Shown: positions 1 to 64,000 of the stretch, in pieces
Layout of the letters: the number at the start of each line of letters is the position of its first letter
How positions within the stretch are numbered: the stretch's first letter is position 1
Origin: Membranipora membranacea
Lineage: Eukaryota > Bryozoa > Gymnolaemata > Cheilostomatida > Membraniporidae
Length of the DNA stretch: 64,000 nt
NCBI GenBank assembly: GCA_914767715.1
Contig: OU612065.1
Coordinates: 3,906,001 to 3,970,000, forward strand
Direction of reading: 5' to 3'
Program-made: the position numbers and the translations under genes
The notes under the pieces: generated by a model
What the model saw: only the letters and a program-made list of their open reading frames with translations
The model's database searches: none
Told to the model about the DNA's origin: nothing

Positions 1-1
1 G

Positions 2-3000
2 CACCATACCAACAAACTGAAGGACAAAGACTCATCTTCGGAGAAAGCAAAGTTTGATACGCTGAACGAAAACAAGGAGAAAACAAAATTCAAATACCTT
101 GAGGCAATCAATCACTTTAACGATAACATCAAGGATACCTATGTCAGAGTAAGAAAGTTTGCTGTTTTACTCGAGATACTTTTTAAATTAGATTATCCTT
201 CCGACCGAATTACCAATAACAGATACCAATCTTAAATGTTTATATTCAGCATTTGGATGTCAAATTTGCCTACCCTTACACCCTTACATGTTTGATTGCT
301 CTAGGACATGAAGACTGAGTTTCAGAAGGCTCAGGAGCTTGAGAAGAGTAGGCTGACAGTGCTTCTCAACAGTCTGCATGAGTTTGTTAGCAACATCAAT
401 CTGCAGACACACTCCGGAGAGCCGTGAGTAGTGAAACCTTCTAATGCGCAGCTGTTGCTTATAGCAATTAGGCACAAATGGTTGGCATGAATTTTTTTAT
501 CTTTTTGCCCCATCAGACTAACCTTATCTCTGTGGCCCCACTTTTGTTTTGCTAAATAAGAGTGGGGCCATTGGTACCTGTACCTGTACTGTCACCTAAT
601 GCCATTGAGGTGTTTTGATACAAATTACTATGGGTATCTACACCAAATATCAAAACCCCAGGTTAACTAAGTAAGTAAATAGGTATTGAAATTATACAGC
701 AGGACAGATTCAGGATTCAACCTAAGTCGTGAGGAGTCATGTGTCTGCCGTATGTTAAATTGTCACTGCACCAACTGCCGTTGCAAAAAATTGCGAACAC
801 TACTTTTTGCGAAAGGAAACTCAGATCTCAGATGTTCTATGGTGGTACAAGTTGGTAATACATAGCATAGCCTACAGATAAAAATCTTTTTGGAAGATTT
901 GGTGACCATTGGTGCTCTGCCATAAGAAGAGAATGTACATCCACAACATAAGGATATCATTTCACAATCCAACTGCATGAATACTCCCCTCAAACATCAA
1001 CTAGCCATTTTATGATGTTCAAAAATGTGTGTTTGTGTGTGGAGACAGTTCAAAATAAAAGTTTTAAGCAGTGTCAGCACGACAATTATGTAGCAGAGGC
1101 TTTATATGTCATGCAGTTGGTTTTTCCATTTTTATGATTTAATAGGCTGGCTAGTATTTACAATGATGCACTCAGTCCTTTGGGTACTGTGAAGCCTGAT
1201 CGTAACCTGGCATGTTTCTCCAAAAGGTTTGGCACAGGTATGGCACAGAATTTCCCAAAATTTGAGGTATGTAGTGGCATTCAATATTACCAGGAACATA
1301 ACAGAAACTATTTTGCCAGGCAATAATGTGGAAATTGCAAAATTTAAATTACATCATTCGTGTAAACTGAGAGAACATAGAGAATACTTTGTACATGAAA
1401 CTGAATCTATTATGGGGAGCCTGTTAATCAAAGAGTGAGCTATTCATGAAGATCATAGACAAAACATAAACATAAAAGTGCTCACTTTTAAATTGACATA
1501 CCATGTCCAAACAATGTAATACTGATTACTCTAGATCAAGCTTAAAGGGCAACCAAGGTTCAATTTGGGTACCTACTAGTTGAGGGGAGCTTCTACAATT
1601 TTTAGGTATTTTTTGTGGATCAAACTTGATTTAGATAAAAGTGGAATGTTATAAGTCATAATACTACATGGCCTATTTGTCAGATTTTCCTTTCATGGTG
1701 CAGGAGGCATTGCAGGTATTAGCATTGTCTTCATACTAAATAGGAATATAACATGGTGAGAATTGTACCGTCCAGTAAATACGAATGATATGAATAACAG
1801 GATTTTTTGGTCCCATGTGTACTGAATTCAAATGAGTGTTGCAGAAAACTGCTTGGCTTATGGCAAATTATTTGACGTCTTAAATATGACCAACTTTATG
1901 TCTTGACTTGACTGGTCTTGACTGATGCCATCACTATAGATAGATAGCGACAAATTTTATTTGACCAAGAGAATAATGGGACTTTGGTATCGTTTGTTAT
2001 TCATTTACTCACAAAGCAGCTAAAAAATGAAAATTAGACTTGTTTTGCATTATCGTGTACCAAAACAAAAAATCAGAATGTCAATAATGCAAAAAAAATG
2101 AAAATAGAAATTTTTTGTATATTTTCGTTTTGTAAACATATAAGCGCGGAATTTTAGATTTTCATTTTTGGTGCTACAAAGCCGAAAATTGAAAAATCAC
2201 ATTCCATATTTTCATTTTTTATGTTGAATAAAATGAAACTCAAACATGGTAAATTAGGCTTAACTGCTATAAGTCAATTGCTATTGTTGTGTTCAGCACG
2301 TTGATTTTCTTGATTAACTGGGGTTTTGCAATTGTGGCCGCTGCCACCGGATGCTGCCTCCAAAGCCGGGTTGTCTGCCTGAGGCTGGTATGCTGAGATA
2401 GTTTGCCAAGTCGAGTCAGTTGCAGGTGGGGTAGTGGGAGCGGAGGGAGGGAGGCTGCAGCTGTGGGGATAACCATGTGACTTGTCTGCATTGAGTGTGA
2501 ATTGATGATGTCCAGTGCATGGATGAGGATGCAGGGCGCTCGTCCTATGTGCTTGGTAGTGAGTTTTGCTGTTGCTTGTGGGCTGCCACTGCTCTTGGAC
2601 AGAATTTTTTATGAGTTTTTTTATGAGTTTCTCCCGCATAGCTTACAAGAATTGTATGTAATCTAGTGTCCGAGGCAAAGTTGTCTCACTGGGCTGGGTA
2701 GCAAAATTGTTCTTAGATCTTTTCAGCAAGGTCATATTAATTTATTGACAATGTGAACTTGTGTGTTTTAGATATGATATATGGTTAATTATGTTATTTC
2801 TCGTATTTGCCATACCGATTTCAACTCACAGAGCATTTCTCATTCAATTGCGTCAGATATCGTTGCAAGCCAAGCCATGGACCCCTATAAGTCTGAGCAA
2901 CCGGTCAGATAGTTATACTTCTGGAACAGATTAAAATAGTGAATAGGATTTATGTCTCATCCATTTGTAGGCAACACAATATTATGTTCAATTTTGAAAT

Positions 3001-4134
3001 TCAAAATTTTGCTTTTGAAAACTGTGATATGATTCATTAGCTTGTTGTCGATGTAGACCATTCATGTTTTAGAACGCTGATATGGAACCTATCAGGTCCC
3101 AGTTGATGACTGCACCAGACTCATCTCGACGCACTACCAGTATTTTTGCTGACTTCAAACCACCAAACCCAAACATTCTACTCAATCGACTGAAACACCT
3201 CCGCTCTGACAGTCAGCTAAGATCTAATAAACCTTCATCCAAAAAAGACTTCATGTTAAGACGCCCCTCTCAGGCTGATAGTATGTAAGTACAGAATTTA
3301 CATTTATGTTGCTATATATCTGTATATAGCATGTCATGATTAATTTTTGTATATCATCAAACCTTTACTATCGGTTATTTTGTATCCCTTTGATTAAGCT
3401 CAAGCTCAGCACAGAATGACGAACATAAGGATTTATCTCGTCACTCGTATGATTCCGTGTTTACTGGTAAAACTATGAGGAAAAAGTCATCAGATGACAG
3501 TATGCTGAGAGAAGCCCGCGCCTCACGAGATCACTACAGTATGAGTAATGTGTATGTGAGAGCTGTAGCAGATTTCACAGCTACACAGCGAGAGCACCTA
3601 CAGATCAGTACAGGTCAGCTGCCTTCTATGTATACCAAAAGTACAAATTATCACAATTCCAGGGTGTCGAGTTCATTGATGTCACATATAACCCTCTCAC
3701 TCAAAGTTTAGTTTATGTTTTGTTTGATTGCTGAACTTGAATTGAGAAACGCCAGGTAAACTCAGGACATCAGAATAATATGATAAGATTTGACATCGTT
3801 GGTTAACAAACAGGACGAGAAAGCTTAGAACATCTCTCAGATCAGATGATTTCTGATAGAATAAATACATACAAATCCCCCTGATCTCTAAACTACCGAT
3901 GTGCAAGCTTCAATTCATTAATCGCTTTATTCTGATTGGATTAGATTTTCATTAAACGTTTTATTCTGATTGGTTTAGATTATAATTCAGTTTGATTTTT
4001 CTATAATAGGCGAGGTGATATATCAGATCAGGGGTGACGATCGAGGATGGTGTTATGGTAGAATATCGTGTAAGGAAGGCATATATCCTTCAAACACAGT
4101 CAGACTTCTCACAATGAACATATTTGGTGTATGA
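2..4134 (+). CDS. F-BAR/SH3 adaptor, PSTPIP-like (5' end missing)
   Basis: Exons seen: 2-148, 305-423, 1146-1237, 3073-3284, 3399-3613, 4010-4134 (stop 4132-4134). The first two encode charged helix typical of the end of an F-BAR domain, which binds curved membranes and the cytoskeleton. The third ends in Gly-Thr-Gly, where PSTPIP proteins leave the F-BAR. A Ser/Arg-rich linker follows. The last two exons form a C-terminal SH3 domain: AVADFTA, then GEVIYQIRGDDRGWCYGR and GIYPSNTVRL. F-BAR, linker, then one C-terminal SH3 is the PSTPIP layout; NOSTRIN is an alternative. Phases join cleanly except between 1237 (phase 1) and 3073 (phase 0, forced by an upstream in-frame TAG), so one linker exon between them was not found. 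The gene starts before this window. The last intron and the 1.8-kb intron hold no other gene. Confidence 0.8.
1542..1580 (+). mobile_element. left-end fragment of the TTAA-AGGGCAACC MITE
   Basis: TTAAAGGGCAACCAAGGTT matches the left end of the elements at 6156-6524 and 37461-37781. No matching right end follows, so this is a relic. It lies in the intron between exons 1146-1237 and 3073-3284 of the F-BAR gene. Confidence 0.5.
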
Positions 4135-4304
4135 TTGATTACCATCCCTCAAAGATTTATCCTTGATGTAATATTTATCTCCACCTGTTATTGCCGGCTC
4201 TCTACAGGGCAATCTGGCTTTTTAATTTTTGATCTTCCATCTGTCTATTCTCTGTTAAGTTGTGTTTTATTGTTTACCTAAGTTGCTTTTCTTCCTGTTT
4301 ATCC

Positions 4305-4310
4305 AATAAA
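4305..4310 (+). terminator. AATAAA polyadenylation signal
   Basis: AATAAA lies 171 bases after the stop codon of the F-BAR/SH3 gene, a suitable place for its 3' end. No cleavage evidence is available. Confidence 0.5.
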
Positions 4311-5459
4311 TCAATTGATTCTCGAGCTAGCAGTATGTTTATCTCACTAATATTGATCTCGTTTTGTGCTGTTTGGTAAGAGTTGCCTCCACATTGATAT
4401 GACCAGTTAATGAGAAGCAACTCTGAATTGGGTAATAGGAGATTTGCAGTTCTTGTTTGACCAAACCTGCAGCCTTACACCAGAATACCTTGAATTTTAA
4501 CATCACATTTAGCCACCAAAATATCAATGGTTGTAAGGTACAACATGTCATAAACTACATAAAAAGTTACCCTACTATCAACGAGAGAAATCAGTCCCTG
4601 TTTTGAAACCCTGAAATCAATTATTTATTTTCTGTAAAAGGCAGTAAGTCATATTTCTGCTATTTATAAAAATATGACTGAAAATTGTATTTTTCCTTTT
4701 AATTTAATGCTGATGCAAAGAGCTGATGCTTTAGGAAACACAATCAGAAATCACCCTGTATTATATGGGATGTAAAATTCGTTGTCACTGAAAAATGCTG
4801 GTAGCATTCCTCTATCAATATGAAACCTGAAATCGGAACATTTGAGCCAGTGTCAGTCATCACTTGTATTGTTTATTACTCACAGCTGATTCTATTGGAA
4901 ATATTTTTTGACAGCTCATTAAGTAAGAGAAGATCACCTTCAGCATATCCACCACAATTGTAATATGAACATTGTTTCGGTAAGTATTCCTTTCATTACC
5001 GCCTTTTCCAAAAAAAAAGATTTTCACAGTTGCAAAACATAGGAATGATATCTTAATGCATTTGAGATAATTCAGTATGTGTCAGGGCCAACATCTTAGC
5101 AATGACTTCTTGATTTGAGGTCAAAAACATTTTTTCCATAAAACAATTTAAATTTCAAACATTTCGGGCCTAAACACTGATATAATGACACTGGAGGTAA
5201 TTAGCACTGTTTGGAAGAAATTTGTTTATCCTGGTTGAGTCAGCTAGTTCTCCTTGTACATTGATACAATGAACTCCCTCTCATTGATACAAGGCTTTTC
5301 TCCCCTGAATTCATTGTGGTCCGGCAAATTTAGGAGTTATCTTGTACTTCAGATGGGAAGGACAACTTGTGATTCAGATTTGAAATAATCCTTGTCTTTT
5401 CAAAGCTCATTGCTATGCCTTGTGGTGATTTGCATAAAGCTTGTATGCTTCATGTAATA
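4311..5459. other. intergenic, no gene seen
   Basis: No conserved protein or RNA could be recognised between the F-BAR gene and the first palindromic element. The stretch is AT-rich. A short palindrome-like CAATGAAC...CATTG motif sits at 5267-5286 with no clear flanking duplication. Confidence 0.5.
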
Positions 5460-5873
5460 CAGGGCTCTCAACCACTCTTTTTGGGTTCAGCTCAGGGGAT
5501 TTTAGAATATTAGCTAAAAACTCAGATTTTGCCTCATATTCATCGAAGTTGGGAAATTCCTCTCGGTGTGGCCTAGTTGTATGATTACAAAGAAACAGTT
5601 TTATGTTGTGATATATGAAATACATTAACCAGGATGAATTTTACAGTGATTCTTTATCAATGATCTGCTAACAACTCTAAAAAACCAGTATCATTCATAT
5701 GCAGAGGCCTATATTGCTCTCTAGGCCTTGGCGGCCGGACCCATTGAGGAGGCTAACAGACCTCCAAAATTCTAAGCTGTTTGTGCACAGGGCATTTCAC
5801 GCCTTTGAAATGCCACCTGCAACACGGTATTTGCAAAACTCAGGTTTTAGATCCTCTCATGTTGAGAGCCCTG
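5460..5873. mobile_element. MITE with CAGGGCTCTCAAC ends
   Basis: The ends are inverted: CAGGGCTCTCAACCACT at the left, and GTTGAGAGCCCTG at the right. GTAATA flanks both sides (5454-5459 and 5874-5879), a likely 6-bp target duplication. The same GGGCTCTCA module, in both orientations, sits inside the nested element at 13081-15539. The 70-residue open frame on the minus strand here is part of the repeat, not a gene. Confidence 0.65.
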
Positions 5874-5944
5874 GTAATAAGCAGTGCTCACTTTGTGTTG
5901 GTCTGACGGCGAATTCATTATGTTGTGTGCATTCTACACAAAGG

Positions 5945-6044
5945 CACAGCCAGCCCTTAAAAGCATTCGGGATGGTGATCGCGGTCGTTAACGACAGCCT
6001 ACGGCCGTGATCGCCATCCCGAATGCGTTTAAGGGCTGGCTGTG
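5945..6044. mobile_element. 100-bp palindromic foldback element
   Basis: Nearly the whole 100 bp is one inverted repeat, with ends CACAGCCAGCCC and GGGCTGGCTGTG. CACAAAGG flanks both sides (5937-5944 and 6045-6052), an exact 8-bp duplication as left by hAT-type transposases. It has no coding capacity. Confidence 0.85.
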
Positions 6045-6155
6045 CACAAAGGTTACTTAAGAATTTCACCATATATATCACGCAAAAGCAATAATCGGCA
6101 AACAGACTCGTGACCGCGATAGTCTGCCATTTATTTTTCATTTTATTGTTGTTAA

Positions 6156-6524
6156 AGGGCAACCAGGGTTTCAAACAACTACTCATTGATTAATAGCAGA
6201 TTGCACCTTCTGCATAGGGAAAAAGACAAAATCTAATTCGGATTATTATTCAGCCAGAATTCTTGTGAAACATTTCTTCCATCAGGTACTCAAACTCAGC
6301 TAAAATAGAATACCACAGAGCAGTTTCCTGTTCCTGTTATTATTTAGCCTGTGCTCTATCATCATTACAGCAACGTCTTGGAAACTCCCCTAAACAGAAA
6401 TGTTACCCAGCTTAGAGTCAGTAACTACTATGAGTTTTGCATCGCGTAATACACGCAAAGCTGATGCTGCCCAGCACATTATTTACTACCCATTAATGCA
6501 TTGCTGCGAAACCTTGGTTGCCCT
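6156..6524. mobile_element. TTAA-flanked MITE, copy 1
   Basis: Inverted ends AGGGCAACCAGGGTTTC and GAAACCTTGGTTGCCCT lie between TTAA at 6152-6155 and 6525-6528. TTAA is the target of piggyBac transposases, although the TIR itself is not one I recognise. A second full copy (37461-37781) shares the interior, including ACCACAGAGCAGTT, so this is a repeat family. Confidence 0.8.
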
Positions 6525-7282
6525 TTAAATGCCTGACAAAACTCTCAACAATCTGATGACATTATACTGAAATGATAAGGTCTTGAATGGTACAAACCAA
6601 TTTAGCTTACTGAAGAAATTATTTTTATCCGATAATTTTATCTGCGTCATCAAATGTATAGGTAAAATACATTTTTCCGTCTTTTTAAAAACAGCAGAAA
6701 ATGATGTTCCGCTTCTTGTGGAAAGACAGAAAGTTTATGTTTCAGCCGTAAATGATTTTCTGCTATAATCCAAACTTTCTGTTTTTCCTTATTCTCCAGT
6801 ACCCAGCTGCATTGTGGCTGCTCGCCGTGTAGACTGAACACGTATATCATAATATCAAGATAGGCACTACAAAAACCTTTCAAAATGGCATCGAAAGATT
6901 ATTATTTTGGAAATCAAGGATAAACCAATGCCATTACAAACTGTTGAGTGGTATCCTACGGAAGACGAGCAATGACAAACACTTATTTTTATTTTACCAA
7001 GAAAAAAATTGTGTGTCACCCCTCGACTTCGCTATTTGCCCGGGCTATGACAGGGAAAATTTTGATAATCAGCAGGTAAAAAAAAAGTTTGTCAGTACTC
7101 GGCTAGACAAAGAGAGAGGGTAACTCCCAGTAACAATGAGTTATCCTAGCCTGAATAAGAGCTCTTATGCAATCGGTAACAGGTTTAGTGGGCGTGTCTT
7201 TTCTTGGCGGCAATAACGAAGTCACTCAGTTCTCTGAAAGTTGACAATAGCAAAGCATCTCAAAGTAGGTAGTAGTTATAGG

Positions 7283-7380
7283 CATGGGCCCCTGGGACTT
7301 ACATGTCTTTACTTTGCCAATGTCCAGTATCAACCACTGGACATTGGCAAAGTAAAGACATTAGGACCCAGGGGCCCATG
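7283..7380. mobile_element. 98-bp palindrome, short version of the 60-kb foldback
   Basis: The left arm CATGGGCCCCTGGGACTTAC continues through TTTACTTTGCCAATGTCCA and meets its reverse complement around a small loop near 7330. GTTATAG flanks both sides (7275-7281 and 7381-7387). The arms match the outer ~55 bp of the 460-bp foldback at 60056-60515, so this looks like an internally deleted member. Confidence 0.85.
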
Positions 7381-7424
7381 GTTATAGTTCACTCAGTGAG
7401 ATCACAACCAACATAAGCTGTCAA

Positions 7425-7443
7425 CAGTGAAGGGAGTTCATTG
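7425..7443. mobile_element. 19-bp nano-palindrome with 7-bp TSD
   Basis: CAGTGAAGGGAGTTCATTG has near-inverted ends and is flanked by CTGTCAA on both sides (7418-7424 and 7444-7450). It is a member of the CAATGAA/TTCATTG family described in the findings. Confidence 0.65.
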
Positions 7444-7634
7444 CTGTCAATATTTATTTATTAAGCCTGAGCAGGATAAGCCAAGAAGATGAGCAGCTGG
7501 GAGTTCTATGGAATATGCAAACCAAATATGAGTATGCTACTATATATATGGCTATCTATATGTGCTTGAAAGTAATGATCTGCATATGAATATTGCAATG
7601 AACTCCCTCTTTCATTGTTCATTAATGTAAGTAC

Positions 7635-10057
7635 ATGAGGAGCTCCTTATCAATCTGTGGATACTCTTTCACTATTGCATGCTATTACCGTAGGCCCTGT
7701 ATAAAACAAGTAGAAGATATAGTAAACTGGTATTATGATCAAACCAATCCGAACATTGTTATGGTTGGGGATTTTAACCTACCTGACATCGACTGGAATG
7801 ATAGTAACAGGCCTGTTCCTAAAACAACAAGAGAAACTAACTTGCATCAATTGTTCGTAGATTTTATAATTTCGAGTAATCTTTCTCAGGTTATCAATAA
7901 ACCTACTCACGACAAAGGTAATACGCTCGACCTAGTTGTTACCAATGTAGCTACCACTAACCCCCGAGTTGAGTCATCCTGCTCTGACCATTTTATTATC
8001 AATTTCAATGTGTTAGGGGATAATGTTATTAAAAGGACAGCATCTTTAACCAAACCGAAACCATATTGGCAGTTTGAAAAGGCAGACATAACGAACATCA
8101 CCATGGACTGTTACTCCCTACATTGTAAAATCACCTCAGATATCTCTAAGAAATGTAGCGCTGAACAATTATGGTATAATCTCAAATCTGGAATACTTCA
8201 GGTAGCACATTCCAATATCCCATACAAATTTCGAAAGAAAAAATCAGAACTTTGGATATCACAAGAAACTAAAAGGGAGATCAGAAAAAGAAAAGTCCTC
8301 CACCTAGCTTGCCTTAAAGATCGCACCCCACACAACATTTTAAAACATGCCACCCAGTCCCGGTACTGCAAGAAACTGTGTAACCGGGACTATAACAATT
8401 ATATAAACCAACACATATGCAATACCTTAGAGCAGGGTGATTCAAAACCTCTTTATCGGTTCATGGCAAGTAAAAAGGGCAGCTCAAATACTGTACGCCA
8501 ACTAGACAACATCCCCCCTAACAACAATACTGCTATAGCTGAGTCTTTTGCGGACTCCTTTGCTTCTGTGTTTTCTATTGATGATGGTAATATCCCTCCC
8601 TGCATTCCCCCTCGAACTAAATCATCTCCTATACAGTTCGATCCTCGGGGAGTCCTAACACAGCTCACCAAACTCGATCCACGAAAAGGTGCTGGCCCGG
8701 ATGAGCTTTCCCCTGCACTTCTAAAATATCTAGCTCAGTACATATATGAGCCCCTGACAAAGGTTTTTCAGTATTTCTACGATACTTCCCAGACACCACA
8801 AGACTGGAAAACAGCCAACATAGTACCGATCTTCAAGAAAGGAAGTCGTACAGACCCGCTGAATTACAGGCCAATATCACTCACTTCTATAATATCGAAA
8901 ATCTTTGAGCATATCATTTCACATAATATTAACTGTTTCCTAGAATCAAATGACCTTTTTTACCCACATCAGCATGGTTTCAGGACAAGTCATGGCTGCG
9001 ATACACAGTTGTTGAATACTGTGAGTGAATTTATAGATTTTTTTGACGAAATGATACCAGTTGATCTCGCTGTCTTGGACTTTTCAAAGGCCTTTGACGT
9101 TGTGTCTCACCAAAAACTACTGGTTAAACTGCTCAATATCGAAATAGCTGATGAAACTGTCAAATGGATTTTTTCATGGCTCCAGAGCCGCCTTCTCTCA
9201 GTTTGTGTCAATAATGTCAAATCGGCCACCAGACATGTGACCTCAGGAGTGCCCCAAGGCAGTGTATTAGGACCATTGTTATTTAATGTGTACATAAATG
9301 ATATGCACTCTGCGGTAGCCAACAGCATGCTCAAACTATATGCAGATGATTCCTTGTTGTACAAACCAATCACAACACCTGCTGATTCTAGTTTATTTCG
9401 GAATGACCTAGACCATCTTATAACTTGGGCAGACAGTTCCCAGATGAAGTTCAATATAAAAAAATGTGAGCATATGACAATTCAACGCTCCACTGTAAAT
9501 CCTCTAGTGTCACAATACAGCATGAATAATAACCCCTTACAATGTGTTGACAAAGTACTATACCTTGGTGTCACGATTGACAATAAACTGTCATTCGATC
9601 AACATATAATAAACATTTGCTCAAAAGCTAATAAATCATTACACATGCTGATGCGCTGTCTAAAAAAGGCTAAAAGTAAAACCAGAGCCATAGCTTATAA
9701 AACAGTCTGTTGCCCTATACTAGAATTTGCACCTGGTCTCCATGTAAATTGAAAAACATCAATCTCATAGAAGGTATAAATAGAAAGGCCTTCAGGTGGA
9801 CACACTGTAAGAGAAAACGAGACCATATTACTGAGCTCATGACACAATTTAATTGGGACACCCTTGCACAAAGACGTGTTAATGCAGACCAAAAAATGTA
9901 CTTTCGTATGCTTTCTGGTAGTGCCGCTATAGACCAAGATCGGTTCTCCCTTTATTTTGCCGAGTCTCACAATACCAGACATGGCGCTATTAAGGGCAAT
10001 ATCAACACCAAAACAGCCAAACATTCATATAAACATCGCATCCATAAACTTTCCTAA
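7635..10057 (+). mobile_element. non-LTR retrotransposon ORF2, CR1/L2/Jockey-type, 5'-truncated, frameshifted
   Basis: Open from 7635 to 9752 (705 codons). The 5' end begins late in an AP-endonuclease domain: GDFNLPDIDW at residues 45-54, then KGNTLDLVVTN and SDHFIINF. The reverse transcriptase follows, with DFSKAFDVVSH, SGVPQGSVLGPLLFNVYIND and catalytic YADD at 569-572. The frame breaks near 9720-9750: one frame stops at 9752 while the other continues as WSPCKLKNINLIEGINRKAF to a stop at 10055-10057, so a small indel disrupts the C-terminal region. Such proteins nick the target and copy their RNA. This copy starts in mid-endonuclease and is frameshifted, so it is probably dead, but it is young enough to keep a long open frame. 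A T-rich run follows at 10138-10160. Confidence 0.93.
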
Positions 10058-11069
10058 TGATTCTAGATGCTTTGCCTAACTGATTATGAGCACTTATCAC
10101 TGACTCTGCTTCATAACATATGAAGCTGTGCTGTGTATATTTTTTTTTTTTTCTTTTTTTCTCTTGGCAGTAGCTAGCTATTGATCTTTGAATCAAAGCA
10201 TAATTGACTATTTTCTTATCTCGTAGACAAACTGGTTTTCTTCCTTGCTACTGATAATTTAAATAATTGTTCATACACGACTGCATCTCGATAAAGGAGC
10301 CAAGGCACTCCGAGTGAGATTAATTAGATGAGAGATGAGAGACATGGGAGGTGCAAATCACCAATCCTCATGTGGACATGAAAAAATCCATTATGTGATG
10401 TGAGTAGTCAGTAATAATTGTAACTACAGTAAATGCACAGGACTTAGTCACATACATGTGACCGACCTTGGTGTTTGTATTGGTCAAATCAAGGAGAAAC
10501 CTGTTACTCCTTAGTCATATGTATGTGACTACACACATAGATTACATGATGATGATGATGATGATCGGAGTGAGTCACTGGAGCGATAATAATATTCAAT
10601 ATTGTGATTGACAATGATATTTATCCATCGGACTCTTGCAGAGGGTCATCTCCTTTGGAGCATAGCTATATGTATTCTTATTTTGGTGGTGATGTGTCAC
10701 TGCCGCTTCTATGTCTGATTTCTTTCTTTGTAACCAAACGGCACCTTTTTCTCATCTAACCTACAAATCTACCAACATTGAGATATTGACAACCTACATT
10801 ACCAGACATCATCACTCTAATCTGCTTATCATCTGCCTCATGCTTTCCCCGAAAGGGGCGTCAGAGTATCCTAAAGTTAGTTAGAGTGCTCTGAAGCCAT
10901 CAGCATGTGCCCCAACCATTAGCTACTCTGGCTAGCTGACCAACATGAACTTGATCAGCTTACATCATGATCTCGATTCTCAGCAGCTAATTGCCAGATC
11001 GGAACCAAACTTTGCGTGAAACACTAGCATAAAAATTTAATAGACAGTTTTGTTATGTGAATCTTTCAG
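10058..11069. other. intergenic, no gene seen
   Basis: Holds a T-rich tract at 10138-10160, an (ATG)n run near 10546-10564, and a small inverted repeat of CACATACATGTG-like DNA around 10450-10530 that encloses a nano-palindrome. No coding signal was recognised. Confidence 0.5.
10490..10513. mobile_element. 24-bp nano-palindrome, CAAGGAG subfamily
   Basis: Reads CAAGGAGAAACC then TGTTACTCCTTA, an imperfect inverted repeat. Flanks are GTCAAAT (10483-10489) and GTCATAT (10514-10520), a 6/7 match consistent with an aged 7-bp duplication. It shares both ends with the element at 21314-21339. Confidence 0.45.
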
Positions 11070-14000
11070 GTGGAACTTGGGATTTGAAAAAGATGGTAAT
11101 GGTAATGACTACCCTGGTTTCCAGTCGACAGATGACATCTCTCAATACTATCATCGCCTCCATGAGGCCGCTGCTCTCTCATCAGCAGCAGACAGTGGTA
11201 ACAGGTTGTTTTACTTATTTAGTTTTCAATTTATTGATATGATACAAATTTGCATAGCATGTATAGGTGTAGGCTTGATGTCATCATGGATTGGATTAAT
11301 ATGACAATCCATGCTGTCATCTTGCAGATCATTTACTATATAACACCTCTGCAAACATTTATCTGTAAAGTGACCATTTCTTCTGTCTCTGCTGTAGTTC
11401 AAACTCTCACACCCTCTCATCCTCGCTGTCGCATTGGTTAACTTAATTATTTGTATATAGGCATAGCTGTTAAATCCATATTCTCGACAGGGTGGTGTAG
11501 TGGTTAGAATTTGAGAGTTGCAGGTGCGAATCCCAGTCACTACTCATGCCGCTAAAGGAGGTGAGCTCTCCGGACAATAGCCTAGCTTGCCCACCCTAAC
11601 TTTGTACAAGTGTGCACTGATTAAATGAGTTGTATCATTGATCTTATGAACAAATATTCTCATTGGCCCCGAAAGGGGCAATGAATTGCAAATATAGTGA
11701 ATATTATATATTTGACAGCTCTGATTTTCACACACATGTGTCTCACAGCTGAAGACTAGATTAGATTTTATTTATAACAAGCGAAATGATTATAAAAAGT
11801 TGAAAACTGTTGAAGAGGCTGAACATGATGAAGATTTATTACATGAAAAGCGACACCCCACTCCCCCAACATGACAATCTTGATAAGAGCTTTAGTCTGC
11901 TTATACTCTGTATGAGACATTTAAGAACATCTCACCCACCAGAATCAGACTATGTACAGTCCAACAGACATTGTCAAGGCCCCAATAAGAGGCACATGGT
12001 TTCTGAATCCTTCTGCTTAGTTCATTGTATAGTTATTTGTTCTTATCTCAATTATCTTTCTTTGAATAAATCCTTCCGCATATGTCAACAGTCTAATCAA
12101 TCAACATTCCCTTTTCCTGTGCTTTTTGATCATCGCATTTCTTGAATACCTCCCTACGCCCATTTAGCTGTGTATAATCCAATATCATTAGTTTTCTTTC
12201 AACAGAAACCTGCTAAACTAGCTGAAACTACAGCAAGGAGGAACCCTTCCATCCATGCAAGCTCTTACCCTGCTGCCTCTTGTCCAGCAGCACCAGGAAA
12301 CACCAAACAGGAACAGAAAGCAACCAGAGACTTAATCAGCAGAAGAAAGAGAACTCCTAACAAATTTCCACAGCAGCAATCAATGTTTGCAGAGGGTAAG
12401 GATACTGAGCTGATAATATTATATGGGAGACTAATTTGTGGGCTCAAACTTTGCTTGGGTCACTGGAATTGAAATACCATTTTCATTACCCTAACCAAAC
12501 CAGTGTTGGGTTAGGTCAGGGTTTCAATGATGGAATGACATTTCCAGCAACCTAAGCAAACTATGCGTTGAGCACTCAAACTAGTGTGTACTGTATACGT
12601 GTACTGTATACTCTCTGAAGCCTTATCATAATTCTTACTTTGCGATGTTTTATTATCAGGGTACAATATGGTGTGTAGTGGTGAAATAGTTCAACAGTGT
12701 TTATTCAAGGTTTCCAGAAGTATGATATACACTTATTTGAAGCATATTATACTGTTCTTTGAACCTGGAGCAAACAGGCCCACAAAACAGCTGGAGAACA
12801 AGCTTATCAAAAGGTTTGAGCAAGACAAAGCAGGTTAGTAATATGTATGATGTGCAATGATTGTGTGTATTGAAGCATCTTTTTAAAATAAAAACAATTC
12901 TTAGCCCTGACCTTCTGTCCATGCTATAACCAAACAACTCCTATTTTTACACTATTCAGTCAATTCATTAGGACTTGGCAAAAACTCAAAACTTGGGAAT
13001 TTGTCTTTGGTACTAGTACTACCCCTTGATCATTTACAGATAAAATCTTGGGGACTGGGGCCTTCAGGTAATCTCTAAACCAGTGGTACTTTTGTACAGT
13101 GAGTAAGTGGAGCTCAGCTCCACTTGGTTATAAACACCCTTCTTGAAGTGGAGCTCAGCTCCACTTCAATTTTTTTTATTCCCTTGATAAGCAGGGCTCT
13201 CAGCCTGGGAGGATTCGAAACCTGAGTTTTGATATTAGCATGTCGCATAGTGGTATTTTAAAGGTGTAAAACGCCCTGAGCATAAACAGCACAATAACGT
13301 TACTCTAGGTCAATCTTGATACTTTGATTGAAAAGTAACAAACAATCAAACGAAGTCAATGCCCCTCCGGAAGATATCCAACCATTAAATATAGAGGAGC
13401 ATGGGGCAGAGATAGTTTTTTTCGGCACCTTGTACATATACTTTAAATGATCATTTGTTTTAAACAATCCAACAGAGCTCTGAATTTCTTCCAACTTTTG
13501 TTCATGTCTAATTTTAAGGCCAGTATGTACATGCAACATGTACTTTTGTCTTTGATATGTAATAAATCAATCAACCAGCCAAAACCAACAGGGACATGTC
13601 ACTGATGTCACTAGGTGAAAGGTCAGAGCCCATCGACTCTGAGTATGCTCTTAAAACAAGTGATACAGCATAGTCGGTTCTGATCGTTTGAGACAAAACT
13701 TCTCGTGTTGTACAGTGAAACGAAGCACAGCATTACAAAGTAATAAACAATGCATCGCTTAGTAATTATCGATTCCTCAGGTAAACATTTTTTGGATTCA
13801 CAACGACTGAATGGATTGCAGTTTCATACTTGTCAATAATAAAGCTTTGCTCTTAGTTCTCAAATGACTGAAATTGGACCTTGGTTATATATATTGATCA
13901 AATACTTTGGTGGCACTTAGCCCTGTTCACACGGCCACGGATTTTGTTTATTTTGGTTTTTTGGATGGCCATGTACTTCTCGGTATAGTTTCAGTAGTTG

Positions 14001-17000
14001 TCTTCTGCTGTTTTAGCTCTAATCTTCAGCACTTTGAGCTTTGACTTTTTCCCTGTTCCATTTACAGATTGCACTAAATATTGAAGTAATAATGTGAAAA
14101 CATGGCTAAGTTTAAAAAAATTTAGTATTAGTATGACCATGACCTTGACCTTGATCATGGTCATACTCATGGTGTTTTAAATTTTCTTTAGCTTAGCCAT
14201 GTTTTCACATTATTACCAGTGGTACTTTTGTACAGTGAGTAAGTGGAGCTCAACTCTACTTGGTTATAAACACCCTTCTTGAAGTGGAGCTGAGCTCAAC
14301 CTCAATTTTGTTTATTCCCTGGATAAGCAGGGCTCTCAGCCTGGGAGGATTCGAAACCTGAGTTTTGATATTAGCATGTCGCATAGCAGTGGCGTATATT
14401 AGCACTCACGGCCCATGGATACCTGTGAGTGGCTGAATAGCTCAGTGTGTAGAGCGGCTGCTTTATAATCGCTGTTAATCAGATTGTTGTGGGTTCGAAT
14501 CCTATCAAGGTCAGTTTTTTTTCAAATGGGTGCTTTATAACTGGAGCATTTTTACCGTAATCTTCTACTGCTATTGAGTTGTTTTCTGAAAGTACCCAAC
14601 AGCTCAGTGAGCTATTGAAATACCTCTCTGCTTGCACTATTTTGCTACCGATATGCAAAAATTTCCGTGGTGGGAGGGCGCTTAAGCGCCCCTCCCACAC
14701 CCTCCCCGCCACGCCTACGGCGTGTGGATCAGGCTGCGCCCGATCATTGTGCTCATCTCTAAAAAGTCAGTGAGTGAAAATTATTAGAATATCGCCCCTG
14801 TCGCATAGTGGTATTTTAAAGGTGTAAAACTCTCTTGGGATCTCTGGGATCATTGTTTGATCATTAATTTAGAAATGACTTGATTAGGCAGTGCAGTGAG
14901 AGTATAATTACAGTGAGTGCAGTGAGAGGGATTATTAGTATAGACAGTGCAGTATTATTTACATATCTTATCACAACTAGAATCTAATACTGGATCATTC
15001 ATTAATAATATGGCATAAATTATTGTAAGGCAACATTTTGCATTGTTTATATATTATTCATCTCTGCCAACGAGCAAAATCTGAGTTTTTAGCTTACATT
15101 CTAAAATCCCCTGAGTAGCCTGAGTTGAACCCAAAAATCTGAGTAACTCGGGCTAAACCTGAGTGGTTGAGAGCCCTGTCGAAAACAATGGGGAGTAAAC
15201 TGTTCTCATGCTGGAGCCATACTTATAGATGGTAAATACATTAATATTTGAGTGTTGGCTATGTGTTGTCAGTCCAGAAAAGTTTTCTGAAAATAAAAGC
15301 AGAAGCATCTACAACCAATTATATCTGTTGCTGGGAAATTGGGGATATCTGGTTCCCTCTGGCATACCTATCAAAGACAGGTGATGTCAGAGGATATTGG
15401 CTAACAATAAAGCTGCCCATTGGCAACCTCTACAGAAGGTTGCTGGCTAAACCTTGCCGGCTGGGAGGATTGATTGGTGAATTAAAAAATATAAATAAGT
15501 AAGAGCTCCACTTCATTATCCCTTACAAAAGTACCACTGCTCTAAACACAGAGCTAATCATAGAGATACTTATGTTAGTTTGCGATATTAATAAATTGTA
15601 TTAGCAAACTCAATCAGGGTGCTTGGTCACTGGGTGCAGGCCCCAGAGAACTGAGAATAAGGTTCATTGCGTAAGGTAGCCCTCGCACCCTGTATTGCTA
15701 TGCCTAATCCTGCATATGGTCCCAAGATTGTCATTCTGTGAGAGTGCCATGAAATGGGGACAGACTTGGGTGTTTTTTTGTGAGAAGGGTTATGTATTGG
15801 GATTATTTTTCAACATTTTATTTTGAAAAATGACCACAGTGTGGAAGTTAACCTGATGTTGAACAGTGATGGTGAACTGAGGGCAATTCATCAATAGACT
15901 AGTATTTTCCTGTACTGTAACAATGTTTGTATGTGCCTCCATTTCAAAAAGTTCACAAATCAACAACCAGATTTATGAAACCTAAATTTGTTACAGTTAG
16001 AAAAGTGAAAACACAGCAAGAACTCAATACTGTACTGTACTTATCTAAAGCACCGTCAAGCTTGGAGTTTCTGTGTCTGAAATTTGCCATTGTTCAGCCA
16101 AAATTAACCGTGTGAAGTGTGATTTATACCCAAAAAGAAACATCGTATAATCCAGGAAAATTCATATCATGATTTCATGAGTTTTATCACGTTGCATGTA
16201 TTTATTGTTTCAGGCAGCATGGAAAAAGACATTGGAATGTGATTGCTGGTGATTGCGGTCCTAACAGAATGTTACCTGCACCTTTGCATTTTCACTAACA
16301 GGCCTCGTCGATGAAGGGTGCATCTATTTTCTGAGTGTATGTCACACTCGGCCAATATATGTTTTTATATATGATTTATATACAGAAGCTCATCAATATT
16401 GGTTCCTCGTCTACTATTAAGGTAATGTCAAAGACCGATCCGAATATCAACATATCATATACCGTTGGAAAGCTGCCGAGCTACTGAAAATGAATACCTG
16501 AACAAAAACTTGATTTGATGACGTTGTGTCATTAAAGGGAGGAAATGAGGCAGAAAACGCTGTTTTTGTCGACGCAGATGGAGGAGTCAAATTAATTGCA
16601 AGAAATTTCAAAACAGGTGGAATGTATACTTAGAGATTGAGTTCATAGTAAAATTTGATTTTCTTTGATATATGACTAGTCTAAACTGACTTTTTACGTC
16701 ACGCCATACAACGCATTTTTTTTTGTGAAGCCGTGAACATATGTGAAATTTCAATCATTAATTCAGAACAGATCATTGGCTCTAAACAAAATTAATTATG
16801 ATTTTCCCTTAGAGTACACTTCAAATGTCATATATATTGACTTTCAACAAATTAGCTGGCATATTGCGAAAACATAGACTCTCGAATACACCTGATATTT
16901 TTCGTAACTTTTGCATAACGTCAAATGTGCTGTCCAAATGACCATTATTGTGGCAAAACAAAGTTTTTTTGAAAGTTCTCACATACGAAGCCGCTTTTAT

Positions 17001-18756
17001 TACCCATGGTGCACGCAGGAAATGCCAACAGATTTTTTCACTGCATCTTCGTTTTTCATGAATTTATCGCAAAAGAATGGCCAAAAACACCTCAAAAGTC
17101 CCAAAAAATAGCTGTTTTTTTGGCATTCTTCTGCGTTAAATTCAAGAAAAACGAAGGTGCAGGGAAAAAATCTTTTGGCATTTCCTGTGTGCACCATGGC
17201 TAATGAAAGCGGCTTCGTATGTGAGAACTTTCAAAAAACCTTTGTTTGTCCACAATAATGGTCATTTGGACAGCACATTTGATGTTATGCAAAGGTTGCA
17301 AAAAATATTAGCTGTATTCGAGAGTCTACTGTTTTCGCAATATGCAAGCTAATTTGTTAAAAGTTAATAGGTATGACATTTGAAGTGTACTCTTAGGGAA
17401 AATCATAATTAATTTTGTTTCGAGCCTATGATCTGTTCTGAATTAATGATTGAAACTTCACATATTTTCACGGCTTCACAAAAAAATATGCATTGTATGG
17501 CGTGACGTAAAAAGTCAGTTTAGACTAGTCATATATCAAAGAAAATCAAATTTTACGATGAACGCAATCTTTAAGTATGCATTCCACCTGGTTTAAATTT
17601 CTTGCATTTAATTTGACTCCTCCATCTGCTTTGACAAAATCAGCGTTTTCTGCCCCATTTCCTCCCTAAAATGACACAACGTCATTGAATCAAGTTTTTG
17701 TTCAGGCATTCATTTTCAGTAGCTCGGCAGCTTTCCAACGGTATATGATATGTTGATATTCGGATCGGTCTTTGACATTACCTTAATGGCAATGTTTGTG
17801 GGTAGTAATTATACAAGGCCTTCAGTTTAAATAAGGCATACAATCTGACTACAATGATGTATATCGATCGATCGTTTTTGTCAGGTTTTCACAACTTATG
17901 TACCTGTTTATGTAAATTGTTATATCATTGTCTAATCATTCAAGTTCCACCTTAGGTTTTACTACCTGAAGACATGACAACAATGAGTCCCTCTCACTCC
18001 TTGGATGCACTACCAAGTAGCAAATGGCGCTTTAACTTAACTTAATCTCTTTCGATTAAAATGGGGATGTAGCGGTATATCCCGTGTCTCTGCTAATAGT
18101 TGCATGACTACTGTTAGTCTAAGTGCTCAGACTCCAAGGCGCAGGGAGTTACTTGAGTATGCTATCAAACTCGGGGAGAGGAGTTTGATAGTGTGCGCAA
18201 GTAACTCCCTGTGCCCGGGCAAATACCGAAGCCGAGGGATGACACAGAATTTTTTTTCCAGTGTAGAAAATAAAAAATTCTTTGTCATCGTTCGTCTTCC
18301 GTAGTATCCAACTTTTACTCCAACAAAATTCTTTTACTCTTGCTATTTTTGAAAATTTTTCAGCGGTACTTTTTAGGTTTTCTCTTGTAATATCACTGAT
18401 ATATAGACTGGCATCTGCATTCAGAGGGATGCCTCTCAACAGACAGTCCTCATAAACTCCTTAACTTTAGGGAGAATGGTACGCCTCATATTTGAACTAT
18501 TAAATAGATAAATAGCTAGGGACCATATACCGATTATTTTTTACTTTTTACTGACTTCGGAATTTGCAACTGAATCCTAATCTTTGGAAAGTCTGTGTTG
18601 AACTCGTGTGTGGTTATCAACATACACTTTAGACAATTTCTTTATCTAAATGTGCTACTATTTCCAGGTTATGATACTGATTGCATAGATGGTGCAGTTG
18701 TAGAAGGTGAATTTGTATTGTATGCAGATGGAGAAGTAGGTCTGTTGGGTTTATAG
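11070..18756 (+). CDS. unrecognised host gene, scattered exons
   Basis: Four candidate exons share compatible phases: 11070-11197 (phase 2 in, 1 out), 12222-12395 (1 in, 1 out), 12771-12833 (1 in, 1 out) and 18668-18756 ending in TAG. They have plausible AG/GT borders. Residues include GFEKDGNGNDYPGF and HRLHEAAALSS in the first, a basic, Pro/Gln-rich second exon with SRRKRTPNKF, LENKLIKRFEQDKA in the third, and an acidic/hydrophobic last exon (GEFVLYADGEV). I do not recognise the protein. The acceptors of exons 2 and 3 are my choice to keep phase; exon 2 has a better pyrimidine tract 16 bases upstream, but using it breaks the frame. Upstream exons were not found, and other exons may lie in the long last intron. 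Introns are filled with transposons. It ends ~330 bp before the end of B4GALT7 on the other strand. Confidence 0.45.
11487..11700 (+). repeat. tRNA-derived SINE-like repeat
   Basis: GGTGGTGTAGTGGTTAGAAT resembles an A box and GGTGCGAATCCCAGTC a B box (the internal Pol III promoter of tRNA genes), spaced as in a tRNA. It does not fold into a full cloverleaf. A hairpin of CCCC-GAAA-GGGG at 11667-11678 follows; the same 12-mer recurs at 10848-10860. Confidence 0.5.
14085..14213. mobile_element. ~129-bp hairpin element inside the nested element
   Basis: Left arm AATGTGAAAACATGGCTAAG pairs with CTTAGCCATGTTTTCACATT at the right, with further pairing inward (TATGACCATGACC against GGTCATACTCATGG). 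TA at each end would fit a Tc1/mariner-type MITE, but a 2-bp duplication is weak evidence. Confidence 0.6.
14387..14800 (+). mobile_element. 414-bp hAT-like MITE carrying a tRNA-like sequence
   Basis: The ends CAGTGGCGTATATT and AATATCGCCCCTG are inverted and match common hAT termini. TCGCATAG flanks both sides exactly (14379-14386, 14801-14808). Removing it restores the host repeat, which reads through uninterrupted at ~13240-13270, so the empty site is seen in the same window. It carries the tRNA-like block at 14431-14515. Confidence 0.88.
14431..14515 (+). repeat. tRNA-like sequence in a DNA transposon
   Basis: TAGCTCAGTGTGTAGAGCG fits an A-box/D-arm, and GGGTTCGAATCC is a near-perfect B box and T loop. 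The 7-bp acceptor stems do not pair well and the anticodon region (CTTTATAAT) is irregular, so this is a tRNA pseudogene or a captured Pol III promoter rather than a working tRNA. Confidence 0.6.
16421..17782. mobile_element. 1.36-kb foldback element between TTAA sites
   Basis: The left half, from GGTAATGTCAAAGACCGATC, is repeated in reverse complement to GATCGGTCTTTGACATTACC at the right. Arms are ~680 bp and meet near 17105. TTAA flanks both ends (16417-16420, 17783-17786). The arms differ by scattered substitutions, so they are not an assembly mirror. Open frames near the centre (such as 17006-17203) are mirror images of one another and not genes. It lies in the last intron of the unrecognised gene. 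Confidence 0.9.
18137..18214. repeat. ~75-bp hairpin
   Basis: GCGCAGGGAGTTACTTG and GCTATCAAACTC pair with GAGTTTGATAGTG and CAAGTAACTCCCTGTGC around a GGGGAGAG loop. No flanking duplication was found. It may be another foldback remnant. Confidence 0.6.
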
Positions 18757-19089
18757 AGTTGAGGGATGATGAAAGGAGTTATCTGCTGTCTGTTGTGATA
18801 GTGTAGATTTTTGTGTTTTCCTATGCCTTATGTAGGAGGGTTAAATTTCACATTCAATGATTGATTGAATTGAACTGTATTACTCACTGATTGATGCACA
18901 AAAAACGAATCAGATAATTACATGAGTTATAAATGTGCATAAATAATGTTATAAAATAAATGTTATAAATGTGTATAAGTCATTCATGTGTTATAAATAG
19001 TGACACTTGGAATTGTGGAACATTTATATCAAAATATCAGCACCAGTTGGATGGATATTAACACAAAAACCAAATTAGACAACTAACTT

Positions 19090-20353
19090 CTAAAGTGGAT
19101 GTTCACACCATGGAGTGTCTTGCTTATCACATCTTAGCTCTATATTGTACACAGTGGCAGGTGCTTTTTCAATAGTTATATCATAGGTCTCAGTCACTGA
19201 AAAGTCCACAGTGTTCAGACCAGTGTGCCTATCCCGATGAGATCCCGACACTTTCTGATTATCATAGCGTTTATTATCACGTGGTCGTTTCAGCCGGTCA
19301 TGTATATGCCTAAAAGTCTTGTTACCTGTCGTAATAACAGACGTATCTGGTCTCTTGATGGCAAGCTTTAACTCTTTCATGCGCACATAAAATTCATCAT
19401 CCTCTCTGCCCCAACCCCAATATCTGGAATATAAGGTAATTGGTAATGCATAATAGGTTAATGTATTTCATGTAGGACTTTCATAAATACATTTTCAAAA
19501 ACTGTCTGTATCTGCTGTTAAATATTGCAAGGCGGTTCTGTTGTTACACATTACTGAATCTGGCCTCCAGTAAGTCGTTGGTGTCTAGCCTTGTCATGCG
19601 GCAGCTTATTGGTTTGGTGAGTACTCAGCATACAGAGGTGACAAGTATATTTTGCAGATCTTGCTAGGCAGTACAAAAGTTGTGGGATTAGCTGCCAGTT
19701 ATGCACTGTGGAAGAAATCAGTGCATCATAAGGATCAGAATAATTTGACTCTAAGCTTTAACAATGAAAATGGCAAGATTTCACTTGAATTACCTATTTG
19801 AGAGTCCATTGAGGTGTTGAAAGTCAGTATGGGTGAGTATAAGTATACCTCCAACAAATGTTTTATAGTGATAGAGAGGGTGGAGCTGTGGTGAAGATAC
19901 ATGGAGCACTCTACCTTCTCCAGGAAAGTCATAACTCAGCTTTGGGTTCAAAGGTAACAGATCTACATCATGCATCGCTAGATAATCACAGTCGATCACA
20001 CTCATCTTATATCCTATGTTTATTAAGGCTGCTCGATTAAATCTTAACTTGTCTGCCTGGTTTATGATTAATATCCTATGGTTGATTGAAGCATTATTCA
20101 GGTATTGGTGCATATGAGGTACAAACTCTGTCAGTTCTTCAAATCTATCTCTAAATGGTACAATAACACCCAGTTTGTGATCTTGCACTCTATCTGCAGC
20201 TGCTTGCAAAGAGCCATCTTCTCGATCATTAGAAATATGATTATCATCAGATCTGAATAAGGGAAAGACAACATTGACGAGCAGCAGGACTGTGACTCCA
20301 GTAGATACTGTAAGGACGGCAACAGCTGACGATTTCACTCTGACAACCTTCAT
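19090..20353 (-). CDS. B4GALT7: xylosylprotein beta-1,4-galactosyltransferase 7
   Basis: Two exons, 20353-19794 and 19423-19090, join in phase 2 for a 297-residue protein (human about 327). The enzyme adds the first galactose to xylose in the glycosaminoglycan linker of proteoglycans, in the Golgi. A short cytoplasmic tail and one membrane segment (about residues 11-33) give the type II topology. Then come [10 protein letters not shown] (65-74), [10 protein letters not shown] (105-114), the metal-binding DVD at 129-131 inside [10 protein letters not shown], and WGWGREDDE (189-197), split by the intron. [10 protein letters not shown]-like and [12 protein letters not shown] motifs are also conserved. 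The C terminus keeps Cys residues and the family's DTPWC ending. The start ATG at 20351-20353 directly precedes the anchor. No frameshift. The gene ends close to the unrecognised gene's stop on the other strand. Confidence 0.95.
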
Positions 20354-20464
20354 CTAACCTACAACTATGTATGCATTAAAGTGAGAACATGATGATATAC
20401 AATGCAGATCAAAGATTTTCAATAAAAGAAAAATTATGCAAACAATACTAGTATAATATAATAT

Positions 20465-20650
20465 ATTGAGAAAGGCCATTAAGATAAATCAACATCGTAT
20501 ACTGTTGGAAAGGTGGTGGGCTACTGACATAAACCTTATTTGATGATATTGTGTCATTTCAGTGAGGAAATGAGGTAGAATACATTGTTTTCGTCAATGC
20601 AGATGGCAGAGTTCATTACTTAAGTTTCATTAGTTGGATCTCGACAATTT
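20465..20650 (+). repeat. half copy of the 1.36-kb foldback family
   Basis: Diverged match to the left arm of 16421-17782: ATCAACAT, ACTGTTGGAAAG, TTGATGATATTGTGTCATT, GAGGAAATGAGG, GCAGATGG in the same order. No mirror arm follows, so this is a solo arm. Confidence 0.7.
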
Positions 20651-20711
20651 GATTTTTGGGACTGCTAAGTGGGCGTATTGAAAAGTGAGTAGAACCAACT
20701 AGTTTTTGTTA

Positions 20712-20795
20712 TAGGGAGTATGTGGTGCAATTGGTAGGGTGGGTTTTACAATCGAGAGGCCCCGTATTCGTTTCCCAGCGGATGGTGGTGGTGTT
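20712..20795 (+). repeat. tRNA-like SINE head
   Basis: GTGGTGCAATTGGTAGGGTG resembles an A box and GTATTCGTTTCCC a B box, about 40 bp apart. No cloverleaf can be drawn. Confidence 0.4.
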
Positions 20796-21044
20796 AGACC
20801 AAGTTTGGTCCATTTGTCTGCATTCGGAGTTAATCCCGATCCACTGGTCACGCGGCGTGACCAGTGGAAGGGAGCAACTGAAACGCAGGCAATTGGATTA
20901 AACTTGATATACGGCGGTGTCAGGAATGGTATCTTACCTCAAGTGATCCAGTCCCATAACTGTATATACAGCTCGTAGAGTCATACCAATAATGCAACCA
21001 GGGACCACTAACCAATGACAGCCTGAGTGCTACTCATGTTCCCT

Positions 21045-21205
21045 GGGACTTGTAGGCCTACAGCATTCATTTGGCAAATTGAATATTCCAGTATCAAACA
21101 CCAAGGTGTATTTTGGTCGGTTGATTAATAATACTGGTAAATATTGGCAACGCAATGAATGAGTTCATTGGGCAAAGTAAAGGAATGAAAGTCCCGGAGG
21201 CCACT
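21045..21205. mobile_element. diverged copy of the CATGGG foldback family, carrying an insertion
   Basis: CCCTGGGACTTGTAGGCC at the left and GGCAAAGTAAAGGAATGAAAG then TCCCGGAGGCC at the right match the arms of 7283-7380 and 60056-60515. A CAATGAA/TTCATTG nano-palindrome sits at 21153-21170 within the right arm. Confidence 0.65.
21153..21170. mobile_element. 18-bp nano-palindrome with 7-bp TSD and empty site
   Basis: CAATGAATGAGTTCATTG, flanked by GGCAACG (21146-21152) and GGCAAAG (21171-21177). The two sister copies of the host repeat read ATTGGCAAAGTAAAG without it (near 7350 and 60477). Confidence 0.75.
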
Positions 21206-21313
21206 ATGTATATATAGAACCAAATAAAAAATCACTTTTACGAAGCAAGAAGAAACAGACCCTCCCTGTTAGCTGTTACTCTTCGGTCCAACTCCAAGTC
21301 AAGTTACTTGGTG

Positions 21314-21339
21314 CAAGGAGTAACAGGGGTTACTCCTTA
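21314..21339. mobile_element. 26-bp nano-palindrome, CAAGGAG subfamily
   Basis: CAAGGAGTAAC and GTTACTCCTTA pair around AGGG. CTTGGTG flanks both sides (21307-21313, 21340-21346). The next 25 bp (21353-21370) hold CAAGGAGTTTACTCCTTG, a related palindrome with only a 5/7 flank match. Confidence 0.65.
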
Positions 21340-21427
21340 CTTGGTGTGTGGCCAAGGAGTTTACTCCTTGGTGTCACCAACTAGGGACCATTATCCCTGC
21401 AGGGACCAAGGAACTCATTGGTGTTAC

Positions 21428-21460
21428 AAATGAACTCCCTGGGAGAGGGCCAGTTCAATG
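21428..21460. mobile_element. 33-bp nano-palindrome with 7-bp TSD
   Basis: Begins AAATGAACTCCCT and ends GGCCAGTTCAATG, a decayed CAATGAAC/GTTCATTG palindrome. GTGTTAC flanks both sides exactly (21421-21427, 21461-21467). Confidence 0.65.
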
Positions 21461-22140
21461 GTGTTACATGTGACGTGTGAAATGTACTGTAACTCCAGTC
21501 CTTGCTGGAAGTGGAAGCAAGGAGTAGTAATAGCTGCTTGCTGGAAGCAGGGAGAAAGTCAGTGAGTCAGTTTTAAGCCTGATATAACTGTTATAGTTCT
21601 AAAGAAAGAGAGTTTGTTCATTGAGCGGGAAATTAAATATGTGTGGATTTTTAGTTACAGTTCAGAATGGATAACACTGTGTGGTTCATCATTGACACAC
21701 CTTTTGGATAGTCCCTCACAGGCACAGATACTATTGACACTGGGGCAGGAGGATTGGTTTATGGCGGGTAATATTAAATTTGATTGAGCTTGATCATGTG
21801 ACATGCACATGTTTACAGCACTGAACTAGCCAATCAGCAGCAAGCTAAAATATGATTCGTTCTTATTTATTTATTTATAGAGGTTTTCTTAAAAGTGTAC
21901 AGATAACACAGGGAATTCTATTATAGGTAACTTGTTGACCTCTGAAAACAGCAAAAAAAGCATATCGAGCTTACTACCAAAGTTAATTATAATGAACAAC
22001 ATGTGACATGAATATTGGGTATGAGTTATTTATGAAATAAAAAATGTATTGACGAAAAATAAGTTCGGATAATAGTGTTGCAGTTAAGGAGCTGCAGAAT
22101 AAACGTTGGGTAAAGATATAAATGTTCAATCTATAAGTCA

Positions 22141-22588
22141 AAACCAGTAAAGGAAACTGCATACAAGCAGTTGGTCAGACCTGTATTAGAATATGCGTCT
22201 GTCGCCTGGGATTCTGTAACAGAAACTCAGGCCAAACGACTAGAATCTGTCCAACGACGAGCTGCACGCCTTTTCTGCGGTATCAGAAAGACCGACCCAA
22301 AACCAGCACAACCAGTCTCTTACAGCAGCTTAACCTGCCATCACTTTCCCAGCGTAGAGGTGAGCGGAGGCTAAAAGTATTTAGCCAATACCATCACAAC
22401 AATCCATCAGTTCTCGCTAAATACATCACTAGATCAGCACATAACTCAGCACGCCGCCACCAGCACCAGTATTTCACTCCCCAAACCAACACCACTCACT
22501 GTCGACGATCGTTCTTCATCCGAACAGCGAGAGAATGGAATATGCTGCCTGACACCAGTCATCTACTGAGCCCCCAATGTGTCTAATA
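22141..22588 (+). pseudogene. retrotransposon RT C-terminal fragment
   Basis: One frame reads LVRPVLEYASVAWDSVTETQ and QRRAARLFCGI, the typical end of a CR1/L2-type reverse transcriptase. Near 22310 the match moves to another frame: LLQQLNLPSLSQRRGERRLK, then FIRTAREWNMLPD and a stop at about 22586. One frameshift and a missing 5' part make it a dead fragment. Confidence 0.85.
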
Positions 22589-22684
22589 TTAGCCTGTTAT
22601 TTAAAAATTTGTTGCTGACCTGGAACGATAAACCGATTGTGGCACAACGGTTTCTAAAGTCTCAGCTGTAGAAGCTGGCGCTGG

Positions 22685-22795
22685 AAACCTGCCAACTTGC
22701 AGGTAAACCTGCCAACTTGCAGGTAAACCTGCCAACTTGCAGGTTAACATGCAGGTAAACATGCAGGTAAACATGCAGGTAAACATGCAGGTAAC
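22685..22795 (+). repeat. compound tandem repeat
   Basis: Three copies of a 20-bp unit, AAACCTGCCAACTTGCAGGT, are followed by about four copies of a 12-bp unit, AAACATGCAGGT. The long unit holds internal ACCTGC/GCAGGT inverted repeats, and the short unit looks like its collapsed form. Confidence 0.9.
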
Positions 22796-22799
22796 CAAT

Positions 22800-23720
22800 T
22801 TACTGTATCATGTTCCAGGTAAATCAAAAGTCAGGAGAGTTTTAGCTGATTTATGTTTAAGTGTAAATTGGTGAAGTAAGTTTAAAAGGGCCGATTTTCC
22901 AAAATTTGTTCTGAATTAGGGTTTAATAATAGTACAGTTGCTTCTCAGACAACGTTTATGTTTTCGGGACTTTTGCTGTAGCGGCTCACTCGGATTAATT
23001 GAAGTGCTTTAGTTTTTACTGATGCTATGTGGCATAAATTCTTTTATTGGATTCTCACTATCCACGATAACACCGTGAAACTAAAATAATAAGGTTAACA
23101 TATAACATTTTTGTAAAGGTTTTGAGAATTTTGATATAAAATGAGTCATGTAAAACAAATTAATCTTGAGAACAGCACAGCTGTAAAACAATTGTAAGAC
23201 TAAACATTAGATAACAATGGCTCAAAATTAGTGCAAATATTATTCTAAATCGAATTACGCAAATTACAAATAAAAACAGGTTATTCCTGGATTGTGAAAT
23301 ATATTACGACAAAATGATAAAATGTAAATTTACCTTGATTACACCATCCAAGGAGAGGCTATTTAGTGGTTGCTGCGTATAAGTATTGAGATATAAAATA
23401 TTATTCGTATAATTCAGAATAATATATAATGTCAGTGAAGTACCAGAATAATTCTGATTTTACAATACTTCGTGTCCAGTTTCACATGTTGTATGTTGTG
23501 CTGCTGGAGACGTAATGATAAAAAATTGCCGAAAACTTAGTTTAAAACAAAATGAATCGAGTCCTTCACTATCAGAACATCTCTGGATTTACTGCAGTGA
23601 AATCATGCAGTGCAGTGTATTGAAATTTGGGTTTTAAAGATGCTTGATAAGAAGAGTTTGTTATTGTTTGCAATTAAAATATTGCAATGGAAATTTAGGT
23701 CTACAAGAATGTTTATTTAT
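22800..23720. other. AT-rich, nothing recognised
   Basis: No open frame with recognisable protein, no RNA gene and no clear transposon ends were seen in this stretch. Confidence 0.5.
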
Positions 23721-23723
23721 ACT

Positions 23724-23912
23724 AGGGTTTGTCCCATACCACAGATCTTAGATTTATCAACATAGGGACAGTAAACATGCCTGGAAAATCATAATAAAAT
23801 TTAACTTATTAGTCATAGTAGGGTTTCTTACACACCACAGATCTTAGATTTATCAGCATAGGGACAGTAAACAAGCCTGGATAATGTTGATGAAATTTAA
23901 CTAATTATTGAT
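23724..23912. repeat. direct duplication of ~96 bp
   Basis: Two adjacent copies share AGGGTTT, ACCACAGATCTTAGATTTAT and CATAGGGACAGTAAACA in the same order with a period of about 96 bp, then AAATTTAACT. It is a diverged tandem duplication. Confidence 0.8.
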
Positions 23913-24431
23913 CGAACATTACATTTGCACTAGATTAAGGATATCCTTAGAAGCTTCGTTTTTTGCAACTTTTTATGTGTAAAATTATGAAATAAATATT
24001 GTTGCCTACTTAGTTAGTGTAGGTAAATTTAAAAGAGATCTACCAGTTGTGACTGAAAATTTCTTTGGAGCAGACACAATAATTCTGATTGCTCTATTTC
24101 GAACTTTCTCAATTGTGTCAGTGACCTTTTGAGTAGTATTTAGGTAAATTGCTGAGCAATATTGTAATATTGGTCGCACAATGATTTTGTAAGTTTTAAG
24201 GGATTCTTCAACATTCATGTATTTTTTAAGTTTAGAAATAAGATAGACTAGTTTGTTTGCTCTAGTTGCAACATCAGTAGCATGGGTATGAAATGTGAGG
24301 TCTGTGTCGAGAGCAACTCCCAAAGCATTGATTGATAGCTGAGATACAATTTTTGTGTTTTGAAAATTTAAGTGGTAATAATCTTTTAGATTCCTGTTTG
24401 AGAAGATACAAAATTGTGTTGTCTGAATGTT

Positions 24432-24880
24432 TGGGCTCCCCGCGTATTTTACTGAAGATTGAAGATAGAGTGTTTTAAAATTGAAGAAAAGATTTAAACG
24501 AAAAATCAATATAAGATTTCCCCATTTCAAGTAGACTGGATTCAGCTCAACAACTTGGAGTTACCTACTCAAGTTGGGTTTGTTGGTTTGAACAGACAAC
24601 TCCACACAACGACAAACAACAACCATCAGTGTTACTGATTTTGGATCACAGGATCCTGGGTTGGAGCCCCACCAGGTGCATTGTTTGTCTAGAGAAAAAT
24701 GATCACATTCATTAACTATCAAACTTGCTGGCTCTGTTCTCACAGGCATTTAGGTACGGCAGTTTTATGTCGAGTCCAGTTGTTTTGAAGAATTAATTCA
24801 GAAGATTAGAGTTTTAAAATTGAAGATTGCTCTATTTTCTCTGAAGAAATTGAAGACCGCATTGTGTGCAGGGAGCCCCA
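24432..24880. mobile_element. MITE inserted in the retrotransposon
   Basis: Inverted ends TGGGCTCCCC and GGGAGCCCCA, with AATGTT (24426-24431) and A-ATGTT (24880-24885) on the two sides, a 5-6-bp target duplication. The retrotransposon frame is restored without it. It is itself split by the insertion at 24488-24810. Confidence 0.75.
24488..24810 (+). mobile_element. SINE-like insertion in the MITE
   Basis: The 16-bp direct repeat GTTTTAAAATTGAAGA flanks this block (24472-24487 and 24811-24826), a length typical of LINE-driven insertions. Inside, GGATCCTGGGTTGGAGCCCC resembles a B box, suggesting a tRNA-derived SINE. The A box is not clear. Confidence 0.65.
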
Positions 24881-25890
24881 ATGTTGAGTTTTAGTAGATG
24901 ACTGCTATACCATTGAAATGCATCTTTCAATAGAGTTTTGGATTTTTCTAGAACCTCTGGTATACTTGTCACCTCACAGAATAACAAAGTGTCGTCTGCG
25001 TAAGCAAATGAGTTTTCAAAAGTCATTAACAATCCATTGATGGTAAGGTTGAAAAGGATGGGGCTGAGAATGGAGCCTTGTGGGACTCCGCATGTGATTG
25101 GTAGTGAGTTTGATTTTGACTCTCCAACTTTCATGATTTGGGATCTACTGGTGAGGCATGATTCTAAGAGCACTACTGAGGAGGGTGAGAAATGTCTTTT
25201 GCCCAAGGTGTGCAAGAGAACTTTGTGGTTAACAGTGTCAAAGGCTTTTCGGACGTCTAGGGAAATGGCTCCAATGAAGCAGGGAGCAGTCTTATCCAGT
25301 TTTGTTTTCCATTCTTGTATAGCACAGAAAGCAGCATTTGTTCAGTAGAGTGATTTTGTCTGAAGCCAAATTGTTTGTCAGAGAACAGATTGTATTTTTC
25401 AGTGAACAGCATAATCTGGTTCTTCATATCAGATTCAAATATTTTGGATAATATTGGGAGGGAGGAGATCGGCCGATAGTTTGATGGGTTACTTTTATCT
25501 CCTTTCTTGAAAATTGGTGTCACGATGGCAGATTTAAGACAATCAGGGAATACTGAGGTGTCATAGCATTCGTTTATGAGAAGCGCGAGGAGATATGAGA
25601 TTAGATCAACAATTATTTTGTAAATCATTGCTGGCATACCGCTTAAACCTTCACGTTTGTTTGGTTAAAGTGATTTGATTATTTGTTACAGTTTTACTCG
25701 TTATGGGACTGAATGAGAAGGTTGGTTGGTTGGCTACTTCTTGATTCATGTGTTTTGTTGAATCAAATTCTGATTGCCCACCGACCTTGACAAAGAATTC
25801 ATTAAGGGCGCTAGCTATGTCTATTCCATCATTGTATGTAGTGTTATTATAAACTATTTGCTTGATGGTTGTCTCAGATTTACCTTTCTT

Positions 25891-26268
25891 GGTTTACCTT
25901 TCTTGATTTAACTACCATATCAAGGAACAAAAACAAAAAACAGAAAGTAGGACACTACAACATCAAAAAACAAAACCAAGAAAGCGAGAATAGGAAAGGG
26001 ATTCTTCCTTTGGCTGTTTACAATATATATACTCGTGAGGACAGCTAGATTACTCATATGAGGGCTATATTACTTGTAGAGTCATACCGAAGGCTGGCAT
26101 CTAGTATGTATGTAGGCATTTATTTTTATGCCAAAACTAGATTTTTTAACAAAATTGCAGTTCATTTCTCAGAATAGAATTTTTTTTTAACACGCAACAT
26201 ATAACATTATGACAAACTACCTTTCTACAGAGAAGATTCCGTCATTGAGAGAAAAACACAACTCTCAC
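25891..26268. other. no gene seen
   Basis: A-rich DNA with no recognised protein or repeat ends. Confidence 0.4.
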
Positions 26269-26833
26269 CTTGTAATGTTGGCAGTCGTCTTTTTGTCATA
26301 AATATCAGGTTCTTGAGGCAGTCTTTGGGCATACAAGTACTCTTTGTTAGGACTGCAAGATACATTGCTCTATTTTCTGCTTGGTGGTTTGAAGGTACTT
26401 TTGAGTACAGTACAGAATGTATCACAACTCAATCTTCATTGTCATGGGCTGGAACAACCTCAAACATTGCGTCAGATAAATATGACAATCATAGTAATGC
26501 ATATCAGGGTACTTGAACCAACTTACACTTCCATCGGTCTTCTGCTTCATGTTTTTTGCAGTTTGATTATTCAAATTTAAGAGAAAATTGACATCGCATA
26601 AAAGTTTAGACCAGGATTTATGGCGGAAAAAAATGATGGTATTTGGAATATGATGCGCTCGACTCACTGAATTTGTGTTGCCTCGGCAAAATAGTAGTCG
26701 GTGTGGTGATTGAGACCCGATTTCTTCATAATTAGGCTTGTTCTTCAAGTGACCCTGATATTACGCTATCACTGTTGCTCTGGAGAATAAAAGATGCTCC
26801 TGTATTAAATTTGGCATAGTCTTTTAAATTTAC
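26269..26833 (-). CDS. possible host exons, unrecognised
   Basis: Two stretches on the minus strand look exon-like. 26352-26269 sits between CTTGCAG and GTGAGA and reads PNKEYLYAQRLPQEPDIYDK and then KTTANIT. 26833 downwards, after TTTTCAG, reads VNLKDYAKFNTGASFILQ then SNSDSVISG. If the second is cut at GG|GTCACT (about 26753) the phases join. An alternative exon, 26754-26527, ends at a strong GTAAGT donor and reads in another frame (FFRHKSWSKLLCDVNFLLN). Only one reading can be right. No family was recognised. Confidence 0.25.
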
Positions 26834-27514
26834 CTGAAAACAAAAAGGGTAAAATGAAGCTAGCTATTCATTGTTGAACTATCAATAATTATTATTATAG
26901 GCATAAAGTATACTTTTATTAAATGAATATACGTCATCCTTATGCAAACGCTACACAAAACATTTTGTTTTTATAGCAATTGGCTGAACATAAAGTCGGC
27001 CTGATTAGTCAATCAAGTAATTACCTGTTAATCTGCAAACTCTCACAGAAGCGATGACTGTTTATAATCTTGGACAGAAGCTTATGAATACGCCTATGCC
27101 TATGCTGTTGGATAGTGTGCTTTGGTTACAGATATACATTAATGACTCTGATGATCAAAAATCAGCCAATTTAAAAAAATGGTCTAGCTACCTTGCAAAT
27201 ACAGATATCTATTTCTCCAAGTTATCCACAAAACTTCAGTTTTGTGTTTATGATAAATGCACGTGTTTATAAAAACCCATATCTACCGTCTCATATCACT
27301 CTTTCAAAAAGGGTTTTGGAGAAAAATAGAAGTAACGGCTGAATCACAGTCCTGTGTTCTACCACATATGTGTAGTAAAACCAGATGTGGGAGTGCTAAA
27401 ATTATATATTTTTGTCTTATATGTACCATGAAAGCTTGAAATCAATTAAAAATAAAACGACAGCTTACTTTACCCATATACCTCCAATATAAATGAAAAT
27501 CAGTCAGCTACAGC

Positions 27515-27925
27515 GGGATGGTGCGGCTGAGTGGCTGGAGTGCTCAATCACAGCTAAAGTGGCACAAGTTCAAATTCGGCTGAGACCAAAATAAGTTAAT
27601 AAGAGGTGCATGAATGTAACCCATTATTTTTATATAAATACCACAATTATAACATGCTTGTTCCGCAAGAGGCCCGAGTTCAAATCCCGGTGAAGACAGA
27701 TTTTATTTACATATCATCTCTTTTACTTCTTGGTGGATTAACTTGTTTTGTTACCTAGTTATTACTACTTACACCCGCTTCATCATTAAATTTAAACACC
27801 TGGATTATTTCGCACAACTTCAGCGGCCCAGCGTGGCTGAGCGGTTGGTGTGTTTGATCTCAGCACAGGAGGCCCGAGTTCAAATCCCGGTGAGGTCAGA
27901 TTAAAAAAAATACCACAATTATAAC
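27515..27925 (+). repeat. cluster of three tRNA-derived SINE pieces
   Basis: 27822-27900 has both promoter boxes: TGGCTGAGCGGTTGG and GAGTTCAAATCCCGGTGAGG. 27660-27705 repeats the B-box part (GAGGCCCGAGTTCAAATCCC). 27520-27595 is a diverged whole head (CGGCTGAGTGGCTGGAGTG ... AAGTTCAAATTCGGC). The A box resembles tRNA-Leu/Ser. TACCACAATTATAACATG lies next to two of them. A degenerate relative is at 45963-46035. Confidence 0.7.
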
Positions 27926-28098
27926 ATGTTAACATAACATAACATCGCTATATTCTATGGCTGTATTAACTGAAAATAATTGCGGGGGAGCTCTGCCACA
28001 TAATAGGACAACAATACTCAGGGGGATTTCCCCGTGCCAATCTGGAAACAAAGAAAAGGGAACGTATATCTGAAAAAGAAGTTGAAGTTTTGGTAGAG

Positions 28099-28132
28099 CA
28101 ATGAACTCAATGCAACTCAATGAATTTCATTG
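28099..28132. mobile_element. 34-bp nano-palindrome with 7-bp TSD
   Basis: Starts CAATGAACTCAATG and ends CAATGAATTTCATTG. GGTAGAG flanks both sides exactly (28092-28098, 28133-28139). It looks like one palindrome inside another. Confidence 0.65.
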
Positions 28133-28671
28133 GGTAGAGATACCTCAAAATCACCTTTTGAAATTGGTCAGTAGATCTGAGTTAGTAGTTAGAGGTAGAC
28201 AACTCCTCTTTGTTTACATTATTGGTCTATCCACCCTACCAAGATAGACCAATCAGGAGGCTTAGATTTACCCTTTTTCATTGGTCCTGCCCCAGTGCTA
28301 AGTTTAGAATCTCCCGTGACGTGCCATGTAAATTTTCACATATGTTTTATTGAATCACTATGAAAATGACCAAGAATGAAAATGACCTGAGATGAAATTG
28401 ACCTGGAATGAAAATGACCTGCATAATGAAAATGACCCGAGGTCAGGGTCATCTTAAGCTGTCCGACTCATCCCGATATTGGCAGGTCACAAAAAGTCTA
28501 TTACCGGAAATGAAAATGACCCAACCAATCATAAACCTATATGAAAATGACCCAACCAATCACAACCATATATGAAAATGACCCAACCAATCCCTGAAGG
28601 TGTTACAACATAGTATTTAACTTTTGTCATAGTTAAAGGTAAAGTATGGAATATATACATAGCTATGGTAG

Positions 28672-28697
28672 CAATGAACTAAACCTTTAGTTCATTG
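28672..28697. mobile_element. 26-bp perfect nano-palindrome with 7-bp TSD
   Basis: Two 12-bp arms, CAATGAACTAAA and TTTAGTTCATTG, around CC. ATGGTAG flanks both sides exactly (28665-28671, 28698-28704). It lies inside the left arm of the 3.1-kb element, where the right arm has no counterpart. Confidence 0.75.
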
Positions 28698-29119
28698 ATG
28701 GTAGGCTATCTGGGGTGGGGTTATGGACCCCCCACTCCTGCCTGCCTACCAGTTCACCAATTCAAGAATTGTCATTTTTCTGTTAGAAGATTCAAAATAT
28801 GTGGTGACACCTATTTGACAGGTGACACTACTATTGACAGCCAGAGTTTTTTTAGCAGAGATCACATCATTTTTCTTGTTGTAATTTAATCATAGGTTAA
28901 ATCAAAATGAACTCAACCATGGCCCTTGCATATGTATGTGTATAATTAATAAATAAATATGTATTGTGTGTCTGGAATACTTTCCCATGCACAACAACAT
29001 TTTCATGTACCAATCCAATCTAATCGCCTGTTGATTGTTATAATAACCAAACCAAAACAAGTTGATTCTGTGTTGATAAATCAAGTGAGGGCCAGCTGTG
29101 GACGCCATCACCGGGCATA

Positions 29120-29400
29120 GGGAAGTTGGCGTCTCCACATCTAGTCTGATCACATTCTATAGATCGAGGATTCTGTCAGTGAACTCATACGTGGCTCCAA
29201 GTTGGTTTCCATACTTGTCAAAGGGGGACAAGGAGAGACTTGAAGGGCTTGAGAAATTAAGTGTTGTCCGTAAATCTTGCCATATATGTAGAATGTCATG
29301 ATGAGCGGCTTGCGGCATTGAATTTAACAGAACATTTGATGCCCCAACTATTGTATTGCATGTGTATTTTGAACCATCTATCATTGCAATAACCATCACA
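29120..29400 (+). pseudogene. retrotransposon RT tail fragment
   Basis: SSLITFYRSRILSVNSYVAP and LSKGDKERLEGLEKLSV, then after a frame change CHDERLAALNLTEHLMPQ, look like the end of a CR1-type polymerase (the region after the YADD domain). It is short and shifted, so only a relic. Confidence 0.55.
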
Positions 29401-30768
29401 TTAGGCTTATGAGTTGTTGTGTCTCATAAGAAACTGATAAAGCTGTTCTTTCTCTTCTCAGTCCTACACTTTTCAGCTCTTTTAATCATAGGTCTGCAAG
29501 AGGATGTTCTACAAGTGTTGAATCTTATACGACTAAAAGATCGATGGCTCGGATTGTTGCTAATCTTTTTAAAATAATTTTGTGACATAGAAAATAAAAA
29601 TTCATTGACAGTAGTCAAGTTTAGAAGTGATAACCGTTCTTCATAACATTCAATATCAGTATAAATAATCTTAGTGGCTGTCTTTTGTCAGTGTTCGACA
29701 ATAAACTATGTCCATAATGTAGCAGAGCACACCAACCATCCATTTCACCATTACCTACATTCAAACCCTGTCACATCACAAAACCCCGGCCCTCCCTTAA
29801 TTAAACACAGCTCTTTGCGGAAAAAGCCTTTTTTTATAAATACACCTAACTACATCATTACCTTTTTTCTTATTGTTTCGTTTTTTGTTGTTATTTACAA
29901 ATACAATGGTCATAATATCTTTTTGATTTGATCGGTGTTAAATATCATATATCAAAATTTCAAACTAAAAAAACCAAGAAGCATAGAAAAATAAATCATA
30001 ATTAAATAATAAATTACATAGCGCAAAATACTATTGCTGTTCGAAGCGCTTCTGTAGTCCTTATTATATGTTGTGCAGTAGCGTCCGGATTGACAATCTA
30101 TCACAAATTCATTTCTAAAGTGACATTTATCATGTATATATCTGAGAGAGAGGGTCTTACGTTGATTAGTCATCAGAGTGTTGATCGTAGAGAGGTGAGA
30201 ACAATGCTCGATATCAGCTATAACATCTCATTTAGTCAGTAAATGACCTTTGTGGTTGCCAATGTTTGATGACTGAATTGGAGTAATCATTTGCTTGTTT
30301 GAGGACAAAAGTGACAAATGCACACAACATGACACCATGTGCAAAATGTAACAAAACTCTGCACAAAATGTGACAACGTGCAAAACCCAACAACAATACA
30401 AAATTCCTTAACTATTGACCGCTTTCTGTTGCCATCATCGCTAGAAAATTGGAGTATGTGACGAGCAACATGACTGTCAAAGATATTACAGCAACCGGAT
30501 AGCCTTGCCCCAGTAATTTCACCTGCAATAACACGCAAAAAATATATATGCTACTCAATGCTAATGTTGAAGTTAATATGTTTAGAGAATTATGAATAGT
30601 CATCAAAAAGTTAGGAATTCAGATTTTGTTTTGACTTTTGAGCTGCTGAAAATATCTTAAGATATCCAAAATACACAATGCTGCTATGTTATAGACAGCA
30701 AAATGTGTGGTGTATTCTTACTATGTATATTTAATTATAAAAACGATACTGTATGTCCACCATAAAAT

Positions 30769-30786
30769 CAATGAAGAGGTTCATTG
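30769..30786. repeat. 18-bp CAATGAA/TTCATTG palindrome, no clear TSD
   Basis: CAATGAAGAGGTTCATTG. Flanks ATAAAAT and ATCAAGA do not match, so either the duplication has decayed or this one is coincidental. Confidence 0.4.
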
Positions 30787-32008
30787 ATCAAGAGTCAACA
30801 TAATAGCAGCTGTTAGCAAAGTGAAACTGATACATGTGTGTAACTAGCCTAGGCCAGTCTGCGCATGTGCGAACTGTTGAGGCATACGTTCGTCTCTGCA
30901 GCATAGGGCTTGAACTAATTCACCTAGTCTGAGTACCAAAATTGGGAAAACAATCGAAACCCATAATTTAGAAATATTTGGGCCTAAATGGAACACTGGT
31001 TTTGATATCTCATAACCTTGAACCCTGGGAGTTGCCTTTCTTGATGGAAGGCAGCGCCACCACTGCTGTGCTGCAGAGATAGACTATGTCTCAAGTCTAG
31101 CCTGCAAGCAGAATGAGCCTAGGCTACCTCTCTTGGTTAGGGGGTTTGTAACCCCACACCAAACAGCCTCCCAAGGCTGTGTAAATATTCCTCATTTACC
31201 TTTAACTATGAAAACCTTCAAGGATTGGTTGGGTCATTTTCATATATGGGTGTGATTGGTTGGATCATTTCATGTAGGTGTCTGATTGGTTGGGTTATTT
31301 TCATGTAGGTGTCTGATTGGTTGGGTCATTTTCATTTCTGGTTATAGACTGATTTAATCTCCTTGCACCATTTTATATATATCAAGGTCAACTTAAGGTT
31401 GTTTTCATACTCAGGTCATTTTCATTCTGGGTCATTTTCAATGTTTTCCGCTTTATTCATTTATTTACAAAGCTCTGATGGAACGGGCGATATAACTATT
31501 CCACCCGTCCTTGATTAGTGTGTACCCAGAACTATAAACAACTTTTCATTTTACTGAGTCAAGTAAGACACATTGTCAAGGGCATTTATCCTAGTTTAGC
31601 AAAGATCCTAATTTAACAGGGTATCTTACGAGACAGTATCCACAAATCTCTCTATTTATATATACCTGGTTTAAAAACAGTTTTAACTCACAAACCTGGG
31701 TCTCTGCAGGGAGCAACCCTGGTACTCCTTACTCCTAAACTCGGGTCTTTGGCAATGTTCGACTGCCCACCTTGAGTTTGTGTTGTTCTGTAACAAACAA
31801 AAATGCAAGGGGCAGTCAAACATTGAACAGACCCAGGTTTTGGAGTAGACCTGTGGTAGATACCTTTGGATACATTGAATATTGAATACCTTTGAATACA
31901 TTTGATTTGACGACATTGAACACTCAGTAACATTAAAGTAAAATGAGTGCCTTATTTGGCTAACAGGTTTTACCACAGGGGTTTCAGCAAGAGCTGCTGT
32001 TCTTTATT

Positions 32009-33165
32009 TTAAGCATCAGTGGGTAATTGGTAATTCTCCTTCACAAGGGGTCGAACTACCACCCTTTGTTCCCAGTTGTGGACTGACTGGGGTTTGTGCT
32101 TTACAGCTTGCTTCCTCTGGTATCCCTTCATGGCTAGTGGTAGAAAACTACCGTCCCTTATGGCTAGTGGTAGAAATCTACCGTGTAAAGCTTGAGACGC
32201 CGGATAGACAGAGGTCATTTCACCTCTGGCAGCAGCCCTTGTTTTCACCATAGGACTGCCGCAGTTCCTGATTTTGGGCTTGGTGTGGGTGGGGGGTGGG
32301 GGTGGGAAGGATGGAAGCTCTATTTAATTTGCAATTCGAGGTTTTTGAAATAAACACAGCTTTAACTGCCATAGTTAAATTCTTTTTCATACCGGAAACA
32401 CTTTCTGATTGGTTGAATCATATTGTTTTGATGTTGCTTGGAAATCAGACTACCGCCACATTTAAATGTTTTGAAGATGACTACATTGGAGCTGACAGAC
32501 ATAGTGTGCTGGTGAGGGTATTATATTATGTTTAGTATGGTACCCACCCCCCAGCCACACCGAGCCCAAAATAAGGAACTGCGGCAGTCCTATGGTTTTC
32601 ACAGTCATATTTTCACGGTCCATCGAGATTTCATCATAGGCCTGAGTCAGGGTGTTTTTTCTTTCCTCATCCTGAAGTATCTTCGTCAGTAGGGCTAATC
32701 TGTGGTTTTTTCTCCTCTGTTTTAGAGACTGGAGGCCAAGTTCAGAGCCAGCCTCAGTGACACTCTCTCTGCCTTCTAGGTCTAGGCAGCTCATAAACCT
32801 GATTGCTCGATTTTGTATCATCTCTAGAGACTCAATTTCCTTGTTTAGTGTCGGGACCCAGATCGTGTCAGCGTACTCTAGTACGGGAAGTCACAGACTT
32901 TTATAAGCCAATAGGCGCCCCATCCTGGGAGCATCATGTAGGATGTGTTTGATGGATCCAAGTGTCCTGGAAGCCTTCTACTTCTTAAGCGTCATATGTT
33001 GGTCAAACTTATGGTCAGATTGGAAAATAACACCAAGGTACTTAGTAACACTAACCCATTCCATACCTGTGCTCCCTAGTCTATACAGAGGCCTATAATC
33101 TTGATCTCCAAAAGCTAACACGTGGAATTTGGTGTCATTAAATGGCATTTTCCATTAAACAGACC
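32009..33165 (-). pseudogene. non-LTR retrotransposon RT C-terminal half, interrupted
   Basis: From 33165 down: FHVLAFGDQDYRPLYRLG, VTKYLGVIFQSDHKFDQHM, then after stops YADTIWVPTLNKEIESLEM, QNRAIRFMSCLDLEG, LGLQSLKQRRKNHRLALL, YDEISMDRENMTVKT. A MITE cuts in, and RAAARGEMTSVYP continues beyond it to FLPLAIRDGS and a stop at 32009. In-frame stops and a frameshift near 32885 show it is dead. Confidence 0.88.
32249..32594. mobile_element. 346-bp hAT-like MITE inside the retrotransposon
   Basis: Left end CATAGGACTGCCGCAGTTCC is mirrored by GGAACTGCGGCAGTCCTATG at the right; pairing runs ~45 bp. GTTTTCAC flanks both sides exactly (32241-32248, 32595-32602). The flanking retrotransposon reading frame (MTVKT then RAAARGE) is contiguous without it. 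Confidence 0.92.
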
Positions 33166-33269
33166 ATCTGTGCAATGAATTGATCTGTGTAAAGCATCTA
33201 TATTTGACTTAAATCTGGTAGCATCAGCAGGAGTGGAAACTTGTTGGTATAGAAGCGACAAACACTCAA

Positions 33270-33510
33270 ATATAATAAAATGAGTGCCTCAATTAATCCT
33301 TGCCTCAATTGAATCAGTGTTTCAGGGTGTTTGGCCACAAAGGTTTCAGCACATGTCATTTTTTATTTCCGTGGCAGGTGTTGCTGTAGTCCTCCCTTAC
33401 GGAGATTACACTAAACCCTCTTGTTCCAGCTTGATCCTGGGTTTGGTTTATGGTCTCGTTGTTTGTTCCTCTGGTGTCTCTTATGATCCTTGTTAGAAAA
33501 CTACAATTGT
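33270..33510 (-). repeat. second, decayed copy of the same retrotransposon tail
   Basis: TAAAATGAGTGCCT, GGTTTCAGCA, TTCCTCTGGTGTCTC and TTAGAAAACTAC occur in the order seen at 31940-32155, the 3' tail of the element above. No intact frame remains. Confidence 0.65.
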
Positions 33511-33544
33511 AGAGTACTGTTGTGATTCGCCTATGTATATTCAG

Positions 33545-33600
33545 TGATCATGGACATAGTCAAAATGCAGGCTTGCAAGCTACAGAAGCCCATGAACACT
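33545..33600. repeat. repeat shared with 61749-61795
   Basis: GACATAGTCAAAATGCAGGC then TTGCAAGC and CAGAAGCCC match GACATACACAAAATGCAGGC, TTGCAAGC and CAGAAGCCC at 61749-61790. The family is not identified. Confidence 0.6.
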
Positions 33601-33834
33601 ATATCCTTAACTGTTCATACCAAGGACTCGGATTGCTCCTTGTTTCAGTATAGCCTACCAATGCCCACGTGCTCACTTAGTTTACTTACTAGTAACCTGC
33701 AGCTTCCTCGGCGTAGCCAGTCAACCATTGCCTGATCTAGGTCATGCAGTTGACAGTTTGACAGTTTGGGAGTTATCACCCAAAACCATAGTAGACTTAA
33801 TGATAAACCTAGACAGGACAGTACACAGCTAAAG

Positions 33835-33848
33835 CAATGAACTCATTG
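33835..33848. mobile_element. 14-bp nano-palindrome with 7-bp TSD
   Basis: CAATGAACTCATTG, with GCTAAAG on both sides exactly (33828-33834, 33849-33855). It is the smallest family member in the window. Confidence 0.6.
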
Positions 33849-34379
33849 GCTAAAGAGGGGCACTTAAACCACTGCTGCCACAGCTGGGCTTTGCCCAGCA
33901 TAGCCACCAGTCATAAGGTCACCCACAATTAAGTGTCTCAATGATAATGCATTATATAGTGTTCTGTCTAGGTTTATGGACAAAACTCATATTGGACTAT
34001 TCACCACGACTGGATATTCTATATGCAGCATATTCACACCATGTTGTATCTTATGTCAGGGATTATAAACCCCGTTTTATATATTGGTTTCCAATATTGC
34101 ATATATTTCTTGCTAGCAGTTATATCATAATTCCTATTTACACATGGCAATCATTAGCATCAAATCCCACCCTAAGATGGCTGCACCGTCTTTTAATAAA
34201 GTTTCAGGTGTTGTGGCGTATCACTAATATCGACTACAGTCAGTACGTTTCAGTCTCTTGGATGTTAAAGCTGGTTATAGGGTATATTTCTCATATAGTT
34301 CAAGGTCAGGGTATGTCTTACTTAGACTACACAGTTGAAGGTTTGAGTTGTATCCTGCTTAGCTGTGTACATTATTAGT

Positions 34380-35231
34380 TGCATCATCAATTGCGACTTT
34401 GTCACTCTCTCTACTTGGGCAAACTTCTCACATTCAATTAGCTCTTGCTTACGAACAGGGAGGCTTGACTTTCAATGTAAGTTTGTATTGTGAAAATGCT
34501 CTATTATAAGCATTTCCCCTAATAGTCTATAGGGGCTGGTGGATCTTGATATGCAAGCATATGAAAAGGAAACACTAAGAGGTAATGTAAGAGGTTGAGG
34601 ATTCAGACCAAACAGAGGAGGCCATACTTACCTGATACTTACCGAGGTGATCACTGCTTTGTAGCGTAGGCCTTTGGTTGGCTAGCCAGGGATGTAGTCC
34701 CATATTAGTGTATTGTGATTTGACAGCTTGATTTTGTTTCAATGTGTAAATTTGATGCCAGCCTTCAGCTCCTTATAACCCACACTGCATATCCTTCAGT
34801 AGGCATACGAGACTACACTGTCTTCTACAGTCAAGGTGTTCCCAGTCAAATATCTGTAACATACTTGTAGTTCACTGATTCCATTTGGCGTTCTTCAATA
34901 GATGTGAGTTACTATGCTCAGCTGAATTAACAAGATGTTATAGCTACTTACAGTTTCCGGTTCACTTATAGATGAGCTTCACTAGATGAGGTGATAAATC
35001 TTCTCACACAAAAATGAAATTCGAGGCCAGCACATTGTCAAATGATTAAGTCACTACTTGCACTCTGACAACTAAGTCAAGAGTATATTCACATCAATGT
35101 GGATACTTGTATTTCATAAAAAATATGTACAAATTAATACAACATGTCCTTCAATTCTGCATTGCTTGTAGGTAACATAGAGGAATTTCCCAGCTGAAAT
35201 AGTGTCTCCACTTTAGCTGATATCTAACGTT
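34380..35231. other. upstream of the ASB8-like gene, nothing recognised
   Basis: AT-rich. Its promoter should lie here, but no motif stands out. Confidence 0.4.
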
Positions 35232-38200
35232 ATGATTCGATCAACAGCATCTAACACTGACCATCATCAGATTGATCTGTTGTCTGCGATACAATATGGA
35301 TGCCTTGACCTTGTAAAAAGAGCTCTCGAGCAAGATAGGTATTCCAAAATCCTAACGTAGTGTTGGTTTGCAGTTATTTGATCACATGCATTAATGTAGC
35401 TGAGAGATCAGTAAATAACATTATAATCATTGATATATTATACTTACTACAACTCTGCGGTAGACTCATGCAGATAGAATTGACATATTGCCCCAAACTC
35501 CCTGGTTATATTATTCGTAAACTCAGCATCCATGTTGGAGTTGTGTATACATCTGTCTCCAATCTCAAGTTTGATGAACTTGATTTTTTTTTTACTTACT
35601 TGTAGATCAATGATGAATGATGAAACTGTATAGTATTAATCAGGAGGCAATACAATTATATTTTAGGTACATGTGTTAATGTCCCAAGAGGAAAATTGAT
35701 GCCTCTGCAGACCTCTGCTATGCTTGGAAGCATTGAGATAATGAACTTGCTTATCAGCCATGGTGCCAAGGTATGATTATAGCATAAGTAAATGCTAACT
35801 TAGTTGGCAATATAAAAAAAATGAGCATGATATATTGTAAATTTGTTTGTAAGGTCTCAACCAAATATTAAATATAGTTGAAAAGTAAATTGTGGATAAA
35901 CCGACGAATCAGCCTATCAGTACTTCCAGTACTCTCATTAACAGGTTGATGAAGTGGACGGTTATGGCAGAACAGCATTACACTATGCTGGAGAAACTGA
36001 TCAGCGGTTAGTTGAGATCCTACTGAGAGATAACAACGCTGACCCTCAGATTACCGACTCGACTGGCGCAACAGCGTTGCACTGGGCCGCTTATAAGGTA
36101 TGAAATTGTTTGCTGATTGTGCTTATATAGAACAATAGAGTCAATAGGACCACTTTCATTGATTACAAAACACCATCAACCTAACATATTGAGCATTACA
36201 GTAGTATTGAGAAAATCACCAGTCCATATAGGTTTTGCTCTGTAGCCCACTTTTTTACTTGTTGAAGTTTTATCACGTCAAAAATCTGTTTAACAGCCGT
36301 GCCACTATCTAGTCTTACTAATGTTCGCGTCCCAATATTATGATAGTTGTCTCCTTGCATCTATAGGGAGAACAACTCTTGAGAAATCGTAGCAACACAG
36401 CGATTGCTTTCTCCACTCCCCTGCTTTCTCCAGTAGAACACCTGGTGTTCATAAACCAATAAGTACACTATGGAAATATGACAGCTCCCAGTAAAGTTAA
36501 CAATGTCATGTGAATTTGTAAGAAAATGCACAAAGTTGACTATCATACCTTCCAAGGATCATGCAGAACACGACATCAGGAACTTAGTATGCTAGATGTG
36601 TAATTGGGAGCAAAGAAATTCGAAATTTTTGAGAATTGTTTCTCAATGGCGCCATTTAATTTTTGAGAAGCCGTTTTTAGCCAAATTTATAATCTACTTC
36701 GCCAAATGTTGGCGTACATACAGCATAAGTGTTCCTCCATACTTCACTATGCAGATCTACTCGTGAATTCAGTATTTCACACTCCCCAATGCCTTTGATT
36801 GAAGGTCATAAACTGTCCAGATAACACTTTCTCGATTATTACACCATGTCATTAGTGGTGTTTAATTAATATTTAACGAGTAAGCCCATAGTCCACTTAC
36901 AATCGGTCATATGCACTTAAAATTTGTGGAAATATAGAGTTTGAGTAAAACAGAGTACAACCTCTGCTATGTATCTACAATTTTCTATCAGCCAGTTTCA
37001 AGTGAAGCCCATATTGTTTTCTATCATTTTTTCTATCACAATTGATCCTCACCAAATTTATATGATTATTAACCATGGATTATCTTTCCAAGATCAAAAT
37101 TAGATAAGTGGCAACATTCAGGATTAACTATTATGAAACAGTGACAAAATAACATTTTGCCCAGCGAGTTTTGTTTAGTAGCCTCTAAGAAATTAATTTT
37201 ACAGAATGTCGGTCAAACCTGTTGCTGCTTTGAACATGCAGCCATTTTTATGTTGTTGCCAAATTTAAATACATAAAATGTGGAATAAATTGCGGTATGA
37301 TTGTCAAACAAAAACAGGTCATTGCAGATAAATTTTAAAGATCAAAGAACCTGGCATTAGGAAAGAATATTGGATGATCATCTCCTTGGTAGCATACAGT
37401 TGAAAACCGGACATGTATCCTCCACATGCAGCCCTGAATGATACATGCATATAGACTTAAAGGGCAACCAGGGTTTCAAACAAGTTCTCATCTATTGATA
37501 GCAGATTGTACCTTATGCATGGGGAAAAAGAGCAAATCTCAATCGGAAGATTATTCAGTGAGAATTCTGTTGAAACATTTCATCCATCAAGTGCTAAAAT
37601 GATGCTCAAACTCAACTAATATGGAACACCACAGAGCAGTTACCAGTTCCTGTTATATTTAGCATGTGCTCTGTCATTGTTACAGCAATGTCTTTGAACA
37701 TTCCCTAAACTGAAGTATTACTCAGCTAAGAGTCAGCAATTACTACCCATTTATGCATCGCTGCGAAACCCTGGTTGCCCTTTAATAATCTGCCATGAAT
37801 ATTGTAACACTTCAATCACAGGGCAACATTACACCTCAGCTGAACCACGGCTGCTCAGCCCCTGGGTTATAACCATAGATTTAAAAACAGTTTTTAAATC
37901 TATGGTTTTTAAATCTATGGTTATAACATAACATAACATATTAGATCAAGAAAATCTGGTAGCCTCTCGTATCATAGTGTAGATACAACCATTCACTGGT
38001 TTCTTTGTTTTATGCTTTAGGCTAAGACAGAATGTGTGCGCTGTCTTTTACAACATGGTGCTGTTGTAAACTCTAGAAACAGTAACAGAGAGACCCCATT
38101 ATTTTGGGCCGTTAGAAAAACTGCTCTTGAGGTTGTGAAGCTTTTTATGGACTATAATGTGGATCCTACCATAGCTAATGAGAAAGGGGAGGTAGCAGTG

Positions 38201-38985
38201 CAAAAATCATGGTTTCTGTTTGCTATGAATTTTGATTGTGATGATGATATAAGAATACTAGACCTGCTCTGTCAAGCGATGCCGCATCTTCCCTGGAATA
38301 ATTTGTCAAAGGTAAGTTGGTTCTCATATCTTGTCAGATGGTTTCCAATAAAACTCCTGTAGGTGAGTTCCAATCTAAATTCATCCAATCTAAATTCATC
38401 TAAGTTCAATCATCTAAGTTCAATGTTTCTAAACATGGAATTTGTTCACACAGGGACAATTAAACTTTCCAGTTCACACGGGACAATTACGCTTTCCAGT
38501 CATACTTTCTTGGTTGATAATTTGGGAGGATCTATAAAACATTCCCCTGAAAAACTGTACTATGTTAAAGTTTCTAGATTTATTCCTTCTATACCAAAGT
38601 ACGAGGAATGATAAGGTTCACACTGCTGGAGTATTCAGAGCGGCAACTCATTATCTCTCCAACATGCATGAAGATCACAAAATAAAGCATACTACCCTTT
38701 CCCTACTCGCTCTCATCAGTTGCTTATTTTCTTTTATGACCTTGTATCCTATTTTCCTTCTTTTAGAGTAGTTTATTGGAAGCTTTGTCCAGATATGAAG
38801 AGCCCCATTTAAGCAAGATGGAAAAAATGCTCCACGCCAGAAATACCACATGTCTCAAAAGGATATGCAGATACAAGATTAGATGTTTTATGGGACAAGT
38901 TTACCTTCCTGATAAAGTCAGACATTTACCGATCCCCCAAAAAATGAAAGACTATCTGTTGTTAGCGTCATCAAATATAACGTGA
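35232..38985 (+). CDS. ASB8: ankyrin repeat and SOCS box protein, ASB8-like
   Basis: Exons 35232-35338, 35667-35770, 35945-36097, 38021-38311, 38767-38985 give about 290 residues (human ASB8: 288). ASB proteins are substrate receptors of Elongin B/C-Cullin 5 ubiquitin ligases: ankyrin repeats bind the target, the SOCS box docks the ligase. Repeats visible: DLLSAIQYGCLDLVKRALEQ, then PLQTSAMLGSIEIMNLLISH, DGYGRTALHYAGE, GATALHWAAYK, CLLQHGAVVNSRN and RETPLFWAV. The last exon is a SOCS box: LKRICRYKIRCFMG, then VRHLPIPQKMKDYLLL. The ordered matches to ASB8 are close, especially YGRTALHYA and ALHWAAYKAKTECVRCLL. One junction is odd: exon 1 ends in phase 2, but exon 2 reads as ankyrin only from phase 1, so the total is one base off. 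A base-call error, an unseen micro-exon or an unusual splice site could explain it. Confidence 0.88.
37461..37781. mobile_element. TTAA-flanked MITE, copy 2
   Basis: Same inverted ends and interior as 6156-6524, between TTAA sites at 37457-37460 and 37782-37785. It lies in the 1.9-kb third intron of the ASB8-like gene. Confidence 0.8.
37867..37907. repeat. hairpin
   Basis: AACCATAGATTTAAAAAC pairs with GTTTTTAAATCTATGGTT around one A; a further copy of TTTTTAAATCTATGGTTATAA follows. It lies in the same intron. Confidence 0.7.
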
Positions 38986-41424
38986 AGAACTGCAGGACAT
39001 ACTAAAGTATAGAGTCGATCAACATAAATGATGAGCGTTTGTCGCATTGGCATTATTGGCAGTACTGATGGTTATGGTGAATAAGATGCACTCTTTATGC
39101 CCATGAACTGTGAGCTTTTAGCTGTTATTGCTTTTGACACCACACTTGTTAATTATTTATGTATCATAAATTGCTTAGCTCCACAGGTTCTATGAATTGT
39201 GGAGGGGGTAGTGAAAAATACAATCATCGAGTTGACAATCTTTATTGGGACGCAGAATGCTGACCTCTTGACGTGATATTTGTCACTTTGTCACTCAAAA
39301 TTTAACATCAAGAGGTCAACATTCGTCTTACCATATCACAGTGACAAAACAAGCAATCTTCTCATGATTTTATCAAGATTTTCAACTCTATAATTGATTT
39401 CTCTCTACCCCTCAGCAACTCACAGATTCTAGGAAGCTAACTTATTATACTGGAATATTTCACCGGCAAAATGGTGTCAAAAGCATAACAGCTAAGTGGA
39501 TAGATGCAAACATCTCGAGTAACTCACTGAAATTATTATTTTTATTTCACCAGCCAAGGAGTGTGCCGTCATTCTCAGTCAATGAGCGCCCTGTGATGAG
39601 TATAAGGGCTTGATCCATTGATTAATTTTCTCTTCTTCCATTATAAACTGAAGAATTTCATCAGCAATTCTCAATTACTGTCGGGATTATAGCACACCTT
39701 AGAACTAACTAGTGAATTAATTCATCTCTGCGATGATTTGCAAACCAATTCTAACAAAGATACTAAATACTTGTCATTGATTCTAAGGATTTTGACATCG
39801 GCATGGTTTTGATGGAATCAAATCAGAAACGAAATCAGACAATACAATATTGAAATTTCATGCAACATGAAAATTTCAATCTATGAAATTGTTCATTAGA
39901 ACTATGGTCAGGGGTGTACTTTGGCTTATAATAATCTTTTCACCTTCCAAAAGTCAATAGGAAGATCAGCCCCAGCTCAAAAGTATCAAACATATTTGTT
40001 TCTAATTTGTTACCTGTACCATTTGTTACCCCTGAGTATTTATTTATTAAATTTCTACATTTGATATTACAAATGAAATTATGTAGAGGGGGGGGGCTCA
40101 TTTTCATGAAATTGGATTTGCACAATCTAAATTCCACATTACTATTTACGGCCAGCTTGTTAAATGTAATTCTTCGTGTATTTTTGTTATCTCAACGGAA
40201 GAGTTTATGAAATAATAGCTGTGATCTTTAGACTGAGAGAGTAAGGTACCTGCTTTTTATTGCCACTGGCTGGCACCTAAAGTCCACTAGATGAGCGGAA
40301 ATGCTCTCTTGAGACACGCTTTTACTGCTCTATCTTGTAACTTAACACAGGAAATTATATTAAATTATCTGTAATGCATTTACACCATTATATTGTTTGT
40401 ACTGCTATGTCAATCAGTTGGTGATAATAACATTTCTGAGATTGAATTTGACTCGTGAATATGGGTTCACGCTGTGCTTGACCACTATCGTCTATATCGT
40501 AAATATTGCCTTATCACTTATAACAAATGTGCTCACATCAAGCATTACTACTAGTAAAATAGTCTAACCTATCACCGTGTCTGCGCTCTGAGTCTCAACT
40601 CCTGTCCTGCCTTTTCTCCATGTCTTGCTATTATTTCACTTGTGATCTTTGTTTACTAATTCGATGACATCAATACATATTAAGCCTTTAACATGAATAT
40701 CTAATGGAATAAATGACAAGTCAAGCCATGGTCAAAAGCTTTATCCAGTAAACAAGCCATCATCCAGTAATCTAGAGCTGATGACGTGATATCCGACATG
40801 GTGTTTACTCCGTTCAATAATGCTGATAAGAACAAAATATTAATCAGTGTGTGTGAGTATTTTTATTTACAGATTAAGTTTAGAATGAACATTGTATGTT
40901 TTTGGTCAACACAAAGAATGTTAATATATGCTTTCTGTCATATAAATCTTTCTCCGAGGCAGCATCATTGTGATGTGTTTTTAATTTCTCTTGCCAATAA
41001 CCTTTTTCCTGTTTTGTTATACTGGTGTACATGGTGAGTGAGACAGTTGGGCTCAATAATGAAAAAATCCTGTGGCAACTGAAATTTCTCCGATAGGCTT
41101 GGATATAATTTGAATCAAGTTACAAAATAACATTAAAACTCACGTTACTCGCTGATAGCGGTCATGCTCGTGACCTGTGAATAAAAAGAGTCACAAATTG
41201 TTTATAGATATGAAAATGCTAGATGTCAATGGATGGAATGGAATAAAACATGATAAAAATATGTTAATTTTCACAAGCATTATATGGCTCAGTTGTTTAA
41301 CAAAGGCTGACCAATTTCAGCGACAGGTAATTTCCAGTATTTTGCCAGGTTGGTATCCAGAATCACCTGAAAATTTACACATATTGGCTGCTCATGTACG
41401 GTGCCTAGGATACTGCTGCACAGA
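38986..41424. other. intergenic between ASB8-like and Ras-like genes
   Basis: No gene recognised. A 70-bp inverted repeat lies at 39255-39324 (GAATGCTGACCTCTTGA against TCAAGAGGTCAACATTC), and a G9 run near 40088-40096. Confidence 0.5.
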
Positions 41425-44400
41425 TCAGTTACGACCTGCAGTGATCCCAACCAGTCTCATAGCTGTACCGAGTTGACTCATAAACTCAGGGCAATGATCT
41501 TGTGATGCTGGCTTCTTCTTGCGAAAACTCAAATAAGAGAACAATCCTTTCTTTTTGTGCACTGTGTTGTCTTCTGTGTTCTTTGGGACCATCGCCCATA
41601 CTTCTACTTTCCATGTGTTGGTTTCGTAACACTTCTCTATGACTGAGTCAAAGAGCCTTCTACATTGATCACCATTAGATAGGTCAATGAAGAAATGTTC
41701 ACAACTGCTGTCTTCCATAATGCCAGCTGGAATCTGATAATTGAGCGTATTGCCGCTTGATCCTCGTTGTATATTACCGATTACAGATATTGGTACACCG
41801 TCATACTCTAAATAAACAAGAACAATGTTTTAACACAGACCGAAAAAAACACTTGATTATCATAAATTATAGATAGGGCCTAGGTAAATTAGTTACATTG
41901 GCTAGGTAAATGAGTAAAATCACTATTTATTTTGACTTTAGCTCACTGACATCTGCAGGCTTTAAACGTTTTTAGCCTCTGTCTCTTAGTGCTCGATGAA
42001 ATGGGCTGCTGATATCATAATTTCTTATCACATCAACCCTGATCTTCATACAACCAGTGAATCAATGCTCAATTTGTCTTCAGAAATAGGAACTACTCTT
42101 TTGTTTGAATGCAGTAGGTAAACCCACACAACCTATGACAAGAATGTACACCTGACTAGTAACATCAATTGAACAGTCTCAACTTTCAGCATATTTTGAG
42201 CATTGGTTGAGCTATTTTCAGAAGTGTGTATTTCGATACTTATAACCCCAGCAAACTCATCCAACCGCTGCCATTATGAGAAGGAGAAATTCACAATTTA
42301 TATACTTGTCTTAATTGTGATAGTGAGATCTTGAGAATTTTCTCAGTTTCTATAAAGCATCATCAGGGAGGTTTTTACTTTAGTTTAGGACCTCATATAA
42401 GTGATAAGAGAACTTGTGCAGGTCTTTAGTGCCTGGTATTAAGCTGCCATCATTTACCCCACTCTGTCCACGGCAGGACTTGAAATCAATAAACACTAGC
42501 CTAGCCACTAGCCATATTTGCACGTCCTAGAACACTACCCACATTCTGAATGCCACACACACTCGTAAATATCAGTAAGTTCAAAACAACTCATTGACAA
42601 CTATGATGGTGGAACCTAATTTTTATTCATCAGCGCAGAGAAAATTGAAGTGGCTGGTAATAATCGCTAACTAATTTTATCTTGCTGACTGTGTCAGTTC
42701 CGGGACTGTTCAGAGCTGCTGTTCGTACAAATATGATGACGCCGGTATAGATTATAAACTGTGGTACTATTTGCATCTACGAGGTTTTAAAAATAGATGA
42801 CTACCTCTATGATACATGGCAGCACTTAATACTCGGTCAATGTATCCAATTCTCATTCCAGTTGGAAATTGAAAATTGAATTTATATAGGAGCTTTTAAG
42901 TCGAAAACTAAATGTCAGCCTGTTCTAGCTAACAGAGGTACGTCTAGTTTATGATTGGGGCATAATACTGTCGGAGTTCATATTGAGAGCATTTGATTTA
43001 TCCGCAACTATTTAGAAACAATCTAGATCATATAACATTGATTTCCGAGACAACTTTTTATATCATCATTGGCTTCACTGTAATCTGAAATTGATGATAT
43101 TACATTAATGTCAGTGGCAAAAATTATGGTCTGTATGAAGTATGCAATATGCCCACCTCTCATTTGTTGCACTTGCTTCTTCAGAGCGCTTGCCATCATT
43201 ATGCTGTTTGATTCAGCAACATTATAAACAATAATGATAGCGGTGGCAGAACGAATCCTTAGTTCTCTCATTGCCGGAAATTCCATAGAACCAGCAGTAT
43301 CAACCACATTTACTGTTTTATATTTTCCATCTAAATAACAGAAAGCAATGTGTGATTACTAGTGATTATAGATCCAAAGAACTTGATCTGTTTATCAGAA
43401 TATATTACCCAGACATACATAGACATAATCAGATCACAGCTCACCTGCATGTAGAATAAGGGTTAAATGTTGCTAAGTGGTGGTTTTGGCATATTTCATA
43501 TAATGGTGTCCTCCATAAGAAAGATGTATCAACTCTCAATTGTTGATAAGTTCTTTGAATGATCTATAGGCCGACTATAATACGTGCTTGTATAATATAG
43601 ACAGGCGGCAGACAGCGCTGCTGTGTTGTGCTGCTGATACATCATCAAGTTCCTCACACTTGTTCTTAACCCTATCAGGTTTTATACGATATGCAGACAG
43701 TTATAAAATATTTGTTATGCAAAAATGATTCCTATTTTATGAGTCAGAGAAAGCATTGAAATATTAAATCATCAATTATTCTCTACAAGAAACATGTCTC
43801 GGTGTTCTTCCCATTGGTAAAGTTTGAGATGATGCAAAGAAGAGCTGTTATATATAGGCCTAAATAACACACGGCTGACTGCTTTGTTGAATTGTGCTGC
43901 TGACGCATCCCCAAGCTTTTCACGCAAAGTCTTACCCAACCACGTTTTGTACCACGCAGACAATTATAAAATATTTGCTATGTAGTCAAATGATTCAATA
44001 TTTTCTGAGTCAGAGAAATATTGTAAGTTGTCTCATGAAATAACTCAAGCCAAAATAAGTCTGGCAGTAACAAAACAATACTGATCTAGGGTCAATGTCA
44101 ACCTTATGTCCACAGATAAGCAGGTGTCAATGACAGTAGGTAAATGCGGTGAAATTTTGCCTGTAACACCAATAACATTTAACATTTGTGATGGAGAAAG
44201 CATTGAAAGGCATTTTATTTCCACTTAAAAAAAAATCTATTGCCAGCCATGGTACGGAAAGGCAGCAAAAGCTTTAGTTTTTTATGATCATTACAAAAGT
44301 TTTAGAGATTACTGTAGGCGTATTCCCTGCACACAGAAGGTGTATTTCATGTGTAAATTTCTTAACTTATAGTCTGAGTTGAGACTGGAGCCTTCTCCAT

Positions 44401-45203
44401 GAGAAGAAATTGTACTTTGACTAAGCAACCGATCTGAGATGACTGCTTTTATGACTTGGGGAGAGTCTAGCTAGAGTGTACAATATCGAGTTGATTATGA
44501 TTTTCTATTGACAGCGAGTCTATGACAATATCAATAGTCACGCAGAGGCCTTGCGCTGAGAAAGTTGAGAGGTAAAACTTTGTTGTGAAAGTCTTCATAC
44601 CTTTACTCTTGGACAGTAAATCTTTGTTCCAGTAAGCATACAAAACTTCAAACAGCAAGAAGCATTCCATACCCACCATTATATTAGTGACAAAATTACC
44701 AAATATAAGGAATTTAAATACAGTTCTTAGCCAGCTTGTGAAAACCCAATCATAGATTTGATCATTTATCAACAGAACGTCTTTAAAAATGAGTGTCTAC
44801 TGGTGTGAAGGCTGTAACATACAATGGCCAAGGCAGACAGTTAAAATATTTTGTTGCTTCCATTTAAAATCAGTGTACTATCAATTATAATAAGAACAGT
44901 ATTAGCTAGCTCGGTAAGCAAGGCGGTGAATAACTGTATACGACCACACTTGAAGCCGGACATCTAAGAAGTTCGTCAAATATAAAACCCCCCTTGAGTA
45001 CCCGAAATCCCTACCATAAAATACACACCTGGCAACCGTGCTAGAGTTCTGTAGCAGTCTTCAATTGTTGGCTTGTAATTCGTCTTCCACTTATTGAATA
45101 TACAATGTGAGACCAGTGTCGTTTTCCCAGCTTTTATATCTCCAAGCACTACTACGTTGTACTGGGACTGGTCCTTGATGCCTTTCATTGTGTCTCCTCT
45201 CAT
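41425..45203 (-). CDS. Ras-family small GTPase, RASD/Di-Ras-like, with degenerate G4
   Basis: Three exons, 45203-45029, 43330-43157 and 41807-41425, join in phase 1 each time for 243 residues. Motifs: P-loop GDIKAGKT (21-28), switch I PTIEDCYR with Thr46, switch II DTAG (69-72) followed by MEFPAMRELRI, which resembles the FPAMRRLSI of RASD1/RASD2 and Di-Ras. Such proteins switch between GDP and GTP at membranes. The G4 motif that normally reads NKxD is GNIQRGSS here, around 127-134, and the G5 SA/K is replaced by LSNGDQ. The tail is basic (FRKKKPAS) but ends AGRN with no CaaX box, so prenylation is not expected. Guanine specificity may be weak or lost; alternatively exon 3 begins differently. 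No stop or frameshift is seen. The introns hold no other gene. Confidence 0.82.
43631..44030. repeat. tandem duplication in the Ras-like gene's first intron
   Basis: CTGCTGATACATCATCAAG, TATGCAGACAGTTATAAAAT then ATTTGTTATG and GAGTCAGAGAAA recur 266 bp later as CTGCTGACGCATCCCCAAG, CGCAGACAATTATAAAAT and GAGTCAGAGAAA. It is a diverged direct duplication. Confidence 0.75.
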
Positions 45204-47336
45204 GTTGTTAGCTTGGAATGCTGATACTGTATGAGATCATGTATACGAGTTGCTGATATATAGCTATTGAATAATTAGCCTCAGTTCCATCCACAAAGTG
45301 TGATTAGTTGGCAGCAAAGTAAGGAATAATACTTGGGTTTTGATTACGTGTATCACAGTTAATAAGCTTGCTATTGAGTCTCCCAAGAGAATGTGACGCT
45401 ATAATGTTGAGTAAGTTCTTGATAAAGTTATCAATGAAAGCTTTCTTTTGACTGATATTATGTGTATTTATAAAGTGATATTAAATTATGCCTTATCAGT
45501 CCTTACTCCTTGTGTCTAGTTACATTTTGCGTGCACTCGAATGCAGGCGAAGAGATTGAACTCGATCCGCCTTACACCTGAATGAGACACTCAGACACAT
45601 TTACACTCAGACCTCGCTTTTGTGGAGCAGTTGATAACGGTCTGATCCGGATAGAGATTGTTCTGGTTTTTATTGCTCTTATGGCTAGACAAATTATTAC
45701 TATGCTGTAAGGACTTGTCTTTTTCCGGCTGCTCCAAACCTACTTATTATCAGCTACATACCAGATCTGAACAAACCATCTGATCCAATCATATTGAAAA
45801 TATCCCCCAAAAAACTTGAAAATCAGCCAAAATAAAATCCCACTTTTTAAAATGATGGATATAGAATCAAAAGTTACGTCACATAGTATTTACATAAATA
45901 TGCTGACGCAAAGGATATTAGAACAGGATGCTGAACTCCGATTAATGTATAATGTATAAATATATAGCCACAATCATAACACGCTTTGTAGGTTTAACTG
46001 TCCTGGATTTAAGTCTCAAATCGCCAACGGACTTTATTGATCAAAATTAAGAACATTTGTTTGAAGTTGTCACCTAAAAGATTGAATATATTTTCGTAAC
46101 AGACAGTTTCAAAGAGCCGAAAACAAAGCGTTATTAAATTATCAGAACTATATCAACTGAACAGGATGGCACACAGTTTTATAAAAATTCGATTTAAAAA
46201 TCATTAGCAATTTTGATGACATTAAATTGAAAATATTGGTTCATTGTAGTAATCAATTTTGGTTATCAAATAGCGCAATTCTCAAAAGAAAAGTTGCAAC
46301 TCAAGTTTTCAATAAGAAAGCTACAAGGCGAATTATCGCAATAAATAAGAATAACTTTCATAAGATTGTTGACTAATTTTGTCCTATAGGGTTGATGTAA
46401 ATATAGAATCCAAATTGCAGGAAATACTCATGAAATATATCACCATAATCTCGCACCAGTCAACACCCAGCAACACCCAGCAAAACACTGGGGTGTTGGT
46501 AAAAGTAAAGCATAGCTGAAAATAGCGTGAAGACTTGACAGGCATCTGTTAGATAATCACTGGGCATGATAGTAATATGCCATCACAAGGATATATCCTT
46601 ACTCTTTTATATTGCATTGTAAAATAATACGGACGAATTTGAAATCTGTTGGATGTTCTAATTTCATGTTGTCTCATGTTGTCTATGTGTATATATCCCA
46701 AAACTTCATTCCAGATTCCTGCTCTTGACATCATGTTCGAGTATGTGACAGTGAGTTTCAACCACTTTGATACTATTATGACTGGAAAATGAGCAATGGT
46801 AAGATGAATACTGTCAGATAGATAGATCTAATGGTTATCGCTCTTGCTGCATGTAGACCTCCCCGCCCTACACAAACTAGAAGACTAAATAAACAATTTC
46901 TTCGGCAGCATAAAAATGAACACAAATAAGAGTTATCCTCTCAATTTGCGTAAATGACGACTCCAACCTTTATACCTCTAATTGCCGCTCAATACCAACA
47001 GATTTACAATAAAATTATTTGAAAGAATAAACTGTTGACTGTATAGATGGTTTTACCATACCATGATTTTAATATTAAGTCAAATTATATGCTGACCATA
47101 GACTGTATGGTAAAAAATGTTCTTATTGTCAGTCTATGATTATAGGTTGGGACAGTTACTGCTTGTAAGTTATATAAATATACTTTACAGACACCGACCA
47201 ATGTCTCCGAGTTCACTTATATTTATTCTTGTTTGTAGACATTTTTTTTTATCATTCTATTGTCATCAACATCATCTTGAGAAGATGTTTTACATGATGT
47301 GACATTAAAAAAAGGAAAAAATAAGTGTATTAAAAA
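45204..47336. other. intergenic, mostly unrecognised
   Basis: AT-rich, with no gene. A degenerate tRNA-like/SINE piece lies at 45963-46035 (CCACAATCATAACACG then GATTTAAGTCTCAAATCG), matching the layout of the 27.6-kb copies. Confidence 0.5.
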
Positions 47337-47552
47337 TTATATAGATTGGTATATATGTTTGATGAGCATTGTTTTAGAGTGTTTAAACCTGTCAACTGAT
47401 CTGATATGGTAAGGTAAGCCATTGAATTTGCTTGCAACTACATGATTTAGGTTGTCAAAAGGTACTTTTATAAGTTTATCATCCCGTTTAGGAAATCTAT
47501 TCTCTACATTTACAAAAAAATCAGAAATGTATTGAGGTGACAAATTATACAT
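47337..47552 (-). pseudogene. retrotransposon C-terminal scrap
   Basis: NLNHVVASKFNGLPYHIRSV then RFKHSKTMLIK resemble the extreme C terminus of a CR1/L2-type ORF2. It abuts, in the opposite orientation, the fragment at 47577. Confidence 0.5.
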
Positions 47553-47576
47553 AACTTTGAATCCGTATAGGTATTA

Positions 47577-48263
47577 AAATACGCCGATGACACTGTGATA
47601 TTAGAATTCATCTCGCCAAAATCACCATCATCACTGCAAGTTGAAATCAATAATATCAGATCCTGGTGCACAAGAAACAGTCTGCTCATCAACACAAAGA
47701 AAACCAAAGAGCTTGTTTTCTGTAATCTACGCGATGATCCTGACCCTCCACCCATCATGATCAACAACTCCGCCATCGAACGAGTAGATGAATACAAATA
47801 TCTTGGCACCACACTTAATCATAAGCTTAACTTCAATACGAACACCAAAAACATCATCAGCAAAGCTAACAAACGACTATTCATCATGAAGCAGCTAGCC
47901 TTTATGTATGTCAAGACAACTACCATTAAGCTGGCATACACCTCATTTCTCGAAAGTGTCCTACAATATCACCTATGTATTATATACGGACACCTCTCAT
48001 CTGATATTAAGAACCAGTACAATCACCTCATCAACACAGCACGTAGACTAAGCAAAGGCAGGCTTGAAGTTACAACCATAGACGATATATTCGATAAATT
48101 CTTCAAAACTAAATGCCTGAGAATGTTCGCTTCGGGCAAAGACACTGTCATAACGCTAGAACAACTCCCATCTGGTAGATACAGAGTGCCAGCCTACCGT
48201 GTAAACTGCCGTAAATACTGTTTTCGCTCCTTATGTGTAAAACTGCTCAATCGAATAGCTTGA
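47577..48263 (+). pseudogene. retrotransposon RT fragment from YADD to C terminus
   Basis: Open to a stop at 48261-48263. It starts exactly at the catalytic core, KYADDTVILEF, and runs through NTKKTKELVFCNLRDD, DEYKYLGTTLNHKLNFN, LAYTSFLESVLQYHLCIIYG and the C-terminal end. It lacks the fingers and palm start and any endonuclease. The uninterrupted frame suggests a fairly recent 5'-truncated copy. Confidence 0.85.
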
Positions 48264-49078
48264 TTCATTTATTATAAATCTAGTCAATGTTTTATTATAA
48301 TTTTTAAAACTTTATTTTTATTCACAGAGCACAAGAGAAACATTGATTTTATCATGAGAATTGATACAAATATATACATACATACAGGTAGGTAAAGTAA
48401 TTATTTAGAAGTGGTAACAGTAATATTTTTAGATGCGAACACATTTCGTTTGTTGATATTAAATGATATGGTATATGGTGAACATCTTCAAGTGTTGGAA
48501 AATGCAGCTAGTGTAACTAATTTTCAAAGCTGCAGGGCTATATATTCTAGAGCTTTATCCTATTACATTGTCTTTATGTTTTCTGTATAATAATCTCAGC
48601 ATTGTTATTGTAAATAATAGCCATTGTAATTGTCTCCTGCCGACATTGATTTATACTCATGCAGTAATGGCTTCTCAAATTAGCTTCTCTTGGAAGGAAA
48701 AGACTGATCAATAACAGCATAGCTGATGCACCTTGGTTTGCTCTGTTTACAAAGCTGCTGTATTTTCTATACCAAACACCTATAGTCAATAATATTAATC
48801 AAAATCCGACCAAGTGTGAGGAATTATAATAAGATTCCCTCACCAGTGGCAATATTGTAGGCTTGATTAATGGGCTTAAAATTTACTGTGCGAGAAATCG
48901 AAATTAGAAGGTGGAAGAACTTTTATAAATATAAAGGTGTGCATAGCATTTAGACAATCAACATCAAGCTAGCCGAGCATACATGAAGCAATCAGGGCAG
49001 CAATTTGTACATTGAGCATCTGAGTGATCTGTTAAGATTGATAAACTTTGTTGCTGAATTTTCGAATTTTAGTCAAAA
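48264..49078. other. intergenic/5' region of the membrane-protein gene
   Basis: AT-rich; nothing recognised beyond the presumed 5' UTR before 49079. Confidence 0.4.
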
Positions 49079-50557
49079 ATGGACGGTGAGTTTATCATTG
49101 CTATCTATACAGTTCTTTTAATATTTTCTTCAAAGCAGTACACTTGTTGAGCTGATCCAAAATTTGGAGATTGGTTAAGAAAATGGTTGCATGTCGAATT
49201 CTTATAGATACAGGTCATTGTGGTGATAATTTTGATAAGGTTGTCAAGCCTGCTTGAGAATTATGGAAGACATCTCCAGACCAGCTAACACAATACCTTG
49301 TAATAACCTCGCAAGACTGTGATTAGAATTGATTAAAAGTTTGGCGGCTAATTATTTGGAACATCAAAATTCTCAGCATTACTGTGGTGTTCACAATTCA
49401 TATCAGTATATAATCATATAGTTGCTGGAACAAATTAAATCATAGTGTGGATATTTGGTGTTTAACCCATAGAAGCAGTTAAAGCTACACTTTGTGAAAT
49501 TAACTTGGGTACACATATCAGTTTATCACCAATACAACAGACAACTTTCTTTGGCATTTGCACCGGTTTGTTTGACTTATTCTGACCCGAATATAGGTAT
49601 GCACTGAATATTTGATGCTTTCTCAGTGAGGCCAATTAAACATTAATTTCCTGACAATTTGAATGTTGTAGGTGTATCATGATAAAGGTGCAAAGCCATG
49701 TTTTGAGTAGAATTCAGTAAGGAAATATGAATGCTATAATATCAGTACAGCCTTGACCTTATGTCATCTCACTGTCACTATCGTTCAACCTTTTTACACC
49801 AGAGTCTAGCAGCATCTACATAGTTATATCCTGTATGATGCCATAATGTGCCTTTTTGTGCCTCTGTGACTTTTCTCTTGAGAGGTTAAGCAGATTTCAA
49901 CATCCATTGGAAAAAAGGCAAATGTGAGATGCCATTTCCAGTTGAACAAAGCAAAAGCTTAGCTGTGTTTTGTTGTTTTCTCCAGGCACATACGGACAGA
50001 GCTCGGGTAGCGTCAATATCTGGGTGATAATATTACCGGTGACAGGTATAATCTTGGTGGCATTATTTACTGTCTTCTGTCTGTGTCGTTATACCTGTCG
50101 CTTCATATCGTTCTGCACTAAACAATGTGAGAAAGGGCACAGAAGCAACAAGCCAGTAACAGTGACCATGCCCTCCCACCAAGATATTCATGATCTTATG
50201 CTAAGGCAATCCTCTCCATACTGCGAAAGGAAAAGTACAATACCCTCCTCAGCCTCGGCGCCGCCAGATGAAGAAAAAGGTCTGCTATCACCCAATCGTC
50301 TGACTTTACCACACCATGAGGGGGACAACTCAAGCACACATAACTACAACACACCAAAAACTGATAAATTTCACAGACATCAGAGCACGCAGGCAAAGTT
50401 TGATGTAAATGCCATCACAACTCCTGTACATCAGGCCAAATTTACCTTATCAGACCTCAATATCTCATCATCGAGTAAATGTGACCATAATTATACTGCT
50501 AACAATGAGATTAGTGAAGTCTCTTTACCAGATGGGAAATTTTTGACTAACAGCTAA
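49079..50557 (+). CDS. small single-pass membrane protein, unrecognised
   Basis: Exon 1 has only 7 coding bases (ATGGACG before GTGAGT), and exon 2 is 49986-50557. They join in phase 1 for a 192-residue protein. After a 14-residue Ser/Gly N terminus comes one membrane segment (about residues 15-38, IWVIILPVTGIILVALF), then a Cys-rich juxtamembrane stretch (CLCRYTCRFISFC) that could be palmitoylated. The long tail is hydrophilic, rich in Ser, His and Asn, and looks disordered, with EEKGLLSP resembling a dileucine-type sorting signal. There is no cleavable signal peptide, so type III (N-out) topology is likely. I do not recognise the family. Exon 2 alone is also open from 49970 in the same frame, but the splice above explains the start better. 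It ends tail to tail with IQCB1. Confidence 0.65.
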
Positions 50558-50767
50558 GCTTCTGGATGAATCCGTATATTTTGAGATTTAAATTCAACCT
50601 ACTACCATTAATTCAACCCTTGTATGGAGTCCCAATGGATTTGATCTCCAAAAGTATAATGATATGGCTTATCATATGCATTCTTCTTCCATTGATATTT
50701 AGATTATGCAATGAAAATATCAATTTTATTGTAATATACATAATAAAACAAATATATAAACAAATGC

Positions 50768-50773
50768 AATAAA
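50768..50773 (+). terminator. AATAAA polyadenylation signal
   Basis: Lies 211 bases after the stop of the membrane-protein gene. Confidence 0.45.
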
Positions 50774-51880
50774 TTTCACTGTTGTAGCTAAATCACACTG
50801 AATTTTCTGATGGCATCTGTTTTAAAACTTTACGTGATACATGATCTCAGCTATACTTTAAAATAGAAATTTTAGAATAACTTTCTCAATCAAACGTTGT
50901 TTGTTTACAGAAAAGACAATTTGTGAATATGACATGATTTATTGGAGAAGTGATCGCGTCACAAAAATTTGTCTGACACAGCGCAATTTAAGGTAAAGTT
51001 TGAAAATATCTATTATTCTATAAATGTCGCTATCAAATGGCTCTGAAAACTTAATATGTTATCAATATTTCCATTGAAGTCAATTGAGTTAATTATGGTG
51101 CGTCCAGATTTATTACCAAGGGTTTCTATTTCAGTCAGCACCGAATAAATAAGCAATCATGAAAATCGATGAGTCAACATTAACTTCAAAAGAGAGGTAG
51201 GCTATGACATGTGACAATAAATAATCCGGATTTAAAAAATGATACTTAGAAGAATGTTCATGCTATGTACAAAGGGATTACTAGTTATAGACCTTCAACT
51301 GTTTGTTGAACTCCTAACCTATAGATTTTATATACCATATAACCCCATGGCTTCTAATGCAGAATATCTCAACTTAAGAAACCAACTAACAGGGATAATA
51401 CTTCGTCATCGCTAGAAAGCAAAGCTGGCATAGTTTTTTCGCACAATGATAAAAAAAAAATTCTCTGTTAATGGTAATTACTAATTAGGCCTGACATAAA
51501 TGACAACAGCTACAAATGGTAGGCGAAAACAACAGTATTGAGATCACGTTTTGGACGCAGTTAGAGGAAGACTGATAGTGTTATCATATGGAATCGTTCT
51601 AACGTGGCTCTATAATTACTTAGTTATACAAAATGGAGGGAGGGAGGGAGCTCACTAAGGATGCAAACAGATAAAAAGTTACCAGTATAATGCAACAACA
51701 AAATTCAGTCAAATAGAAAATACTTTGTTCACTTGCATATAGAGGCTGAGAACAATTTGACATGGAGGCATTGAGAATTTGATGTCCTGGTGTGATCCAG
51801 TATATTATTGTTATACATATTTTTGTTGAGGATTTCCTTATATGCGTCACCAGACTTATAGGAGAGTTTTATGACCGGAG
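50774..51880. other. intergenic between convergent genes
   Basis: No gene seen. The 3' UTRs of the membrane-protein gene and IQCB1 should lie in it. Confidence 0.4.
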
Positions 51881-54800
51881 TCAGAGAATCTGCTCATCAT
51901 CATACTGAGAGTCCTGATGTTCGTTACCGAGTTTTCTCCACCATGGCTGGTTGAGTAACCTGATCTCAGCATTGTGGTTTTCTCTAGCTTTAGTTGCTAC
52001 AGGCACAGACCTGGATGTGAACTTGCTTTGGTCTTCAATGCGAAGATTTATCAGCTTAGGAGCATCTGCAATACAAAAACAATTGCAAAAGTGTTAACTT
52101 TTTTATATCTGGTGTGAAATACAAAATCCAGCTTACGAGTTATGACAGAAGGGACTTGGTTCTGAGAGTATAGTCTGGCCCTAGATTGCATCATGCAAAC
52201 CATTGCATATAGATGCAAGGCATTATTGATGCTATGACACCTCTATATGTGTGTGTTGTTCAGCGTCATAGTTTACTGGAAGTGAATGCGATATTGAAGA
52301 CAAGTACACAGAGCTCTAAGACGCTGTCGCATCATTATCAACTCAATGTGTAAATATTCTAAAAACCGGAATGTTGGGAACACTGCAATATAACACACCA
52401 AGCGAACAAAAAACTACAATATCACTTCTTGACAATTCAAAATTGACATAAATGTGAGATTAAGACGCGAAAGAAATTAAAAGAGAAACCTGATATGACA
52501 GTAGAGTAGAGATCAATGTACTTATAAATGAGAGGTCATTGTGTGGACAGCCCATGCAGTCAATACCAATGTAATTATTGATACAGACATTTAAACAGGA
52601 GGGCAAAACGGTTCATGACAAGGGTCAGATCAGCTCTTAATAAAATACCCTTGGTCTTACGTAGAGGGCAATGAGCTTAGCCTTAAAAGCCTGATTATCA
52701 GAAACTATTTTGTACAAACTCATCTCCCAGGGGGACACAAATTTTGAATAGATTTTACACTTTTCTAATATTAACTACAAGTTCTACGTGGTATAGTTAT
52801 AGTTATACTCAAACAATTGGAAATAAATGATGCTAAACAAAGGTCCTTCCTCCTACGACTATAAGAAATCAATGTTTTTATGTTTGTAGTCGCTATAATT
52901 ATAAATCGAATAATGGTGTCAATTTCATTCTCAATAGCAAAAATAACAATCAGCCCTTTTTAACTGAGTTATTTTGACAACAGACTCAATGTACAAATTT
53001 AACAAACCCAAATATTTTGTTCGAACGCCAGATATAATAGACCATTCAAGTCACTGTTACGAATCTGTGAAGATCTAATAAGATTATCACAGTTGTATTC
53101 GCCATGTCTAATGAACACCAGAGTAACGTCATCAAATAATTGGAATTTCTTAGCATCATCAAGAAGCGGTAAATAAGGGAATGATCGAATTAAACTGAGC
53201 CAGTTATGTAATAATTTGGTATCAAACTTGAACATAATTAGTAAACTAGAGTTGGTGAGAGAACCAGAAAACATAAGATGGGCACAAGGATAACCAACAC
53301 AACCATCGATGAAGTTCACCATCTAACTCTCGATACAGGTTTGTAAACCTCGGCTTATCAACATGTTTTGCACGGATCAATCAACTATCAGGCAGATATC
53401 GAAGCCTTATATATAGAACTGCCTGGGGTAGAGATTCCTTCCTAAGACATTTGATTTTAATATTACAAGATATTTTTTACTCCACTAGAAGTCAGACTTT
53501 ACTTCACTCACTGTTTTTATATTTCTTATTGTTATTCCCTACACAAGTAACAGTATTAACCCTCAATCTCACAGCATACCTCGCAGCATACCTCGCAGCA
53601 TACCTCGCAGCATACCTCACAGCATACCTCACAGCATACCTCACAGCATACCTCACAGCATACCTAATGTTTGTAACAAAATAAGCCAACCAACTATCTC
53701 CCTTCTGTTCATTGATTAAATATAAAAGTTTCCTTGACTCTCTGGAATAGGTAAGGTAAGGTAAGGTAAGGTAGGGTAAGGTAAGGTAAGGTAGGGTAGG
53801 GTAGGGTAGGGTAGGGTAGGGTAGGGTAGGGTAGGGTAGGGTAGGGTAGGGTAGGGTAGGGTAGGGTAGGGTAGGGTAGGGTAAGGTAAGGTAAGGGGTA
53901 TTAAACCCACTGTTCAAATAGGCCCAAAATGACGGTTGATCGAGATAATTTTACTATATAGCAATTTGGCAACTTTTGTTGTCTGGACAGAAGCAGAATT
54001 CCCCAGAAGCAGATGATTTCTTCACCTAACATGTCGCATGAGGGGATCATGGATTTTGCATGAATACCTAGTCCCTTACCCATGACTGGTCCCTTACCTA
54101 TGACTGGTGACTATTATCATGCAGTGAAATCACACATAGCTTTATCTGACAAGGACCTGGCACCATACATGGGCTGAGAGCATTGTTATGTAATAAGTGC
54201 TGTCCATGCAGGGAACACAGTGACTCACTTAGTAAAAGGTCTGAGTCAGTTTCCAGCTCAGCCAGTAGCGCTTCTCTATGTAGCTGCTTTCTCTTGTTTA
54301 CTCTGTTTGTAAAGACATGCCTCTTCAGTATGTCCTGACAGTTATTGTGTAGATCCTGCTGCTGTACACGTGTTCTAGCTTTCGGCTGTGAGAAAATAAT
54401 GAATATAGTTGGTAAGCACAGTTGATAAATGCTTCAACTAGGAGGAGATTTATGTCATCCATTCATACGCTACATGTGATGTTGATCCTTGTCCAACAAG
54501 TTCACTTGTACCATGAAATGTTTTTTCCTAGGTGGGTTATGTCATCTCATCTTCTTTGAGAAGCCTACTGTAGAGTGAAACCTTAACATTTATATCATCT
54601 GATGTTTGGTGAAATTACCGTAGGACCCTTAATGTTACAAGGTCAGTAATAAAAAACAGCTACTAAGCCAGCTAGCAGACTGAATAAGTTATATTTATAT
54701 TATTTCATAGAGAAATTGACTGTATATATTTGGCAGTATTTATATGACAGTGGACATGGTGAGTCCAGGATGCTAGCTTCTACTACCAGAGCCACCACTG

Positions 54801-57800
54801 TAGAAGTGGTAAAATACCACCACATCACAGCGGAGGAGAGCGACCTCAAGACAATAATAAAATCAAGGTCTGACAATACGATAACAGTCAATTAAGTAAA
54901 GGACTATAAATCAACATATAAAACTTATGTACTGGATAAGCCTCTCGTCTGTCTAGTATAATCTTCTGTAGATAAACTCTTCTCTCATCAGTCAAACCTT
55001 CAGCCCTCTGCCATGTGGGCGGCTCCTTCCTCACCTTCTCTAGTCGAGCCAAAAACTTCCGTACCTGGAATGGTTGTGATAAGAACCAATGAACTCCCAA
55101 GTATAAACTCAACAAGAAAGTCTGAAAGTTAAACAAATGGTTTTAGGGAATCTATCTTGTGTATACAGTATGATTATTCCTTATGTGTTTCTTTATTTAA
55201 ATGTGAATATATATATAGGCACTCACACATCTCTGTATAACAACAGCAGACTTCACTCTAACAATCTTCTGTTTTCTCTGTGTGAAATCTCTCCTGACGT
55301 TGTGACCTCTCCACGCTGTCTGTATGGTTAAAGCTGAGTGCTCTCTCATGTTCTCCAGATGGCGCGATATTGCTGAAGCCGGCAGCATACCTAATATCTG
55401 TATCTGTTTCTCTCTGGTGGCTCTCATAGCCTGCTTACGAGCTACTGTCAGCTGATGAGTCAGTGCTGACTTCATCTTATCCTCATCCTCTGTTTGCTGC
55501 TGCTGCCGCTTCTTCACTCTACATGACAAATATTCTTTTGCAATGTCATGGATCAAAATCTGAGCAGTGGCTTGTGGGTTGTTGATGACACTTCGTATTC
55601 TCTCATATGGTTCATGCAGCTTAAATAACACCAAGCACTGTTACCTCTCACCTCTTTCCTGAATTGTCATACAAAACCAATCAGAATTAGTAACTGTCAC
55701 TCCTCCTGGGAAGATTATTCTCTACATGCTGCATTAAGTAGACTATTCTTACCTGAATGATCTCTGTAGTTTAGTGAAACCTGCACTGGCTTTTTGTAAT
55801 GATTTTCTTGTTTTGAAGCTTTTATAAACAGATTGAATAAGGGTGGCTGCACGATGAAACTTCTCTGTTTCAACTCTTCGAGCATTTCCAGCATCGAGTA
55901 AACCAACAAATTCCTTCAAATCTCGACCGAACCCCTGAAATGGCAAGCAAGCAATCTCATAAATTGAGCATAGAAGCAAGGATCAATGTTGTGGGTTTCA
56001 GGGAAAATGTGGTCCAAAAACTTTATCAGATGTTGGCCTTTGATTGTTTGATCGTTGTTTGATCGATTGGAGGCAAATCTGATCCTGGTGGATTCTGATT
56101 ATACAATGCTGCATAAAATTGGTAAGTAGCACTCCATGTGTTGGCCAACTTCAGGTTATTTACAACTCTAACAATAACCAGAGCAATCAATAGAGACATT
56201 ACCTGACCAGACCATCTGCTCATAAGAGGTCTCAAGCCGCGATATCTCGTACAGATAATCTGTATGAAGTAGGGCCGTACTTGACATATGAGTATTAATG
56301 TAGAAATGGCAGAGCTGTAAAAAATATTAACAGCATTAATGTTTCTTCAAAGTACAACTGAAGTAGTGATGATCTACAACTGAACAAGGCCAGTGAAAAT
56401 CGCACATAAGGCCACTTCAAAGATGACAGTCAATAAAAACAGGTAGATGGAAGATACATATTTATATTGTGTTCTAACAAAAAATGCTACCAATATGGAC
56501 AAAGGTGTATTTTTCTTTTTACCTTTCCATCATGAAGATGGATATAACTACCAATATATAACTCTAGTTACATTGGGGCTGTTTAGTTCATTCTCTCTCA
56601 ATTTTTGTATGCATTTTTTTATATAAACAGTCAATATTGAATGTAAAATAAACTACTTTAACTGTGTAGTGGTTTAATGGTAACAATATTGGCTCATACA
56701 AGTTCAACAGTGACTGAACTGTATTATATGGAAGGAGGATAGAGTCATATTGTGTGCTGAAGCCAGAGTATATAAGACCTCTGTGGCCTCAGCACGAAGT
56801 ATTACTCAGTAGTTCTCTGGTTTTCCATTTTTTATAGTAATAATAATATCAATTTTATTTGCTGATCAAGTCATAAATGACACATAAGACTCATAAATGC
56901 AGAGAACTCATAATTTAAAATTCTCACTTACTTTGCCACATATTTGTCAACTCCAGACACAATTTTGAAGACCATCTCATCAAGTAATGAGTGAAGAACT
57001 TTTTCGTCTAGACTAGATATAACATCTGCATTAACTCTGACAGCATACTGTATCAGATTGAGAGCTGAATGAGCCGTATCAGCGTCATCGGATATAAGCA
57101 TCTGGAGAAGCCACTGAGATCGCAAAACTAGGAACAAGATAGACAAGGTTTGGGAGTCGTGTTTCCAATGCCAGAGAGCAGGAAATCATTAATTCCAGTT
57201 TTATCAAAATTGATGTAGGCTAGAATCGGGATGGTCTATATGCCCAGACAATGGCAAAGTGATTAGAGAGGGTAAGTTTAAACGTGCAAGTTCAGAAAAA
57301 AGTCCAGGAGAAAGTCAGCTGAATCTCCTCAACTAAAAATCAGGATTTTTTGGGATCAGGTCAGTAATTAAAGACTATTTCAATGGTGCAATAAATATTG
57401 CACATGTTTGATAACAATAACAGTAAATATATACCATTATTTGTCAAAAAGACATGTCCACTAAAAAGAGTGTTCATCGCCTCCAGCGCAGTCCTGAAGT
57501 GGTCCAGCATTTCCTTTTTTGAGGTTGCGTCATGCTGTAATAAAAGATAGGATAAATGTACTTGATCAGTTGATCAGTCAGCCAATGTTTAAAAGGACAA
57601 CGAGTCAAAGAGATAATAATGAAAATTACATGAGGCATTTTTAATCGCAAAAAAAGTACTCCACAAGTTGATTGTGGAGAAGAAAACAGTAAGATTATTA
57701 AAAGTGCTATTTAAGTATGTCAAAACATTAGTTCAAGCTAAGTATATGTTCTTCAACATGAAGTTGTCATTCTATTATACCACAAAGTATAAGCAATGCT

Positions 57801-59513
57801 CAGCAAACAAATCATAGATACTACCACTGGGGCAACACAGAGCTGTGAAATTGACAACAGCGCTTCATAAACTATTCTTTGGTTATGAAGTGACCTCGAT
57901 AAAACAACTAACCTCAGCAATATAAGCCAGCTGTAGCTTCCTGGCCAACATAAGGATGTTCTCACTAGCTGTTGGTAAGGTTATGCCGTAGTATTCATGA
58001 GATTCTGGTGGATCAAATCCAATAAATATATTGCTGAAAGTAATTTTAAATAATTAATTTCCAAGGGTGTTTATTTTCAGTATCAACTTTGCTATTGTTG
58101 AACCACTTTTTCCTATTTTCAAGCATTAAAAATTCAGCATGTTTTTTATTGATTACTATCATTTAACGTTCTATTATATATACATTATTTTAAAATTTCT
58201 ATGGACATATCCAGTCTGAATGCCTCATTTCAAAATGCAATTCCTTATGCTATTGAGTGGTAGTGATACTCAATGGTCATCATTGCCTGAAATTTGGATT
58301 CAACCAGTATTAAATAATTTGTCACATTGGTTTGATTTCTTTCGATGCTTATCTGTTTAATCAAAGTAACTAGAGCTGTAAAAATAGCAGATACATGATA
58401 GATATTCATTCTCCAAGTGCACCACTGCGTATGATCAGGGTATGGTATGATATTGGTATGGTATGATTTAGGAATTACCTCCCGTGAAAGTTTAAGATGT
58501 ATATCGTAAGAATTGCTAAGTTGAAAGTATGTGATATCACTCACTGTACCACGTGCTCTTAAACATTTCTTGTGTAATATTATCCAGCGGTTTTCAAAAT
58601 GAAAAATGCAATGACATGGCCCCACACTGAAACCAACATTGTCATTTTATCACATCGTTGACAGAGCTTTCCAATGACATATAAAATGTTTGATTTGGTA
58701 AATCTTGATATGAAACCTAGATCACAGATAAGGTGAGAAAAAAGAAACTTCTGTCTTAGTTCAGTTCAACAAAACGGCTCAGTTAGATACAATAACTTTG
58801 GTTCAATATATTTTTAAAAGTATTACCTGGCAAATGTTGCCAGCTCTGCTGCAACTTTCCATTTTCCAGGGATGAGCTCAAAGTTTTGTTTTAAGACAAG
58901 AACAAGCACCTGAACAAGCTCAAAACTCCACACCTCTTTTTTAAAATCAGCTTGCTGAGAAGATCCCGGTTGAGTCTCGTTAAAAACATCTGCAATAGGA
59001 GATAGTCACAGAATGTCATCTTACAAAACGGCTTACATATCAGATTAAGTGTGGTCCAGTTTGTCTGCATTCGAAGCTGCTCCCCCTAGAATGGGACCGA
59101 AACTGAATGCAGGCAAATCGGATCAAACTTGATCTATTGATAGAGGAGTTCAAACTTAAATTTTTTTTCAAATAAACTGAATAAAATAGAGACAAATCGA
59201 TTTTCTCTCATCAAAAATTATACACACAAAAAATCCGGTTACAAATTAGTAAATGTAACTGGACCAACTCTTGGCGCCGTGTAAAGGTAGTACACACATG
59301 TATTACAATGCTTATGGTATGGTCAGCATGACACTATATGGACATAACTTGAGTTAGGGTATAGGACAAGCACCAGGTGAGCATCGCAACTCATCCAGGA
59401 TACACACCTCTGACCTCTAGCAGCAGAGTAGGCACCTCTCTATCTGTGGCCTCTGCAATCTCAGCAGCTAATGTCAGCAATCTAGGGTCAATAATCTCTG
59501 GGTGCTCAGCCAT
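51881..59513 (-). CDS. IQCB1: IQ motif-containing B1 (nephrocystin-5)
   Basis: Eleven exons: 59513-59408, 58989-58827, 58033-57913, 57534-57435, 57127-56932, 56314-56203, 55934-55753, 55518-55227, 55064-54933, 54385-54229, 52065-51881. All borders are AG/GT, all phases agree, and the total is 1746 bases: 581 residues plus stop (human 598). IQCB1 acts at the ciliary transition zone, binding calmodulin through IQ motifs and CEP290 and the BBSome through other parts. The N-terminal half is helical. Then IQ-like segments: AATLIQSVYKSFKTRK (about 295-310), ALTIQTAWRGHNVRRDF (about 389-405) and VVIQRC. FLARLEKVRKEPPTWQRAEG, GLTDERRVYLQ and, near the end, QPWWRKLG match the vertebrate protein in order. 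The start MAEHPEIIDPRLLTLAAEIA aligns with the human start. Intron 10 (52066-54228) carries two microsatellites. Confidence 0.96.
53568..53663 (+). repeat. 12-bp tandem repeat, 8 units
   Basis: Eight in-phase units of CTCRCAGCATAC, four with CTCGCAG and the rest CTCACAG. Located in intron 10 of IQCB1. Confidence 0.95.
53748..53895 (+). repeat. pentanucleotide array, TAGGG/TAAGG
   Basis: About 30 units of a 5-bp repeat: TAAGG at both edges and TAGGG in the middle. It resembles a telomere motif but lacks the sixth base. It lies in intron 10 of IQCB1. Confidence 0.95.
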
Positions 59514-60047
59514 CCTAGTGTGGTTCACTTCACTGAAATGATTTAAAAAATTTAGAAATAATCAGACCCAGTTTGATATTGTAAACTTGTTTTTGTATGA
59601 TTAGGTTGCAACGTGTCTGAGTTGATATTAAAAAGCCATTTCTAATCCGTGCACAACACAGCCATACTAAAGAAGTCCATCAGGTGGCCTTTACATGTTT
59701 GATGTAGAGTAGGACATAGATGGGCTTACAGCAGCAATTTTTGCTGTAACCACCCCATCCGGATAGGCATGTCACCCCGATTATGAGTGTCTACAACCAA
59801 TCCTCCTCCGTTACGAACACATCCCCCTCTGACAAATCCATGTCCGTATGCATTTTTTTGCGACCGAACGCCAAGTACTTGGCGTCTGGCGGTTGTCCAA
59901 GTACCAGTCGGATGCCTATTTGGCAACATCCAGCAGTTGCCTAATGGAAATCTTGATTGGTTCTTAGCGCAGCATACCCTAGCTCAAACAATAAGAGCCA
60001 GCCAAATGTTTCAATGTGTGTGTTGGCTGTCAAACTCATCTAAAGAC
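59514..60047. other. upstream of IQCB1
   Basis: Should contain the IQCB1 promoter and 5' UTR. A perfect palindrome ACGCCAAGTACTTGGCGT lies near 59868-59886. No other gene seen. Confidence 0.4.
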
Positions 60048-60055
60048 AGGCCATA

Positions 60056-60515
60056 CATGGGGGCCTGGGACTTACATGTCTTTACTTTGCCAATGTCTAC
60101 TATCAACCACCCAAACAACACCAAACAGGTTAAGACACAAATTTTTTTTTTTTTACAACCTTCCTTGAAATCTCTCACACTAACTCACACCTCCTTCCTC
60201 TTTCATTCGCTTCAGGTTTGAAGGTTCTAGCACAAACAGAGCTGACTTTATGGACCAGAGAAAAAAGATGCCTCTCCTTTCTGCCTTTCAGGTTTTTTGT
60301 AAATTTTGTAGAGGCATCTTTTTTCTCTGGCCCATAAAGTCAGTTCTGTTTGTGCTAGAACCTTCAAACGAAAGAGGAAGGAGGTGTGAGTTAGTGTGAG
60401 AGATTTCAAGGTAGGTTGTAAAAAAAATGTTTGTGTCTTACCCTGTTTCGTGTTTTTTGGGTGGTTGATAGTGGACATTGGCAAAGTAAAGACATGTAAG
60501 TCCCAGGGGCCCATG
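60056..60515. mobile_element. 460-bp foldback element with 8-bp TSD
   Basis: Two ~210-bp arms are nearly exact reverse complements: outer CATGGGCCCCTGGGACTTAC (right arm, read inward), then CTTTACTTTGCCAATGTC, GTTTGAAGGTTCTAGCAC and GAGGCATC-type sequence to a ~30-bp loop near 60290. AGGCCATA flanks both sides exactly (60048-60055, 60516-60523). No coding capacity. A diverged copy and a 98-bp version lie at 21045 and 7283. Confidence 0.93.
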
Positions 60516-60523
60516 AGGCCATA

Positions 60524-61355
60524 GTATCTAACTATACTCAGTTTGTCTTGAAAAATAGCAAGTGGACATAGTAGAAACATCGTATACAGGGTATAGTGTC
60601 TAAGAGTTTATCTGAGAATGTAATCACATTATTAATCATAATCAGATATGTAGTACCATAGAATAATTTTTTTTTGCATATAATAAATATTAATGAATAT
60701 TATTCAAAGTCTACCTGTCGAAACTTCAATTTAGTTTTTGTGGCCAGAAAAAAAGATGAAACCCTTAGTAAAGTGTAATTTTCTATTATGATGTAGAAGA
60801 GAAGACTTTGCTAAGGGTTATCTCATACTTCAATACCTCTCATATCTCCTACCCCTTAGCAACAGCACACAATAAAAAGAAAAATCAAGCTTCTTCTGCA
60901 AAGAGTGTCAACTTGGTTCACTCAAACCTGAATAGAAGATTTTCATTCGTTAATACTTTGTCAAAGACATTATCATTGGTCAAATTATATTCAGTGCCGG
61001 CCTAATCATTTCCGTTATGCCCTGCATTTTAATTTCATGATCTAACCAAATACACAGGTTTGACAGAAATATAAGCTACTACACTTACCTAGGATGTTCA
61101 ATGAATTATAATGCTGAGCTTAAGCAAAAGAGCTGTTGAGATTGTTGAATACGCGGTAAGGAAGTAGTAAACAGTTCAAGAAAATAGTTACTGTCCCTCA
61201 CTTTCACCAACTGCCCAAGGAGTCTCCTTGCTCGCTGCTTTCACTCCACTGACTCTAAGTTAGTCTAAGTCTCACTCCACCCTCTGCTTTCTGTTGTGTC
61301 TCACATGGTCCTTTGGGGCTTTCATGTCTGATTTTTTTTTCTAACACTGTCCAGT
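60524..61355. other. no gene seen
   Basis: AT-rich with poly-T tracts (60667, 61331). No recognised protein or repeat ends. Confidence 0.4.
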
Positions 61356-61392
61356 CAATGAACTCCCTCTTCCAGGAAGAGGGAGTTCATTG
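61356..61392. mobile_element. 37-bp perfect nano-palindrome with 7-bp TSD
   Basis: Arms CAATGAACTCCCTCTTCC and GGAAGAGGGAGTTCATTG pair over 18 bp around a single A. GTCCAGT flanks both sides exactly (61349-61355, 61393-61399). It is the largest and best-preserved family member. Confidence 0.8.
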
Positions 61393-61810
61393 GTCCAGTC
61401 AACCAATTGGACATTACAAAATAAAGTACAGTTGTGAAATACCCTTTACCAGTGGTTCCTACATATCGTAGCTGCGGGTGGATTGTGTATACCCACAAAT
61501 GAGTGTAGCGAAAGTGGAGAATTGAGCCTAGCATACACGCGCCCCAGCATGCAATCACACGAATCCAACATGTATTCAGGCAAGCGCACTTTACCTGCCA
61601 TTGTACTCCTTTGTTCACCAAACAAAAGGCCTTTTGTTACACAACTCTCATAGGTGCATTGGGGCATATCTCCCTGACATCGGCCCCCAGGGCCTATCCA
61701 ACATACTGCAGCATAACTGTACTTTATTTTGTAATGGATGGTTGAATAATGACATACACAAAATGCAGGCTTGCAAGCCCCAGAAGCCCTTCAAACCATA
61801 TGTAGGCATA

Positions 61811-61900
61811 AGGAGTCTGCCAGCCTGTGAACTGCCCCCCCCATATGAACTGCCCCCTTCCCAAGGGGGAAGGGGGGCAGTTCACAGGCTGGCAAACTCC
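61811..61900. repeat. 90-bp G/C-rich hairpin
   Basis: GTCTGCCAGCCTGTGAACTG then CCCCCC pairs with GGGGGGCAGTTCACAGGCTG then GCAAAC. A second GAACTGCCCCC lies inside the loop. No target duplication was found. Confidence 0.75.
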
Positions 61901-64000
61901 CCATTCCAGTGTGCTATTTTGTGTCTGCCTTACTGATTATTGTTCTCTGTGATATTTTTCTCATAATTACGTATTTGAATTTCATATCTCATATATACCT
62001 AGTCCTGCGCAATTCCTTCAAATGTGCCACTGAGGGATTTTTCAGACCGTTGGTCTCGTGCGGTCCGTTCATGTGTCTATCTCTACTGCAGGTGAATGAG
62101 TTTATATTACCAACTCACTGATCCTAAAACATCTAGAGCATTGTTACCTCTCTAACCCGATTAACCCCCCACACTATGGTTTGAGATTCGAAACTCGCCT
62201 GCTGTAATCAGGGCCTTTTTCACGTAGTTCACTGTGATCTAGTTGTGAGTCATGGAATTCCGGGCTAGAAACTGTACAAAAAACTGTATCTTTAATTCTG
62301 CCAACTTTCTTTGGACATTCAGCTGTCACTGACTACTGACCTACCTATCACTGTACAGACGAGCTGTAAATCACTATAGGGGAGCCTCAACGCCCGGGGG
62401 GGGGGGGGGGCTGATATAACAAAAGACAAAGACTCACCAATTTGCTATGCTCAAATTTACATCCTAATATCTTTTGATATCACAGTAATTACATCGAGCA
62501 TAGCATGTCTTGTCAAGACAGGCTACATTGAGCCATGATGATTAATGATATATTGATTTATAATTCATTAGAAAATCAGTGCACCTGCTTTGACAGACAT
62601 TGTGACACTGTAATTTAACTCTTAACTAAACTGAAAATTATTGTATTCCCACACTTTTTTACATCTAATTTTCTTTTAAAAAAAGAAAATAAGGTTTCAA
62701 AACTACATCAGCAGAGTCAAATATAGTTGAGGAATGTGTAGCTATAATGATTTTCAAAAATACTAAATATTTACTGAGAAAAATCGCTAAATGTAAATCA
62801 GTCATTATTGATTGATAGGGCATTGTTTATGAGAGTCCTACTTATGACATCATATTCCTGCTTATAAATGTTAACAAATTGTTATGATGTATTTGGCGCC
62901 AAATTGGAGCACATGTACACAATCAGAATTGGGTGATCTGTCAACCTGGATAGGTACGGGAGAAAGTGAATCTGACCCGTACCCCCTCTTTAAGGCTCAA
63001 AAATTAACAACCTATTCTATACAGCAATATTCTGCATAGTTTATATTAAAAACAGTGATAACAATGATCCAGCTTTTAATTTTTGGTTTTACGCAGGCCC
63101 CAAATGATTATTTTCAGGAAAGATTCGAAAAACACAAGTACATTTTTAGTGTTATGCCACAAAATTATTCGTTTCCTTCAATAAGTTAATAGACACTTGA
63201 AAAAGATGACTGATTATTTCATGAAACATTCCTTCCTGACAATGACCTTCATTGCATTTAATGGCATTTCCATACTTCTATATCACATATTCTTGATCAA
63301 TTTCGATTGTACACTGTTCTTAATCATAGCTTGCTGGCTGAATTAATTTACTTATTGGTGAAAATATAACCCAACTCAATGCAAATAAACACCCCAAAGT
63401 GTTACCCATAAATAACCTACATATGTTATAAGCCTGATGCGGTAGAACTCTTTCATTATTTTTATCATTTTTATTGCTAGACTCTTCTATCTTAGCTCAT
63501 TTCATGATCACATGTACTCAACCGCCAATTCATCATTGATGGAGAGTCTGTAGGGTAAGAACTTTCATAGTTTATTGAAAATTTATAATTTTTAAACCAA
63601 ATTCAGTATAAATGAAACTACCAATACGATGAAGGAATGGCATCATCATTTCGTTTCATCAGTTGATGTATGTATATAAGGTCTTCTAGGGCAACTCCAC
63701 ATATGGGCTTTAAATAATCCACAAATCCCTGTTGCCCAATACCATATAATAGCTTTCAGGCGTCATTGGTCAGAAATTACCGTTGCTGTAAGACTAAACA
63801 ATGAAATTTTTATATTTAGTCGATCAAATTGATCAAACGCTATGAAAAGGTTGTTGGGTGATTTATTCAAACTACATACAGGTGAAGCCTATAATATCAC
63901 ATTATATTGTGACCATTTCATCCATGAAATACAGCAGGATACATCACTAACTGCTTTCAATAATGGTGACATAATTGGGAAGTTGATGTCATAGGACGCC
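61901..64000. other. AT-rich, no gene recognised
   Basis: A run of 15 G lies at 62396-62410. Otherwise no open frame, RNA gene or transposon end could be supported up to the window's end. Confidence 0.5.

Follow-up and report, generated by a model that had tools for sequence, protein, structure and literature searches.

Short palindromes with 7-bp target-site duplications in Membranipora membranacea, probable excision footprints of a P-like transposon

The window analysed here is a stretch of 64,000 nucleotides from the bryozoan Membranipora membranacea (contig OU612065.1, positions 3,906,001 to 3,970,000; coordinates below are counted from its first base). It carries a LINE-type open reading frame with endonuclease and reverse transcriptase domains (7626-9752) and, on the minus strand, a beta-1,4-galactosyltransferase 7 open reading frame (19790-20353), whose closest named relative among the best 120 of 951 matches is from the bryozoan Watersipora subatra (58% identity). 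The repeats detected include a 172-bp segment in two copies of 96% identity (13079-13250 and 14215-14386) with a palindromic AGCTCAGCT/CCACTT structure, two tandem arrays based on ATGAAAATGACC, inverted relative to each other and ~2.6 kb apart (28360-28592 and 31223-31440), and a ~100-bp palindromic repeat, likely a MITE, at 7277-7386, 60053-60110 and 60461-60515, half copies included. The subject of this report is a set of much shorter palindromes with CAATGAA-type and TTCATTG-type ends, enclosed by 7-bp direct repeats.

All seven palindromes listed in the original prediction were found in the window, and the 7-bp flanking repeats claimed for them, six of them exact, were confirmed: six of the seven pairs are identical and GGCAACG/GGCAAAG differs by 1 mismatch. 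We searched the whole window for pairs of CAATGAA and TTCATTG, allowing up to one mismatch in each arm and a gap of 0-30 bases. Among the 27 pairs detected, 6 are flanked by an exact 7-bp repeat and 7 by one with at most 1 mismatch, while the flanking 7-mers of the remaining 20 differ by at least 3 mismatches. Exact flanking repeats of 4, 5, 6, 8, 9 or 10 bases beside the borders were found at 0 of the 27 pairs. A set of 209 permuted motifs produced 2211 pairs, with 1 exact 7-bp repeat and 10 repeats with at most 1 mismatch, so the excess over shuffled motifs holds within the 64-kb window (6/27 vs 1/2211). Since exact repeats occur at 7 bp, at none of the other lengths and rarely in the controls, the duplication behind the signal is sharply delimited at 7 bp. 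The 12-mer CAATGAACTCCC additionally occurs 6 times on both strands together, vs 0.005 occurrences expected from base composition.

A scan for 7-bp repeats around any stretch beginning or ending like the motif added 5267-5282 and, less surely, 33173-33182, bringing the set to nine sites, named here by the first base of the insert. In this one-ended search the true motif gave matches at 10 of 41 occurrences, representing 7 distinct sites, and the permuted motifs gave 34 matches at 2894 occurrences (~1.2%), with at most 4 for any single motif. The chance rate is higher for the one-ended type, and 33173 is therefore graded only as probable; for 5267 the agreement with the shared end also runs over 15 bases in a row. 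The candidate at 39748 (CAAAGATACTAAATACTTGTCATTG) has an exact repeat and was excluded, merely 3 and 6 nt agreeing with the ends; the rows 7589, 21371, 39748 and a second 61349 row were excluded as chance or overlapping. A motif-free scan for inverted repeats of at least 6 bp within an exact direct repeat recovered 4 of the 9 sites together with several other structures. The set of palindromes with 7-bp repeats is solid and beyond chance.

For most sites the insert can be read as a fragment of one shared end, CAATGAACTCCCTCTTC(C), followed by a fragment of the reverse complement of that end (the footprints are listed without strand). The fullest lies at 61349..61399, where GTCCAGT repeats enclose CAATGAACTCCCTCTTC-CAG-GAAGAGGGAGTTCATTG; the insert (61356-61392) fits equally well as 17+17 nt of the ends plus CAG and as 18+18 nt plus A. 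At 5260..5289 the site is one-ended, ATTGATA + CAATGAACTCCCTCTC + ATTGATA, where the left end contributes 15 nt, followed by C, and the right end 0 nt (15+0). Between the CTGTCAA repeats at 7418..7450 the insert 7425 holds CAGTGAA (one substitution) and 12-13 nt of the right end, about 7+13. At 21146..21177, GGCAACG/GGCAAAG flanks CAATGAA-T-GAGTTCATTG, which is 7+10 nt of the ends with 1 nt added. The probable member 33173 (33166..33189), a 10-bp footprint CAATGAATTG between ATCTGTG repeats, has 7+4 nt with a 1-nt overlap and is the weakest of the set. A 14-bp footprint, CAATGAACTCATTG, lies between GCTAAAG repeats at 33828..33855, with 10+6 nt of the ends overlapping by 2 nt (microhomology). 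The footprints 21153 and 61356 were observed to lie within degenerate copies of the ~100-bp palindromic repeat.

Two footprints carry longer fillers. At 28092..28139 (duplication GGTAGAG) the 28099 insert has 10+7 nt and a filler of ~17 nt that repeats bits of the end sequence and includes CAATGAA. At 28665..28704 (duplication ATGGTAG) 9+9 nt of the ends surround an 8-nt filler, AAACCTTT; this 28672 filler (CTAAACCTTTAG) is palindromic, is absent from the end sequence and has 6 nt in common with its own left flank, reversed. A templated source for the fillers is weakly indicated. Since the 28672 filler is palindromic and foreign to the end, either fold-back synthesis or a variant end has to be assumed for it; synthesis at breaks by fold-back or through a stem-loop has been described (PMC11292364, PMC11724301). 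The site at 21421..21467 is an older, mutated footprint with exact GTGTTAC repeats, in which the exact end match of insert 21428 is 0 and 2 nt, and 13 and 9 nt with one mismatch. The region 21371-21467 as a whole reads GTGTCAC, 43 bp ending GGAACTCATTG, GTGTTAC, the footprint and GTGTTAC, and its three GTGTYAC copies may stem from two events in succession at a single target.

Three further places resemble the ends and are outside the set of nine: 7596..7617 (left end 16 nt and right end 7 nt, 1-nt overlap, no duplication), the doubtful member 30769..30786 (CAATGAAGAGGTTCATTG without a duplication, 3/7 mismatches) and a lone 12-nt end CAATGAACTCCC on the plus strand at 55087..55098, with neither partner nor duplication. 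All three may be scars with a lost flank. The junctions comprise overlaps of 1-2 nt (33835, 7596, 33173), additions of 1 nt (5267, 21153, 61356) and fillers of 8-17 nt (28672, 28099). As the original prediction noted, the loops vary while the ends stay: 9 of 9 inserts have different sequences, with lengths from 10 to 37 bp.

The palindromes are insertions. We joined the two flanks of each site with a single copy of the duplication and compared this with the rest of the window, which detected spanning paralogs for 3 of the 9 sites, clean for 2 (21153 and 28672) and weaker for 61356. The empty site for 28672 (31140..31243, minus strand) carries TTGGGAG once and is gap-free up to 12 bases from the junction; TTGGGAG in this diverged copy agrees at 5 of 7 bases with the ATGGTAG present twice at the filled site. 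For 21153, one empty site (60053..60100, minus strand) has GGCAAAG once and is likewise gap-free over those 12 bases, and a second (7287-7330, minus strand) has GGCAAAG once and no gap near the junction. Both read GGCAAAG, and the left copy GGCAACG is thus probably the mutated one. The weaker empty site for 61356 (7283..7357, plus strand) has GTCCAGT once with a 2-bp indel just past it, and did not reappear at the stricter E <= 1e-3. At 1000 random pseudo-sites a spanning paralog was found for 22 and a clean junction for 0, vs clean junctions at 2 of the 9 real sites. The paralogous empty sites bear out the claim of true insertions with 7-bp target-site duplications, cleanly for these two.

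Two-copy short repeats are common in 64 kb, which could make chance palindromes with chance flanking repeats look like a set, but the controls (1/2211 pairs, 0/1000 clean empty sites) and the excess of the 12-mer leave this explanation a nearly negligible probability. Chance is already refuted for the whole set, and the one-ended member 33173 could be due to chance.

The original prediction proposed a mobile unit of 14-37 bp, and this the inserts do not support, 9 of 9 being different and most of them readable as truncated ends of a larger transposon. Copies of one tiny mobile unit would recur; the nine inserts are all different, so they are probably not such copies. Terminal repeats and target-site duplications in most inserts would suit ultra-short mobile elements, units of 10-37 bp transposing in trans, but 5267 is without a second end and another insert is only 10 bp long. 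The end sequence needed by known P elements also counts against such units, D. melanogaster P requiring 138 and 216 bp at its ends and Anopheles P-MITEs carrying somewhat less than 100 bp (PMC1562414), and we regard ultra-short elements as extremely improbable. MITEs, including the Anopheles P-MITEs, share with the footprints terminal inverted repeats, target-site duplications and an absence of coding capacity; they differ in that their families repeat entire with a common interior (PMC1562414), while here the junctions vary within 10-37 bp. Tiny MITEs were rejected on the nine different inserts with no common interior.

We suggest that the palindromes are, with good probability, excision footprints of a cut-and-paste transposon like those of the P superfamily. 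A transposon with ends CAATGAACTCCCTCTTC... and its inverted repeat would have inserted, making 7-bp target-site duplications, and its transposase would later have made staggered cuts, at the transposon border on one strand and ~17 nt farther in on the other. Each broken chromosome end would thus be left with a tail of up to 17-18 nt of the transposon end, and the cell would have trimmed the tails and joined them by microhomology or templated end joining. The predicted product is the duplication, part of the left end, a filler or overlap, part of the right end and the duplication again. The parent transposon with its transposase and superfamily, the position of the cut at 17 nt and the pathway of repair are deduced from the footprints. 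The original prediction had also offered a repair process that inserts oligomers; its repair part comes close, but repair here would follow the excision of a transposon and would insert no oligomers.

This layout is known from Drosophila. There the two strand cuts made by the P transposase lie 17 nt apart, one at the transposon border and one within the element, a stagger described as unusual and atypically long (PMC7776569) and termed atypical in a preprint (PMC10983969), and P excision leaves chromosome ends with 17-nt 3' tails (PMC2895639). The P{wa} excision junctions in Table 1 of PMC2895639 consist of stubs of at most 17 nt from either transposon end between two copies of the 8-bp duplication, the stubs being connected by microhomology, blunt join or templated insertion; some have a deletion into the duplication (PMC2895639). 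The footprints detected here share with them the arrangement of duplication, end stubs, microhomology or filler, and duplication; they differ in the 7-bp duplication (8 bp in Drosophila P), in the end sequence and in being about nine natural junctions in 64 kb, the Drosophila ones coming from a laboratory assay.

The length of the inserts is in line with such a cut. The longest insert flanked by a duplication is 37 bp, consistent with ~17 nt retained per end. There is some circularity in the limit of 18 nt per side, since the end was taken from 61356 and the counting stopped at 18; independent of this, no longer duplication-flanked insert was found in the window, and 61356 alone sets the maximum. 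Pairs of 7-mer ends spanning 12-40 bp have exact 7-bp repeats at 6 of 26, and those spanning 41-5000 bp in the whole window at 0 of 2690. These counts bear on internal deletion, in which abortive gap repair would have left the tips of the element in place without final excision. P excision gaps are often incompletely repaired and then end-joined (PMC2895639), which favours that explanation, but breakpoints would be expected at many interior places, and with no insert above 37 bp and none of the 2690 longer pairs flanked by an exact repeat we consider it very unlikely.

Seven-base duplications are known within the P superfamily, 1360 having a 7-bp duplication at 274 of 279 insertion sites (PMC3276498) and Galileo for most copies (PMC4168063). 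The likeness to 1360 (Hoppel, ProtoP) and Galileo lies in the 7-bp duplication and, for 1360, in a GTTNAAC-like target motif, the end sequences being outside the comparison; the difference is that those are whole elements in Drosophila, with only scars seen here. The zebrafish Pdre2/THAP9 is P-like outside insects and has CA...TG inverted ends, but its duplication is 8 bp and its terminal inverted repeat is the 13-bp CATACCTGTCAAC (PMC10983969). The nine duplications, with the right copy GGCAAAG used for 21153 as in its empty paralogs, agree with the 1360 motif GTTNAAC at 2.78 of 6 positions vs 1.63 for the background (p 0.0014, uncorrected). GTTNAAC ranks 2 of 64 palindromic motifs, and p is 0.0002 when the doubtful 33173 is dropped. 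Agreement with the Galileo motif GTANTAC is not clear (p 0.061 with the nine sites, 0.033 for eight without 33173, 0.014 for the earlier seven). Judged by sequence, the resemblance of the nine duplications to the 1360 target motif is suggestive only.

The footprints might instead have been left by another superfamily (hAT-like, Dada-like or undescribed) that would leave long stubs too, an origin we consider unlikely. Counted in its favour is that CA...TG ends occur in hAT elements also. Dada duplications of 6-7 bp (PMC3706591) count on the same side. The hAT duplication is 8 bp (hobo 8, PMC3276498), vs 8-bp repeats at 0 of the 27 pairs here, and hAT was rejected on this length. Dada elements are described as inserting in small-RNA genes, with U6 and U1 families that lack terminal inverted repeats (PMC3706591), whereas the ends here are inverted repeats and the window has 0 tRNA genes and 0 Rfam matches; Dada, taken by this description, was rejected on its targets. 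The 17-nt stubs also argue against another superfamily, such a length being called atypically long in the description of the P transposase (PMC7776569).

A longer element with the same ends was looked for in the window, and neither an intact nor an internally deleted copy was found there. Pairs of 7-mer ends at 5-20 kb have exact repeats at 2 of 6648 (23685-31877 and 37793-43080), and both were rejected as elements, their sequence departing from the end past the 7-mer. When 12-mer ends with up to 3 mismatches were used instead, the window gave 308 long pairs, of which 2 have repeats with 2 mismatches (11679-14924 and 29177-34877), vs 5.5 expected by chance, and none has repeats with fewer. Pfam gave any match in 3 of the 10 scanned open reading frames, out of 16 of at least 130 aa, and a P-type transposase in none of the 10. 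With no intact or deleted element and no transposase found, the assignment to the superfamily rests on the footprint layout, the duplication length and the suggestive target motif.

Nine footprints and no element within 64 kb make an odd ratio, which counts against excision of a P-like transposon. The 28672 filler, the mismatches of 21428 and the duplication-less 7596 and 30769 are further points against it. Many scars with no intact element seen suggest a family that used to be abundant and is recognised today through its scars. Programmed or near-complete somatic removal of a P-like element, with germline copies kept and imprecise joining (compare ciliate excision), would also leave such scars, but there is scant probability of it; a family that was very abundant in the past and has died out is the far likelier source.

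Should this density extend across the genome, the footprints would amount to an extensive natural archive of how double-strand breaks are mended after excision; the figure of nine per 64 kb is biased upward, since it comes from a single window chosen for showing footprints. Each scar would display the retained stub, microhomology and filler, which would make error-prone end joining readable outside the usual model animals, and the P-like transposon with a 7-bp duplication would be one known by scars alone. We would also caution that, for palindromes of 10-40 bp with target-site duplications, a footprint is a more economical reading than an ultra-short mobile element. For other DNA transposons, excision in nature has been described in rice (PMC4423477) and, for Stowaway, in Triticeae (PMC1925063). 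Among the matches listed in open-licence literature, by title and the start of the abstract, no natural accumulations of P-type footprints were found, and none of the listed matches tied bryozoan genomes to the P element by title.

Two other structures in the window have 8-bp direct repeats. At 26143-26191, TTTTTAAC repeats surround 33 bp with 6-bp inverted ends AAAATT/AATTTT, possibly by chance in AT-rich DNA. At 37866-37927, in one instance, GTTATAAC repeats surround CATAGATTTAAAAAC-A-GTTTTTAAATCTATG, the last 15 bp of which occur twice; this is possibly the footprint of a second family with an 8-bp duplication and a templated filler.
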